Shown: piece after piece, positions 1 through 64,000 of the stretch
How the letters are laid out: every line of letters begins with the position of its first letter
Numbering within the stretch: the first letter of the stretch is position 1
Virus record (IMG/VR): IMGVR_UViG_3300032238_000599
Span: 62,001-126,000 of that record
Length of the DNA: 64,000 bases
Direction: 5' to 3' (one strand)
Source: a virus
Notes under the pieces: generated by a model
The model's input: the letters and a program-made list of their open reading frames with translations, nothing else
The model's database searches: none
What the model was told of the DNA's origin: nothing
Program-made: the position numbers and the translations under genes

Positions 1-530
1 AAGAAGCTTCGGGTATTACACAACAACTTATCGGTACAGGTAATGGCGCTACTACATATTTTGGTGTATTAAATCCGGCTCCTCCGGCTACAGTTCAAAG
101 CGGTTTTTCTTGGGGCGCACAAAATATTATTGTGTTAATTGAAAACGTAGTACAAATTAGTACAACTAATTATGATGTTGTACAAAATCCTACACCAACA
201 CTAACAGCCACAGGTACTAATCTATCTGGCGCAACAACTATTAATGTTACTCCAACAAATAATGCGGCAACAAATTTTACTAACACACTACCAAACATTA
301 AAGCTGGAGCAACTGTTACTGCTACAGTTTTAGGAAGTCCAGCATTTGCCGCAAATACAACAGTACAAACTGTTGGAACTAGTAGTTTTACAATTAACAA
401 TGCTACGCTACAAGCAATTCCTCCAGGAACAACAATTACTATAACTTTACCTTCAGGGTATTACGTTAACTTTACATCACCGGCAACACTCAGCAAATCT
501 ATTACAGTACTACACGGTTTTGACAAGTAA
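1..530 (+). CDS. Partial virion structural protein, C-terminal end (probable tail fibre/adhesin)
   Basis: The reading frame is open from the left edge and stops with TAA at 528-530, so only the last ~175 residues are present. The readable part is Thr/Asn/Ala/Val-rich with short beta-like stretches and no Cys, the composition of a phage fibre shaft. An internal ATG lies at 132, but the frame continues upstream without a stop, so 132 is not taken as the start. It directly precedes a row of tail-fibre-type genes on the same strand, which supports a structural role. I do not recognise a named family. The assignment rests on composition and context only. Confidence 0.6.
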   Translation, partial: EASGITQQLIGTGNGATTYFGVLNPAPPATVQSGFSWGAQNIIVLIENVVQISTTNYDVVQNPTPTLTATGTNLSGATTINVTPTNNAATNFTNTLPNIKAGATVTATVLGSPAFAANTTVQTVGTSSFTINNATLQAIPPGTTITITLPSGYYVNFTSPATLSKSITVLHGFDK

Positions 531-536
531 CTAGCT

Positions 537-559
537 CTCCATAAATACTATATATGGAG
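537..559 (+). promoter_or_regulatory. Hairpin sequestering the ribosome binding site, with the late promoter inside it
   Basis: CTCCATA at 537-543 is complementary to TATGGAG at 553-559, with a 9-nt loop. The 3' arm carries GGAG (556-559), the likely Shine-Dalgarno of the gene at 566. A transcript started from the late promoter would begin near 553 and lack the 5' arm. Read-through RNA from upstream would form the hairpin. Confidence 0.5.
541..547 (+). promoter_or_regulatory. T4-type late promoter (ATAAATA) for the 828-aa gene
   Basis: The element ATAAATACT lies 18 nt before the ATG at 566. T4 late promoters are TATAAATA at about -13 to -6, which would put the transcript start near 553. The element lies across the 5' arm and loop of the hairpin described at 537-559. 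Confidence 0.6.
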
Positions 560-565
560 CGATAA

Positions 566-3052
566 ATGCCAGAAATAGGAAAAATCTCAGGACAACTACT
601 AGCAGATGATCTTGCAAGAGACGGCTGGAACTTATCGTTCGACTCAGATTTATTATACCTAGATGTTCGTAACCGACGCATTGGTGCAAAGAACACTGGA
701 CCTACTGAAGCTTTCTTAGTATCCGGCGACATTAAAACTACTGACTTGTTAGTAGACACAAGAGCAGATATAGCAGATACTGCTTGGTATAGTAATACTA
801 TTCAAAATGCTACCGGTGGCCTTGTTTTAACAGCTACTGGACTGAATCCTATAGTGTATGCTACTGGATGGAGAACAGGTTCCGAGGCAAGTCCACAACT
901 TGATGTTCGCTCAAATAATATTACAAACTTAGTATCCGGGCAAGATATTAATTTGTTGCCGACTGGTACAGGTAAAGTAATTGTTAATAGTAGTGTAGAT
1001 ATTTTTGGTAACTTACACGCCACGGGAAATATTACATTTACCGGTGATTCAATTACTATTGGTGACAATGATTCTGATAGCGTTGATTTTAAAGCTGACA
1101 TTGCTTCTAATATTAGGCCAGATGTAACTGAAACAAACAGTTTAGGTACAAGCAACAATCGCTGGTTAAATTTATACACAAAAAACATTACAGCACCGAC
1201 AATAAATGCTGGTCCTAATTTATATGAAGGAACTATTAATTTAGGATTACGTCAAGGTAAAAGTTGGTATGTCAGCGTAAATGGCAACGACACTAATGAC
1301 GGCAATCATCAAAGCGGACCGTTTTTAACAATCACTAGAGCACTATTAGCCGCACAAGCTAACGATACTATTTTTATATTTCCCGGAACTTATACTGAAG
1401 TTACTCCAATGACTATTCCATCCGGAGTAAGTGTTAAAGGATTAGATATACGAACTGTTATTATTCAACCTACTAGTGGCACAAGGAATAAAGATATATT
1501 TTTGTTAAATGGCGAAACTACAGTTGAAGACCTAACAATTCAAAATTTTGAATATGACAACGTGAACAATACTGGGTATGCATTTAAGTTTGCTAATAAT
1601 ATGACCGTGGTTAGTCGTAGCCCTTATATTAGAAATGTTACAATCTTAACGTATGGCAGTTCGGTAAGATTAGCAACAAACCTACCAGAAGATCCAAGAG
1701 GATACCTTGCAGGTGATGCAGGCCGTGCTGCCTACATTGACGGTTCAGTGGTTAACTCCGAAAGTAAAGAAGCTACTATGCTATTTCATTCTTTAACTTG
1801 TATTTGTCCCGGAACAGAAACTGTTGTAATGACTAACGGAGTAAGAGTAGAATGGTTAAATTCTTTTACTTACTTCGCTGAAAAAGGATTATATGCTACA
1901 CAAGGCACACTAGGTTTTGCTAGCCTTGGTGTTAAATTTGGAGCTGAATTAAGATCTATTAATAGTGCCAATGTCTACGGAGATTGGGCCGCATACGGCA
2001 ATGGCGCAAATGTTATTATGTATCTAGTAGGGCACAACTTTGCCTATGTTGGTACAGAATATAGAGCAATTAATGATCCAACTGATGCAGACGAAGGCCG
2101 ACAAGCTCAGCGATTAAATGGCGCACAAATATATTATCAAAGTGTTGATCAAAGTGGTAATGTAAGAGTAGGCAATGTTTTTAAGGTAGTAGGGGACACT
2201 GGTAATATTGTTTTTACTGGTACTAACTTCCAACTTAATAACGGTAGTATTGAATTTTTTAGTGGATCTAGTACAACTTACATTGATAAATTAGAAATTG
2301 ACACTGGAAACATTTTTATCTCTGGTAATCAAATTGATACATTTTCGGGTAACTTAGAATTAAGTCCTACTTCAGGTATCGTTAATTTAAGTTCTGTATC
2401 ATCATTTATTACACCTATTGGAAATACTGCATCAGAACTCTCAATACTTGGCGGCATACGATATAATACGTCTGTATCAAATTATGAAGGTTACACAGCT
2501 TCTGGATTCAAAGGATTTTACGGGCTTTTAGATTCAACTAGAACTACTAAAATTACCCCAGAACTTACTCCAGGCGCCGGAGATAAAACAATTAGAATGT
2601 ATGCTAACAACGATTTAAAAATTAGCATTACAGATACTAAAACAACATTTAAAGATTTAACTATTGGAGACTTGGCATTTTCAACAAGTCAGTTAACAGT
2701 TAATAACAGTCAAGATTTAACTCTAACTCCTACAGGAACTGGACAAGTTTACTTTAGTAATGTTACTCCGTATACAGACACTATTGAAGATATAACAACA
2801 GATGCTGTTTTTAACTTTAGTCAAACAGGATCTGGATTTTTTAAACTTGACACACCTGCTGTGGGATTTCCGTCAGGCGATAATAACGATCAGCCTCTAG
2901 TACCTGAAATAGGCATGCATCGTTACAACACAGAAGTCCCACAATTTGAACTTTGGAACGGCACAGCTTGGGTACCAGCAACTGGTACAGACGTTGTTAG
3001 CGAAGACGATATGCGCGAATACACCAACTTTTGGTCACTGATCTTAGGTTAA
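566..3052 (+). CDS. Beta-helix tail fibre/tailspike-like structural protein (828 aa)
   Basis: Probable virion adhesin. The N-terminal ~45 residues (IGKISGQLLADDLARDG, then LSFD..LLYLDV..RRIG) are nearly repeated in the next gene and look like a shared attachment or capping motif. Residues ~230-520 begin with WYVSVNGNDTNDG and PFLTITRAL, then GTYTE and IQPTSGTRNKD, the usual signature of a right-handed parallel beta-helix (pectin-lyase-like, DUF1565-type). The C-terminal third has LxLTPTGTGQVYFS and IGMHRYNTEVPQFELWNG segments typical of phage fibre shafts and tips. The start is supported by GGAG 7 nt upstream and by a late promoter. It is paralogous to the 1339-aa gene, which carries an insertion absent here. 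The receptor and any enzymatic activity are unknown. Confidence 0.75.
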   Translation: MPEIGKISGQLLADDLARDGWNLSFDSDLLYLDVRNRRIGAKNTGPTEAFLVSGDIKTTDLLVDTRADIADTAWYSNTIQNATGGLVLTATGLNPIVYATGWRTGSEASPQLDVRSNNITNLVSGQDINLLPTGTGKVIVNSSVDIFGNLHATGNITFTGDSITIGDNDSDSVDFKADIASNIRPDVTETNSLGTSNNRWLNLYTKNITAPTINAGPNLYEGTINLGLRQGKSWYVSVNGNDTNDGNHQSGPFLTITRALLAAQANDTIFIFPGTYTEVTPMTIPSGVSVKGLDIRTVIIQPTSGTRNKDIFLLNGETTVEDLTIQNFEYDNVNNTGYAFKFANNMTVVSRSPYIRNVTILTYGSSVRLATNLPEDPRGYLAGDAGRAAYIDGSVVNSESKEATMLFHSLTCICPGTETVVMTNGVRVEWLNSFTYFAEKGLYATQGTLGFASLGVKFGAELRSINSANVYGDWAAYGNGANVIMYLVGHNFAYVGTEYRAINDPTDADEGRQAQRLNGAQIYYQSVDQSGNVRVGNVFKVVGDTGNIVFTGTNFQLNNGSIEFFSGSSTTYIDKLEIDTGNIFISGNQIDTFSGNLELSPTSGIVNLSSVSSFITPIGNTASELSILGGIRYNTSVSNYEGYTASGFKGFYGLLDSTRTTKITPELTPGAGDKTIRMYANNDLKISITDTKTTFKDLTIGDLAFSTSQLTVNNSQDLTLTPTGTGQVYFSNVTPYTDTIEDITTDAVFNFSQTGSGFFKLDTPAVGFPSGDNNDQPLVPEIGMHRYNTEVPQFELWNGTAWVPATGTDVVSEDDMREYTNFWSLILG

Positions 3053-3062
3053 CCGCTTAAAG

Positions 3063-3069
3063 ATAAATA
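3063..3069 (+). promoter_or_regulatory. T4-type late promoter (ATAAATA) for the 1339-aa gene
   Basis: ATAAATACT lies 19 nt upstream of the ATG at 3089, directly after the stop of the previous gene. No clear Shine-Dalgarno is visible in the short leader. Confidence 0.55.
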
Positions 3070-3088
3070 CTAAAACTGGTGTATATCT

Positions 3089-6000
3089 ATGGCTATTGGG
3101 CAAATTTCCGGACAACTACTAAAAGACGACTTACAACGTGATGGTCGTAACCTGTCTTTTGACACAAATTTACTATTTTTAGATGTTGTTAATCGACGCA
3201 TTGGTATTAATAATGCATCTCCTACAGATGCTGTAGACGTTACTGGTAGAACTCGTTCTACAAATTTAAAAGTTAATACTCAAGCAGATATTGCTAGTAT
3301 TACAGTTAACACAAATACTATTACATCAAATACTGGAACACTAAGTCTTAATCCTAGTGCGCCAAATGCTGTTGTTGTACAAGCAAAATTACAAGTTGAC
3401 AACTTAGAACTTACATCAAATAATATTAATGCGTTAGGAACTAACAAAGATATTAATATTAATCCAACAGGATCAGGTAAACTTGTTATAGGTACAGCAC
3501 TATCAAACAAAGATGTATTAATTAATGGTAGTTTACATGCTACTGGAAATATTACGTTTAGTGATGGTGGCGCAGGAACAATTCAATTTGGTGATGCTAA
3601 CACTGATAGCATTACTTTTAATGCCGATGTTATTTCTGACATTAGACCCGATCAAACAGAATTATATAGTTTAGGTACTACTGACAATCGTTGGTTAAAC
3701 ACTTACACTAAAAACTTATACACAACAAATTTAAACGCAACTACAATTACCTTAGCTAATGGGATTAATTTAAGTTTAGCTCAAGGAAAGACATGGTATG
3801 TAGCAACTAATGGAGGTGATACTAAATTAGGTAATCATCAAAACGATCCGTTTGCTTCTGTAACAAAGGCATTAACAGTTGCTCAACCAGGTGATACAAT
3901 TTATATCTATCCAGGAACATATACAGAAACGTTTCCAATGTCAGTTCCAGCAGGAGTAACTGTTAAAGGTGCTGGCATTCGTTCAGTTTTAATTCAACCT
4001 ACTAGTGGAACACGCAATAAAGACGGATTTTTAATTACCGGTGAAGTTACTATTGAAGATTTAACCCTTGCTAATTTTGAATATGACAGCATAGGCAATA
4101 CTGGTTATGGTTTTAGATTAAAGTCAGGATTTAAAGTATCTAGTCGTAGTCCCTATATTAGAAACTGCTCGGTAATTACGGCAGGTAGCACAGTTCGACT
4201 AGCAACCAATCCAGCCAACGATCCAAGAGGATTCTTAGCAGGAGACGCAGGTCGTGGCGCATTATTTGATGGTAGCGTTGCAGACGCTACTAGCAAAGAC
4301 GTAAGTGTATTATTTCACTCTACAACTTTTATTACACCAGGCGCAACTTGTATACGAGTTAGTAACGGTGTTAAAATTGAGTGGTTGAATAGTTTTATCT
4401 ACTTTGCTGATAAAGGTTTTGATATACAAACAAACTTAGGAAGCGCAGGTGGACAATTTGGTACAGCTCAAGTAGGATTAAAAATTCCTGCATCGGGGAG
4501 AGTAGGAACGTGGAACGTTGGCAACACATTAACTTATTATGATACCGATGGCACAACTGTTCTAGCCACAGGAACTATTGCAAGTATTTCAGGCGACTGG
4601 GTTTATATAACAGGCTATCAAACCGGATTTATAACTATATCTGATCGCGTGGGAAAAACTGTTTTTATAGCAGGTGATGCAAAATTATCTACAGCACAGA
4701 AAAAATTTAATACAGCAAGTTTAGTATTAGACGGAACAGGGGATTATATTAATCTTGGATCTGATCCTGATTTTGGATTTGGACTAGCAAACCGACCGTC
4801 AAAGCCTATAGCTGTAACTGGTAACACAGTTGTTAGTGCAACACAAAGTAAGTTTGGTGGAGCAAGTGTCTTCTTTGATGGTACTGGCGATTATATTAGT
4901 ACTACAATACCATATGCAGACCTTGGGTTTGGCACTGGCGAATACACTATCGAGTTTTGGGCATATAGAACTGTAACTCAGTTAGGCACAATTATCGATT
5001 TCCACCCAAGCGGCGCTGGAAATTATCATCAAGTTAACCTAAGTTCCACTGGACTTTTAAGATACTCTATCAATGGCGCAACAGTTATTACTGGAGCAAC
5101 TCTTACACTAAACACATGGTGCCATGTTGCAATAACACGTTCAGGCACCAGCGTTAAAATGTTCTTTAATGGAAACCAAACTGGGGTTACATATACCGAC
5201 AGCACAAATTATCCAGCAAGCGCATTAACTATTGGATCAAGTAATCTTGGTGCTAACGGTTATGGCGGTTACTTAGACGAAGTTAGAATTAGTAATAATG
5301 CAAAATATACAGGAACGTTCATTACTCCTGCAGCCTCGTTTACTCCTGATATCAATTCTGTATTCTTAATGCATGGCGACTCAACTATTTCAGACGATGC
5401 AGATGATCAAACAGTTGGCGAATTTGCATTAGAATCTTGGGTGTATCCTACTACAACAGGAACTACTAAAGTTTTATTTGATTTAAGGGCAACTGCTGGC
5501 GATACTGATGGTATAGTAGTTGGAATTAACAGTTCTAATCAATTATATTTTTACTTAAATGGCAGCAACAGAATAGGGCCTGCAGGGACTATTAACATTG
5601 CTGTCTGGACACATATTGCACTAACAAGGGTCGGCGGCTTTACAAAATTATTTGTTAACGGAATTCAAGTAGGAACTTCGTATATTGATACAAATAACTA
5701 CTCTCAAAGAGGAGTTAGAATAGGTGCAGACATTGATGGTAACAATCTTTTCACAGGATATATTGACGAAATTAGAATTTCAAAAGGAGCAGGACGATAC
5801 TCTGCTACCTTTACACCCCTTGCCTCTGAGTTTGCTAGTGATGCTAAAACAGTATTGTTGTTGCATTTGAACGGTGCAAATAATTCTACTACTTTAACAG
5901 ATGATGGAGTTAGAAGACAAGATCTTAGAACCAGCACAGGTGGAACTGCAACTATTATAACTTATGCCGACTACACTAAGTTTGGCGCAGAGATTAGAAG

Positions 6001-7108
6001 TATTGGTTCGGCAAACGTTTACGGTAATTACGGTTTTGTTGGAGATGGCCCAGGATGTATAGCCTACTTAGTAGGACATAATTTAGCCTATGTAGGTGCT
6101 GGAAGATTCTCTAATAACGATCCAACTAGTCAAATTAAAGCAAATGAAATTGTAAAAACAAATGGCGCTAAGATATATTTTTCAAGCATTGACAATATCG
6201 GAAACTATAGAGTTGGTGATTATTTTGAAATTGATCAAAAGAACGGAAACGTAACATTTAACGGTGCGTCTTTCAATATTCCGTCACAGGCAGCTATTAC
6301 GTTAACTGACGGTGTTAATACTACAATTCTAGATGCAACAAAAGTACAAACAGGAAATATTGTTCTTAGTGGAAATACAATCTCTACTCTTAGCGGAGAT
6401 TTAAATCTAACAGCATACAGCGGTGTTGTTCGAATTAATAGCACTAATAATTTTATTATCCCAGTAGGAACTACTTTACAAAGACCTAGTCCTGGATCTA
6501 ATGGAATGATTAGATACAATACTACAGAAAGTTGGTATGAAGGATATAGCGGAAGCCAGTGGGTCCCGTTTGGTGTAGTATCAGATTTAACAAGAACAAC
6601 ACAGATTCTTACAGACGTTACTCCAGGAGATCAAACATTAAGCTTCTATGCTAACAATACCCTTGCCGCAACACTAACAAGTACTGCATTTAATGTTAAT
6701 AGAGTAAACGTTGGAAATTTTGATATATCTAGCAATACAATTACACCAGTAACATCTAACACAGATATCAGTATTCAACCCACCGGTACTGGCGGAACAC
6801 GTATATCAAATATAAGAATAAGTACTAATACAATTGAAAATACTACCAATAACGCTATAACTACAATTAAAACCAACGGCGACGGTTATGTAAAATTTAC
6901 TGGAGTTAACGGTGTTGTTATTCCAGTTGGTGACAACTTAAATAGACCTTCAAGCCCGGTAACTGGTTTAATTCGTTACAATACACAGCTTGGTACAACT
7001 GAATTGTATGATGGAACTCAGTGGGGCGGACTAAGCGGACAGTCTGGTGCTATTACAATTGGTACTGCTCAAGATATTGCGATCGCAATGGTGATCATTT
7101 TAGGATAA
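3089..7108 (+). CDS. Beta-helix tail fibre protein with nested LamG/concanavalin-like domains (1339 aa)
   Basis: A paralogue of the 828-aa gene. It shares the N-terminal GQISGQLLKDDLQRDGRN motif, the beta-helix entry WYVATNGGDTKLGNHQNDPF (~residue 232) and the KFGAEIRSI block. About 520 residues (~445-963) are inserted between the ADKG and KFGAEIRSI positions of the common scaffold. The insert carries LamG-type carbohydrate-binding signatures: FDGTGDYI, YTIEFWAY, WCHVAITRSG, GYLDEVRISN, and again FALESWVYP, WTHIALTRVGG, GYIDEIRISKG. The first half of one LamG (~537-565) is separated from its second half (~771-939) by a complete LamG (~587-769). A role in binding host surface glycans is likely. 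The C-terminus has two IRYNT..... tip-like repeats. Confidence 0.75.
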   Translation: MAIGQISGQLLKDDLQRDGRNLSFDTNLLFLDVVNRRIGINNASPTDAVDVTGRTRSTNLKVNTQADIASITVNTNTITSNTGTLSLNPSAPNAVVVQAKLQVDNLELTSNNINALGTNKDININPTGSGKLVIGTALSNKDVLINGSLHATGNITFSDGGAGTIQFGDANTDSITFNADVISDIRPDQTELYSLGTTDNRWLNTYTKNLYTTNLNATTITLANGINLSLAQGKTWYVATNGGDTKLGNHQNDPFASVTKALTVAQPGDTIYIYPGTYTETFPMSVPAGVTVKGAGIRSVLIQPTSGTRNKDGFLITGEVTIEDLTLANFEYDSIGNTGYGFRLKSGFKVSSRSPYIRNCSVITAGSTVRLATNPANDPRGFLAGDAGRGALFDGSVADATSKDVSVLFHSTTFITPGATCIRVSNGVKIEWLNSFIYFADKGFDIQTNLGSAGGQFGTAQVGLKIPASGRVGTWNVGNTLTYYDTDGTTVLATGTIASISGDWVYITGYQTGFITISDRVGKTVFIAGDAKLSTAQKKFNTASLVLDGTGDYINLGSDPDFGFGLANRPSKPIAVTGNTVVSATQSKFGGASVFFDGTGDYISTTIPYADLGFGTGEYTIEFWAYRTVTQLGTIIDFHPSGAGNYHQVNLSSTGLLRYSINGATVITGATLTLNTWCHVAITRSGTSVKMFFNGNQTGVTYTDSTNYPASALTIGSSNLGANGYGGYLDEVRISNNAKYTGTFITPAASFTPDINSVFLMHGDSTISDDADDQTVGEFALESWVYPTTTGTTKVLFDLRATAGDTDGIVVGINSSNQLYFYLNGSNRIGPAGTINIAVWTHIALTRVGGFTKLFVNGIQVGTSYIDTNNYSQRGVRIGADIDGNNLFTGYIDEIRISKGAGRYSATFTPLASEFASDAKTVLLLHLNGANNSTTLTDDGVRRQDLRTSTGGTATIITYADYTKFGAEIRSIGSANVYGNYGFVGDGPGCIAYLVGHNLAYVGAGRFSNNDPTSQIKANEIVKTNGAKIYFSSIDNIGNYRVGDYFEIDQKNGNVTFNGASFNIPSQAAITLTDGVNTTILDATKVQTGNIVLSGNTISTLSGDLNLTAYSGVVRINSTNNFIIPVGTTLQRPSPGSNGMIRYNTTESWYEGYSGSQWVPFGVVSDLTRTTQILTDVTPGDQTLSFYANNTLAATLTSTAFNVNRVNVGNFDISSNTITPVTSNTDISIQPTGTGGTRISNIRISTNTIENTTNNAITTIKTNGDGYVKFTGVNGVVIPVGDNLNRPSSPVTGLIRYNTQLGTTELYDGTQWGGLSGQSGAITIGTAQDIAIAMVIILG

Positions 7109-7112
7109 GAAC

Positions 7113-7439
7113 ATGGCAACAAATTTAAAAAACGCACTATACTCAGAATTAGGAACTACGCCTACAACAGTAGTAACTACAATTTCAAACGGTAAAACAA
7201 CGGTCATCGGTTTAAGTTTAACAAACTTATTAGAAATTCCAGTTCTAGCAAGTATTCAATTAGATGACGGTGTTACGGCCGCGTATTTTTTAAAGAATGT
7301 GGTTGTACCACCTAATCAAAGTTTACGAGTAATTAATGGCGGAGAAAAATTAGTGTTAGGTGTCAGTACAGATGTAATCATCGAAGCCAGCGAAGATATA
7401 AGTTTAGATCTTGTAATGAGTTACGTTGAAATTGTTTAA
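7113..7439 (+). CDS. Small structural protein of the fibre region (108 aa)
   Basis: Starts 4 nt after the upstream stop (TAAGAACATG), so translation is probably coupled. The protein is beta-rich and hydrophobic, with no Cys. Segments such as TTVIGLSLTNLLEIPV, VVVPPNQSLRVI and LDLVMSYVEIV suggest a compact beta-sandwich like those of small fibre-associated or trimer-capping proteins in aquatic T4-like phages. It resembles the 115-aa protein at 24826 in size, in position after a large fibre gene, and in composition. I do not recognise a named family. Confidence 0.6.
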   Translation: MATNLKNALYSELGTTPTTVVTTISNGKTTVIGLSLTNLLEIPVLASIQLDDGVTAAYFLKNVVVPPNQSLRVINGGEKLVLGVSTDVIIEASEDISLDLVMSYVEIV

Positions 7440-7451
7440 AGGATAAAAATT

Positions 7452-7811
7452 ATGACTTACTATATTGGAAATGAATCACTAGGTGATGTACAAGGCGGAA
7501 ATCCTAGATATTTTTACGCCTTACGTAGAACAGATGACGGAACTTTGTACTTTACAAGAATTGACCAGTTAACAAACCCAGATGCTGAAGCAATTATCAA
7601 CAACCCGGGTTTAGCTCAAAACGATTTTACTGAATTTGAATATGGTGTTGACTTCTTCGACGGGCGTTTAGAAGAAGATCACAGTCGCCCTTACAGTAAT
7701 ATGCAGTATGACCAATATCGTTGGGACAATCAAAACATCTATTATTATCTAAACGATAACGGCGAGTTTGTGGTTAGAATTAATAAAGTGTATTCAAATT
7801 ACCCAGCTTAA
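7452..7811 (+). CDS. Small structural/hypothetical protein (119 aa)
   Basis: Preceded by AAGGATAAAAATT, an SD-like AAGGA 10 nt before the ATG, in the same transcript as the 108-aa gene. The protein is acidic and rich in Tyr, Asn and Asp (YFYALRRTDDGTLYFTRIDQL, YDQYRWDNQNIYYYLNDNGE). No signal peptide or transmembrane segment is visible. Placement between fibre genes suggests a virion or fibre-assembly role. The family is not recognised. Confidence 0.55.
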   Translation: MTYYIGNESLGDVQGGNPRYFYALRRTDDGTLYFTRIDQLTNPDAEAIINNPGLAQNDFTEFEYGVDFFDGRLEEDHSRPYSNMQYDQYRWDNQNIYYYLNDNGEFVVRINKVYSNYPA

Positions 7812-7819
7812 CGCAACGA

Positions 7820-7826
7820 ATAAATA
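7820..7826 (+). promoter_or_regulatory. T4-type late promoter (ATAAATA) for the 2672-aa fibre
   Basis: AATAAATAC lies 38 nt before the ATG at 7865. The leader then contains AAGGA (7853-7857), a normal ribosome binding site. Confidence 0.6.
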
Positions 7827-7864
7827 CAAAATAGAGTAAAAATTACAGTAACAAGGATACTTTA

Positions 7865-10800
7865 ATGGCAGAGTTTAAATTAAACAGGTTGAGATTCAAC
7901 TGGAGCGGACCATGGCAAGCAGCCAAGGCCTATAATAGAGACGCGATTGTAAGATATCGCGGATCAGCATACGTATGCCTAGTACCCCATACTTCGAACG
8001 CAAATTTTAACGTTGATCTTAATGCAGTGATTCCAGTCTGGGAAACTGTACTACAAGGTGTAGCATTTTTAGGAGATTGGACCACTACTACTATCTATAG
8101 CATAGGCGATGTTGTAGTAAACGGTGGTGCAGTCTATCGTTGTATTACTGGTCATACTAGCTCAGTGTTTGCAACCGATGCTGCCAACTGGGAAACTTTT
8201 TCTCAAACTGATAAATGGAGAGCTAGCTGGACTGTTAGCACAGCATATAGCCTTGGTGATATTGTTAAGTACGGCGGTATTGTTTATCGTTGTATAACTA
8301 ATCACACCTCTGCTATTAATACAATTTTAGGACTAGAAGACGACTTGAGCAAGTGGTCTGTATTTGATCAAGGAATTGATTATAAGGGAACATGGGGACA
8401 AAATACTCGTTACAAAGTTCAAGACATAGTAAAAGTTGGTGCTGATCTATGGAAATGTAAAACAGCACATACGTCAACAAGTATTTTTAATGCCGCATAT
8501 TTTGATCTATGGTTAGAAGGTGAAGAGTATGCAGGTGATTGGGATTCTAATGTATTCTATGACGAGGGAGACGTTGTCCGTTTTGGTGGTTACGATTACG
8601 TAAGTACTTTTGCAAATAACAGAGGCTACAATCCTGCAACATCTGCGCCAGCATGGGAACCAGTTACCCCAGGTTATGATTTTGAAGGTGATTGGCAACC
8701 AAATACAACATATCGTTTTAACAGCGTGGTTCGCCAAGGCGGTAACTTGTATGTTGCTAAAATAACAAATAATAATACTGAACCTCAAGTAGGAGTTGAA
8801 CGTTTTCAATATTATGCTTCAGGCAGTACAGGAACAACTTTACATTTAACAGCAGGTTATATTGCTAACTTACGTGTTGGTATGACTGTTACTGGCATCG
8901 GTTTCTCTAGTGGCCAACGAGTAATTGCTAATAATGGCGACAACGGCACCTACTATGAAGTAATTTTAGATCGTGCCCCAGACAGCACACCAAGTGGCCA
9001 ACTATCATTTATCGGTATTAGTCCTGCGTGGAACTGGGTATCTACTGGTGATGATTGGAAGGGATTTTGGTCAATTACTGCAAACTATAACGTTGGCGAT
9101 TTAGTTATTTGGCAAAATGCAACATTCCGTTGTATCAATCCTCACAGCTCTACAGCATTAACACGCCCCGATTTAGATACAACTAATAGTTACTGGATTA
9201 TTTTCTTATTACACGCTCGTTCTAACGCAGGTAATACAATCGGTGACTTAATTACCTATGACAGCGCCCAGAGAAAAACTGTAGCTAAGCCTATTGGAAC
9301 TGAAGAATTCTTATTAACATCAAAGAACGCTAATCCTAATTGGAAGAAAATATTTGCTCTTCCAATGATTTACTATGTCGGAACTAATGGAGTTGACGAC
9401 TCTCACCACGGTGATACATTAGATCGCCCATGGAAAACAGTTAACTATGCTTGTGCTCAAATTAAAGCAGGTATACTAAATCCTAACGCAAAAACTTTGC
9501 TGACTCAAAACAAAGCATGGTTAATTGAAGAAATGTATCAGTGGATGATATATCAAAAGAATAATAACCTAAGCCCGTTCACTACTGGAAGTGTTTTTGA
9601 CGAAACTAAAACTCGTCGTGATGCAGGGTTTGTTATTGACGCACTAATCTATGACATTAGTCGTGGCGGTAACAGTCAAACTGTTGCGGCAACTCTGGCT
9701 TATTTTAACATTGAAGCTGGCGGAACAAGTTTTGTTAACAGCACAGTTACAGCTGAAATGCCTTACTTTATTGCGGCATTAAATCAACTATTCACTTTAG
9801 TTGGATATACATTATCTAATACTTCTCCAGTAATAAGTTATCAATCAGCAAACGGTATTTCTTTAAATCTACAAACAAGTCAGTATTTAAATTATGCTTA
9901 TGTAAGTGAGTCTGGAACTTATACTCCTGCAAATTTAAGTACTAACAATATAACTAATAATTCTGCAATTAATTATACAATTAATGGTAAGCAAAATCCA
10001 ACATTGAATCTTGTAAGAGGCAACACATACACTTTCACTTCAAGTGTTAGTGGATCTCACCCGTTGTGGATTCAAACACAAAACGGCGGCTACAATGCGT
10101 CATATACTTACAATAGAGGTATAACAGGCAATGGTGCTAACAACGGATCTACTCTAACATTTACAGTCCCTTATGATGCGCCTGATGCTTTGTATTATCA
10201 GTGTCAGTACCACCCAGGAATGAATGGTAAAATCAAAATATACAATTCTTTTGACACCATTGTAGACTTACCAAGTGCTCAAACTAGTGTAACCGCACTA
10301 ACTAGTATTTTAAGTACTGCACTATCAGCAGTTAGTACAGCAAGTGTACCTCCTCCAAGCCAAGGCTTAGAAGCTACTGTTTTCGTTAAGACAGGGGTAT
10401 ACAATGAAGTACTACCAATTGTTGTGCCTGCAAATACTGCGGTTGTTGGAGATGAACTTCGTGGTACAGTAATACAACCTGCAACTGCTGTGACTATAAA
10501 AGCACTTGCGGCAGAATCAACAACAGCAACAATTACAGTGAATAACAGTACTCAACTAGTAGTTGGTATGCCTATACAATTTACAGCATCGTTTAGTACA
10601 GTTACTTTAGGTACTACTTATTATGTTCGTTCAAAGCCAACTATAACTAGTATTACTATTAGTTCATCATCATCTTTGACAAGCGTATATAATTTAACTA
10701 CTGCTACTAATTTGTCAATAACTGCCTATGCAGGCGATGCACTAAAAGACATGTTCCGTTTACAAAATGGTACTGGTCTAAGAAATATGACCTTAAAAGG

Positions 10801-13800
10801 ACTGTTAGGAACACTAACAGAACCAAATGAATTCTTAACACAGCGTCCTACAGGCGGAAGTTTTGCGTCATTAGATCCAGGAACTGGGCCGGGAGATTCA
10901 AGTGCGTGGATTATTCGTCGAAGCCCTTATGTTCAAAACGTAACTACTTTTGGACAAGGTTGTACAGGTATGAAAGTTGATGGAAATCTACATAATGGTG
11001 GAAATAAATCAATTGTTGCAAACGACTTTACACAAATTTTAAGTGACGGTATTGGCGCATGGATTACTGGAGCAGACTCTAAAGCAGAACTTGTTTCGGT
11101 ATTCTCGTACTATAACTATGCCGGTTATCTTGCAGAAAACGGCGGACGTATCCGTGCAACAAACGGTAACAGCTCATACGGTACGTTTGGTGTTATTGCT
11201 GAAGGATATGACACTAGCGAAACTCCGATTAGTGGTATAGTTTATAATAAGTCAACACAAGTACAGGCTACTGTACAAAGTGCTTATGGTCTAAATGCAC
11301 AGTTATTAAAGTTATCATACTCTAATGCAGGTAGCAACTATACACGACCAACTACTAATTTATTGAAGTATAGCAACAGTCCATCCAACGGTGTATGGTC
11401 TAACGATGCTACTATTGTGTTACAGCAAAATATTGCCGCCCCAATTGGATACGATAACGGCTGGACATTAACAGCATCATCTGCTACTGGCGATACCGGA
11501 TATATTCAACAAAATACAGCGATACCAGCAGCCGGTGGCAGTTTTACTGGGCTAAGTGGAACAACAAACGGAGGCGGATCTCTTGCTACATTTGACGTAG
11601 TAGTCGGTTCAGCTGGTTACAGCGTAACAATTAATAACCCTGGAACTGGTTTTGTTATTGGCAACACTATTCTAATACTAGGAACTCAACTAAACGGACA
11701 AACACCAGCTAACGATTTGACTATCACAGTGGCAAACGTAGCAGGTTCTGCAATTAGTCAAATTACTACCAGCGGAACTATTCCAGCTGGCTCTGATAGA
11801 TATTACATCTTAAGTGCATACGTTAAGAAAGGTACTAGCTCAACTTGTGATCTATATGCATTTTTCACAGGAAGCTCAACAAGAGGAACAGCATTAACTT
11901 ACAACTTCGATACAAATACCGTAACTGTTGCAAGCTCAGATGGTGCTGGCATGCTTCCTCCAGCAGGAACTTACGGTGCTATTCCACAATTATCAACTGG
12001 CTGGTATAGAATCTGGATGGCAGTTAATGACAACTTAGGTTTAAACACTAGCATTCAGTGGAGATTTTATCCAGCTGGACGTTCTGCGAGAACCGCAGGA
12101 CTATACACTCTGTTCTATGGCGCACAAGTTCAGTCAGAAACTACTGCAACAGCACTAAGTTACTATTTAGAACAACAAAATACTCGCTACACCGCGTATG
12201 CAAACTATAACATTAACAGTTCAGGAACAGGTGCAGTTGTAGTTGGTGACGAAATTCGAAGTCGATCAGTTTTTCAAACTAGAATTATCACTGTTGGTAC
12301 AAACGTTGGCGGTGGCGGATACTTAACCGCAAGTAACAGCGCACAAACTGGTACTAGCACTTACGTAACACTGGCACAGTCTGACAACAATACTGCCGAC
12401 AACTATATTAATATGCGGGTGTTTATTAATAGTGGGACTGGCGCTGGACAATATGGATTTATTACAGCATTTAATACTGTAACTAAAATTGCTCAAGTAT
12501 GTAAAGAATCATTTGATCCAATCACAGTTACTTCAACTACCACTGGTTCAAATTTATTTGGATTAGGTGGAAGTTTTGATACTACAGTACTATATCCAAA
12601 TATGCCTGTACAGTTTATTCCTACATATTATCCTTTAACTGTAACAAGTTCTTCTAACGGAACAGTATCAGTAACAGGAACTGTTGGCGGACTATTTAAC
12701 TATGTAACAGTATCAAGCACAGCTAACCTACGAGTAGGAACAACTGTTACTTTTACAGGCAACTTACCTTCAGGTAATTTAGTTACAGGATACACATATT
12801 ATATTACAGCAGTTATTAACAGTAACAATATTCAACTAGCCACAACTGCTTTTGGCAGTACATGGCAATTAACAACAGCCGCAGGCGGTTATACTTTAGC
12901 ATATCCAAACGGTACTGGATATCTAAGTGGAACAAACATTACTTCAAACATGACTGCTAATATGCCGGTGGTATTTACCGGGCAAGCATTTGGCGGTGTA
13001 ACTACTGCTAGAACATATTATGTAAATGATATTATTGATAGTAATACTTTTACAATTTCAAATTCACTGGTACCGATTACGGTTACTGCAAGTAACTCAA
13101 GCGGAAATATATACACTACATCAGATACTTCTGTATTAACTTCATTGAATCCTATATATTTCAGCGGAGCTTCATTGTTTGGGTTGGTTGGAATATCTTC
13201 AAGTACAAAGTACTATGTAAGTAAGATTCAGTCAGCAACAACATTTACTATTGCATCGAATTTAATTACAACTACAGCAACTGAAACAGCTCAAACAACT
13301 AACCTAGTTACTGTTACTAGCACCGTTGGATTCTCAGTTAATAGTCCAATTATATTCACAGGCGTTTCATTTGGTAATATTATATCTGAGCGTGTTTACT
13401 ATATTCTAGCTATTAATAACTCAACTACTTTAACAATATCAACGGTTCAAGGTGGCGCCGCAGTAAATCAATTTAATGCTACAGGAAATATGAGCGTAAG
13501 AACAGCAACTCCTGATCTAACCTTAACAACTGTAGGATCGGGTTCTATGACTGGAACCACAACTGCTATCAAAACTATTACCACTCAAGGTACTGGTTCC
13601 ATGACAGCAACTATTTCTACCCCACTGTATGGCGGTTCAAATATTACAGCAGGAACAATTTATTACGTACTAGCAACCCCTTCAAGTAGCACATTTACTA
13701 TAACAGCTACTCCTGGTGGAAGTACAGCAGTTAACCTTTCAACAGGTTCTGGTTCTATGAGCTTGGTAGCTGTAGGATGGGATCATATTAACCAAGGAAC

Positions 13801-15883
13801 ACCTATTGCTTCAAGTCTTGACAGCTCTAGTTTATACTATATTGAACCAAGAATTACATTTAGTGATCCTCAGTTTACACAAACAGCTACTACTTTATAT
13901 ACACTAGCTGGAGGAACTACTTATAACTCAGCTGCCTATGGTAACGGTACATGGCTTGCACTACCTAGTCAATATGCAGTAGGAGCAGTAAGTACTAACG
14001 GCACAATCTGGTCAGCAATTACACTACCAACATCTGGTAACTTTGTAAGTTGTGCATTTGGTAATAATTACTTTGTAGGTATTGCAGGTAGTCCTGCAAC
14101 TTGTATCTATTCAAATAGCAACGGCGCCACTTGGAAAACAGCAACTCTTCCAGGAGCAAGCAACATTGGATGGTCAGCAGTTGAATACGGTGCTGGTAGA
14201 TTTGTAGCAATTTCACAAACACCCTCAACTACGGGCGCATACTCAGATGACTTTGGTAAAACATGGACATCAAGTACTATCATTCAAGGTGCATGGAATG
14301 ACTTAGCCTATGGTAACGGAGTATGGGTAGCAGTTGCTACATACTCAGTTGGATTACCTAAGACACTAATGTATAGTACAACCAACGGAGCATCTTGGAC
14401 TGATAACAGTTCTGCGGCAAATACAGCGGCAGTTAATTATGCAAGTGTTACATTTGGTAACGGACGATTTGTTGCAGTATCGGGAAGTATTGGAACACAA
14501 TACGCTATCTGGAGTTTAGACGGTATCAACTGGACAGCATCACTAAACCCTGTGCAAGCAACTAAGATTTCATACGGTAACGGAGTATTCTTAGCAATTA
14601 ATCCAGGACAGTCAACAGCTTATATCAGTGAAGACGGAAGTACTTGGAAACAACGTACAGTTGGTGCCGCAAGTTATAGTGCTATGACGTTTGGTCTAGA
14701 CAACAACGGTGTTGGATACTTTGGAACCTTCACAGGTCAAAATGCAGGTACTTTAATTAACGCAGGTATACGAACAAAAGGTCGTCCTATTGTAGTAAGT
14801 AACGTAATTACTGCTATTAATTTATGGGAACCAGGCAGCGGGTACACTTCTACACCGAGTATTGCATTTACAGATCCTAATTCCACTGCTATTGCACAGA
14901 CACAAATTAGAGTCGGTAATGGGGTTCTATCTAATCCGACAATTATTAGCAGAGGAACTGGTTATAGTATTACTACAACATTAATTGCAATTACTGGTAA
15001 TGGTTACGCAGATCAATATCAAAATGGATATACCCTAATTGCTAATAATTTGACAAGAATTCCAAGTCCTGGAGATAACTTGTTAATTGCAGGAGATCCT
15101 GTAACCTATAAAGTTACTAGTGCTACAGCAATTTACGGAACAACTTCTCCTAATATCGAAGCAAATATTGCTGTCAGCCCTAACATTGCTGTTGCAAGTA
15201 GTCCAGAAGATAGTGCCGCAATTAGTATCCGTACAAAATATAGTCAAGTGCGTTTAACAAATCATGACTTCTTAAGTATTGGATACGGAAACTTTGAAGA
15301 AACTGCATATCCTAATGTACCAACATTGAGATTATCTGCACAGAATCAAACAATTGAAACTAATTATGGTCGTGTGTTCTACACAAGTACCGACCAAGAC
15401 GGTAACTTTAAAGTTGGTACGCTATTTGGAGTTGAGCAAGCAACTGGTATTATTACGCTAAGTGCTAGCCAGTTTGGACTTTCTGGACTATCTAGCTTGA
15501 GCTTGGGAGGTATCGCAGTTGGCGGATCTAGTGTAGTTATTACACAGTTTAGTACTGACGGATCGTTTGTAGCAAACAGCGACAGTATTATTCCAACACA
15601 AAAAGCAATTAAAACTTATCTAACTTCTAGATTAAGCCAGGGCGGTAGTAATACTGCTACTGGTAACTTAATTGCTGGCGTAATTACAGTAGGCGGCGCA
15701 GATAAAATTGGTGATACTGTTCCTGTAGGAACACAAGGTAGCTCAATTAACGTAAAAAATCGTATGGTTTTCAGTGGCCCGTCAGCAGGTGTTGGCGGAA
15801 GTATAGCTGCCGTAGATATGTTCTACAATAGCTTCAACAAACGAGGTGATGATATTAGTAATGACGGACAATATTGGGGTTAA
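7865..15883 (+). CDS. Giant modular tail fibre/adhesin with sugar-binding repeats, cupredoxin-like insert and beta-propeller (2672 aa)
   Basis: The N-terminus has about seven CBM5/12-like repeats (pattern W....Y..GD.V..GG..Y.C...HTS, residues ~17-430). A beta-helix entry follows (YYVGTNGVDDSHHGD, ~502) with one RRDAGFVIDALIYD module. Residues ~660-800 form a cupredoxin-like insert with H732, C780, H783 and M786. Helix strands include GTGLRNMTLKG (~969) and GGRIRATNGNSSYG (~1095). A carbohydrate-binding-like stretch (TNLLKYSNSPSNGVW) comes next. Several copies of a module ending TYYV..I...TFTI follow (~1550-1960). A six- to seven-bladed propeller occupies ~2009-2298, with Asp-box motifs such as SLDGINW and SEDGSTW. 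The C-terminal ~215 residues are shared with the next gene. It is a long-range host-recognition fibre by inference; no enzymatic residues were identified. Confidence 0.75.
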   Translation: MAEFKLNRLRFNWSGPWQAAKAYNRDAIVRYRGSAYVCLVPHTSNANFNVDLNAVIPVWETVLQGVAFLGDWTTTTIYSIGDVVVNGGAVYRCITGHTSSVFATDAANWETFSQTDKWRASWTVSTAYSLGDIVKYGGIVYRCITNHTSAINTILGLEDDLSKWSVFDQGIDYKGTWGQNTRYKVQDIVKVGADLWKCKTAHTSTSIFNAAYFDLWLEGEEYAGDWDSNVFYDEGDVVRFGGYDYVSTFANNRGYNPATSAPAWEPVTPGYDFEGDWQPNTTYRFNSVVRQGGNLYVAKITNNNTEPQVGVERFQYYASGSTGTTLHLTAGYIANLRVGMTVTGIGFSSGQRVIANNGDNGTYYEVILDRAPDSTPSGQLSFIGISPAWNWVSTGDDWKGFWSITANYNVGDLVIWQNATFRCINPHSSTALTRPDLDTTNSYWIIFLLHARSNAGNTIGDLITYDSAQRKTVAKPIGTEEFLLTSKNANPNWKKIFALPMIYYVGTNGVDDSHHGDTLDRPWKTVNYACAQIKAGILNPNAKTLLTQNKAWLIEEMYQWMIYQKNNNLSPFTTGSVFDETKTRRDAGFVIDALIYDISRGGNSQTVAATLAYFNIEAGGTSFVNSTVTAEMPYFIAALNQLFTLVGYTLSNTSPVISYQSANGISLNLQTSQYLNYAYVSESGTYTPANLSTNNITNNSAINYTINGKQNPTLNLVRGNTYTFTSSVSGSHPLWIQTQNGGYNASYTYNRGITGNGANNGSTLTFTVPYDAPDALYYQCQYHPGMNGKIKIYNSFDTIVDLPSAQTSVTALTSILSTALSAVSTASVPPPSQGLEATVFVKTGVYNEVLPIVVPANTAVVGDELRGTVIQPATAVTIKALAAESTTATITVNNSTQLVVGMPIQFTASFSTVTLGTTYYVRSKPTITSITISSSSSLTSVYNLTTATNLSITAYAGDALKDMFRLQNGTGLRNMTLKGLLGTLTEPNEFLTQRPTGGSFASLDPGTGPGDSSAWIIRRSPYVQNVTTFGQGCTGMKVDGNLHNGGNKSIVANDFTQILSDGIGAWITGADSKAELVSVFSYYNYAGYLAENGGRIRATNGNSSYGTFGVIAEGYDTSETPISGIVYNKSTQVQATVQSAYGLNAQLLKLSYSNAGSNYTRPTTNLLKYSNSPSNGVWSNDATIVLQQNIAAPIGYDNGWTLTASSATGDTGYIQQNTAIPAAGGSFTGLSGTTNGGGSLATFDVVVGSAGYSVTINNPGTGFVIGNTILILGTQLNGQTPANDLTITVANVAGSAISQITTSGTIPAGSDRYYILSAYVKKGTSSTCDLYAFFTGSSTRGTALTYNFDTNTVTVASSDGAGMLPPAGTYGAIPQLSTGWYRIWMAVNDNLGLNTSIQWRFYPAGRSARTAGLYTLFYGAQVQSETTATALSYYLEQQNTRYTAYANYNINSSGTGAVVVGDEIRSRSVFQTRIITVGTNVGGGGYLTASNSAQTGTSTYVTLAQSDNNTADNYINMRVFINSGTGAGQYGFITAFNTVTKIAQVCKESFDPITVTSTTTGSNLFGLGGSFDTTVLYPNMPVQFIPTYYPLTVTSSSNGTVSVTGTVGGLFNYVTVSSTANLRVGTTVTFTGNLPSGNLVTGYTYYITAVINSNNIQLATTAFGSTWQLTTAAGGYTLAYPNGTGYLSGTNITSNMTANMPVVFTGQAFGGVTTARTYYVNDIIDSNTFTISNSLVPITVTASNSSGNIYTTSDTSVLTSLNPIYFSGASLFGLVGISSSTKYYVSKIQSATTFTIASNLITTTATETAQTTNLVTVTSTVGFSVNSPIIFTGVSFGNIISERVYYILAINNSTTLTISTVQGGAAVNQFNATGNMSVRTATPDLTLTTVGSGSMTGTTTAIKTITTQGTGSMTATISTPLYGGSNITAGTIYYVLATPSSSTFTITATPGGSTAVNLSTGSGSMSLVAVGWDHINQGTPIASSLDSSSLYYIEPRITFSDPQFTQTATTLYTLAGGTTYNSAAYGNGTWLALPSQYAVGAVSTNGTIWSAITLPTSGNFVSCAFGNNYFVGIAGSPATCIYSNSNGATWKTATLPGASNIGWSAVEYGAGRFVAISQTPSTTGAYSDDFGKTWTSSTIIQGAWNDLAYGNGVWVAVATYSVGLPKTLMYSTTNGASWTDNSSAANTAAVNYASVTFGNGRFVAVSGSIGTQYAIWSLDGINWTASLNPVQATKISYGNGVFLAINPGQSTAYISEDGSTWKQRTVGAASYSAMTFGLDNNGVGYFGTFTGQNAGTLINAGIRTKGRPIVVSNVITAINLWEPGSGYTSTPSIAFTDPNSTAIAQTQIRVGNGVLSNPTIISRGTGYSITTTLIAITGNGYADQYQNGYTLIANNLTRIPSPGDNLLIAGDPVTYKVTSATAIYGTTSPNIEANIAVSPNIAVASSPEDSAAISIRTKYSQVRLTNHDFLSIGYGNFEETAYPNVPTLRLSAQNQTIETNYGRVFYTSTDQDGNFKVGTLFGVEQATGIITLSASQFGLSGLSSLSLGGIAVGGSSVVITQFSTDGSFVANSDSIIPTQKAIKTYLTSRLSQGGSNTATGNLIAGVITVGGADKIGDTVPVGTQGSSINVKNRMVFSGPSAGVGGSIAAVDMFYNSFNKRGDDISNDGQYWG

Positions 15884-15894
15884 TTCGACATTAG

Positions 15895-15901
15895 ATAAAT
15901 A
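15895..15901 (+). promoter_or_regulatory. T4-type late promoter (ATAAATA) for the 2961-aa fibre
   Basis: GATAAATATC lies 21 nt before the ATG at 15923. AGAGGA at 15907-15912 in the leader is the ribosome binding site. Confidence 0.6.
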
Positions 15902-15922
15902 TCATTAGAGGAATAAAAAAAC

Positions 15923-18900
15923 ATGGCTGAATTTAAATTAGGTAGAATTAAGTTTGTATGGAAGGGCGCATGGGTAGGAAATACTGCGTATCTTGTTGAC
16001 GATGCAGTATCATATAACGGTAAGAGTTATATGTGCGTTGTAAGCCATACTGCAAACTCATCATCTTTTGAAACTGATCTTACTGCTGTAACTCCCAAGT
16101 GGCAACTAGCCGCCGACGGAGCAAGCTGGAAGGGCAATTGGGCAACTAACACTTATTATGCTGTTGGAAGCCAGGTTAAGTATGGTGGTCAAGTTTATCT
16201 ATGTAAAACAGCTCACACTAGTGCCGCAACTGCCGCACTAGGATTAGAAGCAGATTCAGGCAAGTGGGATTTATTTGCAAGTTCTTTCGTTTGGAAGGGT
16301 GCGTGGACTACAAGTACACGTTATAAAGTAAACGACTTTGTAACTTACGGCGGCATTAGTTATGTTTGTAAGACTTATCACACCAGTGCGGCAACCGCGG
16401 CAGATGGTCTAGAAGTTGATATTCTTAAATGGGACGTATTAAATGCTGGCATTAACTATATCGGTGCATGGAGCGGTAGTTCTGTAAGATATAAACTTAA
16501 TGATGTAGTTAAGTTTGGTGCTGACTTGTGGATTTGTACAGGTGCTCACACATCGACAGGCTCAACTATTGACCTTGTAAACTTTGATATATTCATCAAC
16601 GGATTTGAATTCTTAAATAGTTGGAGCAGTGGAACAAATTACGCAATTGGTGATACTGTAACTTATGGTGGTTACACTTATATTGCCTTAGACAATCATA
16701 TAAACAAAGTTCCAAGTACAGAAACTGCCTATTGGACACCATTTACAACCGGATTTAATTTCCGTGGAGAATGGTCTGGCGCAACACAATACTTAATCGG
16801 TGACGTTGTTCGAGTTGGTGGATACACCTATCTAGCAAACGGAGATAGTTTAAACTCAGCTCCACCTAGCGGCGACTGGTCAAGATTAAATTCAGGTATC
16901 CGTTTTGTTAATACAACAGCAAGTTATACAACAGTTTCAACAACAAACGTAACAGTTACCAACGGTTCAGCAACTGGCGCTCAATTTACTGTTGCTCGTT
17001 CTAATACTGTTTACACATTAACAAGAACTGCTAACGGTAGTAACTATACCAGTGGCGACATTATTAAGATTTTAGGTACTGCCGTAGGCGGACAAACTCC
17101 ATCTAACGATATTACTATTACAGTAACAGCAAGTGCAGGTTCTATCACAGGACAAACTCATACTGGTGTTGCAGTAACATGGACAACCGGTACTGCTTAT
17201 GTAGCAGGCGATGCTGTACAATATGGCGCTAACACATACATTTGTATTCTAGCACATACAGCTGATTCTAGCAAGCGTCCCGACGCAGATGTACTAGGTA
17301 CATATTGGAACTTGTTGACTGCTGGTGCTGAAAGTAATGCTTTAACAACAACTGGTGACACTTACTACTATGGTAGTGCAGGTCCTGCACGTTTGCCAGT
17401 AGGTAACGAAGGACAAGTCCTACGTGTTAATAGCGGATTGCCAAGTTGGGGTTATTTTGGACAAGTTAATAACTTAATTTATGTCGCTCCAACAGGTACT
17501 GACCGTACTGACTTTGGTATTACTCCAGAAAATCCATTGAAGACAGTTCGTTATGCAGCCAAATTAATTGAAGACGGCTATTTAAATCAGAATGCCTGTG
17601 CGTTGTTAGCAAAGAATAAACAATTTGCTATTAAAGAAGTTAACAATTATCTACAATATACTTACAGAACAAGTGTAACTGGTACTAGTGGTGGCGCATT
17701 CACAACTGCTAATACATCAAAACTAGTTGTTAATACACCTATCACTTTTACTAATCAAACAGGAAGTTTAACTTTAGGTGGAAGTGCAATTACTAGCACT
17801 ACTGTTTATTATGTAAAAGCAATTACTACTGATATTAGTTTCACAGTTTCTGCTACAGCCGGCGGTGCCGCATTAGTAGCCGGCGGTACTGGAACCGCAA
17901 CTGGACAATATTACGTAGATCAAACTAAAGCAGAACGAGATTCTGGATTTGTTTACGAAGCGATCGTTCATGACTTAGGTCATAACGGCACATGGAAAAC
18001 CACAGCCGCAGTTCGTTCATACTACACAACTGCTGGAACTAACTATATTACAGCACAAACTGGATATCAAATTACTCAGTTTGCCGCTGGACAATTATAC
18101 TTAAAAACTTTAATCCAAAAGATTTTAGCCAATACTGCTCCATCGAGCAATTATCAAACACTGAACTCTGTTGTTACTACTGCTAATCAAATTATTGATA
18201 CTACATTAACAGCAGAAACAGGTGCAGTTACCACTACAAATACTTTAGTAGATCTTGTAGTTAACGGAATGTTAGCTGGTTCTACAACAAGCCTAGCCGC
18301 AGAAGTATTCCCAAACACTACAATCAGCATTAAAACTGGTACATACAATGAAGTACTACCAATTGTACTTTCAAGCAATACCGCAGTTGTTGGTGATGAA
18401 TTACGTTCAACAGTCATTCAGCCTAAGGCTGCTAACGGATTATTAAGTGGTGACAAGGCAAAAACCACTGCCGCACTAAATCGTATTAAAGCTGTTATTC
18501 CTGACTTAGTTGCAAACACTACTATTAGTGCAACTAGCGGTAATACACAAACGCAAATAAAAACATTACCAGCAGGCAGTGCAGGTAGCACCGCGGCATC
18601 GACCGCCGTAGTATCAAGTGTTGGGGTAATGAACAGTATTGTTGCCGGTGGACTATCAAATGTCCCAGCATTTAGCTACACAACGCCTACAGGTTACAAC
18701 TCAAGTTATTTGATCGGTTTTGGTGACGGCAAAGCACAACTTGTACAGAACTATCAATTTATTAAAGATGAGATTTCAGCTTACTTAAACACTAACTATC
18801 CAGTAGTATGGGCGGCTTTAGGTGCAGGCGGCCAAGCAAGTTGCCAACGTGACGTTGGATACATGTTAGATGCAGTTGTATATGATATGACTTACGGATC

Positions 18901-21900
18901 TAACTATCAAAGTTTAATTGCTGGTAGTGCATACTATTCATTTGGTGTGTCAACTATTGCCGCATCAGAAAAAGCCGCAACTGTTGCTGCCTATTATAGA
19001 TTAGAAGAAGTTGTTAACTATGTTGTGCAGAAAAATACAAGTTGGACAAAATCAACTGGTAACAGCACAAGTCAAATAACTACAGGAACTGCTGGCAGTG
19101 CCGCAAGTGCTTACTTTGCTAGTGCTCGTATTCAAGATATTAACAACTGGGTAACAGCAGGCAGCGAACAAACTACCGCCAGCGCATTCACAGGTAGCAC
19201 AAGTACAACAACTTTAACAGTTACCGCAATTACTAGCGGAACTATTGTTGCAGGATCATGTTTAACTGGTGGCGCAATTGCCGCTGGCACATACATTAAC
19301 ACTCAATTAACAGCAACTAATGCCGCAACGGCAACTACTACAGCAACTGCATCGAGTGGTGCAACAAGTATTACAGTTGCAAGTGCAACTAACATTGTTG
19401 CAGGACAATTAATTACAGCAACAAACATTCCACAAGGAACATTTGTACGCAACGACTATGTATCTGGTACAACAATCAACCTAGTAACTATCTACGGTTC
19501 TCCAGTACAAACACTTGGCGCACTAAGCACAACATCAATTAGTTTCTATGCACCAGGAAATACTGGTACATACCAAATCAGTGTAAGCCAAGCACAAAGT
19601 TCTACAACATTAACAGGTAATGCAAGCATTACCCCTGTAACATCAGGTGCTTATGCTCTAGCAACATCTGCATTACAAACTGCTTGGACTGCACTACAAG
19701 CTCGCCGCACAGAAATTCAAAGCGACACAGTTGTATGGGTACAAAAGTTCTATCAAAACGTTAACTTTAACGCTGGAACAACAAGTCCTTGCTACCGTGA
19801 TGCTGGTTTAATTGTTGACGCACTTGGATGGGACATGGTTTTAGGTACAAACTTTAACTCTATCACAGTTGGACGTTCATACTATAGAGCAATCGCAAGT
19901 GCCCAACTAGTTCTATCAAGTCAGAAGAACGCAGAGATTGGCGCAATTCAATTCATTGGCTATAAAGCTAAGATGGTTGCATCGAGTGGCGCATCTGCTC
20001 AACTTACACAAATGATTGATGATATCAAAGAATATATCAATGGTACTACTTCAATTACTTGTACAGCAACTACCGCTACAACTAACGTAATTACAACAAG
20101 TTCAACAGCTAACCTAGTACTAGGAATGCCAATTGTGTTTACTGGTACAGTAGCTGGCGGCATTGTTGCAGGACAAACATATTATGTTTTAGCAATTCCA
20201 AGCTCAACAACTTTCACTGTTACTAGTGCAAGCGGTTCTACAGTTGCTCTAACATTAACCACTACAACTAGTCAGTCATTTGCTGGTGTACAGACAAGTT
20301 TACAAACTTATGGTACTATAACTTACGACAATACTCTTGCAACTATTAAAGGGGCTGAAATCTTACGTGCTAATAAGACATTCTTGTCATATGAAGCTAG
20401 TGCATACATTACAGCAACTTACACTTATAGTGTAACTACAACAACAGCAAGCAATGACAGATTTACAGTCAGCGGAACTCATGCTTTTGTAACTGGAGAT
20501 CCTGTAGTATTTTCTGGAACACCGTTTGCAGGCAGTGGTGTAACAGCTGGTACAGTTTACTATGTTACATCAACTCCAACTAGTGCAACATTTACAGTAA
20601 GTGCTACACAAGGCGGAACTAACATTGATATTAGTTCAAATGGTAGTGGCACATTTACAGTAGCATACTCATTTGATGCTACAAGCTGCCGCCGAGATGC
20701 CGCAGCCATTATTGATGCTATGGTATATGATTTACAGTACACCGGTAACTATAAGTCACTACGTGCCGCTCAATTATACGTAAATGCTATCAACGGTTCT
20801 AAATTAGAAAACATGTTCTTAGTACGTAACGGTACTGGTGTACGCAACATGACACTACAAGGTCTAAATGGTACACTAACTCAAGTCAACGTTTATGGAA
20901 CAAAACGCCCAACAGCAGGTGCTTATGTGGCACTTGATCCTGGATTTGGTCCTAATGACACTAACGTATGGATTACCACACGTTCTTGCTACTCACAAAA
21001 CGTAACAATGTTTGGTACAGGGTGCTCCGGCGGCAAGGTCGATGCGGCATTACATGCTGGCGGTAACAAGTCTATGGTTAAGAATGACTTTACAACAATT
21101 ATCAGTGATGGTATTGGTGTATGGTGTACTGGTGCAGGTTCGTTAACAGAATTAGTTTCAGTGTTTAACTACTATGGCTACGCTGGTTACCTAGCAGAAC
21201 TAGGTGGACGTATTCGTGCTACGAACGGTAACAGCTCATATGGTACATATGGTGTTATTGCTGAGGGTACTGATACATATGAAACTTCTATCAATGCTAC
21301 AGTTACTAACCGTGCTAACCAAGCACTAATTTCTAACGTAGTAACAGACTCTGTTAACAAGGTATGGCGTTTTGAATACTCAAACGCAGGTAACGCTTAT
21401 ACTAATACTGTACATACAATTAGCGGAACAGGTTACAATGCTGCCGCAACCGCAGATGAATTCCGTGATGCCGCAATATTTGAAACTCGTATTGTTGACT
21501 TAAACGATAACAACGGCGTCGGCGGCACAAATTATGTAACACAAAGCAATGCCGCCCAGGGTGGTGCAGTAGGTGAAATAACTATTGCCGCAACTGATAC
21601 AGCATTATCAACAGCATACACTGGTATGCGTATTCAAATTACTGCTGGTACAGGCGTTGGGCAATATGCAAACATATTAAACTACAACAATGGTAATAAG
21701 AAAGCTATCATTTACAAGGATAGTTTTGCAACACTGACTATAACTGCTACAACTAATGGTAGCCCAAGTACAGTAACCGTAGCAAGCACATCAACACTAT
21801 ATGCTAACATGCCATTCTTGGTAGCGTCAACAGTAGGCGGTTTAACATTAAACACAGTTTATTATGTTAAGACTATTGTTAATGCAACAACATTCAGCGT

Positions 21901-24808
21901 AAGCTCAACTGCTGGTGGCACAGCATTTACTAGTGAAATTACAACAACTACAGCACAGTCTGTATCGTTGTATGCCGCAGGATGGGATCATGTTGTTCCG
22001 GGAACTACAATTACAAACGTTCTTGACTTAACAACAACTTATATCATTGAACCTCGTATTAACTACACTGGTCCGGGATTGTTAGGAACAAGTAGAACAT
22101 TACCAGCAACTGCTACTTGGCAAGCCGCTACATATACATATGGCCAATTCTTAGCAATTGCCAACGGTAGTACAAGCACAGCATATTCCCCAGATGGGAA
22201 AACATGGGCAAGTGCAGGTGCGTTAACAACTACATCTTATGTTGATGTAGTGTTCGGTGGCGGTGAAGGCGCAATAGCAACCGCAGTTGTTGGTGGGTTA
22301 GGAGGTGTTGGCGCAGTACTTACAGCCGCCCTAGGTCCAGGCGGTGTTGGACAAGTTCAAACAGACCAAGTTGCAACCGTAACAGTTCTTAACGGCGGTA
22401 CAGGATATACAACTCCTCCAACAATCGTATTCACAGGTGGCGGCGGATCTAACGCTGTAGCTACTTGTACAGTTCTAAATGGTTCTATTGCATCAGTAAC
22501 TGTTACTGTAAACGGTAGCGCATATACTAGTGCTCCGACAGTAACAGCCGCAACAGATCGTGTAACGCAAATCAATATTGTAGCACGTGGTAAGAATTAT
22601 CTAAGTGCTCCTACCGTTACAATAAGCGGTGGAGGCTCAACTAACCAAGCTACTGGTACAGCGGTATTAACTAATAGTGGTGTAAGCTCAATTACTATTG
22701 GAAATAACGGCGGATCTGGTTATACTAGCACTCCAACAGTAACTATTTTAGATAGTACAGCAAGATATCTAGCAATTAGCGGAACAGCAGTAAACAACTG
22801 TTATCAAACAGTATCTGGAGCTATTACAGCCAGCGCTTGGACAGCAGGATCTAGTACCGGCAAGACAGATTTAAAATCTTTAGCATACGGACAAGTAGGC
22901 GGAGTAGGTTTATGGATTGCAGTAGGTGGTACTTCGGCAACTGCAAGTGCAGTATCAAGTTCAGATGGCGGCACAGCATGGACTGATCGTTCAAGTGCTA
23001 TTACTGCACTAAGCGCAGGATACTACGCAGGCGTTGCATTTGGTAATGGTTATTTTGTTGCTGTTAATAACGGCGGCAATAAGACATCTTATATGACTGG
23101 TAACCCAGCAACTTGGACAGCAGGCGGAACACTACCATTTACTACAGCAGTTAGTGTTGCTTATGGTAACGGACGTTTTGTTGTATTAGGTTCTAACGGT
23201 GCTGTTGCAATTAGTATTGATAACAGCGCAACTTGGAGCGCAATTGATACTGCAACCGGTACAACAACTAGTGTGTTATCAAGTAGCTTAACATGGTCTA
23301 CAATCAGATATGGACAAGGTTTGTTCATGGCAATTGCTCAAGGTACACAAACTTGTGCAACTAGCCCAGACGGTATCAACTGGACAGTATATGCAACAGG
23401 CATGCCAAGCTCAAGCAACTGGAAAGCTCTAGCATTTGGTAATCCAACTTCTGCAACACTAGGCGCACAACCATTATGGATTGCCGCAAGTAATACATCA
23501 GGTTCAATCGCCGCAAGTATTAGAACTGGTGCTCGTCCATTAGGCCGTATGAAAGTAATTGCTGGTGTAATAACTGAAGTTCGTATGGTAGAACCAGGAA
23601 GCGGATTCCCTAAAGGCAACGTTACTGCTACCACTGTAACAACAAACGTAATTACAACCGACGATACAACTAACTTAGTTGATAGCATGCCAGTAGTGTT
23701 TACTGGTTGCAGTACTGGCGGTCTAGCAAACAATACAGTTTATTATGTAATTGGCGCAACTATTGTAACTAACACTAGCTTCAAAGTTAGCTTAACAGCA
23801 GGTAGTGCAACACCAGTTACACTAAGTTCACAAACTGTAACAGGTACATATCGTGCAGGTCCAATTGTAACTCAGACAGATCCTAACAGAACTAAATCTG
23901 CTAACTTATGGTCACGCAATGGCGACGGTGCTCTTGGAAACCCAAGCTTCAACAACCGCGGTACTGGAAACATTACTGCTACAGCCGCAACAATTGGCGA
24001 CGGTTATAGCGACTTGTTCCAAACAGGAACTTATGTTAACGTCACCGGTTTATACAGTCAGCCAACTCCAGGTGCAAACGTACAGTTTGGATCAATTGGC
24101 AACGTATGGTATAAACTAGTTAGTGTTGTTAACTTGTTAGGGGTTGCTGGTAACTACTCTGCTAGCTTCCAAATTAACCCAGCTCTAACTACATTAAATG
24201 CACCACCACATGCTGATACAGTAGTAACAAGATTGAAGTATTCACAAGTTCGTTTAACCGGACATGACTTCTTGTACATCGGTACTGGAAATCAAACACA
24301 AACTAACTATCCTTATGTTAACCCAAATAGCGCAATTCAGGCTAATCAAGCTAACAGTTCGGGTGGCGGACGAGTATTCTTTACAAGTACTGACCAAGAC
24401 GGTAACTTCAACGTTGGTAACTTATTCGGAGTGCAACAGGCAACTGGTACTGCTACATTAAATGCTAACGCATTTAACTTGTCAGGACTACAATCATTGC
24501 AACTGGGTTCAGTTAGTTTAGGCGTCGGAAGTGCTGTAATTACACAATTCAGTACAGATCCATACTTTACTGCTAACAGTGACAACGTTGTTCCAACACA
24601 AAAAGCAATTAAGAGCTATATTAGCTCACAAATTGGTGGCGGAGCAAGTACTTTGAACGTAAATACATTAACAGCTGGTGTGATTTACTTGTCTGGAAAT
24701 AACATCTCAACAACGACAGGTGTTCAAATTAACGTAACAGCTAAAATGAATTTCGTAGGCGGAATAGACGGTGCTCCCGTAGCCCTTGCGTACTTCATGC
24801 AAAAATAA
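15923..24808 (+). CDS. Giant modular tail fibre/adhesin, paralogue of the upstream fibre (2961 aa)
   Basis: It begins like its neighbour (MAEFKLGRIKFVWKGAW) with about seven CBM5/12-like repeats (~16-460). YVAPTGTDRTDFG at ~518 starts the beta-helix part. Four copies of a module with the signature RD.G...DA..YD and G.NY.S......YY occur near residues 670, 973, 1289 and 1588. At least five YYV-type modules are scattered. GGRIRATNGNSSYGTYG (~1765) matches the neighbour. A propeller at ~2059-2535 (YGNGRFVVL, SPDGINW) is interrupted after its first blade by a Gly-rich insert (~2112-2282, SGYTSTPTVTI-type repeats). The last ~190 residues contain VFFTSTDQDGNFNVG and VVPTQKAIKSYI, as in the neighbour. 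There is no cupredoxin insert here. Host attachment is inferred from architecture. Confidence 0.75.
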   Translation: MAEFKLGRIKFVWKGAWVGNTAYLVDDAVSYNGKSYMCVVSHTANSSSFETDLTAVTPKWQLAADGASWKGNWATNTYYAVGSQVKYGGQVYLCKTAHTSAATAALGLEADSGKWDLFASSFVWKGAWTTSTRYKVNDFVTYGGISYVCKTYHTSAATAADGLEVDILKWDVLNAGINYIGAWSGSSVRYKLNDVVKFGADLWICTGAHTSTGSTIDLVNFDIFINGFEFLNSWSSGTNYAIGDTVTYGGYTYIALDNHINKVPSTETAYWTPFTTGFNFRGEWSGATQYLIGDVVRVGGYTYLANGDSLNSAPPSGDWSRLNSGIRFVNTTASYTTVSTTNVTVTNGSATGAQFTVARSNTVYTLTRTANGSNYTSGDIIKILGTAVGGQTPSNDITITVTASAGSITGQTHTGVAVTWTTGTAYVAGDAVQYGANTYICILAHTADSSKRPDADVLGTYWNLLTAGAESNALTTTGDTYYYGSAGPARLPVGNEGQVLRVNSGLPSWGYFGQVNNLIYVAPTGTDRTDFGITPENPLKTVRYAAKLIEDGYLNQNACALLAKNKQFAIKEVNNYLQYTYRTSVTGTSGGAFTTANTSKLVVNTPITFTNQTGSLTLGGSAITSTTVYYVKAITTDISFTVSATAGGAALVAGGTGTATGQYYVDQTKAERDSGFVYEAIVHDLGHNGTWKTTAAVRSYYTTAGTNYITAQTGYQITQFAAGQLYLKTLIQKILANTAPSSNYQTLNSVVTTANQIIDTTLTAETGAVTTTNTLVDLVVNGMLAGSTTSLAAEVFPNTTISIKTGTYNEVLPIVLSSNTAVVGDELRSTVIQPKAANGLLSGDKAKTTAALNRIKAVIPDLVANTTISATSGNTQTQIKTLPAGSAGSTAASTAVVSSVGVMNSIVAGGLSNVPAFSYTTPTGYNSSYLIGFGDGKAQLVQNYQFIKDEISAYLNTNYPVVWAALGAGGQASCQRDVGYMLDAVVYDMTYGSNYQSLIAGSAYYSFGVSTIAASEKAATVAAYYRLEEVVNYVVQKNTSWTKSTGNSTSQITTGTAGSAASAYFASARIQDINNWVTAGSEQTTASAFTGSTSTTTLTVTAITSGTIVAGSCLTGGAIAAGTYINTQLTATNAATATTTATASSGATSITVASATNIVAGQLITATNIPQGTFVRNDYVSGTTINLVTIYGSPVQTLGALSTTSISFYAPGNTGTYQISVSQAQSSTTLTGNASITPVTSGAYALATSALQTAWTALQARRTEIQSDTVVWVQKFYQNVNFNAGTTSPCYRDAGLIVDALGWDMVLGTNFNSITVGRSYYRAIASAQLVLSSQKNAEIGAIQFIGYKAKMVASSGASAQLTQMIDDIKEYINGTTSITCTATTATTNVITTSSTANLVLGMPIVFTGTVAGGIVAGQTYYVLAIPSSTTFTVTSASGSTVALTLTTTTSQSFAGVQTSLQTYGTITYDNTLATIKGAEILRANKTFLSYEASAYITATYTYSVTTTTASNDRFTVSGTHAFVTGDPVVFSGTPFAGSGVTAGTVYYVTSTPTSATFTVSATQGGTNIDISSNGSGTFTVAYSFDATSCRRDAAAIIDAMVYDLQYTGNYKSLRAAQLYVNAINGSKLENMFLVRNGTGVRNMTLQGLNGTLTQVNVYGTKRPTAGAYVALDPGFGPNDTNVWITTRSCYSQNVTMFGTGCSGGKVDAALHAGGNKSMVKNDFTTIISDGIGVWCTGAGSLTELVSVFNYYGYAGYLAELGGRIRATNGNSSYGTYGVIAEGTDTYETSINATVTNRANQALISNVVTDSVNKVWRFEYSNAGNAYTNTVHTISGTGYNAAATADEFRDAAIFETRIVDLNDNNGVGGTNYVTQSNAAQGGAVGEITIAATDTALSTAYTGMRIQITAGTGVGQYANILNYNNGNKKAIIYKDSFATLTITATTNGSPSTVTVASTSTLYANMPFLVASTVGGLTLNTVYYVKTIVNATTFSVSSTAGGTAFTSEITTTTAQSVSLYAAGWDHVVPGTTITNVLDLTTTYIIEPRINYTGPGLLGTSRTLPATATWQAATYTYGQFLAIANGSTSTAYSPDGKTWASAGALTTTSYVDVVFGGGEGAIATAVVGGLGGVGAVLTAALGPGGVGQVQTDQVATVTVLNGGTGYTTPPTIVFTGGGGSNAVATCTVLNGSIASVTVTVNGSAYTSAPTVTAATDRVTQINIVARGKNYLSAPTVTISGGGSTNQATGTAVLTNSGVSSITIGNNGGSGYTSTPTVTILDSTARYLAISGTAVNNCYQTVSGAITASAWTAGSSTGKTDLKSLAYGQVGGVGLWIAVGGTSATASAVSSSDGGTAWTDRSSAITALSAGYYAGVAFGNGYFVAVNNGGNKTSYMTGNPATWTAGGTLPFTTAVSVAYGNGRFVVLGSNGAVAISIDNSATWSAIDTATGTTTSVLSSSLTWSTIRYGQGLFMAIAQGTQTCATSPDGINWTVYATGMPSSSNWKALAFGNPTSATLGAQPLWIAASNTSGSIAASIRTGARPLGRMKVIAGVITEVRMVEPGSGFPKGNVTATTVTTNVITTDDTTNLVDSMPVVFTGCSTGGLANNTVYYVIGATIVTNTSFKVSLTAGSATPVTLSSQTVTGTYRAGPIVTQTDPNRTKSANLWSRNGDGALGNPSFNNRGTGNITATAATIGDGYSDLFQTGTYVNVTGLYSQPTPGANVQFGSIGNVWYKLVSVVNLLGVAGNYSASFQINPALTTLNAPPHADTVVTRLKYSQVRLTGHDFLYIGTGNQTQTNYPYVNPNSAIQANQANSSGGGRVFFTSTDQDGNFNVGNLFGVQQATGTATLNANAFNLSGLQSLQLGSVSLGVGSAVITQFSTDPYFTANSDNVVPTQKAIKSYISSQIGGGASTLNVNTLTAGVIYLSGNNISTTTGVQINVTAKMNFVGGIDGAPVALAYFMQK

Positions 24809-24825
24809 TTTTGGAGAAATAAACC

Positions 24826-25173
24826 ATGGCATCAGGAAGATTAGGGATTAGTACAAGTTTAACAGGCGGCTCAAATGCTACTGTTTATACTGTTCCAACA
24901 GGCTATTACGCCGTACTAAACGTTAACGTTACAAACACTAGCTCTGTTGGTGTTACTGCAAGAGTTGCCGTTACATCAAATCCAGCGTCAATTGGCGCAA
25001 GCGAGTGGATTGAATACGGTGTAGGTATTGCACCTGGCGGAACTTTAGAAAGAACAGGTATTGTAGCAGACGCAGGAAAAGCTATTGTTGTATGGGCAAG
25101 TACTAGCACTTCGGGCTCAATAGGTAGTTGCGTAAACGCTAACGTGTTTGGCATTGAAACTTCAACAACCTAA
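24826..25173 (+). CDS. Small beta-rich fibre-associated protein (115 aa)
   Basis: A strong GGAG precedes the ATG by 10 nt in the 17-nt gap after the giant fibre. The protein is Ser/Thr/Gly/Val-rich, with segments such as YTVPTGYYAVLNVNVTN, SEWIEYGVGIAPGG and AIVVWASTSTSG. This pattern matches small beta-sandwich proteins found next to fibre genes in aquatic T4-like phages. It probably decorates or caps a fibre. No catalytic motif is visible and the family is not firmly recognised. Confidence 0.6.
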   Translation: MASGRLGISTSLTGGSNATVYTVPTGYYAVLNVNVTNTSSVGVTARVAVTSNPASIGASEWIEYGVGIAPGGTLERTGIVADAGKAIVVWASTSTSGSIGSCVNANVFGIETSTT

Positions 25174-25194
25174 ATAGAACAAGTGAGATAAAAG

Positions 25195-26070
25195 ATGGCT
25201 CGATATAATACAGCGTTTAAAACATTAGTTGTTACCGGAACAGCAACTATTAGCACACCATTGCAGGGAACTGTGCTGGTGTCGCTTACAAGCACAGCCG
25301 GCTATACGGTAACATTACCAAGCCCTGTGTTATTTCCTGGTGCAAGTTTACAAATTTATAATAATACCAGCGGTGCGTGTACATTAAGCACACCAGCTGG
25401 TAACTTTACAGTCGGCGCCGCAGGTGCAAGTACGCAAGCGATTGCATCGGGACAAGTTTTTACTCACGTGTCAGATGGCGCAAACTGGATTACATGGTCA
25501 GATGTAAACGGCCCTGGCTCATTTACTACACTAACAGCAAGCTCAACAGTAACATTAAGTCCTGCAAGTGCCAACGTAGCAATTAGTCCAAGCGGTAGTG
25601 GTAACGTAACTATTGCTCCTGCAAGTCCCGGTGCAATTAACAACATGACCATTGGTGGTAGCACACCATTAGCTGGTACATTTAATGCACTAACATCAAC
25701 TGGTACAACTACGTTACAGTTGATTAGTGAGGTATTAAACACAAAATCGGGTGCAAATGGTACTGTTGTCCATGACGCAAGTACTGGCGACATTTGGTAT
25801 CACTCAAGCATTGCATCCTCTTTTACAGCAAACTTTACTAACGTGCCAACTACTTCAAACAGAACTCTAGTTATGACGCTAATACTAGCTCAAGGTGGCA
25901 CACCATTTAATGCGACTGGCGTACAAATTAACGGTACTGGTTATAGTATTAACTGGGCCGGTGGTGTTGTACCTTCAGGTCGTGCAAGTAAGATTGACGT
26001 TGTGACGTTCTTCATCTATAACGTAGGTGGAACATTTGCAGTTACTGGACAGATGAGCTCATTCGGCTAA
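25195..26070 (+). CDS. Tail fibre-like structural protein (291 aa)
   Basis: It contains shaft motifs typical of phage fibres: FTTLTASSTVTL, VAISPSGSGNVTIAP and INNMTIGGSTPLAGTFNALTS. The N-terminal part (YTVTLPSPVLFPGASLQIYN, then GQVFTHVSDGANWITW) resembles beta-roll segments in fibre proteins. The C-terminal ~100 residues (NRTLVMTLILAQGGTPF ... GYSINWAGG) look like a compact tip domain. It lies between two other fibre-type genes in one co-directional run with 20-nt gaps. A structural role is likely; the receptor is unknown. Confidence 0.65.
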   Translation: MARYNTAFKTLVVTGTATISTPLQGTVLVSLTSTAGYTVTLPSPVLFPGASLQIYNNTSGACTLSTPAGNFTVGAAGASTQAIASGQVFTHVSDGANWITWSDVNGPGSFTTLTASSTVTLSPASANVAISPSGSGNVTIAPASPGAINNMTIGGSTPLAGTFNALTSTGTTTLQLISEVLNTKSGANGTVVHDASTGDIWYHSSIASSFTANFTNVPTTSNRTLVMTLILAQGGTPFNATGVQINGTGYSINWAGGVVPSGRASKIDVVTFFIYNVGGTFAVTGQMSSFG

Positions 26071-26092
26071 TATTGGACACTAGGAGAATTTA

Positions 26093-27718
26093 ATGCCATT
26101 AGTAGGAACATTCGGTGGTAATACCACAGCAAAAGGTGTAGGTGGATATCACCCTGGTGCAGGACCAGTTGACACCACATCCAGCGCCGCGCAAGGTGTA
26201 ATTGGTACTACTACTGTATCAGGAAGTTTAAACGGTACAATTTATAACCTAAGTGCTAGTTCAGTTACTGGACAGCGTATTACACAAGACCCATTTTTTA
26301 TGGGTAACGTTACCTACAGTTTAGTAGGTGCAACTAGTGGAACAGCTAGTAATACTAACGGTACGAACGTCACTGTTAGTACAACTACCGGATTATATAC
26401 TGGACAAGCAATTTATTTTTCTGGTTACGGCACCGGCGCTTTAAATAGTGCAAGTACTAGTGCGGCTTTAACACCCGGGCAGTATTGGATTACAGCAATT
26501 GGCAGTGGCGTTATCAGCATTGCAAGAACAAGCGGGGGAACTGCTATTAACTTTGGCGGATCTACTACGTTAACTGGCGTTAACTGGACTACAGGTCTCC
26601 CTCCGGGATTTAGCTTTAACGCTTCGACTGGAACTATTAGTGGTAGTTTAACAATTAATGCAAATACAAACCCGGGTGAAAAAGCCGGTATTATTAATCA
26701 CACAGTTCCAACAACTGGTGCAAACAGTATTGGTACAGGACCGTATAATCCTAACGGCATTCAGCCAGCAACTTATCGTGTAACTGTCCGTGCCACAGAT
26801 AATAGTTATGCTAACAACTATTCAGAGCGTTACTACGATATTAACTTGTCAGTTCCATTTGCTTACAGACAAATTATTACTGTAGGATATACTCAAGCGG
26901 GATATGCTAATTCAAGTACATGGACCGACAGTCAAAAAACAGTTGGTGCTAATGATACAACAACTTTATTAGCCGGCAACCAAGAAGCAAGCCATAACTA
27001 TCAAATGAGCGCACATAACTATACACGTTCATTTACCTATGGAGCTTCTGGTACGCATTGCGGAGCGGCAAGTAACATTATTGCATTTAACATGAGAACA
27101 GAAACTAACAACACTTCGGGTTATACTAGAAGTTATCCAGTTAGCCAGAATAACTGTTCTACATTAATGAACGAATTTTATTATGCATGGATTTCAAGCC
27201 CAGCAACAGCTTCAGTGTATGAGCATAATATGACCACTGAAACAATCACCGGCGCAGTTCCAGGCATGAGTTTATCAAATCCTCTAGTTGGAGGAAACTG
27301 GGACGGTTACGGATGGTGGGGCCCAAGCGGCGCAACCATGAACTATGCTACACGTACTAACACATCCGGGCGCGGCGGCCAAGGCGGCGACGCTCAGTGT
27401 AAAGTTCTAATGAACAAACAACGTTACCAGTATGCGGGGCGTGAAGGCTGTCCAAATAGTAACTGGCGCCGCAGTGATATGACTACTGCTACAACAAGTG
27501 ATAGCGCACCAGGAAAGTACTATAACTCAGGTGAAGAAAATCACACAACTGTACAAGATTGGGGCTACTGTGTTGGATATTATGGTCCTGCTGGACACGT
27601 TAATACCAGTTACAAGTTTGTTTATGCTACAGAAGCCAACTCTGGATCTACTTCATCATTAGACTGTAAAGGTGGACACCCGGGAAACAGCTCAGCAACA
27701 GCGGCATGGCGAGATTAA
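26093..27718 (+). CDS. Structural adhesin with putative Ig fold interrupted by a YYV-type module (541 aa)
   Basis: Residues ~70-80 (FFMGNVTYSLVGA) and ~165-185 (GLPPGFSFNASTGTISG) form the two halves of a putative Ig (He_PIG/cadherin-like) domain, followed by ATYRVTVRATDNSY. The halves are separated by ~80 residues (VTVSTTTGLYTGQAIYF ... YWITAI.SG..SIARTSGGTAI) that match the module repeated in the giant fibres. The C-terminal ~250 residues are rich in Asn, Gly, Tyr, Ser and Cys (HCGAASN, GGQGGDAQCKV, REGCPNSNWRRSD, GYCVGYYGPAGH), suggesting a disulphide- or metal-stabilised tip. GGAG lies 7 nt before the ATG. Last of the fibre run. A receptor-binding role is inferred. Confidence 0.6.
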   Translation: MPLVGTFGGNTTAKGVGGYHPGAGPVDTTSSAAQGVIGTTTVSGSLNGTIYNLSASSVTGQRITQDPFFMGNVTYSLVGATSGTASNTNGTNVTVSTTTGLYTGQAIYFSGYGTGALNSASTSAALTPGQYWITAIGSGVISIARTSGGTAINFGGSTTLTGVNWTTGLPPGFSFNASTGTISGSLTINANTNPGEKAGIINHTVPTTGANSIGTGPYNPNGIQPATYRVTVRATDNSYANNYSERYYDINLSVPFAYRQIITVGYTQAGYANSSTWTDSQKTVGANDTTTLLAGNQEASHNYQMSAHNYTRSFTYGASGTHCGAASNIIAFNMRTETNNTSGYTRSYPVSQNNCSTLMNEFYYAWISSPATASVYEHNMTTETITGAVPGMSLSNPLVGGNWDGYGWWGPSGATMNYATRTNTSGRGGQGGDAQCKVLMNKQRYQYAGREGCPNSNWRRSDMTTATTSDSAPGKYYNSGEENHTTVQDWGYCVGYYGPAGHVNTSYKFVYATEANSGSTSSLDCKGGHPGNSSATAAWRD

Positions 27719-27722
27719 ACTA

Positions 27723-27729
27723 ATAAATA
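27723..27729 (+). promoter_or_regulatory. T4-type late promoter (ATAAATA) before the 297-aa gene
   Basis: TAATAAATATT lies 29 nt upstream of the ATG at 27759. ACGGAG at 27748-27753 is the ribosome binding site. Confidence 0.55.
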
Positions 27730-27758
27730 TTCAACAATTTTATTAGCACGGAGACACC

Positions 27759-28652
27759 ATGATCGAAAGAACCGATAGAATATTTGAGTATCATCAAAAA
27801 TTTCAATTAAGCAAACCAAATACTGACATATCAATGCTTTCAGAGCGAGAGGTAGAAATTATCAAAATCGCTATGAACAAAGAATGGACAAACCCTAAAT
27901 TTAAAATGAAGTGGTTTGTTGGTAACGCACAAGTTACAGCATTTGCACAGTTCCGTCAATTTTTAATGGAACTAAAAGCTAAAGAAGAAGCCATCGAAGA
28001 CTTAGAATATAACGTTGCCAAGTATGATATTGAACTTACTCGCAACGAACGTCTTATTGAAGAAAGCCCAGACGATTTAGAACGTAAACTAGCAGAGTTA
28101 GATATTTGGCGTTTAAAACGAGATAAAGAACGTACACAACGTATTCTTCAAAATTGGTATCTAGAGCGCCAGCAATTCTGTGACCTACTAGTAGAAATGT
28201 CAGGAACTGATGCAGTTAAACTGCCTGACGGTAGTGGTAGAACTTACTGGGATATTATTGGAACCGATGAAGAAGATGTCTATGAAAAAGTGTTATGGAC
28301 AAATCGTCTAGCAAAACAAGCGGCCTGCGACATTATGTTCTATGGGCGTATTAATACCGGTAACATGGATGCTATTTTACAAATGGATCCTGATCAACAG
28401 GCTGAAACATTTGCACTAGCAACTGACTTTAGCATTAAAATACAAACACATTTACATCAGTTACAAGCAAATGCCGAAGAAACTGCTAGACTTCCAGGTG
28501 CACCGTTTGATCTTAAAGAACTAAAAGCTCCTAATATTCCATTAGACGACGGTATAGCACAGAAATTAGATACTATCATGCCTCCCGCAACACCAATTAT
28601 GCCTGAGGATGATAAAGATGACAAGGATTTATTAAATGTATATAATGTTTGA
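27759..28652 (+). CDS. Hypothetical helical protein downstream of the fibre genes (297 aa)
   Basis: Unlike the fibres, this protein is charged and helical. Residues ~65-145 (ELKAKEEAIEDLEYNVAKYD ... ERTQRILQNWYLERQQFCDL) look like a coiled coil. The C-terminus is acidic (MPEDDKDDKDLL). An ERTDRIFEYHQKF start and a LSEREVEIIKIAMNKEW segment are also visible. It overlaps the next gene by 17 nt, so the two are probably translated together. Position just after the fibre block suggests a fibre-assembly chaperone or a tail component, but that is inference. I do not recognise the family. Confidence 0.6.
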   Translation: MIERTDRIFEYHQKFQLSKPNTDISMLSEREVEIIKIAMNKEWTNPKFKMKWFVGNAQVTAFAQFRQFLMELKAKEEAIEDLEYNVAKYDIELTRNERLIEESPDDLERKLAELDIWRLKRDKERTQRILQNWYLERQQFCDLLVEMSGTDAVKLPDGSGRTYWDIIGTDEEDVYEKVLWTNRLAKQAACDIMFYGRINTGNMDAILQMDPDQQAETFALATDFSIKIQTHLHQLQANAEETARLPGAPFDLKELKAPNIPLDDGIAQKLDTIMPPATPIMPEDDKDDKDLLNVYNV

Positions 28653-29202
28653 ATCCCAACACTGGGAAGATCAGCGAATTAAGTACTTTGGAAGTACCTG
28701 GTTTATGCAGATTGCACACATCGATGAAGCAGACGAAGCAAGCGTTGATATTACTCCACTAAAAGGTATTGTAATTTCAAAAGATCTAGCCTATTGCTTA
28801 AAGATGCATCATGCAACTGAAGGTAAAATCATTGTCCGTGAACTAAAAGAAATTATGGACTATGCAGACTATGAAAGCCCAACAGAATTAAACTACGGTG
28901 ATAATGGTGGTCGTAAAGATTATTACACGCTAACCGAACAGCAATTGGCTAACTCTATCCAGTTTATTAAAAATATGATGACTATTTTCATGGACAATTA
29001 TGGACATAGAAAAGATCCTGCTGCCTTAATGGAACTGAAAAAGCAAGTGATGAATTTGCCTGCTACCGGTACTGTAGAAAATTTAAACAATGCTCAAATG
29101 TTTATGAGTACATATTTTGAATATCAAACTCCATATACACAACATAGAGAAAAAACACCGTCAATTGGCATACGCTTTCAATTTGATGGTGAAGGTTGGT
29201 AA
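28636..29202 (+). CDS. Hypothetical protein coupled to the 297-aa gene (188 aa)
   Basis: Overlaps the upstream gene by 17 nt. The first ATG (28636) has AAGG about 10 nt upstream; a second ATG three codons later (28645, MFESQHWEDQRIKYFG) is an alternative start. The protein is mixed alpha/beta with Met/Tyr-rich segments (NSIQFIKNMMTIFMDNYG, FMSTYFEYQTPYTQH). No signal peptide or transmembrane helix is present. It ends just before a strong intrinsic terminator, closing the fibre-region transcript. Function unknown; assembly of the long fibres is a guess based on position only. Confidence 0.55.
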   Translation: MYIMFESQHWEDQRIKYFGSTWFMQIAHIDEADEASVDITPLKGIVISKDLAYCLKMHHATEGKIIVRELKEIMDYADYESPTELNYGDNGGRKDYYTLTEQQLANSIQFIKNMMTIFMDNYGHRKDPAALMELKKQVMNLPATGTVENLNNAQMFMSTYFEYQTPYTQHREKTPSIGIRFQFDGEGW

Positions 29203-29226
29203 ACTCACAACTTCACTAAACAAACA

Positions 29227-29260
29227 AGATGCTACAATAAGTAATGTAGCATCTTTTTTT
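29227..29260 (+). terminator. Intrinsic terminator after the fibre-region operon
   Basis: AGATGCTACA (29227-29236) pairs perfectly with TGTAGCATCT (29245-29254) around an 8-nt loop and is followed by a run of T. Only 11 nt separate it from the next ATG, so no full promoter fits between the terminator and the following cassette. Confidence 0.85.
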
Positions 29261-29271
29261 ACGGCAGAATT

Positions 29272-30954
29272 ATGAGAAAAATCTTTAGCGTACCATTAAA
29301 TCCAAAACTAAACGAACAACAATTTAACGAGTTTTATGAGTTTTTAAAAACTTATAAAGACTACATTCGTGACGTATATTTTACTAGCCGAATTGCTCCA
29401 TTTAAGCAAGACGCAATGGGTGATGTATTCTTTATTCAAGAAGATGAAAGCCAAGCAATTCATGCGGCACTACATATTCAGCGTACACTAGACATTCCTG
29501 TTAGCGCAACCTTTAACAATATCAATGTTCCGCCTACGCAACAAAACTTAGATTTGTTTATTAAAAACTTTAAACCATTGTATGATGCTGGGGTACGCAA
29601 TGCTACTATTCCACACACACATTGGATGGCAACAGGACAAATTAAACGTGCATTTCCAGACTTGTATGTTAAAAACACAATCCTACGTAATGTAACAACA
29701 GCACAAGAAGTAGTTAATCTTGCAGGCTATGGGTTTGACTACATTAACCTTGATAGAGATTTAATGCGTAACAGAGATGCACTATTACAAATTAAAAAAG
29801 CCAAGCAATATGTTAAAGATACAATGGGCAAAGACATTGCTATTAGCCTGTTAGCTAATGAGGGATGTGCTGGTGGTTGTTCAATGATGGATGAACACTA
29901 TCACTTTAACAACACTAGAGATAGTGCTCGTCCGCAATACTTTAACGATCCTATTAGTCGTGTTAGTTGCCCAAGTTGGGACGTACAAGATCCCGCTATC
30001 TTCTTAAAACGTGCAAACTTTACTCCATGGAGAGCAGATTGGGACGAGTTTATCGATGAGCTAGGCATTGATAGTATTAAAATGCATGGTAGAGAAGCAC
30101 CTACTCGCCTATACGAAACTATGGATATGATTGAACGTTATGCGGCTGGAGAAGAATTACTGTACCCTACATTTGAACAATACCTAGAAGACACTAATCT
30201 AGCAGAAAAGCCTATTACTGTATGGCGTGAAAAAATTAAAAATTGTAAGTTTGAATGTTGGGATTGTCAATATTGTGATAAAGTCTACAAAGCCAAGTCA
30301 GATATAGAAGCTAGTGAACTAGTTAAACACGTAGCAGCCTGCATCGAACAAAGTGGTGTACCTACAATTAAGTTAGATATTCCAGGATTAACTAGCATTC
30401 GTGTACAATCATTGCTTAATAGATTAGCGCAAGGTGTAGATACTTACTTAGAAGTGGGCACAGCATTAGGCGCAACATTCTGCGCGGTAATCAAAGACAA
30501 TCCAATTACTGCTATTGCTATTGATAACTGGGTTGACAATGTACAACCTCGTAATGAAGGGCGTGTTGCTATGCCACAAAACGACATTCAAGTATTTGCA
30601 GAGAATGTACGCAAGTATCAAGGCAATAGTAAAATTACAGTATTGAATGGTAATTGTTTTAATACAGATGTTACACCATTTGCAGGACAAGTTAAGATGT
30701 TTTTCTATGATGGCCCTCATGAAGTTGAGGCATGTAAGCTAGCAATGACACACTTTGCTCCTGCGCTAGCAGAAGAAGCTATTGTAATTTTTGATGATGC
30801 CAACTGGAATAATGTAGTTGAAGGTGCAAAGCAAGGCATTGAAGCCGCAGGACTAAAAGTCAGCTATGAAAAAATACTATTAAATGATGAAGAAGATGCT
30901 AACGCTTGGTGGAACGGTTTGTATATTGCAGTCGTGAGGAAACCTAATGATTAA
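29272..30954 (+). CDS. Fusion of a peptidase-U32-like Fe-S domain and a SAM-dependent methyltransferase (560 aa)
   Basis: Residues ~1-340 look like the U32 superfamily (the TrhP/RlhA/UbiU-UbiV type, which includes RNA and quinone hydroxylation factors): a TIM-barrel-like run (VSATFNNINVPP, VRNATIPHTHW, FDYINLDRDLMRN, ISLLANEGC) and the core motif NEGCAGGC..MDEHYHF. Candidate iron-sulphur cysteines are C199, C203 and C233, with a cluster at C325, C329, C332 and C335. Residues ~380-560 are a class I methyltransferase (YLEVGTALGATFCAV, AIDNWVD, MFFYDGPHEVEAC, IVIFDDANWNNV). It overlaps the halogenase by 8 nt and heads the cassette. The substrate is unknown: RNA, peptide and small molecule are all possible. 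The start has only a weak SD (GGCAGAATT). Confidence 0.65.
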   Translation: MRKIFSVPLNPKLNEQQFNEFYEFLKTYKDYIRDVYFTSRIAPFKQDAMGDVFFIQEDESQAIHAALHIQRTLDIPVSATFNNINVPPTQQNLDLFIKNFKPLYDAGVRNATIPHTHWMATGQIKRAFPDLYVKNTILRNVTTAQEVVNLAGYGFDYINLDRDLMRNRDALLQIKKAKQYVKDTMGKDIAISLLANEGCAGGCSMMDEHYHFNNTRDSARPQYFNDPISRVSCPSWDVQDPAIFLKRANFTPWRADWDEFIDELGIDSIKMHGREAPTRLYETMDMIERYAAGEELLYPTFEQYLEDTNLAEKPITVWREKIKNCKFECWDCQYCDKVYKAKSDIEASELVKHVAACIEQSGVPTIKLDIPGLTSIRVQSLLNRLAQGVDTYLEVGTALGATFCAVIKDNPITAIAIDNWVDNVQPRNEGRVAMPQNDIQVFAENVRKYQGNSKITVLNGNCFNTDVTPFAGQVKMFFYDGPHEVEACKLAMTHFAPALAEEAIVIFDDANWNNVVEGAKQGIEAAGLKVSYEKILLNDEEDANAWWNGLYIAVVRKPND

Positions 30955-32473
30955 TAAAGTCAGACGTATTACAATATTTGGTGGTGGAACTAGTGGTTGG
31001 TTAAGTGCCGCATACTTGTCACGCAACCTAAAGATACCTGCAGAAATTACACTAATTGAAGATACTAGTCTAGGACCCATTGGTGTAGGAGAAGGCACAC
31101 AGCCTATGACTGCTCGGTTTCTACATGAGTGTGGAATTGAACCCAAAGACTGGTTAAAAGACAGCAATGCTGTGTTCAAATATGGTGTTGAACTTATTGG
31201 ATGGAATGACGAGCCTTACTTTGTAGACAATGATGTGCCTATTAACTGTATTGTAGGCAGTAAGTTGTTTACCAGCGATTACTTTATTGACAAACCCTAC
31301 AGCGAAGTTGCCGCGTGGCACCCTGCTTATCAACTAGCCAAGGCAAATGTGTCTAGCAAGTTTGACGAATACCTCGACGTTAATCACGGTAGTGGACCCG
31401 AAAGTTATGGTGCTGTACACTTTGATGCTTATGCTATCCTACGTAGTATTAAAAACATCTTAGGCGACAGTATCAAACACATTGACACAAAGATTACAGA
31501 CATTAGACAAGACGTCTACGGCATTACAGAACTTGTAGGTGTCGATGGAACCAAGTATACTGCTGACTTGTTTGTTGATTGCAGTGGATTTCAAAGTCTG
31601 TTACTAGAAAAAACACTAAAAAGCCCCTTCACAAGTTACAGTAACATTTTACCTTGTGACAGCGCAGTAGTATTTCAGACACAGTATAAGGATCCGCAGA
31701 AAGAATGTCATCCATATACTAAAGCAACTACAATGAACGCTGGATGGCGTTTTACTATTCCCACATTTAAACGTGTAGGTAACGGGTATGTTTACAGTAG
31801 CAAACACATTACACCTGAGCAAGCTGAACAAGAAATGCGTGAAGCGTTAGGTGAGTTTGAAGCACCAGCAAGACATTTAAAAATGAAGTGTGGCGTACAC
31901 AAAGAAACAGCAGTTAAAAATGTCTGTGCTGTAGGACTTGCCGCTGGATTTATTGAACCCTTAGAAGCAACAGGCATTACATTTACTACAGCCGCAGTTA
32001 AATCGTTAACAGAATTACTAAACATGACTAACAATGTTTGGAATGATTTCTGCAGACAAAACATCAATCGCGGGTTTTACGAAATGACGACTGAGATTCT
32101 AGCATTTGTATGGGCACATTACCATTTCAGTAGCCGCAATGACACTGAGTTTTGGCAAGACATACGTAAGCAAGAGTTAAAAAATGCACCCAAAGAAGTT
32201 CAAGAAATACTAAGTTTCTTTTTGCCACGACCCCAGAAATATATCTTTATAAATCCTAGTAGTATGTTCTGTAACTTTCAGTGGTTTACCATGTTACATG
32301 CAGGTGGCGCATACAAGAATGTTGCTAGCGATCTAAGTGAAAAACAAAAAGCCTATACTAAGTATTTCTTAGATAGCCACACAGCTAGAGTAAATCTAGC
32401 TAAAGAAACATTCCCTAATCAATATGACTATTTAGAAACATGGTACACTGATTGGGACTTATCGGAGTTTTAA
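30947..32473 (+). CDS. Flavin-dependent halogenase (tryptophan halogenase family, 508 aa)
   Basis: These enzymes use FADH2, O2 and halide to make HOX, which is passed through a tunnel to a catalytic Lys. All landmarks are visible: the FAD-binding GGGTSGW motif (G12-W18), GVGEGTQP (46-53), K78 aligned with catalytic K79 of RebH (NAVFK versus NASYK), W-x-F-x-I-P at W267 (the usual form is WxWxIP), and PLEATG with E340 matching the RebH Glu346 region. Length is close to the ~530 aa usual for the family. A related enzyme, VirX1 from a marine cyanophage, is a broad iodinase. The next gene begins directly after its stop (TAAATG). No flavin reductase is seen nearby, so reduced flavin would come from the host. 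The substrate is unknown. Confidence 0.85.
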   Translation: MINKVRRITIFGGGTSGWLSAAYLSRNLKIPAEITLIEDTSLGPIGVGEGTQPMTARFLHECGIEPKDWLKDSNAVFKYGVELIGWNDEPYFVDNDVPINCIVGSKLFTSDYFIDKPYSEVAAWHPAYQLAKANVSSKFDEYLDVNHGSGPESYGAVHFDAYAILRSIKNILGDSIKHIDTKITDIRQDVYGITELVGVDGTKYTADLFVDCSGFQSLLLEKTLKSPFTSYSNILPCDSAVVFQTQYKDPQKECHPYTKATTMNAGWRFTIPTFKRVGNGYVYSSKHITPEQAEQEMREALGEFEAPARHLKMKCGVHKETAVKNVCAVGLAAGFIEPLEATGITFTTAAVKSLTELLNMTNNVWNDFCRQNINRGFYEMTTEILAFVWAHYHFSSRNDTEFWQDIRKQELKNAPKEVQEILSFFLPRPQKYIFINPSSMFCNFQWFTMLHAGGAYKNVASDLSEKQKAYTKYFLDSHTARVNLAKETFPNQYDYLETWYTDWDLSEF

Positions 32474-32914
32474 ATGTTAAAAAAATTAACCACAACTAGC
32501 TATGAAATTTACGAAGTTGAGCAACGTGAGTCCACTGACGATAACTATCTAGCAGTAAAAATTTGGAAAGATAGACAAAAGCTACGCCGCTGGCTTATTG
32601 GCTTAATGAACGACCGAGAAGTTATTCTTACTTGGCGCGACAGCGGACAAGAAGTAACCGCAGTAGCTACCCGTAAGTTAGGCAAATATGATATTGCACC
32701 AGTATTACCATCAGATGACGACATGCCTAAGATTAAAGATATTGTTAATCGAGAAGAAGTAGAAGAAATTCGTCACATAGCGTTTTATTCTATGCCTGAC
32801 AAGCAAATTATTGCAGTTTATTTAGACGACATTAGTCACTTTATTGTGTCTAATGAAGGCTTAAAAGAGCTAACAAATAAGCTAGTTGCAGCCGAACCTT
32901 TAATCACAGTATGA
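32474..32914 (+). CDS. Hypothetical protein between the two halogenase-type genes (146 aa)
   Basis: Its ATG follows the halogenase stop with no gap, and its end overlaps the next flavoprotein by 4 nt (ATGA), so it is translationally locked into the cassette. It is a soluble alpha/beta protein with charged segments (EVEQRESTDDNYLAVKIWKD, RKLGKYDIAPVLPSDDD, EEIRHIAFYSMPDKQI). No Cys and no phosphopantetheine-type Ser motif is evident. It could be a substrate-presenting or partner protein for the halogenases, but nothing in the sequence proves this. Family not recognised. Confidence 0.6.
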   Translation: MLKKLTTTSYEIYEVEQRESTDDNYLAVKIWKDRQKLRRWLIGLMNDREVILTWRDSGQEVTAVATRKLGKYDIAPVLPSDDDMPKIKDIVNREEVEEIRHIAFYSMPDKQIIAVYLDDISHFIVSNEGLKELTNKLVAAEPLITV

Positions 32915-34095
32915 AAAGACGATTAGGAATCATCGGCGGCGGCACCGCAGGTATAATGAGTTTATGCCATTTTCTAACTTATTTGGACAGCGAGTGGGAA
33001 GTTGTCTTAGTCTACGATCCTACAGCAGATATATTTGATGCACCAACTAGTGCTACTCCGGGATTTGTATCTGTCCTAGAAAGAGCATTTAATTTTAGTT
33101 TATTAGATACTTTGGAACCTCTCAATGCTACACTAAAGTTTGGTTCCATTTGGAAAAATTGGAGGCAGCAAACATTTAATTTGCCTAACATTGGAGGCAA
33201 TGCGGCTATACATTTTGATAGTCTTAAATTTAGAGACTATGTACTACCTAAATTAGAAGAGCATTGGCCTAATAAATTTAAATCTATCACAGGACATCTT
33301 GACAGTCTTACAAATAAAGAAACACATGTTAGTGCCGTAGTCAACGGTGTTGAACACGTATTCAATTATGCTATGGACTGTCGTGGCGCACCTAATGACT
33401 GGGCGGACTATGAAGTATTAACTGATATGCCAGTTAATCATTCTTTTGTTCACAGTAAGAAATCGCCAGGTGACTGGACATATTCTGGGCAGAATGCAAC
33501 TCCTTATGGTTGGATGTTTGAAATTCCCTTAGGTGATAGGCAATGCTATGGATATCATTACAATGATAATATCACTAGCAAAGAAGATGCATTGGCAAAT
33601 TTTGCAGAAATTATCAACGTCCCAGTTGAAGAATTGACAGTAACAGAATATCAATATAAAAGCTATTATGCAAACAAAGTGTTTGACGGCAGGATAATGA
33701 AGAACGGGAATCGAGCTGTATTCTTTGAACCTATTAGTGCAAACTCTGTTTACATTTTTGATCAAGCCAACAGAATTTTTTATGCTTATTTGGCTAACAA
33801 TATCAAAACCCCTGAAATTGTAAATCGAGAGTTTGTAAAAGTAGCAAATGATTTGCGAGAATTAATTTGCTATTACTATCACGGTGGTAGTATATACGAC
33901 ACTAAATTCTGGGACTATGCTAAAGAAGTTACCGGCAACGTTATTAGAAAAAGTGAAACAATTAAAGAAATTAGTTCCCAGTGTAAAAATTGGGTAGATA
34001 AACAAGCACCAGTTTATGCCCCAACTTGGTTTTTTACAGGTATACAACTTTACCATTTAGACAAAAATTTTGGCTACGGGTATTTTTCACAATAA
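32911..34095 (+). CDS. Divergent flavin-dependent halogenase-like protein (394 aa)
   Basis: The N-terminus has the FAD motif GIIGGGTAGI (G6-I15). NATLKFGSIWKNW carries K76 at the position of the halogenase catalytic Lys, and GWMFEIPL (W201) matches the W-x-F-x-I-P form of its neighbour. The EPLE(A/S)TG segment reads EPISANS (E273-S279), so the catalytic Glu is replaced by Ser276. At 394 aa it is about 115 residues shorter than the neighbour. It may be a halogenase with altered chemistry, a monooxygenase-like derivative, or a partner subunit. It overlaps the 146-aa gene by ATGA and is followed 8 nt later by an oxygenase gene, all in one operon. Confidence 0.7.
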   Translation: MKRRLGIIGGGTAGIMSLCHFLTYLDSEWEVVLVYDPTADIFDAPTSATPGFVSVLERAFNFSLLDTLEPLNATLKFGSIWKNWRQQTFNLPNIGGNAAIHFDSLKFRDYVLPKLEEHWPNKFKSITGHLDSLTNKETHVSAVVNGVEHVFNYAMDCRGAPNDWADYEVLTDMPVNHSFVHSKKSPGDWTYSGQNATPYGWMFEIPLGDRQCYGYHYNDNITSKEDALANFAEIINVPVEELTVTEYQYKSYYANKVFDGRIMKNGNRAVFFEPISANSVYIFDQANRIFYAYLANNIKTPEIVNREFVKVANDLRELICYYYHGGSIYDTKFWDYAKEVTGNVIRKSETIKEISSQCKNWVDKQAPVYAPTWFFTGIQLYHLDKNFGYGYFSQ

Positions 34096-34103
34096 GTAAT
34101 CAT

Positions 34104-34721
34104 ATGACATATCCACTAACCAACGACACTATAATGGCAACAGCATTAATGCCACCTTGGGCAAAACTAGACAATGTGTTTACTACAGAGGAACTAGATA
34201 GAATCATAGCCTACTGCTCACAGTTTCAATTAGATGCTGGCGTAATTGGTAGTTACAATAAACAGACTGTAGATAAAGAACTACGCAAAAGTCAAATTAA
34301 AATGCTAGAGCCCAATAGCGAAACACAATGGATTTTTGAAAGACTAAATGCGGCAATATTTGATGCTAATAATTTCTTTTTTAGATTTAACATAGTAGGT
34401 TACGACTTCTTACAGTACACAGAGTACAGCACTTTCGGTGATAACTACGGTTTCCACACTGATATGAGCTACGGCAAAGACGGTCGCGCTGAACCACACG
34501 CTCATAGAAAACTAAGTTTCATTCTAGTACTAGCTGAAGAAACTGAATACCAGGGCGCAGAGTTAGAGTTCATGGTATCCACAGACGAAAAAGTTAAATG
34601 CGTCCAAAAAAAAGGTGACTTAATTTTATTCCCATCTTGGATACTACATCGCATTACTCCTATTATTAGTGGCAAACGTAAATCATTAGTTGGTTGGGTA
34701 ACAGGACCTAAATTCAAATGA
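34104..34721 (+). CDS. 2OG-Fe(II) dioxygenase, prolyl-4-hydroxylase/PKHD type (205 aa)
   Basis: It uses 2-oxoglutarate and O2 to hydroxylate a substrate at a non-haem iron centre. The HxD...H facial triad is visible: H118 and D120 in YGFHTDMSYG, and H182 in SWILHRI, with a downstream basic residue in GKRKSLVGW for 2OG. GDLILFPS.I.HRI.P is characteristic of the P4Hc/PKHD group. The start is taken at ATG 34104; the frame runs further upstream into the preceding gene, and an internal ATG at 34134 is a weaker alternative. It overlaps the next oxygenase gene by ATGA. Oxygenases of this fold are frequent in aquatic T4-like phages, but targets are rarely known. Confidence 0.8.
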   Translation: MTYPLTNDTIMATALMPPWAKLDNVFTTEELDRIIAYCSQFQLDAGVIGSYNKQTVDKELRKSQIKMLEPNSETQWIFERLNAAIFDANNFFFRFNIVGYDFLQYTEYSTFGDNYGFHTDMSYGKDGRAEPHAHRKLSFILVLAEETEYQGAELEFMVSTDEKVKCVQKKGDLILFPSWILHRITPIISGKRKSLVGWVTGPKFK

Positions 34722-35314
34722 CACAAATTAAACTTGTTCCTTTATTTCATTCTGATCTTTTTATCTTAGAAAACGTAGGTACTCGAGAACAAATCGATGC
34801 TCTAGTAAAACAAATTGCCGCCGAGAAAAAATCAGGCGCGGTAACACAGCCTCGCTCCAATGAAGGGTGCTGGCGAAGCAGTAGTATGTGGACTGATATT
34901 GATTGGTTATACAAACGTATTGAAGAATTATTACAAACTGCTATAGACCACTACACTAAAATTGATAATGATTTTAAACCAGGTCCTGGAGTTACAGTAG
35001 AACAATGGACAAATGTAAATGATCCTGGATCAAGAAATGTGTTTCACGCTCATAAGTCGGCAGCATTTTCAGTGTGCTACTACATGCAAGCATCTGGGAC
35101 CGGAGCATTACGGTTTGTAAATCCTAGTAACATTCTTAATGACTGCAATCACATAAGTCCCTTTACAAGAGGATTTCCTTACTATCCTAATGATAGAGAT
35201 TTAGTGTTGTGGCCAGCATGGCTTCCGCACGAAGTAGAACCAAACTTATCAAAAAAACAACGCATTAATATGGCGTTTGACATAACTTTTAAAGACACTA
35301 CATCTCCTCAATGA
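34718..35314 (+). CDS. Putative 2OG-Fe(II) oxygenase (198 aa)
   Basis: It resembles the 2OG-Fe(II) oxygenase group found in many aquatic phages (TIGR02466/PF13759-like). The signature is FHAHKSAAFSVCYYM, with H110 and H112, followed by LVLWPAWLPHEVEPN with H171. A short N-terminal segment (PLFHSDLFILEN) resembles the 'LFPTPI' start common in that family. It is the last gene before the terminator at 35325, in a four-base overlap with the preceding oxygenase. The second metal ligand is His rather than the usual Asp, as is common in this group. Substrate unknown. Confidence 0.7.
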   Translation: MTQIKLVPLFHSDLFILENVGTREQIDALVKQIAAEKKSGAVTQPRSNEGCWRSSSMWTDIDWLYKRIEELLQTAIDHYTKIDNDFKPGPGVTVEQWTNVNDPGSRNVFHAHKSAAFSVCYYMQASGTGALRFVNPSNILNDCNHISPFTRGFPYYPNDRDLVLWPAWLPHEVEPNLSKKQRINMAFDITFKDTTSPQ

Positions 35315-35324
35315 TAAGTAAATC

Positions 35325-35347
35325 AGCACTACATTGTAGTGCTTTTT
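35325..35347 (+). terminator. Intrinsic terminator closing the accessory cassette
   Basis: AGCACTAC (35325-35332) pairs perfectly with GTAGTGCT (35336-35343) over a 3-nt loop and runs into TTTTT. The following membrane-protein gene starts 12 nt later, after AAGGAG. Confidence 0.85.
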
Positions 35348-35358
35348 AAGGAGAAAAG

Positions 35359-36399
35359 ATGGACTTCATCACAACTGTCCTGTTAAAGGACATTTCGTAT
35401 CTATGGATGATATTCTTCATTATGATCACTGCCGGACTAGCAAAAGAGTATCAACTCTTTGCCCCGGCATTTGCCTATGTAAGAAATACATTCCGTAGCA
35501 ATAAGTTCGTTGTAGTACTCTTAAGCGCAATTGGAGGAGTTCTTCCAATTGAAGGCCGAGTCACTGTGTCAGCAGGTTTGCTTGATACAGTAGCACCTAA
35601 GGAAGGGCATGGCCGCGAGAAGTTGGGTATTGTTGATTACTTGAGTACGCACCACTATTATCTGTGGAGCCCTCTTGAGAAAACAGTTATCCTACCTATT
35701 GCGGCGTTTGGTCTAACTTACGGTGCGTGGCTTGGCTTAATTGCACCCTTGTTAGTTGTCAGTTTTGTATTCATCGCTTGGTACATTTGGTCACAAGTAC
35801 ATGATGAAGAAATTACAATTACGCCCGGAAACTTTAAACTATCGGCAGTTTTACGCAATGTTTTACCAATGTTTATAGCCATTGGTTTTTACATCTATGA
35901 AAGCAAGTGGATGATTGCCTGTTTTGGTTTCCTAACACTATACTACATCATCATTAGCCAACAATGGAATATTAAGAAATTACTTTCTTATGTTCGATGG
36001 GATGTGTTAGCATGGGTAGGTGCAGTTATCGCATTAGGTAACTACATGAAAACTTATGATAGCGCATGGCAAACTATGCTAAAAGGAAGTATGCTCGACC
36101 CGCATACATTCGTAGGTATGGTAGCTATATCAGCTATTGGTTTCTTAGCTAGCTTCTTAATGGGTAGCAGTGGTAAATTTATTGCAATTGCCGTATTAAT
36201 GTCTCAAGTCTTCGGTGTTGAGTACTTTTTATGGTTCTTTGCTATTGACTTTGCTGGCTACTTAATTAGTCCTACACACAAATGTGTTATGATCGGTAAT
36301 CGATATTTTGGTACACCTGTGGGAACTTACTATAAAGCACTAGGAACCTGGGGAGGATTGTTGCTAGCAACTGCTGGCGCAATTACTTTCTTAAATTAA
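35359..36399 (+). CDS. Polytopic membrane protein, putative transporter (346 aa)
   Basis: About eight hydrophobic helices are visible: WMIFFIMITAGLA, VVVLLSAIGGVLPIEG, ILPIAAFGLTYGAWLGLIAP, LLVVSFVFIAWYIWS, MFIAIGFYIY, IACFGFLTLYYIIIS, VGMVAISAIGFLASF and FLWFFAIDFAGYLI. A conserved-looking loop GGVLPIEGRVTVSAGLLD and a C-terminal SPTHKCVMIGNRYFGT recall the DUF401/CitMHS-like transporter group, but this is from memory and not firm. A strong AAGGAG lies 9 nt upstream. It follows the cassette terminator and ends 9 nt inside the convergent Nudix gene. A full-size transporter is unusual cargo for a phage. It would act in the host inner membrane; the substrate is unknown. Confidence 0.7.
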   Translation: MDFITTVLLKDISYLWMIFFIMITAGLAKEYQLFAPAFAYVRNTFRSNKFVVVLLSAIGGVLPIEGRVTVSAGLLDTVAPKEGHGREKLGIVDYLSTHHYYLWSPLEKTVILPIAAFGLTYGAWLGLIAPLLVVSFVFIAWYIWSQVHDEEITITPGNFKLSAVLRNVLPMFIAIGFYIYESKWMIACFGFLTLYYIIISQQWNIKKLLSYVRWDVLAWVGAVIALGNYMKTYDSAWQTMLKGSMLDPHTFVGMVAISAIGFLASFLMGSSGKFIAIAVLMSQVFGVEYFLWFFAIDFAGYLISPTHKCVMIGNRYFGTPVGTYYKALGTWGGLLLATAGAITFLN

Positions 36400-36840
36400 G
36401 TCGATTAAATCAAATACAGTCTGAAGTTTTGTTCGGATTGTTTTGTTTGAGAAACTGTTTCGAAGCCCCTGATGAAGGGGCTTTGGCGCATAATCAATTG
36501 TGCTCCATGCCCATGCACAATGTTCTTCGCTTAGTACAGGAATAAATTCATCTTGTATGACGCACAAGTAAGTATGAAAATTAAACACTCTATCATTACT
36601 CACAAAAGTTTCAAGTGGAATAGTTTTTAAAATTTTAGGATGGCTACCAATTTCTTCAGAGACTTCACGTTGTAACCCCTGCCAAGGTGTTTCACCTTCA
36701 ACGTTAGTGCCACCAACTAGCCCCCAAGTTCCCTTATGTTTGCCGTTGTTTTTTTGAAGTAATAAAAATCTTCCAGTAGACTTTGCGTAGAATAACGCAC
36801 CACTGCAAACAATTTGATCTGTTATAATTCTAGGGACCAT
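36391..36840 (-). CDS. Nudix hydrolase (149 aa)
   Basis: It hydrolyses a nucleoside diphosphate linked to another group. A complete Nudix box (GX5EX7REUXEEXGU) runs from G44 to G65: G44-x5-E50-x7-R58-E59-V60-S61-E62-E63-I64-G65. Length is normal for a single-domain Nudix. VCSGALFYAKSTGRFLLLQK at the N-terminus and GTWGLVGG before the box are also typical. It is the last gene of the minus-strand run gp14-gp15-Nudix, starting inside the 3' end of gp15 (19-nt overlap), so it is expressed late with neck proteins. It could clean oxidised nucleotides or cut a cofactor; the exact substrate is not readable. Confidence 0.85.
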   Translation of the reverse strand: MVPRIITDQIVCSGALFYAKSTGRFLLLQKNNGKHKGTWGLVGGTNVEGETPWQGLQREVSEEIGSHPKILKTIPLETFVSNDRVFNFHTYLCVIQDEFIPVLSEEHCAWAWSTIDYAPKPLHQGLRNSFSNKTIRTKLQTVFDLIDLI

Positions 36841-38300
36841 GATCCTGCTCTATACTCACCTTCAAAGGACTTGACCCATGCTAGGCCTGCCCATTTGTAC
36901 TGTACTCCAGTATATATGTTAGTTTGATAGACTGTTGGATCAGATTCGGAATGACTAGTTGAATTAAAAATTATATGCCATGTATCGCCATCCCACTCAA
37001 TAATGTCGTTTTCTTTAGCAACAAAATCACTGCCGTCATTATTTTTCCAAGCATCCGGACCATCATCGTTAGAATTGTCACCCAAGTCTTCAATAATTAA
37101 ATATCGAGTTCCTGCGCTAGGATTAAGTCCAGAACCTTTAGGTCCAGTTTTTTGAGGATCAATAATAGCATCAAAGGTTCCAGGACTACTTACACGAACA
37201 GTTGAATACTCGCCAAATCCTGCAATTAATGTATTGGTTGGGTAGGTATCTTGGTCCCATGATACACTCATTAACGTATCATCCATGGGATTTAATGCAA
37301 CAGTTCCGACTATCTCATGTCCATCGTCTTGTATTAATCTGATAATACTAAAACCTGCACGATACATTCCGGGATACTGATCTAAAACTGTACGCCAATT
37401 GATAGCGGGCCCTATTTTTTCTGCAATAGCAATAGCATCTCTTGATGGAATAACAGCTTCGTGAACATCTAATAATTTAGCAACCCCACCGTAAACTTGT
37501 AGACCAAAATTGCTAACTGTAGCGTGTGCTCGAGCAATTGGAGCATTTGGTAAATTAGTACTACCAGTAAGACCAGGATCGACCCCTAAGCCGTCGATAT
37601 AACCGTTATCTCCATAATTTGCACCAGTGAATACATTACTAATAATACTTGTAATAATACCCAATTGCTTTACTTTAACTGGAGGACTAATCCATACAGG
37701 TGTGCTAACAGTTAATGTAGCAATATCAATAGGACTATCTGCTCCTACCGGCACAGAGCGAGAACTAAAATTAGTACTATCTAGATTTAAAACACTTAAA
37801 CTTGTCCAGTCAATATAGTTGTCTGTTGTTTGTAACTCGACACTAGGATTAAACAACACTAGAATTTGTTCCATTAACTGTAATTTTTGTTCTGCACTAG
37901 TAGTCCACAAATCAACTTTTAAAGTTAACTTATACGGAGTAGGCATTAGGCGCTCAACAGTATAGTTCTCACCTTGTTCTCCAGTGTATTCGTAGTTTCC
38001 TGTACTTGGGTTGATCCAAGTATTACGCTCACGAATATGTACTTTACCTACATATGTTTGATCAGCAAGTCTAGATGTATCTAGTTCTAATCCACTAATA
38101 TAAACAGCAATTCGTGGTGCAGAATTAATTTTGTTATCTGAGTTTTGTCTAATAATATTAGCAACTTGTCTATCTTGATCGCCATACATTACTGGTACAC
38201 GCACAAGTGTACCGTCACTATATTGAACTACAAAGTTACTAAAAAAACGTATAACTTGTACAATATATCGTCTTATCTGTCCGTCATAAAAATATTGCAT
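36822..38300 (-). CDS. gp15: Tail completion/sheath stabiliser, T4 gp15 family (492 aa)
   Basis: The N-terminal ~110 residues match the T4-type gp15 pattern seen in aquatic phages: FYDGQIRRYIVQVIRFFSNF, then RVPVMYGDQDRQ, IIRQNSDNK, PRIAVYISGLELD and TYVGKVHIRER. Conserved middle parts include MPTPYKLTLKVDLWT and MEQILVLFNPSVELQ. gp15 caps the tail tube and sheath at the head-proximal end. At 492 aa it is much longer than T4 gp15 (272 aa), with an extended C-terminus that contains RYLIIEDLGDNS. It starts in the TAATG overlap with gp14 and overlaps Nudix downstream. Confidence 0.8.
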   Translation of the reverse strand: MQYFYDGQIRRYIVQVIRFFSNFVVQYSDGTLVRVPVMYGDQDRQVANIIRQNSDNKINSAPRIAVYISGLELDTSRLADQTYVGKVHIRERNTWINPSTGNYEYTGEQGENYTVERLMPTPYKLTLKVDLWTTSAEQKLQLMEQILVLFNPSVELQTTDNYIDWTSLSVLNLDSTNFSSRSVPVGADSPIDIATLTVSTPVWISPPVKVKQLGIITSIISNVFTGANYGDNGYIDGLGVDPGLTGSTNLPNAPIARAHATVSNFGLQVYGGVAKLLDVHEAVIPSRDAIAIAEKIGPAINWRTVLDQYPGMYRAGFSIIRLIQDDGHEIVGTVALNPMDDTLMSVSWDQDTYPTNTLIAGFGEYSTVRVSSPGTFDAIIDPQKTGPKGSGLNPSAGTRYLIIEDLGDNSNDDGPDAWKNNDGSDFVAKENDIIEWDGDTWHIIFNSTSHSESDPTVYQTNIYTGVQYKWAGLAWVKSFEGEYRAGSWSLEL

Positions 38301-39706
38301 TATAAATCAGCCTTTGGTTTAAGAGCTTTACTCAATGATTGACGTTCAGGAACGCTTTCTGTAAATAATTTCCATTGAATAGTATCGCCAACAACAGCAG
38401 GTTCAGGTTGGAATGTAATTAGCGCATTTCCACTAGTTCCTAAAGTAACTATGCCATTACGTTTTACATCATTATAAAATACTGTGGCAACCATGCCTGG
38501 TACATATGGTTTGTTTGTTTGAACACTAGATCTATTAGTGTTGTCACACACATAGACATCAAATCCAATTTGTACAGATCCTGTGATATTGCTATTATTA
38601 ATAAAACTAGTTTTTTGTGTTTGACGAGTTGGATTCGTTATTGGGTCAATTGGTTTAGTAGGATCCTCATTAGTCATAGTCATGCGTACAGAATCTTCAA
38701 CTTTAATCCACATGATACCATCGAATCGAAATAGTCTATTAGGTAAAAAGTCTGTACGCAAAAAGAAATCATCGTTAGTTGGATTATTTGGAAAAGAAAT
38801 ACCATGCCCAAAATAAGCACCGTTTGGTGCAATACCATCACCTAACAAGTATCCAGTATATCCACTTCTCTTTGGTCGAGAAGCAATATCGCTAGCGTTA
38901 AGTTCAGTTGAACTAGCGTCTAACAATGTACTGATAGCCGGATCAGTGTCGTCAACGTCAACGGTTCTAAGTAAAGGCCTGCCAGTATTTTGATCAACAG
39001 CTAGTGTATAAAATTGTTGAGTTTCGTATCCACTCTTTGCCGCGTTAGCTTCTGCTTCAGCAAGGATAGCATCATTAATTCCTAACTCGACAGATCTAGT
39101 ACTTAATGCTTCACCGACAGTAACGGCGCTTTCGGATCCGTCTGCTAATAGTAATTTAGAATTTAGTAAGTCAGCAAATTGTTGGCTGTCTGTAATTTTC
39201 TTAAGTTTTAAACGATATAAATGTGGCCACCAAGTTTGACTAAATCCTTCACTAGCACGACCTACATCTTCAATAACGTAATATCTTGGAAGGGCAACTT
39301 CGTAATCATTAAGAGCAAAGTCATCACGTAAATGTGGAAACTCTAATACGTCTCCGCTTAGTGGTTTTCTTCCAACTAGTTTTATCCAATCATTGATATG
39401 TACAGTTAAAAATACTGTATCATTATCAATAAACAAACCAAATTGACTTAAATTAAAATCAATATTTGCAACATTATAATGACCACGAACTTTGTAGATA
39501 TCTTTATCGTATTTACGATCTCGATTTTCTAAAAATACAAGATCTTGTATTTGTGTTACATCTTTAAAATTGTCACCTTCACCGGTTCCAATGTATTTGT
39601 GCAGGTACAATTCAGTAGCGCCAATCTGAAACATTTCAGAAATCTGGCGATCAATGAAAGAGTAATCCTGTCCTTTTTCGGGCTTAAATAGACTTAATCG
39701 TGGCAT
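38300..39706 (-). CDS. gp14: Neck protein, T4 gp14 family (468 aa)
   Basis: It joins head to tail with gp13. Recognisable pieces are EMFQIGATELYLHKYIG near the start, QDLVFLENRDRKYD, YNVANIDFNLSQFGLFI, GDVLEFPHLRDDF and PRYYVIEDVGRASEGFSQTW followed by PHLYRLKL, a set I associate with gp14 of cyanophages. The frame extends upstream to 39784, but the start is placed at 39706 (MPRLSLFKPEKGQD): this is just downstream of a minus-strand ATAAATA and avoids overlap with gp13. It is larger than T4 gp14 (256 aa). It is divergent from gp13, which is unusual, because T4 reads 13-14-15 in one direction. Confidence 0.7.
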   Translation of the reverse strand: MPRLSLFKPEKGQDYSFIDRQISEMFQIGATELYLHKYIGTGEGDNFKDVTQIQDLVFLENRDRKYDKDIYKVRGHYNVANIDFNLSQFGLFIDNDTVFLTVHINDWIKLVGRKPLSGDVLEFPHLRDDFALNDYEVALPRYYVIEDVGRASEGFSQTWWPHLYRLKLKKITDSQQFADLLNSKLLLADGSESAVTVGEALSTRSVELGINDAILAEAEANAAKSGYETQQFYTLAVDQNTGRPLLRTVDVDDTDPAISTLLDASSTELNASDIASRPKRSGYTGYLLGDGIAPNGAYFGHGISFPNNPTNDDFFLRTDFLPNRLFRFDGIMWIKVEDSVRMTMTNEDPTKPIDPITNPTRQTQKTSFINNSNITGSVQIGFDVYVCDNTNRSSVQTNKPYVPGMVATVFYNDVKRNGIVTLGTSGNALITFQPEPAVVGDTIQWKLFTESVPERQSLSKALKPKADL

Positions 39707-39713
39707 AGTAACA

Positions 39714-39720
39714 TATTTAT
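39714..39720 (-). promoter_or_regulatory. T4-type late promoter (ATAAATA) for gp14-gp15-Nudix
   Basis: On the minus strand, CGATAAATATG lies 7 nt from the gp14 ATG at 39706. No Shine-Dalgarno is present, so the mRNA would have almost no leader. Confidence 0.55.
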
Positions 39721-39727
39721 CGACAGC

Positions 39728-39733
39728 TAAATA
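39728..39733 (+). promoter_or_regulatory. T4-type late promoter (TAAATA) for gp13
   Basis: GCTAAATATT lies 18 nt before the gp13 ATG. AGAGGA at 39740-39745 is the ribosome binding site. It forms a divergent pair with the gp14 promoter. Confidence 0.5.
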
Positions 39734-39751
39734 TTGTAAGAGAGGAAATAT

Positions 39752-40528
39752 ATGGACGCTACAATAGCACAGGAAAAACGACAAGAAGTTTATGACTACT
39801 GTAAAACCATGCTAGGAGACGGCATGGTTGAAGTAGAATTAGACCCTATTCACTACGATACAGCGTTAAGTAAAGCCCTGGCAAAATTTCGCCAGCGCAG
39901 TAGCGGTGCTGTAGAAGAAGCATACTACTTTCTAGAACTAAAAGTAGATCAAAACGAATATCGATTACCTGACGAAATTATCGAAGTACGTAGCCTCTTC
40001 CGTAGAACAATCGGCAGCAGAACAGGCATGGGCAGTGGCGGAACATTATTTGAGCCGTTTAACTTAGCTTACACAAACACCTATTTGCTTAACTCTACAA
40101 TGTTAGGTGGTATTGCTACCTACGATATGTTTGCACAGTATCAAGAAATGGTTGGGCGTATGTTTGGTGCCTATATTGAATTTCAATGGATTGCACATAG
40201 TCATACCCTACGCATCCTACAGCGACCATTTGCCGAAGGTGAAATGATCCTAATCCGCGGTTATAACTATAAACCAGACTGGGTTATTATCGGCGATGTA
40301 TACTCTGGGCAATGGATTAAAGATTACAGTCTAGCAGTTTGTAAAGGTATTTTAGGTGAAGCCCGCGGCAAGTTTGCCAACATTGCAGGCCCGGGCGGTG
40401 CAGGCGGTCTAAATGGCGCAGACTTAAAAACAGCTAGTAAAGACGAAATTACCACCTTAGAAAAAGAACTACAAGAACATATCCCAGCAGGATCTGGCGG
40501 TACTGGTTACACATTAATAATTGGCTAA
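39752..40528 (+). CDS. gp13: Neck protein, T4 gp13 family (258 aa)
   Basis: gp13 builds the head-tail neck ring with gp14. The sequence has the family landmarks: VEVELDPIHYDTALSKALAK, FRQRSSGAVEEAYYF and YRLPDEIIEVRSLFRR near the N-terminus, and WIKDYSLAVCKGILGEARGK, FANIAGPGGAGGLNGADLK and EITTLEKELQEH near the C-terminus. Length is close to the usual size (T4 gp13 is 309 aa, cyanophage versions are shorter). It reads away from gp14 and gp15, which are on the opposite strand just to the left. AGAGGA is correctly spaced from the ATG. Confidence 0.85.
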   Translation: MDATIAQEKRQEVYDYCKTMLGDGMVEVELDPIHYDTALSKALAKFRQRSSGAVEEAYYFLELKVDQNEYRLPDEIIEVRSLFRRTIGSRTGMGSGGTLFEPFNLAYTNTYLLNSTMLGGIATYDMFAQYQEMVGRMFGAYIEFQWIAHSHTLRILQRPFAEGEMILIRGYNYKPDWVIIGDVYSGQWIKDYSLAVCKGILGEARGKFANIAGPGGAGGLNGADLKTASKDEITTLEKELQEHIPAGSGGTGYTLIIG

Positions 40529-40535
40529 AAAATTA

Positions 40536-40564
40536 TTGACATAGCTGTGTGCTGGTTATATAAT
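40536..40564 (+). promoter_or_regulatory. Consensus sigma70 promoter for dNMP kinase
   Basis: TTGACA (40536-40541), a 17-nt spacer and TATAAT (40559-40564) match the housekeeping consensus exactly. The transcript would start near 40571, 15 nt before the ATG at 40586. This is an early-type promoter. Confidence 0.85.
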
Positions 40565-40585
40565 AGCGTTACTTATGGAGGCGCT

Positions 40586-41275
40586 ATGATTATAGGAGTA
40601 TGTGGTTTTATTGGTTCAGGCAAGGATACTATTGCCGATTATCTAACTAACTTTCACGGTTATCGACGTGAATCATTTGCTAATACATTAAAAGACGCAG
40701 TAGCCCAAGTGTTTGGTTGGGACCGCACCATGCTTGAAGGCCGCACAACTAGTGCTCGAGAATGGCGTGAACAAGTAGATCCATGGTGGGCAGAACGCCT
40801 AAACATGCCTAATCTTACTCCACGTTGGGTCTTACAATACTGGGGCACAGAAGTATGCCGCAAAGCATTCCACGATGATATCTGGATTGCCGCCCTTGAG
40901 AACAAACTCCGTAACTCAAAAGACGATATTGTCATTAGTGATTGCCGCTTTCCTAACGAAATTAAATCAATTCAAAATGCTGGCGGACAAATAATTTGTG
41001 TAGAACGCGGTGTTCGACCGCACTGGTATGATATTGCAATACAAGCAAACAAAGGAAGTGCAAACGCTCAAGACTGGTTAAAAACTGAAGGCATTCATGC
41101 CAGTGAAACTAGTTGGGTTGGAACTAAGTTTGATGCAATTATGGACAATAATGGCAGTATTGATGATTTATATGCCCAAGTTAAATTGCTTATAAATCTG
41201 GAACAAGATCCCCTTGTTTCCACTGAACGCCCTCTTTATGCAGGACTCGGGCGCAGTTTGCACACACAGTCTTAA
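40586..41275 (+). CDS. gp1: Deoxynucleoside monophosphate kinase, T4 gp1 family (229 aa)
   Basis: It phosphorylates dNMPs for phage DNA synthesis. The P-loop GFIGSGKDT is at residues 7-15. Further landmarks are FANTLKDAVAQVFGWDR, REWREQVDPWW, TPRWVLQYWGTEVCR, DIWIAAL and VISDCRFPNEI, as in T4 gp1 and its relatives. The start is ATG 40586 (MIIGVCG), with GGAGG 4 nt upstream. The frame extends further to 40547, but that start would lie inside the promoter. Its last 86 nt overlap the 3' end of the minus-strand HNH-type gene. It has its own sigma70 promoter, so early expression among late genes is expected. Confidence 0.9.
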   Translation: MIIGVCGFIGSGKDTIADYLTNFHGYRRESFANTLKDAVAQVFGWDRTMLEGRTTSAREWREQVDPWWAERLNMPNLTPRWVLQYWGTEVCRKAFHDDIWIAALENKLRNSKDDIVISDCRFPNEIKSIQNAGGQIICVERGVRPHWYDIAIQANKGSANAQDWLKTEGIHASETSWVGTKFDAIMDNNGSIDDLYAQVKLLINLEQDPLVSTERPLYAGLGRSLHTQS

Positions 41276-41531
41276 GATTAGCAGGGCGGCAGTTATTAAG
41301 ATTGCCGTCTATATGAAACACGTTAAACTGTTCTTTGTGCTTTGATTTAAATCCGCACTTATCACATTGAGTTTTTACTCTATAACCGCTAACATACCAT
41401 CTCGGTAATCCTTTACCTACACCGCCGTAGCGAAGGCAATTCTCACACATGGACCTATAATAGGTCCTTCCTTCTTTTTTATAGTTAACAGCCTTGGGGT
41501 TTAAGCCGCATTTGCACATAGGTCTTGCCAT
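41190..41531 (-). CDS. HNH-type zinc-binding protein, putative endonuclease (113 aa)
   Basis: It has two pairs of CxxC-type ligands (CKCG..., CENC; CDKCG..., CANC) around a segment NVFHIDGNLNNCRPANLKT that resembles the HNH core (His, Asp, Asn-rich, then N-L). The start is set at 41531 (MARPMCKCG), because a minus-strand ATAAATA ends 5 nt before it. An upstream in-frame ATG at 41594 would extend into the gp18 promoter region. Similar small 'MxRP.CKC' proteins occur in aquatic T4-like phages. It may be a homing-type nuclease or a DNA-binding protein. Its 3' end is antisense to the end of dNMP kinase over 86 nt. Confidence 0.65.
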   Translation of the reverse strand: MARPMCKCGLNPKAVNYKKEGRTYYRSMCENCLRYGGVGKGLPRWYVSGYRVKTQCDKCGFKSKHKEQFNVFHIDGNLNNCRPANLKTVCANCARVLHKEGVQWKQGDLVPDL

Positions 41532-41536
41532 AACAT

Positions 41537-41543
41537 TATTTAT
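41537..41543 (-). promoter_or_regulatory. T4-type late promoter (ATAAATA), minus strand, for the HNH-type gene
   Basis: CAATAAATAATG on the minus strand ends 5 nt from the ATG at 41531. By T4 spacing the transcript would start at the A of the start codon. No Shine-Dalgarno is present. Confidence 0.5.
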
Positions 41544-41602
41544 TGCCCTTTTCTTGCCCTTTTTGTTTTCTGCATTAGCCAGCCAAAAAATCAAATTAAC
41601 GC

Positions 41603-41608
41603 TAAATA
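41603..41608 (+). promoter_or_regulatory. T4-type late promoter (TAAATA) for gp18
   Basis: GCTAAATATT lies 33 nt before the ATG at 41642, with AAGGAG (41627-41632) as ribosome binding site. It is the same GCTAAATATT core as the gp13 promoter. Confidence 0.55.
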
Positions 41609-41641
41609 TTTGTAGAGTTAGGACTCAAGGAGAGAACGAAC

Positions 41642-44600
41642 ATGGCCCAATTAAGTTCACCAGGCGTAAGCGTAACAGTTATAGACGAAAGTTTCTATAC
41701 ACCTGCCGCTGCCGGAACAACACCTCTAATCGTCGTTGCGTCAGCACAAGATAAATCAAACGGTTCTGGAACAGGTACTGCACCAGGAACATTGAAAGCT
41801 AATGCAGGACAAGTATATCTATTAACAAGCCAGAAAGATCTTGCTGATACTTTTGGCACACCAATCTTTAAAACAGATGCAAGCAACAATCCAGTACACG
41901 CTGGCGAACTAAATGAATATGGTCTACAAGCCGCTTATTCATTCTTAGGTGTAAGCAATCGTGTATATGCTGTTCGTGCAGACGTTGATCTAGCAGAATT
42001 AGAAGCAAGTGCATCAGCACCAACAGGTCCAGCATCAAACGGAACTTATTGGGTTGACACCGCTACTACATCATTTGGTATTTTTGAATGGAATTCATCT
42101 CTAGCAACTACTACAGGCGGTCAAACATTTACTGTTAGAACACCGATTGTTATTACAGACAAAACTAAAGTAGTTAATTTTGCTGGACAAGATTACACCC
42201 CAAAGAAATCAGTCGGAGCAATTGGGGACTATGCTGTTGTAGCAGTAACATCATTATTTAAATTATGGTTTAAAAACCAAGCAGGAACATGGGTTGAAGT
42301 AGGAAGCACTGGTGGTAACGGTTTACCGTACACTAGCTGGACTAACAGCTGGCCAATCGCTGTATCAACTGGTTCTGTAACTACTGCTATTGCAAACTCT
42401 GTAGGATTTACTACAACAACAGATGACGGGTCACCTCAATCTCATACATATGCCGGCGGCGCCGATCTAGATGCATTTGCAAGTTTTATTAATACAGGTG
42501 ACGGCGGAGATCCGCTTGTACCAGGTTTATCTGCTAAAGTTGTTAGCGGCAAACTACAGTATTTTAGCGACGGCACATTTGGAAAAATTGTGTTCGGTGG
42601 CTCACTATTTGGCTCGTCTGGTTGGAACGGAGTTGGCGGATCTACAAAGCCATATTACACTCCAATTATCACAATTCAGCCACACACGCAAGTTCCAACA
42701 TATAAGCGCGGCGACACTGATGCTATTACCGAAGATGTATCACCACTAGGACGTCCTACAGGCAGTATTTGGATTAAGACTACAGAACCTAACGCGGGGG
42801 CTAAGTGGAGAATTAAACGTTTCAATTCTGCAACAGCCGCATGGGAATCAAGCACAGCGCCATTATACAAAGACAACGCCGAAGCGTTGTATGGCTTAGA
42901 CAAAGCAGGTGGCGGTGTAAATTTAGCTCAAGGTACATTGTATGTTAAGTTTAACGACAGTGAAGAAAGTCCTAATCTAGCAAACTTTAAAGTTTATCGT
43001 CGTACTGGCGTTGACTCTACAAAAATTGTGTCAGCTGTGTTTACTGATTCTACTTTAGATGCTGGCACATATACAATCTTTATTGCTGAAACCTTAAAAG
43101 GTCAATCTACAATTGGCGCAGTTCATGAAATTGAATTCACTGTTGACGGATTTGCTGTAAGTTCAGGAGAAGCAGTTGCTGGTGAAATCAATGCCGCAGG
43201 TTTAACTAACGTTGTAGCTGATTTTGATTCAGTGACTAGAAAACTTTCAATCTATCACAAGCTAGCAGGAGACTTTAGACTAGCAGAAGGTGCAGGAAAT
43301 CCATTGGCAGCAATGGGGTTTGTTGCTGGAACTACTGCTAATTTATATGCAACACCTGTAGGTGACATGGATTACGAAATGGTAGCTAGTTTATGGGCAC
43401 CATTGAGCGCAGTAAACAGTGATAGTGCTCCATCAAGTTTACCAGCAGACGGGCGTCTATGGTACAATTCAATGATCGACGAAGTTGACATGATGATTCA
43501 TGATGGATCAAAATGGGTCGGATACTTAACTTCTACAAGCCCATACTACAATTCATCAGTAGCTGATCAAACAGATCCTATGGGTCCGATTGTTAGCGCC
43601 ACAGCACCAATAGAACAAAGCGACGGAACTGATTTAAAAGAAGGCGATCTATGGATCAGCACAGCTGATTTAGAGAATTTTCCTCTAATCCACCGTTGGA
43701 ATAACGATACTAAGAAATGGGTATTGTTAGATAAAACTGATCAGACAACAGAAAACGGTGTTCTATTCCATGACGCTCGTTGGACTGCTGACGGCATTGA
43801 TGCAACAAGTGAAGCAAGCTCAATTGAAGAATTATTAATCAGCAACTATGTTGACCCAGACTGTCCAGATCCAGCACTATATCCAAAAGGTATGTTGCTA
43901 TGGAACTTACGCCGTTCTGGATTTAACGTAAAAGAGTTTAAAGAAAACTATATTGACACAACTGCTAGCAATCCACGAGTTGGACTAGGCGACGGCGAAG
44001 CAATGTCTGACTATTACCCACATCGTTGGGTTAGTGTAGCCGCTAACAACGAAGACGGCAGCGGAGCGTTTGGTCGTTTCGCACAGCGTAAAGTAGTGAT
44101 TCAAGGACTACAAGCTCTTGTAAATGCTAACCAACAAATCCGTGATGAAGAAGCTCGCATATTCAACTTAATTGCTTGCCCAGGATATCCTGAACTTATT
44201 GGCGAGTTAGTTAGCTTGAACTATGATCGTGGGTTGACAGCATTTGTTGTAGGCGATACACCTGCAAGATTGAAGAGCGATGCAACTACACTAAACAACT
44301 GGGGTACAAATCAAGCTCTTGTATTAGAAGATAATGATAAGGGTCTTGTGTCAAGTGACGAATACTTAGGTATTTTCTATCCATGGGGTTACACAAGTGA
44401 TAACTTAGGTAACAACGTAGTTGTTCCTCCAAGCCACATGATGTTACGTACAATCGCTCTAAGCGATAACGTTTCTTATCCATGGTTTGCTCCAGCAGGT
44501 ACACGCCGTGGTGGTATTACAAACGCAACAGCAGTAGGTTATGTAGATCCAACATCAGGCGAATTCCAATCAGTGGCATTGAACACTGGACAACGTGATA

Positions 44601-45019
44601 CACTAGCTGGTATCAAAGTTAACCCAATTACATTCATTACTGGTACTGGACTTGTTAACTATGGACAATACACTCGTGCTAAGAACGCTAGTGCATTAGA
44701 TCGTATTAACGTAGCTCGTCTAGTTGTTTATCTACGTAGACAGTTAAGTTTGCTAGCTAAACCATATGTGTTTGAACCAAACGATAAGATTACCAGAGAT
44801 GAAATTAAGCAAGCGGCTGAAAGTCTAATGCTTGAATTAGTTGGACAACGTGCTCTATACGACTACATTGTAGTCTGCGACACAAGTAACAACACACCAT
44901 CAAGAATTGATCGTAATGAACTATATCTTGACATAGCCATTGAACCAGTCAAGGCAGTGGAATTTATCTATATTCCATTACGCTTGAAGAACACTGGCGA
45001 AATTAAAGGCTTAGGCTAA
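41642..45019 (+). CDS. gp18: Contractile tail sheath protein, T4 gp18 family (1125 aa)
   Basis: The subunit of the contractile sheath. The N-terminus SSPGVSVTVIDES..... and GTTPLIVVASA is typical of sheath proteins. The C-terminal ~250 residues hold the conserved inner domain: SYPWFAPAGTRRGGI, RDTLAGIKVNPITFI, RINVARLVVYLRRQL, YDYIVVCDTSNNTPSRID and LYLDIAIEPVKAVEFIYIP. At 1125 aa it is much larger than T4 gp18 (659 aa). The extra residues are in the middle and include three short SNGTYWVDT/GSIWIKTTEP/DGRLWYNSM-type repeats that resemble fibre or surface-exposed modules. It is followed after 17 nt by the tail tube gene, as in T4. Confidence 0.9.
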   Translation: MAQLSSPGVSVTVIDESFYTPAAAGTTPLIVVASAQDKSNGSGTGTAPGTLKANAGQVYLLTSQKDLADTFGTPIFKTDASNNPVHAGELNEYGLQAAYSFLGVSNRVYAVRADVDLAELEASASAPTGPASNGTYWVDTATTSFGIFEWNSSLATTTGGQTFTVRTPIVITDKTKVVNFAGQDYTPKKSVGAIGDYAVVAVTSLFKLWFKNQAGTWVEVGSTGGNGLPYTSWTNSWPIAVSTGSVTTAIANSVGFTTTTDDGSPQSHTYAGGADLDAFASFINTGDGGDPLVPGLSAKVVSGKLQYFSDGTFGKIVFGGSLFGSSGWNGVGGSTKPYYTPIITIQPHTQVPTYKRGDTDAITEDVSPLGRPTGSIWIKTTEPNAGAKWRIKRFNSATAAWESSTAPLYKDNAEALYGLDKAGGGVNLAQGTLYVKFNDSEESPNLANFKVYRRTGVDSTKIVSAVFTDSTLDAGTYTIFIAETLKGQSTIGAVHEIEFTVDGFAVSSGEAVAGEINAAGLTNVVADFDSVTRKLSIYHKLAGDFRLAEGAGNPLAAMGFVAGTTANLYATPVGDMDYEMVASLWAPLSAVNSDSAPSSLPADGRLWYNSMIDEVDMMIHDGSKWVGYLTSTSPYYNSSVADQTDPMGPIVSATAPIEQSDGTDLKEGDLWISTADLENFPLIHRWNNDTKKWVLLDKTDQTTENGVLFHDARWTADGIDATSEASSIEELLISNYVDPDCPDPALYPKGMLLWNLRRSGFNVKEFKENYIDTTASNPRVGLGDGEAMSDYYPHRWVSVAANNEDGSGAFGRFAQRKVVIQGLQALVNANQQIRDEEARIFNLIACPGYPELIGELVSLNYDRGLTAFVVGDTPARLKSDATTLNNWGTNQALVLEDNDKGLVSSDEYLGIFYPWGYTSDNLGNNVVVPPSHMMLRTIALSDNVSYPWFAPAGTRRGGITNATAVGYVDPTSGEFQSVALNTGQRDTLAGIKVNPITFITGTGLVNYGQYTRAKNASALDRINVARLVVYLRRQLSLLAKPYVFEPNDKITRDEIKQAAESLMLELVGQRALYDYIVVCDTSNNTPSRIDRNELYLDIAIEPVKAVEFIYIPLRLKNTGEIKGLG

Positions 45020-45036
45020 AATTTAGGAGACTATAA

Positions 45037-45663
45037 ATGGCTGTCGCAACATTAAGTAAATTTACAGTACCTTTGGCAAGTGACGCTAGTGCGTCAGCCC
45101 AAGGTATGTTGATGCCAAAGCTAAAGTATCGCTTTAGAGTGAGCTTTGAAAACTTTGGCGTATCAACTCCAACAACAGAACTAACCAAGCAGGTTATTAC
45201 AGCGGCTCGTCCAAACGTACAATTTGCTGATCAAGTAATTGAAATTTACAACAGTAAAATTCACTATGCTGGTAAGCACACATGGCAAACTATTGCTATT
45301 AGTTTACGTGATGACGTAACTGGCGCTGTTAGTAAGCTAGTCGGCGAACAGATGCAAAAGCAATTTGACTTCTTTGAGCAGTCAAGTGCGGCTTCTGGTG
45401 TTGACTACAAGTTTACACTACGTATTGAAATATTGGATGGCGGTAACGGCGCTAATACTCCAAACGTATTAGAAACTTGGGAGTGCTATGGTTGCTATGT
45501 AACACAAGCTAACTATCAAACTCTAGGTTACGCAGAACAAGGACCAGTACAGATTGACTTAACAATTCAACCTGATAACTGTATCCAGAGCCCACAAGGC
45601 ACAGGAATTGGCTCAGTCGTTGGACGTACAATTAGTACTCTAGCAACTGGTGGCGGTAAGTAA
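45037..45663 (+). CDS. gp19: Tail tube protein, T4 gp19 family (208 aa)
   Basis: Forms the inner tube of the contractile tail. The segments MPKLKYRFRVSFENFG, TKQVITAARPNVQF, IEIYNSKIHYAGKHTWQTI and LRDDVTGAVSKLVGEQMQKQ match the gp19 family. The C-terminal YGCYVTQANYQTLGYAEQG and IQVDL-like end are also typical. Length is near the T4 protein (163 aa) plus a short tail. GGAG precedes the ATG by 11 nt. It lies directly downstream of the sheath, and the transcript ends at the terminator at 45668. Confidence 0.9.
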   Translation: MAVATLSKFTVPLASDASASAQGMLMPKLKYRFRVSFENFGVSTPTTELTKQVITAARPNVQFADQVIEIYNSKIHYAGKHTWQTIAISLRDDVTGAVSKLVGEQMQKQFDFFEQSSAASGVDYKFTLRIEILDGGNGANTPNVLETWECYGCYVTQANYQTLGYAEQGPVQIDLTIQPDNCIQSPQGTGIGSVVGRTISTLATGGGK

Positions 45664-45667
45664 GAAG

Positions 45668-45690
45668 AAAGGCTGGCAACAGCCTTTTTT
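45668..45690 (+). terminator. Intrinsic terminator after the tail tube gene
   Basis: AAAGGCTG (45668-45675) pairs perfectly with CAGCCTTT (45680-45687) across a GCAA (GNRA-type) tetraloop, followed by T residues. Confidence 0.85.
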
Positions 45691-45727
45691 CATGACTAAT
45701 CTTTAACTACGCATATAATTCGTTCCG

Positions 45728-45734
45728 ATAAATA
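45728..45734 (+). promoter_or_regulatory. T4-type late promoter (ATAAATA), leaderless arrangement
   Basis: CGATAAATAATTAT runs into the ATG at 45740, leaving 5 nt between the element and the start codon. No Shine-Dalgarno is seen. A terminator just upstream makes a promoter here likely. Confidence 0.55.
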
Positions 45735-45739
45735 ATTAT

Positions 45740-46822
45740 ATGGCAAATATATTCACTGGTTTTTTAAATGGTGTTGTTAATGGTGCAACACACCCTAAAG
45801 GGCAGATGGGCGACTTTCAACATGCCGCTCGCATGTTTACCGACGACACATTTCGTCTTGCCCCTAAATTAAAATTTCAATTCCATGTGGCGTTTAGCAT
45901 TAATCCTAGCGCACTAAAAAATATTGGATTAACACTTCGACACAAAAACGAAATCAATATGTTAGTTAAGAGTGTGTCTCTTCCTAATTTTAATATTGCA
46001 ACAGAAACACTACATCAATACAATCGTAAAAAAGTTATACAAACAAAAATTGATTACCAACCAATAAACATTAAATTCCATGATGATAACATGGGAGTTG
46101 TAAATCAATTATGGCAAAACTATTACGGATATTATTTTGCAGACAGTACAACATCAAAGACACCAGGAGCATACAACAGAACAGCTATGCTAAACGCAAG
46201 TTATCTTAGAGGTACTTATGGTTTAGACAATAACAGTAGTGTTCCGTTTTTTAATAAGATTACAATTTATCAAATGGCTCGACAAGAGTATGTTAGTTAC
46301 ACTCTAGTAAATCCGTTAATCACTAATTGGAATCATGAAGGTATGGATTATGCTTCAAGTGCTACTCATGAAAATCAAATGACACTAGCATACGAAGCAG
46401 TGAACTACGGTGCAGGAAGAGTGCAACGCGGAGATCCAGAAGGATTTGCTTTAGAACATTACGATCTAAGCCCAAGCCCATTAAGCGTAGCTGGCGGTGG
46501 AACTGCTACCTTGTTTGGTAACGGTGGCGTTATTGCTGGCGCGGCCGATGTACTTGGTAGTATTTTTAGTGGGCAAGCATTTGAAAGTCCTGCAAATTTT
46601 ATTAGTACTGCAATTAAAACAGTAAATACCTATCAGAATTCTAAGAAATTAACAAACGCAGGAGTTACCCAAGAAGGTAAAAACATCATTGTTAAGACAT
46701 TAAATTCTGTAGCAACTACTGGAGTAAGTGGTGTAAATGGTGTAGTGTTTCCACAAAGCTCAGTTAATGTAAACACATCAACGGCAGCAACTCCTATTAA
46801 CTTAAACGGCAACGGACCTTAA
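45740..46822 (+). CDS. Tail-tube-like structural protein, gp19 paralogue (360 aa)
   Basis: Segments such as RLAPKLKFQFHVAFSINPSAL, NEINMLVKSVSLPNF, TLHQYNRKKVIQTKIDY and IKFHDDNMGVVNQLWQNYY parallel the tail-tube fold (compare YRFRVSFENFG and IEIYNSKIHY in gp19). Residues ~195-225 (ITNWNHEGMDYASSATHENQ) also fit the tube family. The C-terminal ~120 residues are low-complexity, rich in Gly, Ala, Asn and Thr. Proteins of this kind are annotated as virion structural proteins in aquatic T4-like phages. It has its own late promoter after the gp19 terminator, and ATG 45740 would be leaderless. A later ATG (MFTDDTFRLAPK) is possible but less favoured. Confidence 0.65.
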   Translation: MANIFTGFLNGVVNGATHPKGQMGDFQHAARMFTDDTFRLAPKLKFQFHVAFSINPSALKNIGLTLRHKNEINMLVKSVSLPNFNIATETLHQYNRKKVIQTKIDYQPINIKFHDDNMGVVNQLWQNYYGYYFADSTTSKTPGAYNRTAMLNASYLRGTYGLDNNSSVPFFNKITIYQMARQEYVSYTLVNPLITNWNHEGMDYASSATHENQMTLAYEAVNYGAGRVQRGDPEGFALEHYDLSPSPLSVAGGGTATLFGNGGVIAGAADVLGSIFSGQAFESPANFISTAIKTVNTYQNSKKLTNAGVTQEGKNIIVKTLNSVATTGVSGVNGVVFPQSSVNVNTSTAATPINLNGNGP

Positions 46823-46824
46823 AA

Positions 46825-47199
46825 ATGATTACTACAAATAATTTACCAGCAACAGAGTCGTCAGACAGCAGTACTGATGTTAAATTATTCTTTGACAAAT
46901 TTTTCTTACATGAAGTAAGTTTTCCAGCGGCAGAAATTGACACAGTTACTGGATTCTTTTTAAAAAGAGGATTCGATGATACTGCTAGTAAAAGTGTTAC
47001 CATTGTATTATTAAACCAAGCACGTCAAGATAGTGTTAACGTATTTCAATTAATTGATACTCTAAAAGGTTTAACTGATGTACAGCTAAGTCAAGTTGTT
47101 GCAGAAGTGCTTAACGCTTATAGAGAAAAAACTAGCATCTTAGGATACAAGACTGCAGAATTAGTTGACTTATTTGAAAGTCGCAACATTGTAGTATGA
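46825..47199 (+). CDS. Conserved hypothetical protein between the tube-like gene and gp4 (124 aa)
   Basis: Starts 2 nt after the upstream stop and overlaps gp4 by 4 nt (ATGA), so it is coupled to both. Its helical core has EIDTVTGFFLKRGFDDTASK, SVTIVLLNQARQDSVNVFQL and DVQLSQVVAEVLNAYREKTS. I believe similar small proteins sit near the tail genes in aquatic T4-like phages, possibly as tail-assembly factors, but no function is known to me. The first ~20 residues are Ser/Thr-rich and look disordered. Confidence 0.65.
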   Translation: MITTNNLPATESSDSSTDVKLFFDKFFLHEVSFPAAEIDTVTGFFLKRGFDDTASKSVTIVLLNQARQDSVNVFQLIDTLKGLTDVQLSQVVAEVLNAYREKTSILGYKTAELVDLFESRNIVV

Positions 47200-47630
47200 G
47201 CAGATTCGCCCAAGGTAAATTTGTACCCAAAAACCCAGCAAAATATATAGGAAACAAAGTTCCAACATATCGCTCAAGCTGGGAATGGCAATTCATGTCG
47301 TTTTGTGATACACATACTAGTGTACAAAAATGGGCTTGCGAAGCAATTAAAATTCCATACAGAAATCCCTTAACTGGCAAACATACAATATATGTACCAG
47401 ATTTTTTTATACAATACGTAGATAAAAATAATGCTACACTTGTAGAACTAATAGAAATTAAACCTGAAAATCAGGCCAAACTAGAAAGTGTAGGACGTAA
47501 CAAAACACATCAGGCACAATTTATACAAAACCAAGCAAAGTGGGCGGCAGCTGGTGCTTGGTGTAAACAGCAAGGAATTCGCTTTAGGGTAGTAACAGAA
47601 AAGGATCTATTCCATAACGGACGTAGATAA
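47196..47630 (+). CDS. gp4: Head completion protein, T4 gp4 (gp50) family (144 aa)
   Basis: It completes filled heads before tail joining. The sequence has the family features: YIGNKVPTYRSSWEWQFMSF, AIKIPYRNPLTGKHTIYVPDF, VELIEIKPENQA, then K.THQAQFIQNQAKW..... and FRVVTEKDLF. The D-x-F and E-x-K arrangement (YVPDFFIQY, LIEIKPE) is that of a TnsA-like restriction-endonuclease fold, as noted for gp4. Length matches the usual ~150 aa. It overlaps the preceding small gene by ATGA and is followed by gp16 after 8 nt. Confidence 0.85.
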   Translation: MSRFAQGKFVPKNPAKYIGNKVPTYRSSWEWQFMSFCDTHTSVQKWACEAIKIPYRNPLTGKHTIYVPDFFIQYVDKNNATLVELIEIKPENQAKLESVGRNKTHQAQFIQNQAKWAAAGAWCKQQGIRFRVVTEKDLFHNGRR

Positions 47631-47638
47631 GTAATGTT

Positions 47639-48121
47639 ATGACTAAAAAACTTGAAGAATTATTAAATTTGCCCGAAAGCAAAAAAATAATCAAAGACGA
47701 CGCTAAAAAGAAAGAAGCTGTTCCCGCGGTTCAACCATTGCTCCGTGATATGGAAGAATTTGATAAAATATCAGCCGCACTTCCACAAGTCAAAGGACTA
47801 GGGGATGTTAGTGACAGCGAATTAGATGCTCTAGCGCAACGTGCTCAAGATGCCTATGACGATTTAATGGACCTGGGTATGAACGTTGAAGCAAGATATA
47901 GCGGTAGAGTGTTTGAAGTAGCCGCAAGTATGTTAAAAAATGCTATCGATGCTAAATCTGCAAAGATTGATAAAAAGTTAAAAATGATCGAATTGCAACT
48001 TAAGAAACAAAAATTGGATCAAGAAGCTAACCCAGAAGGAAATGGTGTTACATTAAACGGTGACGGATTCATTGTATCGGATCGTAACAGCCTACTTGAA
48101 AAACTTAAGAATTTGAAATAA
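47639..48121 (+). CDS. gp16: Terminase small subunit, T4 gp16 family (160 aa)
   Basis: Recognises DNA and regulates the packaging motor. The family signature is LDALAQRAQDAYDDLMDLGM, then NVEARYSGRVFEVAASMLKN, AIDAKSAKIDKKLKMIELQL and KKQKLDQE, two long helices as in gp16. The N-terminus KKLEELLNLPESKK is also typical. Length is normal. It lies two genes upstream of the large subunit gp17 rather than directly before it. The stop overlaps the late promoter of the next gene. Confidence 0.85.
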   Translation: MTKKLEELLNLPESKKIIKDDAKKKEAVPAVQPLLRDMEEFDKISAALPQVKGLGDVSDSELDALAQRAQDAYDDLMDLGMNVEARYSGRVFEVAASMLKNAIDAKSAKIDKKLKMIELQLKKQKLDQEANPEGNGVTLNGDGFIVSDRNSLLEKLKNLK

Positions 48122-48124
48122 ATA
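48118..48124 (+). promoter_or_regulatory. T4-type late promoter (ATAAATA) before the 207-aa gene
   Basis: GAAATAAATATAAG spans the gp16 stop codon, with the ATG at 48145 20 nt downstream. Only a weak SD-like AGAGAA is present. Confidence 0.5.
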
Positions 48125-48144
48125 TAAGATAACAGAGAATCCCT

Positions 48145-48768
48145 ATGAATTTATTTGGAACATTTAAACAATACCTAAGCGAAAGTAAAAAGACCTATAG
48201 CTTTAGAGTAAAAATTGCAGGTGCATTACCTGAAGGCTGTGAAAAAAACATGAAAGAATGTCTAGCTAAATTTGACTGCGCCGCAGTTAAATCAGTTAGT
48301 CGTACACCTATTCAAGAAAGTCCAATGGATTTTCCAGCATTGAAAAATTTAGAAGTGCATACTTTCGATATTGATTGTAATTACCCTTCAATTAGTCCAG
48401 CAGTTAAAGATCAAATTAGCGAAGTGTTAGGCATACCTCAAGGACGTATTGTAGTTCGTACACCACAAGAACAAGCTGAGATCGAATTAAACCAATCTCA
48501 TATGAAAGTACCGGGTGAAGGCGAAAGTTTACTTGAAAAAGATTACGAAAAAAATGATGATGCACAAAAACTAGTAGGTGAAACTCACGTAACTAGTTTC
48601 TTAAAAGAATTAGATAAAATAAATGCTGAACGAAAAGCAAAGATTGTAAAACATGAAGGCAAAGAAGAAGGCGGGATGAGTGATCCGGAATTTGAAGAGC
48701 CTAAGGATAGCAAAAAAAGCCCACTAAAAGGTTTAACTGGTAATCCAGACCCACGTAAAGGAAAATAA
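48145..48768 (+). CDS. Hypothetical protein between gp16 and gp17 (207 aa)
   Basis: The first ~110 residues form a compact alpha/beta domain (YSFRVKIAGALPEGCEKNMK, LKNLEVHTFDIDCNYPSISP, VKDQISEVLGIPQGRIVVRT) that looks ferredoxin-like. The last ~90 residues are highly charged and probably disordered (HEGKEEGGMSDPEFEEPKDS). The N-terminus FGTFKQYLSES recalls peptides of prohead or scaffold-associated proteins. It is one nucleotide from the next gene. Packaging or head assembly is plausible by location; the function is not established. Confidence 0.6.
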   Translation: MNLFGTFKQYLSESKKTYSFRVKIAGALPEGCEKNMKECLAKFDCAAVKSVSRTPIQESPMDFPALKNLEVHTFDIDCNYPSISPAVKDQISEVLGIPQGRIVVRTPQEQAEIELNQSHMKVPGEGESLLEKDYEKNDDAQKLVGETHVTSFLKELDKINAERKAKIVKHEGKEEGGMSDPEFEEPKDSKKSPLKGLTGNPDPRKGK

Positions 48769-48769
48769 A

Positions 48770-49351
48770 ATGAATTTTAATGAACTAATGACAAAATTGT
48801 CAGAAATAGAAGGGTCTGGTACTGTACCACACGATTCAACTGCTAGTCCACTATCACACGTTGATGCAGAAATTGAAGAATGTGGTATGCCAGGCATGAG
48901 CAACATGCCAAGTGGCATGATGGGCATGAGAGAAGAGCCACCAAAACAAGCTGACTCTGTTACTATGAATGTTAGCATGAATGGTAGTGGCGCAGGCGGC
49001 ATTCGTGACTTAATGTCGTTGTTAAGAAACATTGAAGATGGTGGTGCAGAAGACGCTATGCCAACAGTATTGTCAATAGATGAACCTGAGATGGGTATTG
49101 CAATAGGCGGTGATGACGAACACGAGCACGGACACGATGATCACAAAAAGCTACTTGGCGATGTGGGAGAAGAATATGCTAACGAACCAGACGAAATGTA
49201 TTCTGGAGTTAGTGCATCTGTACACAACGGTGCTGATTTGAACAGATCTAAAAGAGGATTTGCGGCAGCTCAGCCAGGTGATAATGCCATGGCAACTGAG
49301 AGCTTAAAAGCACAACTAAAAAATCTGTATACCGAAGTTAAAAACAGATAA
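48770..49351 (+). CDS. Acidic, Met- and His-rich protein before gp17 (193 aa)
   Basis: Begins 1 nt after the preceding stop. There is an N-terminal Met/Gly/Pro-rich stretch (ECGMPGMSNMPSGMMGM), a short conserved-looking core (MNVSMNGSGAGGIRDLMSLL), and a strongly acidic His-rich patch (GGDDEHEHGHDDHKKLLGD) that could bind metal. The C-terminal helix is NAMATESLKAQLKNLYTEVK. It ends just before a terminator. It may be a head-assembly or internal virion protein, but I recognise no family. Confidence 0.55.
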   Translation: MNFNELMTKLSEIEGSGTVPHDSTASPLSHVDAEIEECGMPGMSNMPSGMMGMREEPPKQADSVTMNVSMNGSGAGGIRDLMSLLRNIEDGGAEDAMPTVLSIDEPEMGIAIGGDDEHEHGHDDHKKLLGDVGEEYANEPDEMYSGVSASVHNGADLNRSKRGFAAAQPGDNAMATESLKAQLKNLYTEVKNR

Positions 49352-49370
49352 TTCTGCTATAAGTACGCTC

Positions 49371-49396
49371 AAAGCGGCCACCATGGCCGCTTTTTT
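49371..49396 (+). terminator. Intrinsic terminator before gp17
   Basis: AAAGCGGCCA (49371-49380) pairs perfectly with TGGCCGCTTT (49384-49393) over a 3-nt CCA loop and ends in TTTTTT. Confidence 0.85.
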
Positions 49397-49400
49397 ATTG

Positions 49401-49406
49401 TAAATA
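49401..49406 (+). promoter_or_regulatory. Candidate late promoter (TAAATA) for gp17, leaderless arrangement
   Basis: TTGTAAATAGTATT lies between the terminator and the gp17 ATG, with 5 nt from TAAATA to the start codon. There is no Shine-Dalgarno in the 18 nt before ATG. Confidence 0.45.
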
Positions 49407-49411
49407 GTATT

Positions 49412-51013
49412 ATGGGAAAATCATTAGACGGTGTCTTAACCAAAAAGGCACACAAACAAGAAAAGTTTACTGAGCAACAAGTTCAAGACTTGTTAATGTG
49501 TGCTGACCTCGAAACGGGATATTTGCATTTTTCTAAAAACTTTTTTTACATACAACACCCTACTAAAGGTAAAATGTTGTTTGAACCTTTTGACTATCAA
49601 GTAAGATTGTTAGACACTTATCACGGTAGTCGATTTAATGTAAACATGTTACCTCGACAAATGGGCAAGACTACTTGTGCTAGTGCTTATTTGTTATGGT
49701 ATGCTATGTTTCATCCAGACTCAACACTACTTGTTGCCGCGCACAAATACACAGGCGCACAAGAAATTATGCAACGTATTCGTTACGCATATGAAGATTG
49801 TCCTGATCATATTCGTTGCGGTGTTGTAAGTTACAACAAACAGTCAATTGAATTTGATAACGGTTCGCGTATTGTAGCACAAACAACAACGGCTAATACA
49901 GGTCGCGGTATGTCTATTACACTATTATACTGTGACGAGTTTGCGTTTGTACAACCTAACATTGCTGAAGAATTCTGGACTTCTATTTCGCCTACACTAG
50001 CAACTGGTGGACGAGCAATTATTACATCGACACCTAATAGTGACGAAGATACATTTGCACAAATCTGGAAAGATGCAAACAAACATTTTGACGAATATGG
50101 AAATGAAAGTCCTGAAGGTTTAGGCATCAACGGATTTAAAGGATTTACTTGTTCTTGGAACGAACATCCTGATAGAGATGACGAATGGGCAATTACAGAA
50201 CGTGGGCGTATTGGCGAAGAAAAGTTTCGACGTGAATATGGATGTGAATTCTTAATCTACGACGAAACACTGATTAACAGTATTAAACTTAGCGAACTGT
50301 CAGGCAGAGATCCTATCAGTCGAATGGGGCAAACTAGAATTTACAAAAAACCTGAAGCTGGAAATCTCTATCTTGTAAGTTTAGATCCTAGTCTTGGAAC
50401 TGGCGGCAACTATAGTGCTATTGAAGTTATAGAACTGCCCAGTTTTGAACAAGTGGCCGAGTGGCATCATAATATGACTCCTATACAAGGGCAAATTAAA
50501 ATCATGCGAGAAATTCTTGAGTGGATTCAAGATCATATTGGACAAGAAAACAGTAACAGCATATACTGGTCAATTGAAAATAACAACATCGGTGAAGCAG
50601 GACTTGTTTGTATTAGGGACGTAGGCGAAGAGCATTTTCCAGGCATGTTTGTAAGCGAACCAATTCGTAAAGGACATGTACGTAAATTCCGTAAGGGATT
50701 TAATACAACACATAAGAGTAAGATTTCAGCCTGTGCTAGATTGAAACATTTAATTGAACAGGGCACATTTAAAATGCACAGTAGGCCCTTAATAACTGAA
50801 TTAAAAGCCTTCATTGCACAAGGTATTACATTTAAAGCTAAAGTAGGTGAATACGACGACTTAGTCAGTGCGTTATTACTAGCTGTACGCATGAGCGCGG
50901 TGCTAGCGGACTGGGATCCACGTGTTTTTGAAACACTAAGCAGTCGAGAAGACTGGGACGAAGAAGATTATGAACCGCCGATGCCTATATTTGTTTCAAC
51001 AGGGCTAGGATAA
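49412..51013 (+). CDS. gp17: Terminase large subunit, T4 gp17 family (533 aa)
   Basis: The ATP-driven motor and nuclease that fills the head. Residues ~81-92 hold the Walker A-like motif RQMGKTT, with K86. Walker B is LLYCDEF with D175 and E176. The nuclease half has YLVSLDPSLGTGGNYSA (metal-binding Asp), SIENNNIGEAG and a late acidic motif VGEYDDLVSALL. Length is somewhat under T4 gp17 (610 aa), as in aquatic relatives. It follows a strong terminator, with only 15 nt between the T run and the ATG and no Shine-Dalgarno. Confidence 0.95.
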   Translation: MGKSLDGVLTKKAHKQEKFTEQQVQDLLMCADLETGYLHFSKNFFYIQHPTKGKMLFEPFDYQVRLLDTYHGSRFNVNMLPRQMGKTTCASAYLLWYAMFHPDSTLLVAAHKYTGAQEIMQRIRYAYEDCPDHIRCGVVSYNKQSIEFDNGSRIVAQTTTANTGRGMSITLLYCDEFAFVQPNIAEEFWTSISPTLATGGRAIITSTPNSDEDTFAQIWKDANKHFDEYGNESPEGLGINGFKGFTCSWNEHPDRDDEWAITERGRIGEEKFRREYGCEFLIYDETLINSIKLSELSGRDPISRMGQTRIYKKPEAGNLYLVSLDPSLGTGGNYSAIEVIELPSFEQVAEWHHNMTPIQGQIKIMREILEWIQDHIGQENSNSIYWSIENNNIGEAGLVCIRDVGEEHFPGMFVSEPIRKGHVRKFRKGFNTTHKSKISACARLKHLIEQGTFKMHSRPLITELKAFIAQGITFKAKVGEYDDLVSALLLAVRMSAVLADWDPRVFETLSSREDWDEEDYEPPMPIFVSTGLG

Positions 51014-51016
51014 ATA
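51010..51016 (+). promoter_or_regulatory. Candidate late promoter (ATAAATA) at the gp17 stop
   Basis: GGATAAATACAAC overlaps the gp17 stop codon, 4 nt before the ATG at 51021. AGGA at 51007-51010 may act as SD on read-through RNA, so the role of this element is uncertain. Confidence 0.4.
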
Positions 51017-51020
51017 CAAC

Positions 51021-53126
51021 ATGAACGCAAATCTAGAAAACATTGCAGAAGAACTATTTGGAAAAATACGTACCCGCTTTCCTACCATTCAATTAGGGGA
51101 TGAAAAGGGCGAAGTTATTGCCAACGAAAATGATATTGGCCAAGCACGATTTTTCGAATTTGACTATGTAAAAGAAGGAATTCCTTTAGGTAGTGTAAGC
51201 ATTCAGTTAAGTGAAAAAAATGGCTTAACAGTTATGTATAGCAACGATCTAGTAGAAGGCCAAGGACAAAACCTAGTAAATGAATGGTATGGTTTCCTTA
51301 AAAGCCTTAGAGAATTTGCCAAGAAAAGATTATTAAATTTTGACACACGTGATCTTGTTAAGAGCAATCTAGACAAACGCGATTACGAATTTTTAGCCAA
51401 GACTGGAGAAGGCCAAATGACCGAAAGTAAATTATGGGGAACTAACAGAACTAGTTTCCAAGATATGGGAGAAGCTAAAATTATAGTTAAGCATAGCAAA
51501 AATGTTAACTATGATAATCCAGCTGGACGAACACTTCATATCGAAAGCATCTTTATTGAAAATGCAGAAGGTGAGCGTTTTAAATATCCATATAAGCATC
51601 TTAATGGCGCCCGTGCTCTTGCAAGACACGTTGCACACGGTGGCACACCATACGATCAAATTGGCGAACATGTTATTGGTCTAAGTGAAGAATTAAGCAA
51701 GTTACGTTTCTTTAAAGGCTATGTAAGCCGCCAAGAACAAGTAAGTGAAGCAATGGGAAATGTAACTGACAAAGTTATCGAGCGTATTGATCAAGTTAAA
51801 AAAGAAATACATCAACTACAATCAGAAAGTCATTACCAATCGTTTGTTGAAAGTTTTCAAACACAAGAAGCTCGTGCTATTCCCGAAGACATTATGAATG
51901 ACTGGGTTGATCGTTTAACTGTTCGCAGTTTTAACGAAGCTTTAAAAGATGTCTTCCCTTACATTTATAAACTAGTAGGCGAAGACGGCGTACAGGTTAA
52001 AGAACTTTCTGTCGACGACATAATTGGTGAAGCTGAAGAAGAATGTGAAGAATGCGGAATGCTTGAAAGTAAGTGTGAGTGTGATGACGAAATAGAAGAA
52101 AGTTTTGACCTAGTCCAAGAATTCGAAAATGCTATCGAACAAATTGTAAAAGAAGATGATGACTTGTTTAGTACTGACGGACAAGTTCAACAGTCTGCAA
52201 TTGATAAACTAAATCGTTTAATGGCACAAGAATTAAAAGCAGGTCCAGATGGTACTAACGCTACTATGACATTGAAAGGATTAATCGATGATTCAGAGTT
52301 TACAAAAACTCTAAAGTCATTGCCTGCAGAAACCGATATTCGTCCTTTAGTAAAAGGTTATGTTGACACTAACTATCCAGAGCTAGCAGATAAATTAAAC
52401 TTTGGAAGTGAAAGCGGTGTAGATAGCTCAAGCCCTGCAGAACCTCCAGCGCCGGCGGCAGCACCTGCTGAAGCTCCTCCAGCAGCACCAGAGGCAACGG
52501 CTGCTCCTGCTGAACAACCAGCACCTGCTACAGAAAGTACTGATCGTAAATCAAAAGGTGGTGCAAGAGAAGTTGTAGAATTTATTAAATCATTCTATGA
52601 TAGAGATCGCGGAACATTCCCTAAAGGCGAAATGGGCGTTATGATTGCTGCCAAGAAAGAATTTGGTGATCATGTTGTACCAGTAGCTAAACGTGTAATT
52701 GAAACCTTATCTACTATTGGACAACCAAAGCGTGCCGAGCATGAAGAGATGGAAGGTATTAAAAAACTAGCCGGTTTGAACCGTGGCGAAGTAGAAGAAG
52801 AAATGCCTCCTATGATAGATCCAAATGCTATGATGAAACAGCAAATGGACAGAATGCAAGGTAAGATGCCTAATCTAGATCCTGCTACTATGATGAAAAG
52901 TCAGCAAGACAGAATAGCAAACATGAAAACAAAAATGCCAACTGATGGCGGAGATAGCTATAAAGTAAATGGCAAGCCTGTTTCAAAACAAGAATACGAT
53001 GCATTTATGGCGCAACATCCAGAGCTTGCTCAGAATATGAAAGACCCAATGAACGTAGTCAAAGGCAATCCTGAGCTAGCTAGAATTAAGAAAATGGCTG
53101 GCATGAGCAACGATAACGATTGGTAA
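51021..53126 (+). CDS. Large hypothetical protein downstream of gp17 (701 aa)
   Basis: Residues 1-300 form a folded N-terminal part with segments I associate with conserved structural proteins of aquatic T4-like phages (NYDNPAGRTLHIESIFIENA, YPYKHLNGARALARHVAHGG). Residues ~340-360 have a Cys cluster ECEECGMLESKCEC (C-x2-C-x6-C-x-C), a possible zinc site. Residues ~470-505 are a Pro/Ala-rich linker. Then comes a helical domain (GGAREVVEFIKSFYDRDRG, PKGEMGVMIAAKKEFGDHVV) and a Met-rich tail with MIDPNAMMKQQMDRMQGKMP and LDPATMMKSQQDRI repeats. Function is not known. Location between gp17 and a possible peptidoglycan-binding protein suggests virion assembly. Confidence 0.6.
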   Translation: MNANLENIAEELFGKIRTRFPTIQLGDEKGEVIANENDIGQARFFEFDYVKEGIPLGSVSIQLSEKNGLTVMYSNDLVEGQGQNLVNEWYGFLKSLREFAKKRLLNFDTRDLVKSNLDKRDYEFLAKTGEGQMTESKLWGTNRTSFQDMGEAKIIVKHSKNVNYDNPAGRTLHIESIFIENAEGERFKYPYKHLNGARALARHVAHGGTPYDQIGEHVIGLSEELSKLRFFKGYVSRQEQVSEAMGNVTDKVIERIDQVKKEIHQLQSESHYQSFVESFQTQEARAIPEDIMNDWVDRLTVRSFNEALKDVFPYIYKLVGEDGVQVKELSVDDIIGEAEEECEECGMLESKCECDDEIEESFDLVQEFENAIEQIVKEDDDLFSTDGQVQQSAIDKLNRLMAQELKAGPDGTNATMTLKGLIDDSEFTKTLKSLPAETDIRPLVKGYVDTNYPELADKLNFGSESGVDSSSPAEPPAPAAAPAEAPPAAPEATAAPAEQPAPATESTDRKSKGGAREVVEFIKSFYDRDRGTFPKGEMGVMIAAKKEFGDHVVPVAKRVIETLSTIGQPKRAEHEEMEGIKKLAGLNRGEVEEEMPPMIDPNAMMKQQMDRMQGKMPNLDPATMMKSQQDRIANMKTKMPTDGGDSYKVNGKPVSKQEYDAFMAQHPELAQNMKDPMNVVKGNPELARIKKMAGMSNDNDW

Positions 53127-53141
53127 TACTAAGGATATTTT

Positions 53142-54365
53142 ATGAACGATCAAACATTTAAAGGGTTTAAATTCTATAGAGATTTATTAAACGAAGCTCC
53201 GTACACCGGAATTGATCCAATTATACGTCAACGTTTAGGAATGCAACCTGCAACACAAGCCGAGATAGATGCATACACTAAAGCTAATCCAGGTGGATTG
53301 CGAGACAGAAATGGTAACCCTATTAGAGATGGGTCAGGACAGCCAATTCAAAGCGGTGGAACTAATGCTGTAGTAAGTGCGGCAACGCAAGCGGCACAAG
53401 CGGCAACGCCTGCTCCACAAACAGGAGATGCCGCAAACCCAATGCAAAAAGACCCAGCACAAGCGGCACAAGCGGCACAAGCGGCACAAGCGGCACAAGC
53501 CCCACAAACAGGTGCTGCCGCAAACCCAATGCAAAAAGACCCAGCACAAGCGGCACAAGCGGCACAAGCCGCCGCGCCACAAGGTTCTATTGCTACTGAT
53601 ACAACAGATCCATTAGCACCAAACAATCAGCCTAAACAACCGCCAGCTATGACAGCTTCCGATCAAGAAGATGCTGACATGGGTGCCGCAATGCGAGCTA
53701 ATCAAAATCAAGCAGGACATGATGCGGCAATTGCTAGCGGAGCACAAGATGATGCTACTGGAGTGGATGCCGCAGTTGCCGCAAATGCCGCAAAACCAGC
53801 TACTGCTGCCGGAGCAGCCGCCCAGCCAGCAAGACCAGTAACTAAGACACCTACCGCAAAAGGCGACCCAAAAATTGTTGCTTATCAAAATGAGTTAATT
53901 AAGAAAGGTGCTAAAATTAAAGCAGACGGAATTTATGGACCGGCAACTAATCAAGCCGCAACACAATTTGGTTTGCCACCTCCGGCTGGAATCAAAACTA
54001 CTGCTAATGCTGGCGGCCCAACAAAAACTCTACCAGCAGGCACGCCTCCGATGAAGAGTAAAATTGGCCAAGCTATTACAGGACAACAACCAAATATTGC
54101 AAAACCTGCCCCAACTGGTGCCGCAACACAGCCAGCAACTACCGGCACTACTAACCAATCAGTGCAAGGCAATATGAAAATGGGTAAACCAGATGGTCCT
54201 ATTACATTCAATGGTAAAGTAGTGCAACCAGGCGCACCAGAATATGCAGCCGCTTCAGATGCATTAATTAAGGCACAACAAAAATCTCAAAACATGAGAA
54301 GACCTATGGGTGCTCAACCAACTGGTGGAACAATTAGACAAGGTGCGGCAAGCACTACTTATTAA
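53142..54365 (+). CDS. Low-complexity protein with a peptidoglycan-binding-like domain (407 aa)
   Basis: The middle is dominated by Ala/Gln/Pro, including a 29-residue tandem repeat (PQTG.AANPMQKDP followed by AQAAQA blocks). Residues ~245-282 (PKIVAYQNELIKKGAKIKAD and GIYGPATNQAATQFG) match the PG_binding_1 pattern, with DG.YGP.T..A..QFG. The rest is a Pro/Thr/Gly-rich tail. The N-terminus FKFYRDLLNEAPYTGIDPII is similar in style to internal prohead-targeted proteins of this phage. Cell-wall binding would fit a virion or lysis role. No catalytic domain is visible. AAGGA precedes the ATG. Confidence 0.6.
   Translation: MNDQTFKGFKFYRDLLNEAPYTGIDPIIRQRLGMQPATQAEIDAYTKANPGGLRDRNGNPIRDGSGQPIQSGGTNAVVSAATQAAQAATPAPQTGDAANPMQKDPAQAAQAAQAAQAAQAPQTGAAANPMQKDPAQAAQAAQAAAPQGSIATDTTDPLAPNNQPKQPPAMTASDQEDADMGAAMRANQNQAGHDAAIASGAQDDATGVDAAVAANAAKPATAAGAAAQPARPVTKTPTAKGDPKIVAYQNELIKKGAKIKADGIYGPATNQAATQFGLPPPAGIKTTANAGGPTKTLPAGTPPMKSKIGQAITGQQPNIAKPAPTGAATQPATTGTTNQSVQGNMKMGKPDGPITFNGKVVQPGAPEYAAASDALIKAQQKSQNMRRPMGAQPTGGTIRQGAASTTY
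53415..53570 (+). repeat. In-frame tandem repeat, 87-bp unit with internal 9-bp GCGGCACAA repeats
   Basis: CCACAAACAGG starts at 53415 and again at 53502, giving an 87-bp (29-codon) period; the second copy is shorter by two 9-bp units. Within each unit GCGGCACAA is reiterated. The pattern is in frame, so length change by slippage would keep the gene open. Confidence 0.85.
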
Positions 54366-54415
54366 TTGGTAAAAATAAATCAGTTTTAAGCAAGATTTCT
54401 CTTGCAAACATAAAT

Positions 54416-54455
54416 AAAAGTGCGTATACTACGGTATATGCACTTTTTGTTTTTA
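54416..54455 (+). terminator. Intrinsic terminator with UACG tetraloop upstream of gp32
   Basis: AAAAGTGCGTATAC pairs with GTATATGCACTTTT (one G-T pair), closed by a TACG loop of the stable UNCG class, and then TTTTTGTTTTT. It separates the packaging genes from gp32. The 150-nt intergenic region also holds two ATAAATA-like motifs (54375, 54410) with no gene directly downstream, and an AT-rich leader before gp32. Confidence 0.85.
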
Positions 54456-54517
54456 CATAGTGTAGAAACAATTAAAGGCAATATAAAAGGCTATTAAAAT
54501 TTATTAGGAGGCTCATT

Positions 54518-55501
54518 ATGGCATCATTAGCTGAAATTCGCGCAAAATTAAAGGAACAAGAAGGTAATCGTTCAAACAACGATGGTAACAGAACAGGTGG
54601 AGATAATTCCATTTATCCGTTCTGGAACTTAAAGGAAGGTTCCGAATCAACAGTCCGTTTTCTTCCTGACGGAAATACCGATAATACATTTTTCTGGGTA
54701 GAACGTGCAATGATCAAATTGCCTTTTGCTGGGGTCAAAGGCGAAAGTGAAAGCAAGCAGGTTATTGTTAATGTTCCTTGTATGGAAATGTACGGTGATA
54801 CTTGCCCAATCCTTTCAGAGGTTCGTGGCTGGTTTAAAGATCCAAGTCTTGAAGACATGGGTCGTAAATACTGGAAGAAACGTTCTTATATCGCTCAAGG
54901 ATTTGTTGTCGAAGACGGCCTTGCAGAAAAAGAAACACCAGAAAACCCAATTCGTCGATTCATCATCGGCCCTCAAATTTATCAACTTATCCGTGCAGGT
55001 TTGTTAGATCCAGAAATGGATGAAAGCCCGACACACTATGCCAAGGGTACTGATTTTAAATTAATCAAAACTTCAAAAGGTGGCTATGCTGATTATTCTA
55101 CATCAAAGTGGAGCCGTCGTACTCGTCCATTAGACGATGCTGAATCAGCCGCAATTGAAAAGAATGGGTTGTTTAATCTAAAAGATTACTTGCCTAAGAA
55201 ACCAGGCGAAATTGAACTCAAAGTTATCAAAGAAATGTTTGAAGCATCAGTAGATGGTGAAGCATTTGACATGGAACGTTGGGGACAATACTTCCGCCCA
55301 GCAGGTATGAGTGCCGCAACTGGCGATCCTAATTCTGTTAAAGCCGCTCCAAAAGCCGCTCCAGCAGATGATGAGTTTGATGACGAACCTCCAGCAGTAA
55401 AATCTGCTCCTGCTCCTAAAGCAGAACCAGCCGCAAAGGCTGAAGGTGGCGACAGTCGTGCCCAAGACATCTTGGCAATGATTCGTAACCGTCAAAAGTA
55501 A
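54518..55501 (+). CDS. gp32: Single-stranded DNA-binding protein, T4 gp32 family (327 aa)
   Basis: It coats ssDNA during replication and recombination. The N-terminus MASLAEIRAKLKEQE is the cooperative 'B' domain. The core has YPFWNLKEGSESTVRFLPDG, FFWVERAMIKLPF and VNVPCMEMYGDTCPI, then WKKRSYIAQGFVVEDG and RRFIIGPQIYQLI. The two Cys in CMEMYGDTC sit where T4 gp32 has its zinc ligands, but the third Cys is missing. The C-terminal ~60 residues are acidic and Pro/Ala-rich, the usual protein-interaction tail. AGGAGG is 6 nt from ATG. The AT-rich unstructured leader (54456-54505) would suit gp32-type autogenous control, as in T4, but this is inference. Confidence 0.95.
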   Translation: MASLAEIRAKLKEQEGNRSNNDGNRTGGDNSIYPFWNLKEGSESTVRFLPDGNTDNTFFWVERAMIKLPFAGVKGESESKQVIVNVPCMEMYGDTCPILSEVRGWFKDPSLEDMGRKYWKKRSYIAQGFVVEDGLAEKETPENPIRRFIIGPQIYQLIRAGLLDPEMDESPTHYAKGTDFKLIKTSKGGYADYSTSKWSRRTRPLDDAESAAIEKNGLFNLKDYLPKKPGEIELKVIKEMFEASVDGEAFDMERWGQYFRPAGMSAATGDPNSVKAAPKAAPADDEFDDEPPAVKSAPAPKAEPAAKAEGGDSRAQDILAMIRNRQK

Positions 55502-55504
55502 TTT

Positions 55505-55527
55505 AATAGGGGGCAAGTCCCCCTATT
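55505..55527 (+). other. Stable hairpin between gp32 and uvsX
   Basis: AATAGGGGG (55505-55513) pairs perfectly with CCCCCTATT (55519-55527) over a CAAGT loop. It lacks a T run, so it may be a processing, attenuation or RNA-stability element rather than a full terminator. Confidence 0.7.
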
Positions 55528-55549
55528 CATCATTTAGGAGAACCCCATT

Positions 55550-56620
55550 ATGGCTACAAAAGCCTTCGATTTATCAAAATTTCGCAAGACGTTGACTAAG
55601 AGCATCGACGGTCTTAGCGTTGGATTCCAGGACCCAACTGATTGGGTTAGTACTGGAAATTATGCTCTAAATTATCTTATCAGCGGTGATTTCAATCGAG
55701 GAATTCCGCTAGGTAAGGTTACTGTATTCGCCGGTGAATCTGGTGCAGGCAAAAGTTACATTTGTTCAGGTAATCTTGTTCGCAATGCACAAGAACAAGG
55801 AATTTATGTTGTTCTAGTTGACAGCGAAAATGCTCTTGATGAAAAATGGCTACATGCTCTTAACGTAGATACCAGCGAAGACAAACTACTTAAACTTAAT
55901 ATGGCTATGATTGATGACGTTGCTAAAACTATCAACGAATTCATGAAAGAGTACAAAGTTATGCCAGAAGATTCTCGTCCTAAGGTCTTATTTGTCATAG
56001 ACTCATTGGGTATGTTGCTTACCCCTACCGATGTCAACCAGTTTGAAGCGGGAGACCTTAAAGGCGATATGGGCCGTAAACCTAAAGCATTAACAGCACT
56101 AGTTCGTAACTGTGTTAACATGTTTGGCGCGGCAAATGTTGGACTAGTTGCTACTAATCACACATACGCAAGCCAAGATATGTTTGACCCAGATGACAAA
56201 ATTAGTGGTGGTCAAGGTTTTATCTATGCATCAAGTATTGTTGTTGCTATGAAAAAGCTCAAACTTAAAGAAGACGAAGATGGTAACAAGATTTCAGAAG
56301 TAAAAGGTATTCGTGCCGCATGTAAGATCATGAAGACACGCTATGCTAAACCTTTTGAGTCAGTACAAGTTAAGATTCCTTATGAAACAGGTATGAACCC
56401 TTACAGCGGGCTAGTTGATTTGTTTGAAGCCAAAGGTTTCTTACAAAAAGATGGCAACAGACTTAAATACGCTGGGTCAGATGAGGTAAAACTTTACCGT
56501 AAAGAATGGGAAAGAAATGAGAACGGCTGTCTTGATAAAGTGATGATTGACTTTGCCGAGAATCCTATTGTACAATCTAACATCGACCTTGAAACTGGGG
56601 AAATTTTAGAACATGAATGA
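55550..56620 (+). CDS. uvsX: RecA-like recombinase UvsX (356 aa)
   Basis: It drives strand exchange and recombination-dependent replication. Walker A is GESGAGKS (62-69) after RGIPLGKVTVFA. The segment VLVDSENALDEKW, the Walker B-like VLFVIDSLGMLLTP, and VGLVATNHTYASQDMFD with ISGGQGFIYASSIVV follow the UvsX pattern. The C-terminus is GLVDLFEAKGFLQKDGN, as in aquatic T4-like UvsX. Length is close to T4 UvsX (391 aa). TTAGGAG is 9 nt from the ATG. It overlaps the next small gene by 8 nt. Confidence 0.95.
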   Translation: MATKAFDLSKFRKTLTKSIDGLSVGFQDPTDWVSTGNYALNYLISGDFNRGIPLGKVTVFAGESGAGKSYICSGNLVRNAQEQGIYVVLVDSENALDEKWLHALNVDTSEDKLLKLNMAMIDDVAKTINEFMKEYKVMPEDSRPKVLFVIDSLGMLLTPTDVNQFEAGDLKGDMGRKPKALTALVRNCVNMFGAANVGLVATNHTYASQDMFDPDDKISGGQGFIYASSIVVAMKKLKLKEDEDGNKISEVKGIRAACKIMKTRYAKPFESVQVKIPYETGMNPYSGLVDLFEAKGFLQKDGNRLKYAGSDEVKLYRKEWERNENGCLDKVMIDFAENPIVQSNIDLETGEILEHE

Positions 56621-56864
56621 GAATCAAATTGCCGATATTTGGATGCTATTTAAAGAGTATCTAGACAAAAAAACAATGGATGTAGTAGCAGAACGCTTTG
56701 TCGACTTGTTAGCCGACTACGGTGTTAGTGACAGTGTATTAAGTGCCGCTTCAGGTACTGATGAGGTCTTAGACGATGCTATCAGTTTTTATCTAGATGA
56801 AACTAGCGAAGAAGAAGAAGGATTTGAAGAAGATAACTGGGACTACGGCGAAGACGACGATTAA
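56613..56864 (+). CDS. Small acidic protein next to uvsX (83 aa)
   Basis: Overlaps the end of uvsX by 8 nt and precedes the uvsY-like gene by 2 nt. The first ~60 residues are a helical domain (IADIWMLFKEYLDKKTMDVV, LDDAISFYLDET). The last ~22 are almost entirely acidic (EEEEGFEEDNWDYGEDDD), suggestive of DNA mimicry or of docking to a basic partner. Its tight linkage to uvsX suggests a recombination accessory role. Family not recognised. Confidence 0.65.
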   Translation: MNENQIADIWMLFKEYLDKKTMDVVAERFVDLLADYGVSDSVLSAASGTDEVLDDAISFYLDETSEEEEGFEEDNWDYGEDDD

Positions 56865-56866
56865 TT

Positions 56867-57319
56867 ATGTGGTACTCAAAGATTAGTAAGGACATTTCCT
56901 ACATTCCAGATGCTGTGGAATATTTCAATGCCGAATTAGAGGACGCAAGAAGTGATGCTCGTATAACGGGAAATATAGAAAAGGCCGCGGCCAGTATGCC
57001 AGGTATTGTGGAACAACGGTTTAGTCAACTTCAAGAGATTGAAGCTATTCTTGAGTACCTCAACATTGAACTAAGACGACTACGTAGTCAACATTTTCGA
57101 AAATATTTAGAAAATTATCAACGGGCTTTGTCTTCTAGAGACTGTGAAAAGTTTGTGGAAGGCGAAGCTGACGTTGTTGACTTTGAAAAAATTATTAATG
57201 AGTTTGCCTTGCTAAGAAATCGATGGCTAGGTATTACTAAAGCACTTGATGTTAAGCAATGGCAGTTATCCAATGTGATTAAACTAAGAACTGCTGGCAT
57301 GGAAGACGCTACTTTATGA
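56867..57319 (+). CDS. uvsY: UvsY-like recombination mediator (150 aa)
   Basis: In T4, UvsY loads UvsX onto gp32-coated ssDNA. This protein is the right size (T4 UvsY is 137 aa), all-helical, and lies two genes after uvsX and three genes before uvsW. The middle EAILEYLNIELRRLRSQHFR and end WLGITKALDVKQWQLSNVIK, LRTAGM resemble the family's conserved C-terminal helix (fQIKNaIEW-type). The match is by pattern and context and is not strong. It overlaps the SGNH gene by 4 nt (ATGA). Confidence 0.55.
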   Translation: MWYSKISKDISYIPDAVEYFNAELEDARSDARITGNIEKAAASMPGIVEQRFSQLQEIEAILEYLNIELRRLRSQHFRKYLENYQRALSSRDCEKFVEGEADVVDFEKIINEFALLRNRWLGITKALDVKQWQLSNVIKLRTAGMEDATL

Positions 57320-58137
57320 AGCAAAAACCAACTTTATTTTTTAATGGTTGTAGTTTTGTTCACGGTGATAGTTTACTAACAGATTTTCCAGGAGAGCTTA
57401 ATCTTTCCGATCGTGTTAGCAAACTAACTGACCATAAAACTGTAAATCTTGCAATTTATGGTGCTACTAACGACCTAATTACTTTTACAACCATTGAATA
57501 TTTTAACAACCTTTCTCCAGAAGAGAGAAAAAATCATGTGGCATGCATTGGATGGACCGAGTGTTCACGTACAATGATTCCACATCCGTATCTTGACATC
57601 CCTGACAGGGATTATATCAACCCTGACAACATTTACAACTTGCAAAAACTGTGGATGCACCTAAATCTCATTGTTTTGAAACATGCAGACGAAGATGTGC
57701 GTGAAAGGTTCCGCCCGTTAGTGAAAGAAATGCTTATACACATGGGCGAGCCCTATTGGTTTAAAGAGCATGTCAAAAATATTATCTTACTTGAAAATTA
57801 TTTCAAGGCAAATGGCATTCCATATATGTTTTGGAACAGCATTGGCTTACCTATTAACAGACTAGACAAGCAAACTAGGGCAACTTTCGAAAAATACGTC
57901 GATTGGACAAAATGGATCAACTGGGCTGAACTAGATTTAGGAGTAAACCTTGCTCCGCCACCGAACGCCACACATCAATACAATCAAAAATACGGTGTGC
58001 TCGGTATGATGATGAATGATAGCGTAAAATATGAGGATGTGTGGACTAGTACAGGACATCCTGGACCTATCACTTGTCAAAAATGGGCTGAAGTTTTAGT
58101 ACAACATTTAAAAATCAAAAATCTCATAGAAATTTGA
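57316..58137 (+). CDS. SGNH/GDSL-like hydrolase (273 aa)
   Basis: The N-terminus has FFNGCSFVHGDS, the SGNH block I with nucleophile candidate Ser13. NLAIYGATNDLI fits block III (Asn), and STGHPGPITCQKWAE near residue 248 fits the terminal His block. VACIGWTECSR is an intermediate strand. There is no signal peptide, so it would act in the cytoplasm. Targets may be esters on sugars, nucleobases or peptides. Genes of this type are common in aquatic T4-like phages, but their role is unknown. It sits in the uvsX operon by an ATGA overlap. Confidence 0.65.
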   Translation: MKQKPTLFFNGCSFVHGDSLLTDFPGELNLSDRVSKLTDHKTVNLAIYGATNDLITFTTIEYFNNLSPEERKNHVACIGWTECSRTMIPHPYLDIPDRDYINPDNIYNLQKLWMHLNLIVLKHADEDVRERFRPLVKEMLIHMGEPYWFKEHVKNIILLENYFKANGIPYMFWNSIGLPINRLDKQTRATFEKYVDWTKWINWAELDLGVNLAPPPNATHQYNQKYGVLGMMMNDSVKYEDVWTSTGHPGPITCQKWAEVLVQHLKIKNLIEI

Positions 58138-58162
58138 CATTTTTGTTAACGTATGTTATAAT
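58134..58162 (+). promoter_or_regulatory. Consensus sigma70 promoter, leaderless arrangement
   Basis: TTGACA (58134-58139), 17-nt spacer and TATAAT (58157-58162) match the consensus exactly. The ATG at 58169 begins 7 nt after the -10 element, at the expected transcription start. -35 and -10 match the dNMP kinase promoter perfectly. Confidence 0.8.
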
Positions 58163-58168
58163 AAAAAC

Positions 58169-59362
58169 ATGACCACTATTGATAAAATACTAAAAGAAAT
58201 TTCCGCTATTGGATTTGATAAGTTGCAACCTAGCTTGCCTAAGCGAGATGTGAAAATTCTTAAAAATTTGGTGGTTTTAATCACTAGGCCTGAATACATT
58301 TCAGAAAATCAAGGAAAATTATTAATAAAAATTTTCAATGAAAACATTAGCTCCCTTAGTTTTCTAAATTTAGACTTAGCTGAAATTTTAAAATCGCCAT
58401 CGTGGTCGAGGCCCTTTCGAAAAATTATACAAACTCGAAAAATTGGAATTTTTCAGGCAGACACCGGTGAAAAATCAATTCAACTTGAATTCACGTTCAC
58501 TAGTACGTTAAAGAAAATTTTACAAAACCTCACAAAATCTATTCAAGACGGAACTTCTAGTGTTACTATTGTTAGCGGAAGAATTTATCGAATTCCACTC
58601 ACAGAAAAAAATCTAGTGCTAGTAGTAGATGCATTTAAAAACCATAATTTTGAGGTTTCCACGGAAATTTTAAGTTTTTACGAAACCATAAAATCTTGGG
58701 ATGGTAAAGAATTTAAGAAAAATTTTGAAATTTTTTCTGAAAGCAATTCATCTCTAAGAGAAACTATTAAAAAAATGTTAAATCTTGAAACTGAGCCATC
58801 GGAGTTGATTCTTAGTGATCGAAAAATTCAGTTTCAGTACCAATTTTTACCAAAAAAAACTGAAGATACATTAACGTCGATTATAGCAAATAGAACTTCC
58901 AGCAAAGTTTATGTTAACAGTACAACATATTCAATGATAGACTTGGTAGCATCATTAAAAGAGCTACATCGGTTGCCATTGCTAGTTGTTTTTAATGGTT
59001 ATAGTGAAACAGAAAGCCTAAAAAATCTGGAAATTTTGAGTCAAGCATTAGAAAATTCTAAAATTGATGATCGTGTAGGAATTTATTTCCGCTTTGAAAA
59101 TACTAACAGCGGAAAAGTTTTTAATCAAACTATTGCAGAGAAAAAATATAATTCTTTCCTTGACACTGACATTAATTGCGCTGGAATTATTGGTGGAAAA
59201 ATACCAAAATTTTTCCTTTCTTCCGCATGGCGCCCACAAGCTGTTATTAGTTTTACTAATAATTTAAAACACAATAAAGCCTCTGTCTATTGCAATAGTT
59301 GTGATTTAATTGTATACTATAACGAAAAGAAACCTCTAATAATAAACAATAATGACTTGTAA
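58169..59362 (+). CDS. Hypothetical protein upstream of uvsW (397 aa)
   Basis: The protein is rich in Lys, Ser, Ile and Phe, and codon use is more AT-rich than in neighbours. N-terminal helices (KILKEISAIGFDKLQPSLPK, NLVVLITRPEYISENQGKLL) are followed by alpha/beta segments; a C-terminal part (YSMIDLVASLKELHRLPLLV, VFNGYSETESLKNLEILSQA, SAWRPQAVISFTNNLKHNK, DLIVYYNEKKPL) looks like a degenerate nucleotide-binding or helicase-like fold, with no Walker motifs. It overlaps uvsW by 11 nt. With its own strong early promoter and tight uvsW coupling, it is probably a replication/recombination accessory protein. No family recognised. Confidence 0.6.
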   Translation: MTTIDKILKEISAIGFDKLQPSLPKRDVKILKNLVVLITRPEYISENQGKLLIKIFNENISSLSFLNLDLAEILKSPSWSRPFRKIIQTRKIGIFQADTGEKSIQLEFTFTSTLKKILQNLTKSIQDGTSSVTIVSGRIYRIPLTEKNLVLVVDAFKNHNFEVSTEILSFYETIKSWDGKEFKKNFEIFSESNSSLRETIKKMLNLETEPSELILSDRKIQFQYQFLPKKTEDTLTSIIANRTSSKVYVNSTTYSMIDLVASLKELHRLPLLVVFNGYSETESLKNLEILSQALENSKIDDRVGIYFRFENTNSGKVFNQTIAEKKYNSFLDTDINCAGIIGGKIPKFFLSSAWRPQAVISFTNNLKHNKASVYCNSCDLIVYYNEKKPLIINNNDL

Positions 59363-60806
59363 ATTAATCATTCGAGATGAAGTTAATATTAAGCTAGAAG
59401 GCCTAGAAGTTGAGGTAAGACGTAAACTTGTAAATGCCTTCAAGTATGAAATACCTTACGCTCGTTATCAGCCTGCATATAAATTAGGTAGATGGGATGG
59501 CACAGTTAGTTTATTTGGATTAGGCGGTAACGGTTATCTATATCAACTAGAAAAAGTTCTTGAAATTTTAACAAATCAAGGCGTTGAAATCGACGAAATA
59601 GAAGATCTAAGAAATTCTGTTAAATTAAATTTTACTGAAATCGCACAAGATTTTTGGGGCGACATGTGTTGGCCAACTGGACATAGATTTGCTGGGGAAC
59701 CTATACGTCTTAGAGATGATCAAGTTGACGTTGTTAATAATTTTTTAAAAAATCCACAAAGTTTACAAGAGGTAGCAACAGGTGCAGGTAAGACCATTAT
59801 GACTGCAACCATGGCTAAAATATGTGAGCCATATGGCCGAACTATCGTCATAGTACCTAATAAAGATCTTGTTACCCAGACAGAAGAAGATTTTCGAAAT
59901 GTCAAACTAGATGTCGGTGTTTATTTCGGTGATAGGAAAGAACTTGGCAAAACACACACTATTTGTACTTGGCAAAGTCTAAACATTTTAGATAAAAAAT
60001 CTCATGATAATGCAACACTAACACTGGCTGAATTTCTTGACGGTGTTCAAACAGTAATTGTTGACGAAGTACACATGGCTAAAGCAGATGTGTTAAAAAA
60101 ATTATTAACGCAAAACTTAGCCAATGCTCCAATTCGTTGGGGACTAACAGGAACAGTACCAAAAGAGAAATATGAACACGAACAGATATTTGCAAGTATT
60201 GGTCCAGTTGTAGGACGAGTGACAGCTAAGGAATTACAAGATAAAGGCGTATTATCTAATTGTCATGTTAACATTGTACAAATGGTTGACATTAGGGAAT
60301 TTAGAAGTTATACTGATGAAGTTAAGTATCTTGTAACAGATGACGATAGAATGATTTACATCAGTAAGTTAATTAAATCTATTTCAGAATCTGGAAATAC
60401 ATTGGTACTTGTAAATCGTATAGACTCAGGTAGGTTCCTAGTCAACGAGATAGAAGATAGTGCTTTTATTTCCGGTGAGGTTAAAGGCTCTACTCGAAAA
60501 GAGGAATACAAGGGACATGCAACTGCTGATAACAAGATTACTGTGGCGACTTATGGTGTGGCCGCTGTGGGTATTAATATCCCTCGTATTTTTAATCTGG
60601 TTCTTTTGGAATCCGGAAAGAGCTTTACACGAGTTATACAAAGCATTGGGCGAGGTATTAGAAAAGCTGAAGACAAAGACTTCGTACAAATCTGGGATTT
60701 AACGTCAACTTGCAAATATGCAAAACGACATCTCACAGAAAGGAAGAAATTTTATAAAGACGCCAAATATCCATTTACAATAGAAAAGGTAGACTGGCAA
60801 AAATAA
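59352..60806 (+). CDS. uvsW: Recombination helicase UvsW (484 aa)
   Basis: It remodels branched DNA and R-loops. Motifs are in order: RLRDDQVDVVN (Q-like), ATGAGKT (Walker A, K147), TIVIVPNKDLVTQTEEDF (Ia), VIVDEVHMAK (motif II, D238-E-V-H241), RWGLTGTVPKE (III), TLVLVNRIDSG (IV), VATYGVAAVGINIPR (V) and QSIGRGIRKAEDKD (VI). The N-terminal ~110 residues (YARYQPAYKLGRWDGTVSLF) match the UvsW leading domain. Length is close to T4 UvsW (502 aa). It overlaps the upstream gene by 11 nt. Confidence 0.95.
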   Translation: MTCKLIIRDEVNIKLEGLEVEVRRKLVNAFKYEIPYARYQPAYKLGRWDGTVSLFGLGGNGYLYQLEKVLEILTNQGVEIDEIEDLRNSVKLNFTEIAQDFWGDMCWPTGHRFAGEPIRLRDDQVDVVNNFLKNPQSLQEVATGAGKTIMTATMAKICEPYGRTIVIVPNKDLVTQTEEDFRNVKLDVGVYFGDRKELGKTHTICTWQSLNILDKKSHDNATLTLAEFLDGVQTVIVDEVHMAKADVLKKLLTQNLANAPIRWGLTGTVPKEKYEHEQIFASIGPVVGRVTAKELQDKGVLSNCHVNIVQMVDIREFRSYTDEVKYLVTDDDRMIYISKLIKSISESGNTLVLVNRIDSGRFLVNEIEDSAFISGEVKGSTRKEEYKGHATADNKITVATYGVAAVGINIPRIFNLVLLESGKSFTRVIQSIGRGIRKAEDKDFVQIWDLTSTCKYAKRHLTERKKFYKDAKYPFTIEKVDWQK

Positions 60807-60810
60807 CAAC

Positions 60811-61317
60811 ATGCAAATATTAACATTAGAAAATAAAACATTTCAACTAAACAATTTACCCGATGAGGTAGATGAAAACACTAGGTTTGCTGTATTAGAC
60901 AACAGCGCACCTGCAGAACCAGACTTCTTTTTTGTACCATTAATATTTTTAGAAAGTTTTAATGCGCCAGCAATGGTATTAAGAATCGGTGAAAACGAAG
61001 TAACAATGCCCATAGATTGGAGCATTGCAGTTGGCGATAGTTCTAGTTCGTGCGATATTGAAATACTTCCGCTTACAAGTCTTAATGATAGGGGATTTGA
61101 AGCATTAGTTTTTAATCCCCTAAGTTCATTTAGGGTAGAATTTAAAAAAATTGAAATTATAAATTTTTACAATGATGTTAAATGGTATTTCCCTAAGATG
61201 CGTAACGGGCAATTATTAGCAGTTCCAACTCAGCAAGGACACAAACCAGAGTGTTCATACTTTGTTAAAGAGATTAGTAGACAAAGTGAAATTATTCAAT
61301 TAGACAAATTATTATGA
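60811..61317 (+). CDS. Conserved hypothetical protein after uvsW (168 aa)
   Basis: A beta-rich protein with FFFVPLIFLESFNAPAMVLR, EVTMPIDWSIAVGDSSSSCD, ILPLTSLNDRGFEALVFNPL and NDVKWYFPKMRNGQLLAVP. I recall close relatives beside uvsW in cyanophages, always without a known function. It starts 4 nt after the uvsW stop and overlaps the next gene by ATGA, so it belongs to the early operon. No catalytic motif is visible. Confidence 0.65.
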   Translation: MQILTLENKTFQLNNLPDEVDENTRFAVLDNSAPAEPDFFFVPLIFLESFNAPAMVLRIGENEVTMPIDWSIAVGDSSSSCDIEILPLTSLNDRGFEALVFNPLSSFRVEFKKIEIINFYNDVKWYFPKMRNGQLLAVPTQQGHKPECSYFVKEISRQSEIIQLDKLL

Positions 61318-61961
61318 CATTAAAAGTTGCATATTTCCAACCAGTAGTACTAGCAATAGACCAAGTTCCGCCAGTTGAATTTAGCCGTATGTACAGCCTA
61401 GTAGAAAGTCTACACAACCGTCCTGAACTTAATGATGCTGACAATCCTTTTATCAGTATCCGTGGCGGACAACAGATACAAGTATATCCTAATGAATATA
61501 ACTTAGATGTTAAATGGTTAGTTGATTGGGTTGAGTTAATGGCGCAAGGTTATATGGAATTAATCATTGCTCAAAGCGGAACTGAGGACTTAAAATACTG
61601 CAAACCTGTCTGTGTTAGTATTTGGACTATTCGTCAACAAGAAGGCGACTACCAGGAAATGCATAGTCACCCAACAGGCAATTTAAGTGGTAACATCTAT
61701 ATCACTGCTCCAGAACTTGATGATGATTTAAAACAACCAAGTGACAGTCAAATTCTTTTTAGACTTCCACATACACGAGATGTTGGCAAGTTTATTATGA
61801 ATGACACTTGGAAATATAGTCCAGCACCCGGAACGTTTGTCCTATTCCCAAGTTATCTTCCACATACAGTTTACCCATGGAAGGGTCCTGGTTATAGAAC
61901 AGTAATGGCGTTCGATATCAAGTTAATTCCCAAGGATGAACTAGCTAATGGGAACACTTAA
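61314..61961 (+). CDS. Putative 2OG-Fe(II) oxygenase (215 aa)
   Basis: It has the aquatic-phage 2OG oxygenase signature: QEMHSHPTGNLSGNIYI with H117 and H119, then GTFVLFPSYLPHTVYPW with H184 and GYRTVMAFDIK carrying the basic residue for 2OG. It is similar to the 198-aa oxygenase in the cassette (FHAHKSAAFSVCYYM / LVLWPAWLPHEV) but placed in the replication operon. It overlaps both neighbours (4 nt and 14 nt). Substrate unknown; protein or nucleotide hydroxylation is possible. Confidence 0.75.
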   Translation: MTLKVAYFQPVVLAIDQVPPVEFSRMYSLVESLHNRPELNDADNPFISIRGGQQIQVYPNEYNLDVKWLVDWVELMAQGYMELIIAQSGTEDLKYCKPVCVSIWTIRQQEGDYQEMHSHPTGNLSGNIYITAPELDDDLKQPSDSQILFRLPHTRDVGKFIMNDTWKYSPAPGTFVLFPSYLPHTVYPWKGPGYRTVMAFDIKLIPKDELANGNT

Positions 61962-62217
61962 ACCCGGTGCCACTTACATATATGAACGTTCTGGCGGAAC
62001 AGTTTATGCCAGAGAATTTGGATCCACAGAACGAAAAGTAATCGGGTATGAATGGCCAAATAAAGCAGATCCCCTCCAATATGATTTAGTCGAAACACAA
62101 CTTTGGCAAGATATTGTTCATGCAGGGAAAACCAATCCCACTTTACAAAAAGCCTTAGATCGTGCTAAAATGTTGTACAACATGAGTGAAGAATATGAGC
62201 GAAAAGATCGAACTTAA
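61948..62217 (+). CDS. Small conserved phage protein (89 aa)
   Basis: Overlaps the oxygenase by 14 nt and gp62 by 23 nt. The N-terminal half is a beta-like segment (GATYIYERSGGTVYAREFGS, TERKVIGYEW); the C-terminal half is helical (TQLWQDIVHAGKTNPTLQKA, LDRAKMLYNMSEEYE). Similar small proteins between uvsW and gp62 occur in cyanophages as far as I remember. The tight overlap suggests coordinated expression with clamp-loader genes. Function unknown. Confidence 0.6.
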   Translation: MGTLKPGATYIYERSGGTVYAREFGSTERKVIGYEWPNKADPLQYDLVETQLWQDIVHAGKTNPTLQKALDRAKMLYNMSEEYERKDRT

Positions 62218-62671
62218 AGAAAAACTAGCCGCAGTAGACATGAACTTTCGTTCCCTATGGGATGAAATAGATGACGCCCAACGAAAAAGTTTGAAGAGCG
62301 AACTTTATATTTTAAATCGATATATCAGTAGTGCAAAAGGTCAGAACAGAGAAACACAAGAACATTTTGTGTTAACTGTCAACGAATATTTTAATAAAAA
62401 TTGGAACGACCTACAGAAACATCCTAAACTGTTATGGCTATTACTTTGTATGTGTTCTTGGGATGGTCAAAAAATTATGTTCCACGAATGGATAGGATTT
62501 AAGAAAAAGAAGGGCGACACTAAAATTCTTAAATTTTTACTTGAAATTTATCCTAATAGAAAACACGACGAACTTGAAATGTTAGCACAAACCATGACGG
62601 GTAAAGAAGCAAGAGAGCTTGCTAGAACGCATGGGTACGATGACAAACAAGTTGAAAAGATGTTTAAATAA
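62195..62671 (+). CDS. gp62: Clamp loader small subunit, T4 gp62 family (158 aa)
   Basis: With gp44 it loads the gp45 sliding clamp. The pattern matches aquatic gp62: LKEKLAAVDMNFRSLWDEI, then VNEYFNKNWNDLQKHPKLLW, FHEWIGFKKKK, KILKFLLEIYPNRKHDELEM and ARELARTHGYDDKQVEKM. ATG 62195 is preferred over an in-frame GTG at 62186. Length is shorter than T4 gp62 (187 aa), as in other aquatic phages. gp44 and gp45 are not within this window. Confidence 0.8.
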   Translation: MSEKIELKEKLAAVDMNFRSLWDEIDDAQRKSLKSELYILNRYISSAKGQNRETQEHFVLTVNEYFNKNWNDLQKHPKLLWLLLCMCSWDGQKIMFHEWIGFKKKKGDTKILKFLLEIYPNRKHDELEMLAQTMTGKEARELARTHGYDDKQVEKMFK

Positions 62672-62676
62672 TAGTG

Positions 62677-63375
62677 ATGCTAAACTTGAAACCAGTAGAT
62701 CAACCTTATGTATGTTCGCATTGTAATAGCGGATTTATGAAGGAAAAAACATTAACTGTTCATATGTGCGAACAGAAGCGTAGGTATTTGGCTCGTTCAG
62801 AGAAACACGTTCAGATAGGTTATCAAGCATACATTAAATTTTATCAGCTTACACAAAGATTCCAAGGCGAAAAAACCTATGACGAATTTTCACGTAGTCC
62901 GTATTACAACGCTTTCATAAAATTTGGAAGTTTTGTTAGCAATGTTAACCCGTTGTATCCTCAACATTATATCGACTGGGTAGTAACTAGTAACGTGAAA
63001 TTAGATCACTGGTGTCGTCAAGAACTCTACGACAAGTATGTGCTTGAGTTGATTAAAACAGAAAATGTAGAGACAGCATTACAACGAACGCTAGCTCATA
63101 TGATGGATTGGGCAGAAGAAAAAAATGCAGTATGGAATCATTATTTTGATTACGTAAGCCTTAGTCGTGCTACATTTGATATTAGAGATGGTAAGATAAG
63201 TCCGTGGGTTATACTTAACTGCCAAGCAGGAAAAACAATGCTATCTAAAATGAATGACGAACAGCTAGAAGCTATAAGTGCCGTAATTGATCCAGAGTAT
63301 TGGATGAGGACATTCCGTAAGCAAAAACAAGATGTAGAACTTGTTCGACAAGTTCTTGAGGAAGCTAAATTATGA
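62677..63375 (+). CDS. Zinc-finger-containing hypothetical protein (232 aa)
   Basis: Near the N-terminus YVCSHCNSGFMKEKTLTVHM, followed directly by C, forms a C-x2-C-x12-H-x-C cluster, a probable zinc finger for nucleic-acid binding. The rest is helical (GYQAYIKFYQLTQRFQGEKT, YYNAFIKFGSFVSNVNPLY, RQKQDVELVR-like end). ATG 62677 is chosen over the overlapping GTG. It lies between gp62 and the small gene before the PolIII-like gene, overlapping the latter by ATGA. I recall zinc-finger proteins at this place in cyanophages, but the function is unknown to me. Confidence 0.65.
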   Translation: MLNLKPVDQPYVCSHCNSGFMKEKTLTVHMCEQKRRYLARSEKHVQIGYQAYIKFYQLTQRFQGEKTYDEFSRSPYYNAFIKFGSFVSNVNPLYPQHYIDWVVTSNVKLDHWCRQELYDKYVLELIKTENVETALQRTLAHMMDWAEEKNAVWNHYFDYVSLSRATFDIRDGKISPWVILNCQAGKTMLSKMNDEQLEAISAVIDPEYWMRTFRKQKQDVELVRQVLEEAKL

Positions 63376-63554
63376 TTACCCCAGGAAATACAGAAGCAGT
63401 ACAGTTAGGCCTAGAAGTAATTTTAAGTGAAGACGATAAAACAGTCTATGTAAAATTTACAGGTTTTGAAAACATAGAAGAAGCAGATAATTATGCTTCT
63501 TACTTAACTGATACATTACCATTATTACTTTTTGAATCTGAAATAAAACACTAA
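63372..63554 (+). CDS. Small hypothetical protein (60 aa)
   Basis: A 60-residue alpha/beta protein (LGLEVILSEDDKTVYVKFTG, EEADNYASYLTDTLPLLLFE), overlapping the zinc-finger gene by ATGA and the next gene by TAATG. It is too short to assign. The coupled overlaps on both sides and coherent codon use support it being real. Confidence 0.6.
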   Translation: MITPGNTEAVQLGLEVILSEDDKTVYVKFTGFENIEEADNYASYLTDTLPLLLFESEIKH

Positions 63555-64000
63555 TGCCAGATATTGACATTGACTTTGCAGATCGATCTAAAGCTCTTGA
63601 ACATTTCAAGCATGTTACTGCGACTATAGAAGACAACGGCACTTTTAAAAAACACAATTCAGGAATATATTGTACTTCTATTCCGTACAATCCAATTACT
63701 GGTATGAGTACCATTGACTATAAGTCGGCAGAAGACCGAGGTTATTTTAAGATCGATTTTTTGAATGTTAATGTTTATAACGGTGTAAAAGACGAAGCAC
63801 ATTTAATTCAATTAATGGAGACTGAACCACTATGGGATCTATTAGAACAAGATGACTTTACAAATTTACTGTTCCACATAAATGGGCATGGCTACTTGAT
63901 GAGGCAAATGAAACCTACGAGTATAGAAGAGTTAGCAATGTGTTTGTCTTTGATACGCCCTGCGAAAAAACATCTAGTTGGGAAGACGTGGACGGAGATT
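63554..64000 (+). CDS. Partial gene resembling the catalytic core of bacterial DNA polymerase III alpha (DnaE-like)
   Basis: Runs off the right edge; 149 residues are readable. It begins MPDIDIDFADR, like the PDxDxD active-site motif of PolIII alpha (E. coli MPDFDVDF). It continues with KKHNSGIYCTSIPYNPITGM, GYFKIDFLNVNVYNG (D68, compare E. coli LVKFDFLGL and its third catalytic Asp) and LLFHINGHGYLMRQMKPTSI, EELAMCLSLIRPAKKHL (compare AVFQLESRG and the ...LFRPGPL block). The stretch between the first two motifs is about 25 residues instead of ~130, so much of the palm/thumb region is missing. Start ATG 63554 is coupled by TAATG. T4 relatives normally use a family B polymerase (gp43), so the role of this gene is unclear: a nuclease, a primer enzyme or an inactive relic are possible. 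Confidence 0.6.
   Translation, partial: MPDIDIDFADRSKALEHFKHVTATIEDNGTFKKHNSGIYCTSIPYNPITGMSTIDYKSAEDRGYFKIDFLNVNVYNGVKDEAHLIQLMETEPLWDLLEQDDFTNLLFHINGHGYLMRQMKPTSIEELAMCLSLIRPAKKHLVGKTWTEI

Follow-up and report, generated by a model that had tools for sequence, protein, structure and literature searches.

Genes for flavin-dependent halogenases (FDHs), 2OG oxygenases and a U32-methyltransferase fusion protein (U32-MT) are associated in phages beyond what chance would produce. Because the block to which they belong recurs at a tail-fibre position in many phages, its enzymes may decorate host-binding tail proteins. The block described here was found in a 64-kb stretch of DNA (the window), bases 62001 to 126000 of a 145-kb IMG/VR virus record; all positions given are those of the window and all features listed lie on its plus strand. 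The record is that of a T4-like aquatic phage whose terminase has its closest isolate relatives in the PA5oct/Paride group of large Pseudomonas phages (54%) and not among cyanophages.

Six open reading frames between 29272 and 35314 abut or overlap, a layout that the first-pass annotation had described and that held at every joint. They encode P0001 (U32-MT; 29272 to 30954, 560 aa), with a U32-like Fe-S domain and a class I O-methyltransferase domain; P0002 (HAL1; 30947 to 32473, 508 aa), of the tryptophan-halogenase family of FDHs; P0003 (U146; 32474 to 32914, 146 aa); P0004 (HAL2; 32911 to 34095, 394 aa), a short halogenase-like flavoprotein; P0005 (P4H; 34104 to 34721), a P4H/PKHD-type 2OG-Fe(II) oxygenase; and P0006 (OXY5; 34718 to 35314), a 2OG-FeII_Oxy_5 oxygenase. 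P0001 and P0002 overlap by 8 nt (30947/30954), P0002 and P0003 meet at TAA-ATG (32473/32474), ATGA joints lie at 32911 and 34718, and the only gap, also noted earlier, is one of 8 nt (34096 to 34103). A separate gene follows (35359 to 36399) for P0007, a DUF401/phrog_14035 multi-helix membrane protein. The enzyme families named in the earlier reading were recovered with Pfam and PHROGs for P0001, P0002, P0004, P0005 and P0006, the U32 part by predicted structure. According to family searches, both halogenase-family genes of the whole record, and two of the three 2OG genes found via these families, are inside the block.

Upstream, the block borders the 3′ end of a tail-fibre gene array, behind phrog_1417 and phrog_1409 genes. 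The array includes a giant tail-fibre protein of 2961 aa (15923 to 24808; phrog_9851 tail fiber, 1e-146) with five carbohydrate-binding-module-like repeats (five stretches matching PF02839, CBM_5_12); a small tail-fibre-like protein (25195 to 26070) with a Phage_depo_C-like match below the cut-off (PF25692, 1e-3), with relatives behind the cassette in other phages; the phrog_1417 protein (26093 to 27718; 9e-26); the phrog_1409 protein (27759 to 28652), assigned by its PHROGs match and neighbourhoods; and a 188-aa protein (28636 to 29202) that in the neighbourhood tables often lies between phrog_1409 and U32-MT. Proteins of phrog_1417 are annotated as "sericin 1 precursor-like" in cyanophages. 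Since relatives carry a fused Gly-rich domain (PF21722, 3e-19), match "tail fiber assembly" (phrog_863) and have tail-fibre surroundings, the phrog_1417 protein is a plausible tail-tip adhesin and a candidate substrate of the cassette enzymes.

When viral contigs were scanned for P0001, P0002, P0004 and P0007, 188 loci were obtained. Counts were made on distinct proteins, and the unselected subset is that of the P0002 scan only; because the sequences are related, the counts are not of independent events. Among the loci of the P0002 scan, the most frequent order was tail-fibre genes-phrog_1417-phrog_1409-188aa-U32MT-(2OG)-HAL-2OG-245aa-U146-tail gene. Two contigs, L148 and L192, carry U32MT-HAL1-U146-2OG-HAL2-P4H-OXY5-DUF401, that is, the order of the window cassette with one extra oxygenase, followed on the opposite strand by the same NUDIX and sheath-stabiliser genes. 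With this block in two further contigs and subsets of it in dozens, the combination is not unique. A conserved neighbourhood, which the first-pass annotation had proposed to look for, does exist: many contigs have part of the block, or a fuller version of it with the gene order kept. Tail genes flank the block on both sides in many contigs, and in relatives the gene 3′ of it matches baseplate-wedge/tail-fibre families. Counting the 83 distinct contigs in which the U32-MT gene has upstream sequence, phrog_1409 lies within three genes upstream in 76 and a tail gene within six genes in 71. A phrog_1409 scan of viral contigs gave only two loci. A 2OG gene was found within three genes of 41 of 50 halogenases (82%) versus 484 of 2914 other genes at the same loci (17%). 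In the unselected subset, 20 of 21 distinct halogenases were near U32-MT, 18 were near tail genes and 18 had a 2OG gene within three. Most phages with the U32-MT gene lack any halogenase, and halogenases also occur without U32-MT; three contigs (L123, L156 and L170) have a halogenase between the phrog_1417 and phrog_1409 genes and no U32-MT. The best reading of these patterns is that U32-MT is the constant part and that halogenases and oxygenases are exchangeable add-ons.

A similar picture emerged from isolate phages. P0001 and the phrog_1409 protein each matched 123 isolate records, which divide identically into 77 Synechococcus, 38 Cyanophage and 8 Prochlorococcus, and in the four genomes inspected (P-SSM4, Syn19, P-HM2 and S-CAM4) the two genes are adjacent behind tail-fibre genes. 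Sixteen isolates with halogenases, chosen by match rank and not at random, were also inspected. The halogenase lies in or beside the tail-fibre module, mostly with a 2OG gene, in eight of them: S-ShM2 plus S-RIM44, Sf-CH11, P-SSM2, P-RSM6, S-CREM1, Sf-FP1 and P-TIM40, these seven having tail-fibre-locus halogenases about 30% identical and accompanied by 2OG batteries. It is found among other virion genes in two (HTVC008M and Sf-CH5) and away from tail genes in six (S-SSM7, S-SCSM2R, Syn1, S-MbCM6, S-H38 and S-SSM5). A minimum of seven switches between a tail context and others is required by the halogenase tree, so the association has been gained and lost repeatedly instead of being inherited once.

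Such changes of context, and the halogenases found elsewhere, are what would be expected if the border of the tail-fibre array were a recombination hotspot gathering unrelated accessory genes with different substrates and no common pathway. We consider this explanation unlikely but a serious rival: cassette content varies strongly between phages, and DUF401 and NUDIX genes occupy the same place with no evident relation to the rest. That content is nevertheless non-random, as seen in the proximity of 2OG genes to halogenases against the background of the same loci, in the tie between U32-MT and phrog_1409, and in gene order, HAL2-P4H-OXY being recurrent and P4H-OXY-X-HAL2 appearing in a different phage type (L112 and L113). 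The 146-aa protein also argues against a chance gathering, being found only beside halogenase genes (a halogenase within four genes in 21 of 21 cases). Neither a profile scan nor a single-sequence scan found relatives of U146, and those counted are the ones reached via neighbouring genes. P0003 had no Pfam or PHROGs family match and one NCBIfam match, which was sub-cutoff. Its predicted fold is small, helix-plus-beta, and in the structure search the heme-binding, Sm-like, WYL and Tudor matches were all above E 0.08; since none was significant, we assign it no role, as a flavin reductase or otherwise.

Of the constant enzyme, P0001, the whole protein belongs to phrog_1458 (T4-GC354) and Pfam recognises a Methyltransf_24 domain. 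The Pfam Peptidase_U32 profile gave no match to the N-terminus at E<1, for which reason we call it U32-like only. The AlphaFold model (pLDDT 89) supports a U32 fold there, the predicted N-terminal structure matching the U32 peptidase MK0906 (5d88; Foldseek E 3e-6, TM 0.68 on target), and the C-terminal part matches O-methyltransferases. Homologues share a KMHGRE motif and seven invariant Cys, with the spacing C199-x3-C203, C233, C325-x3-C329-x2-C332-x2-C335. Among contigs of cellular genomes only three matches turned up, and they give the fusion no cellular context: two are viral-looking contigs in MAG bins; the third, encoded next to CysD/CysN-like genes in a Syntrophaceae MAG, is a protein of 366 aa with the U32 part only.

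The substrates of characterised U32 enzymes are RNA or quinones; in Bacillus, TrhP (hydroxylase) and TrmR (O-methyltransferase) make 5-methoxyuridine at uridine 34 of tRNA. By analogy, the U32 domain could hydroxylate and the methyltransferase O-methylate a tRNA uridine, tuning translation during infection. The pairing of the two activities mirrors TrhP/TrmR, the predicted N-terminal fold agrees, and the best PDB profile match of the methyltransferase domain is YrrM/TrmR (5zw3). This match is weak (E 0.003), however, and the structure search ranks many other O-methyltransferases first; the Cys spacing differs from what we take to be the U32 Fe-S pattern; and an RNA substrate would leave the strict tail-gene linkage unexplained and the halogenases and 2OG enzymes unaccounted for. 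We therefore think an RNA-modifying role improbable.

P0002 matches Trp_halogenase (Pfam, 5.7e-96). Its FAD motif GGGTSGW (GxGxxG) and GVGE loop (GPIGVGEGTQP) are present and conserved, and K78 and E337, the equivalents of PrnA K79 and E346, are invariant in 36 halogenase-family sequences, as are the FAD glycines. At the WxWxIP position it reads GWRFTIP, with Phe for the second Trp; the close relatives in L148 and L192 have Trp. On these residues, P0002 is predicted to be a flavin-dependent halogenase with the catalytic Lys and Glu. P0004 (Trp_halogenase, 1.1e-25) belongs to a short branch, of about 390 aa, that is without an insert of approximately 100 residues. The catalytic Lys and Glu are kept and fall in the invariant columns of the alignment. 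The second FAD loop, GxGE, is lost (DAPTSATPGF; L148, L192 and L097 read GIGESSNPSF), and the closest tree neighbours of P0004 keep it. This loss makes an active halogenase doubtful for the window copy, which may be impaired.

Most FDHs act on small molecules. P0002 resembles Trp 5-/6-/7-halogenases, and its solved relative, the phage enzyme VirX1 (6qgm), is reported to iodinate diverse substrates, according to a title cited in PMC10452541. On the model proposed for cyanophage prnA, the halogenase and the oxygenases would act on a metabolite of the host, either free tryptophan or another indole, and the often nearby DUF401 protein would move it across the membrane. We give this little probability: enzymes that build a scaffold, carriers and precursor peptides are all missing from the block, which comes after virion genes and not metabolic genes, and DUF401 shows no tie to halogenases (14 of 46 contexts). 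A RiPP precursor-peptide reading was rejected, since the genes abut and leave no space for one.

The two oxygenases have their ligands in place. P0005 (2OG-FeII_Oxy_3, 5e-13 in Pfam) has the HxD...H triad and 2OG-binding Arg, with H118, D120, H182 and R192 invariant; in P0006 (PF13759, 2e-14) H110, H112, H171 and R182 are invariant, with HxH where HxD is usual. Catalytic residues are present in nearly all homologues and linkage is kept, so the scattered positions and degraded active sites that the first-pass annotation had named as contrary evidence are not what the core of the cassette presents. P0007 matches DUF401 at 2e-10 (40.9 bits vs the Pfam cut-off of 24) and falls below the TIGR00529 cut-off. 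DUF401 genes are frequent cassette neighbours and are also common elsewhere in phages; of 46 distinct contexts, 11 have DUF401 near none of the cassette genes. A dedicated transporter at the end of the pathway is therefore not supported. As for the pathway itself, one that hydroxylates, halogenates and methylates a single target, the recurrent enzyme association is supported and a fixed single pathway is not, because the genes come and go independently, DUF401 is often elsewhere and the P0004 FAD loop is lost.

Between the tail genes and P0001 lies a terminator-like hairpin with a T-run (29226 to 29262). This leader is conserved and covarying in 17 distinct sequences, with 97.7% of pair cells kept and five pairs changed on both sides; no shuffle reaches its covariation score, the shuffles ignoring relatedness. 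The window has one copy of the core T[AG]nTAnAnTAAGTA; the 3.2 Mb of loci have 36 (overlapping contig copies counted), and 29 of these are at the leader. In L080, L084 and L096 the core is kept and the T-run is gone. The left arm and loop contain TGnTAnAnT, an extended -10-like sequence, in the motif TGCTACAATAAGTA (29230 to 29243). The leader hairpin had no match in Rfam, and the T4 late promoter TATAAATA is absent from the whole 64-kb window (0 vs 7.9 expected). Our reading of the motifs is that the leader may be the terminator of the tail genes overlapped by a promoter of the cassette. Strong terminators had been proposed on both sides of the block. The upstream hairpin and T-run are real; the perfect 8-bp palindrome with a short T tail between the cassette and the DUF401 gene (35325 to 35343) has few T after it and is listed by the terminator scan on the minus strand only, making it a weak terminator. 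Terminator-like sites are no commoner overall in the window (11) than in shuffles (8.0 ± 3.0).

Membership of the tail-fibre module makes virion proteins the first candidate substrates of the block, ahead of RNA and small molecules. 2OG enzymes of the prolyl-hydroxylase type have protein substrates, and for at least one FDH, MibH, the substrate is a Trp within a peptide. In the mechanism that we propose, the hairpin would end transcription of the tail-fibre genes, and the cassette transcript would start from the extended -10-like sequence that its left arm and loop contain, at a site expected just after TGCTANANT in the hairpin. The enzymes would act on newly made tail-tip protein, with phrog_1417 as the leading candidate and phrog_1409 next in line: the U32 domain would hydroxylate and the fused methyltransferase O-methylate, the halogenase would chlorinate or brominate aromatic side chains, and the 2OG oxygenases would hydroxylate the tail-tip protein. 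The changed tail surface could alter receptor binding, stability or protease resistance. That the cassette enzymes modify tail-tip proteins is quite possible, if short of probable; the fuller proposal, that T4-like phages halogenate, hydroxylate and methylate their own tail-tip adhesin by means of an exchangeable cassette fixed behind the tail-fibre genes, is tentative and rather doubtful.

Several observations speak against tail modification. The leader hairpin would uncouple transcription of the cassette from that of the tail genes, insertions may plausibly concentrate at tail-fibre borders, and the halogenases of six of the 16 isolates are away from tail genes. In addition, the Trp/Tyr/Pro content of phrog_1417 proteins did not differ between loci with and without a halogenase (Trp, p=0.59; Tyr, p=0.84). 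Their Arg content does differ strongly between these groups, which are related by descent, and this difference was set aside. The recurrent tail-fibre-linked module turns the open role of phage halogenases and 2OG oxygenases into a test on purified virions. If tail proteins were halogenated or hydroxylated, phages would have a new way to vary their host-binding surface, an enzyme-based chemical diversification of receptor-binding proteins, and the cassettes would be a source of protein-modifying enzymes.

Phage prnA and 2OG genes have been treated for about 15 years as auxiliary metabolic genes of speculative role (PMC3037559, PMC2984593, PMC10452541), with antibiotic protection, 2-oxoglutarate/nitrogen control and DNA repair among the ideas put forward (PMC2984593, PMC3037559, PMC10452541). 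The open-licence literature yielded no description of tail-protein modification or of this gene set. The PrnA-type halogenases of cyanophages and pelagiphages, including VirX1, are like P0002 in family, catalytic residues and being phage-borne, and several from isolates likewise stand beside 2OG oxygenases and tail-fibre genes; unlike in the window, they are about 30% identical to P0002 and are not regularly accompanied by U32-MT, the 146-aa protein or the leader hairpin. MibH, the structure of which we take to be PDB 5uao, shares the FDH fold of P0002 and is the precedent for Trp halogenation inside a peptide, but it is distant in sequence and belongs to a lanthipeptide cluster. The YbiX/PKHD-type 2OG hydroxylases resemble P0005 in a partial family match and the kept HxD...H...R, whereas P0005 is below the NCBIfam cut-offs and on a phage branch. 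The Bacillus U32 hydroxylase TrhP and the methyltransferase TrmR/YrrM, a pair treated in PMC6599085, correspond to P0001 in U32-like fold and class I O-methyltransferase, which P0001 carries in one chain, and differ from it in weak sequence similarity, apparently in Cys spacing, and in genomic setting. A close arrangement is that of the cyanophage block T4-GC351-352-353-354 of P-SSM4, Syn19 and P-HM2: the copies inspected have no halogenase, and their genes are annotated as hypothetical or "sericin 1 precursor-like," but, as in the window, phrog_1417, phrog_1409 and U32-MT follow the tail-fibre genes in this order.

The P-TIM40 gene labeled "DNA endonuclease V" (L208:10985-11593) was identified by Pfam as a 2OG oxygenase, and P0005, the P4H/PKHD-type 2OG-Fe(II) oxygenase of the cassette, matched phrog_274 in PHROG; part of the denV annotations at cyanophage tail loci are probably wrong. 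A third 2OG gene of the window, 2OG-FeII_Oxy_5, lies outside the cassette, close to the window end (61314-61961).

The gene encoding U32-MT, the U32-like/O-methyltransferase fusion that opens the cassette, is preceded by a hairpin (29226-29262) with a conserved loop core, TGCTAnAnTAAGTA, as also seen in L006, L087, L090, L148, and other loci. This hairpin has the appearance of a terminator whose bases double as an extended −10 promoter. The T4 late promoter octamer TATAAATA had zero copies in the window (1-64000) versus 7.9 expected from shuffles, as if it were avoided. The sole cell-like occurrence found was a U32-only relative (366 aa, 43% identical) in a Syntrophaceae MAG (L214 7589-8689), adjoined by CysD/CysN-like genes.

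In relatives, the cassette often includes a phrog_7084 protein of ~245 aa and unknown function (L106 12074-12811 and relatives), which is absent from the window. Halogenase genes form tandem pairs, with an 11-base overlap within each, in the isolate phages S-RIM44 (L004 7515-10626), P-RSM6 (L204 4422-7578), and P-TIM40 (L208 5998-9094). In L098-L102, a different phage type, a halogenase resembling P0002, the flavin-dependent halogenase of the cassette, immediately precedes a family B DNA polymerase gene (e.g., L099 9998-14194), apart from tail genes.
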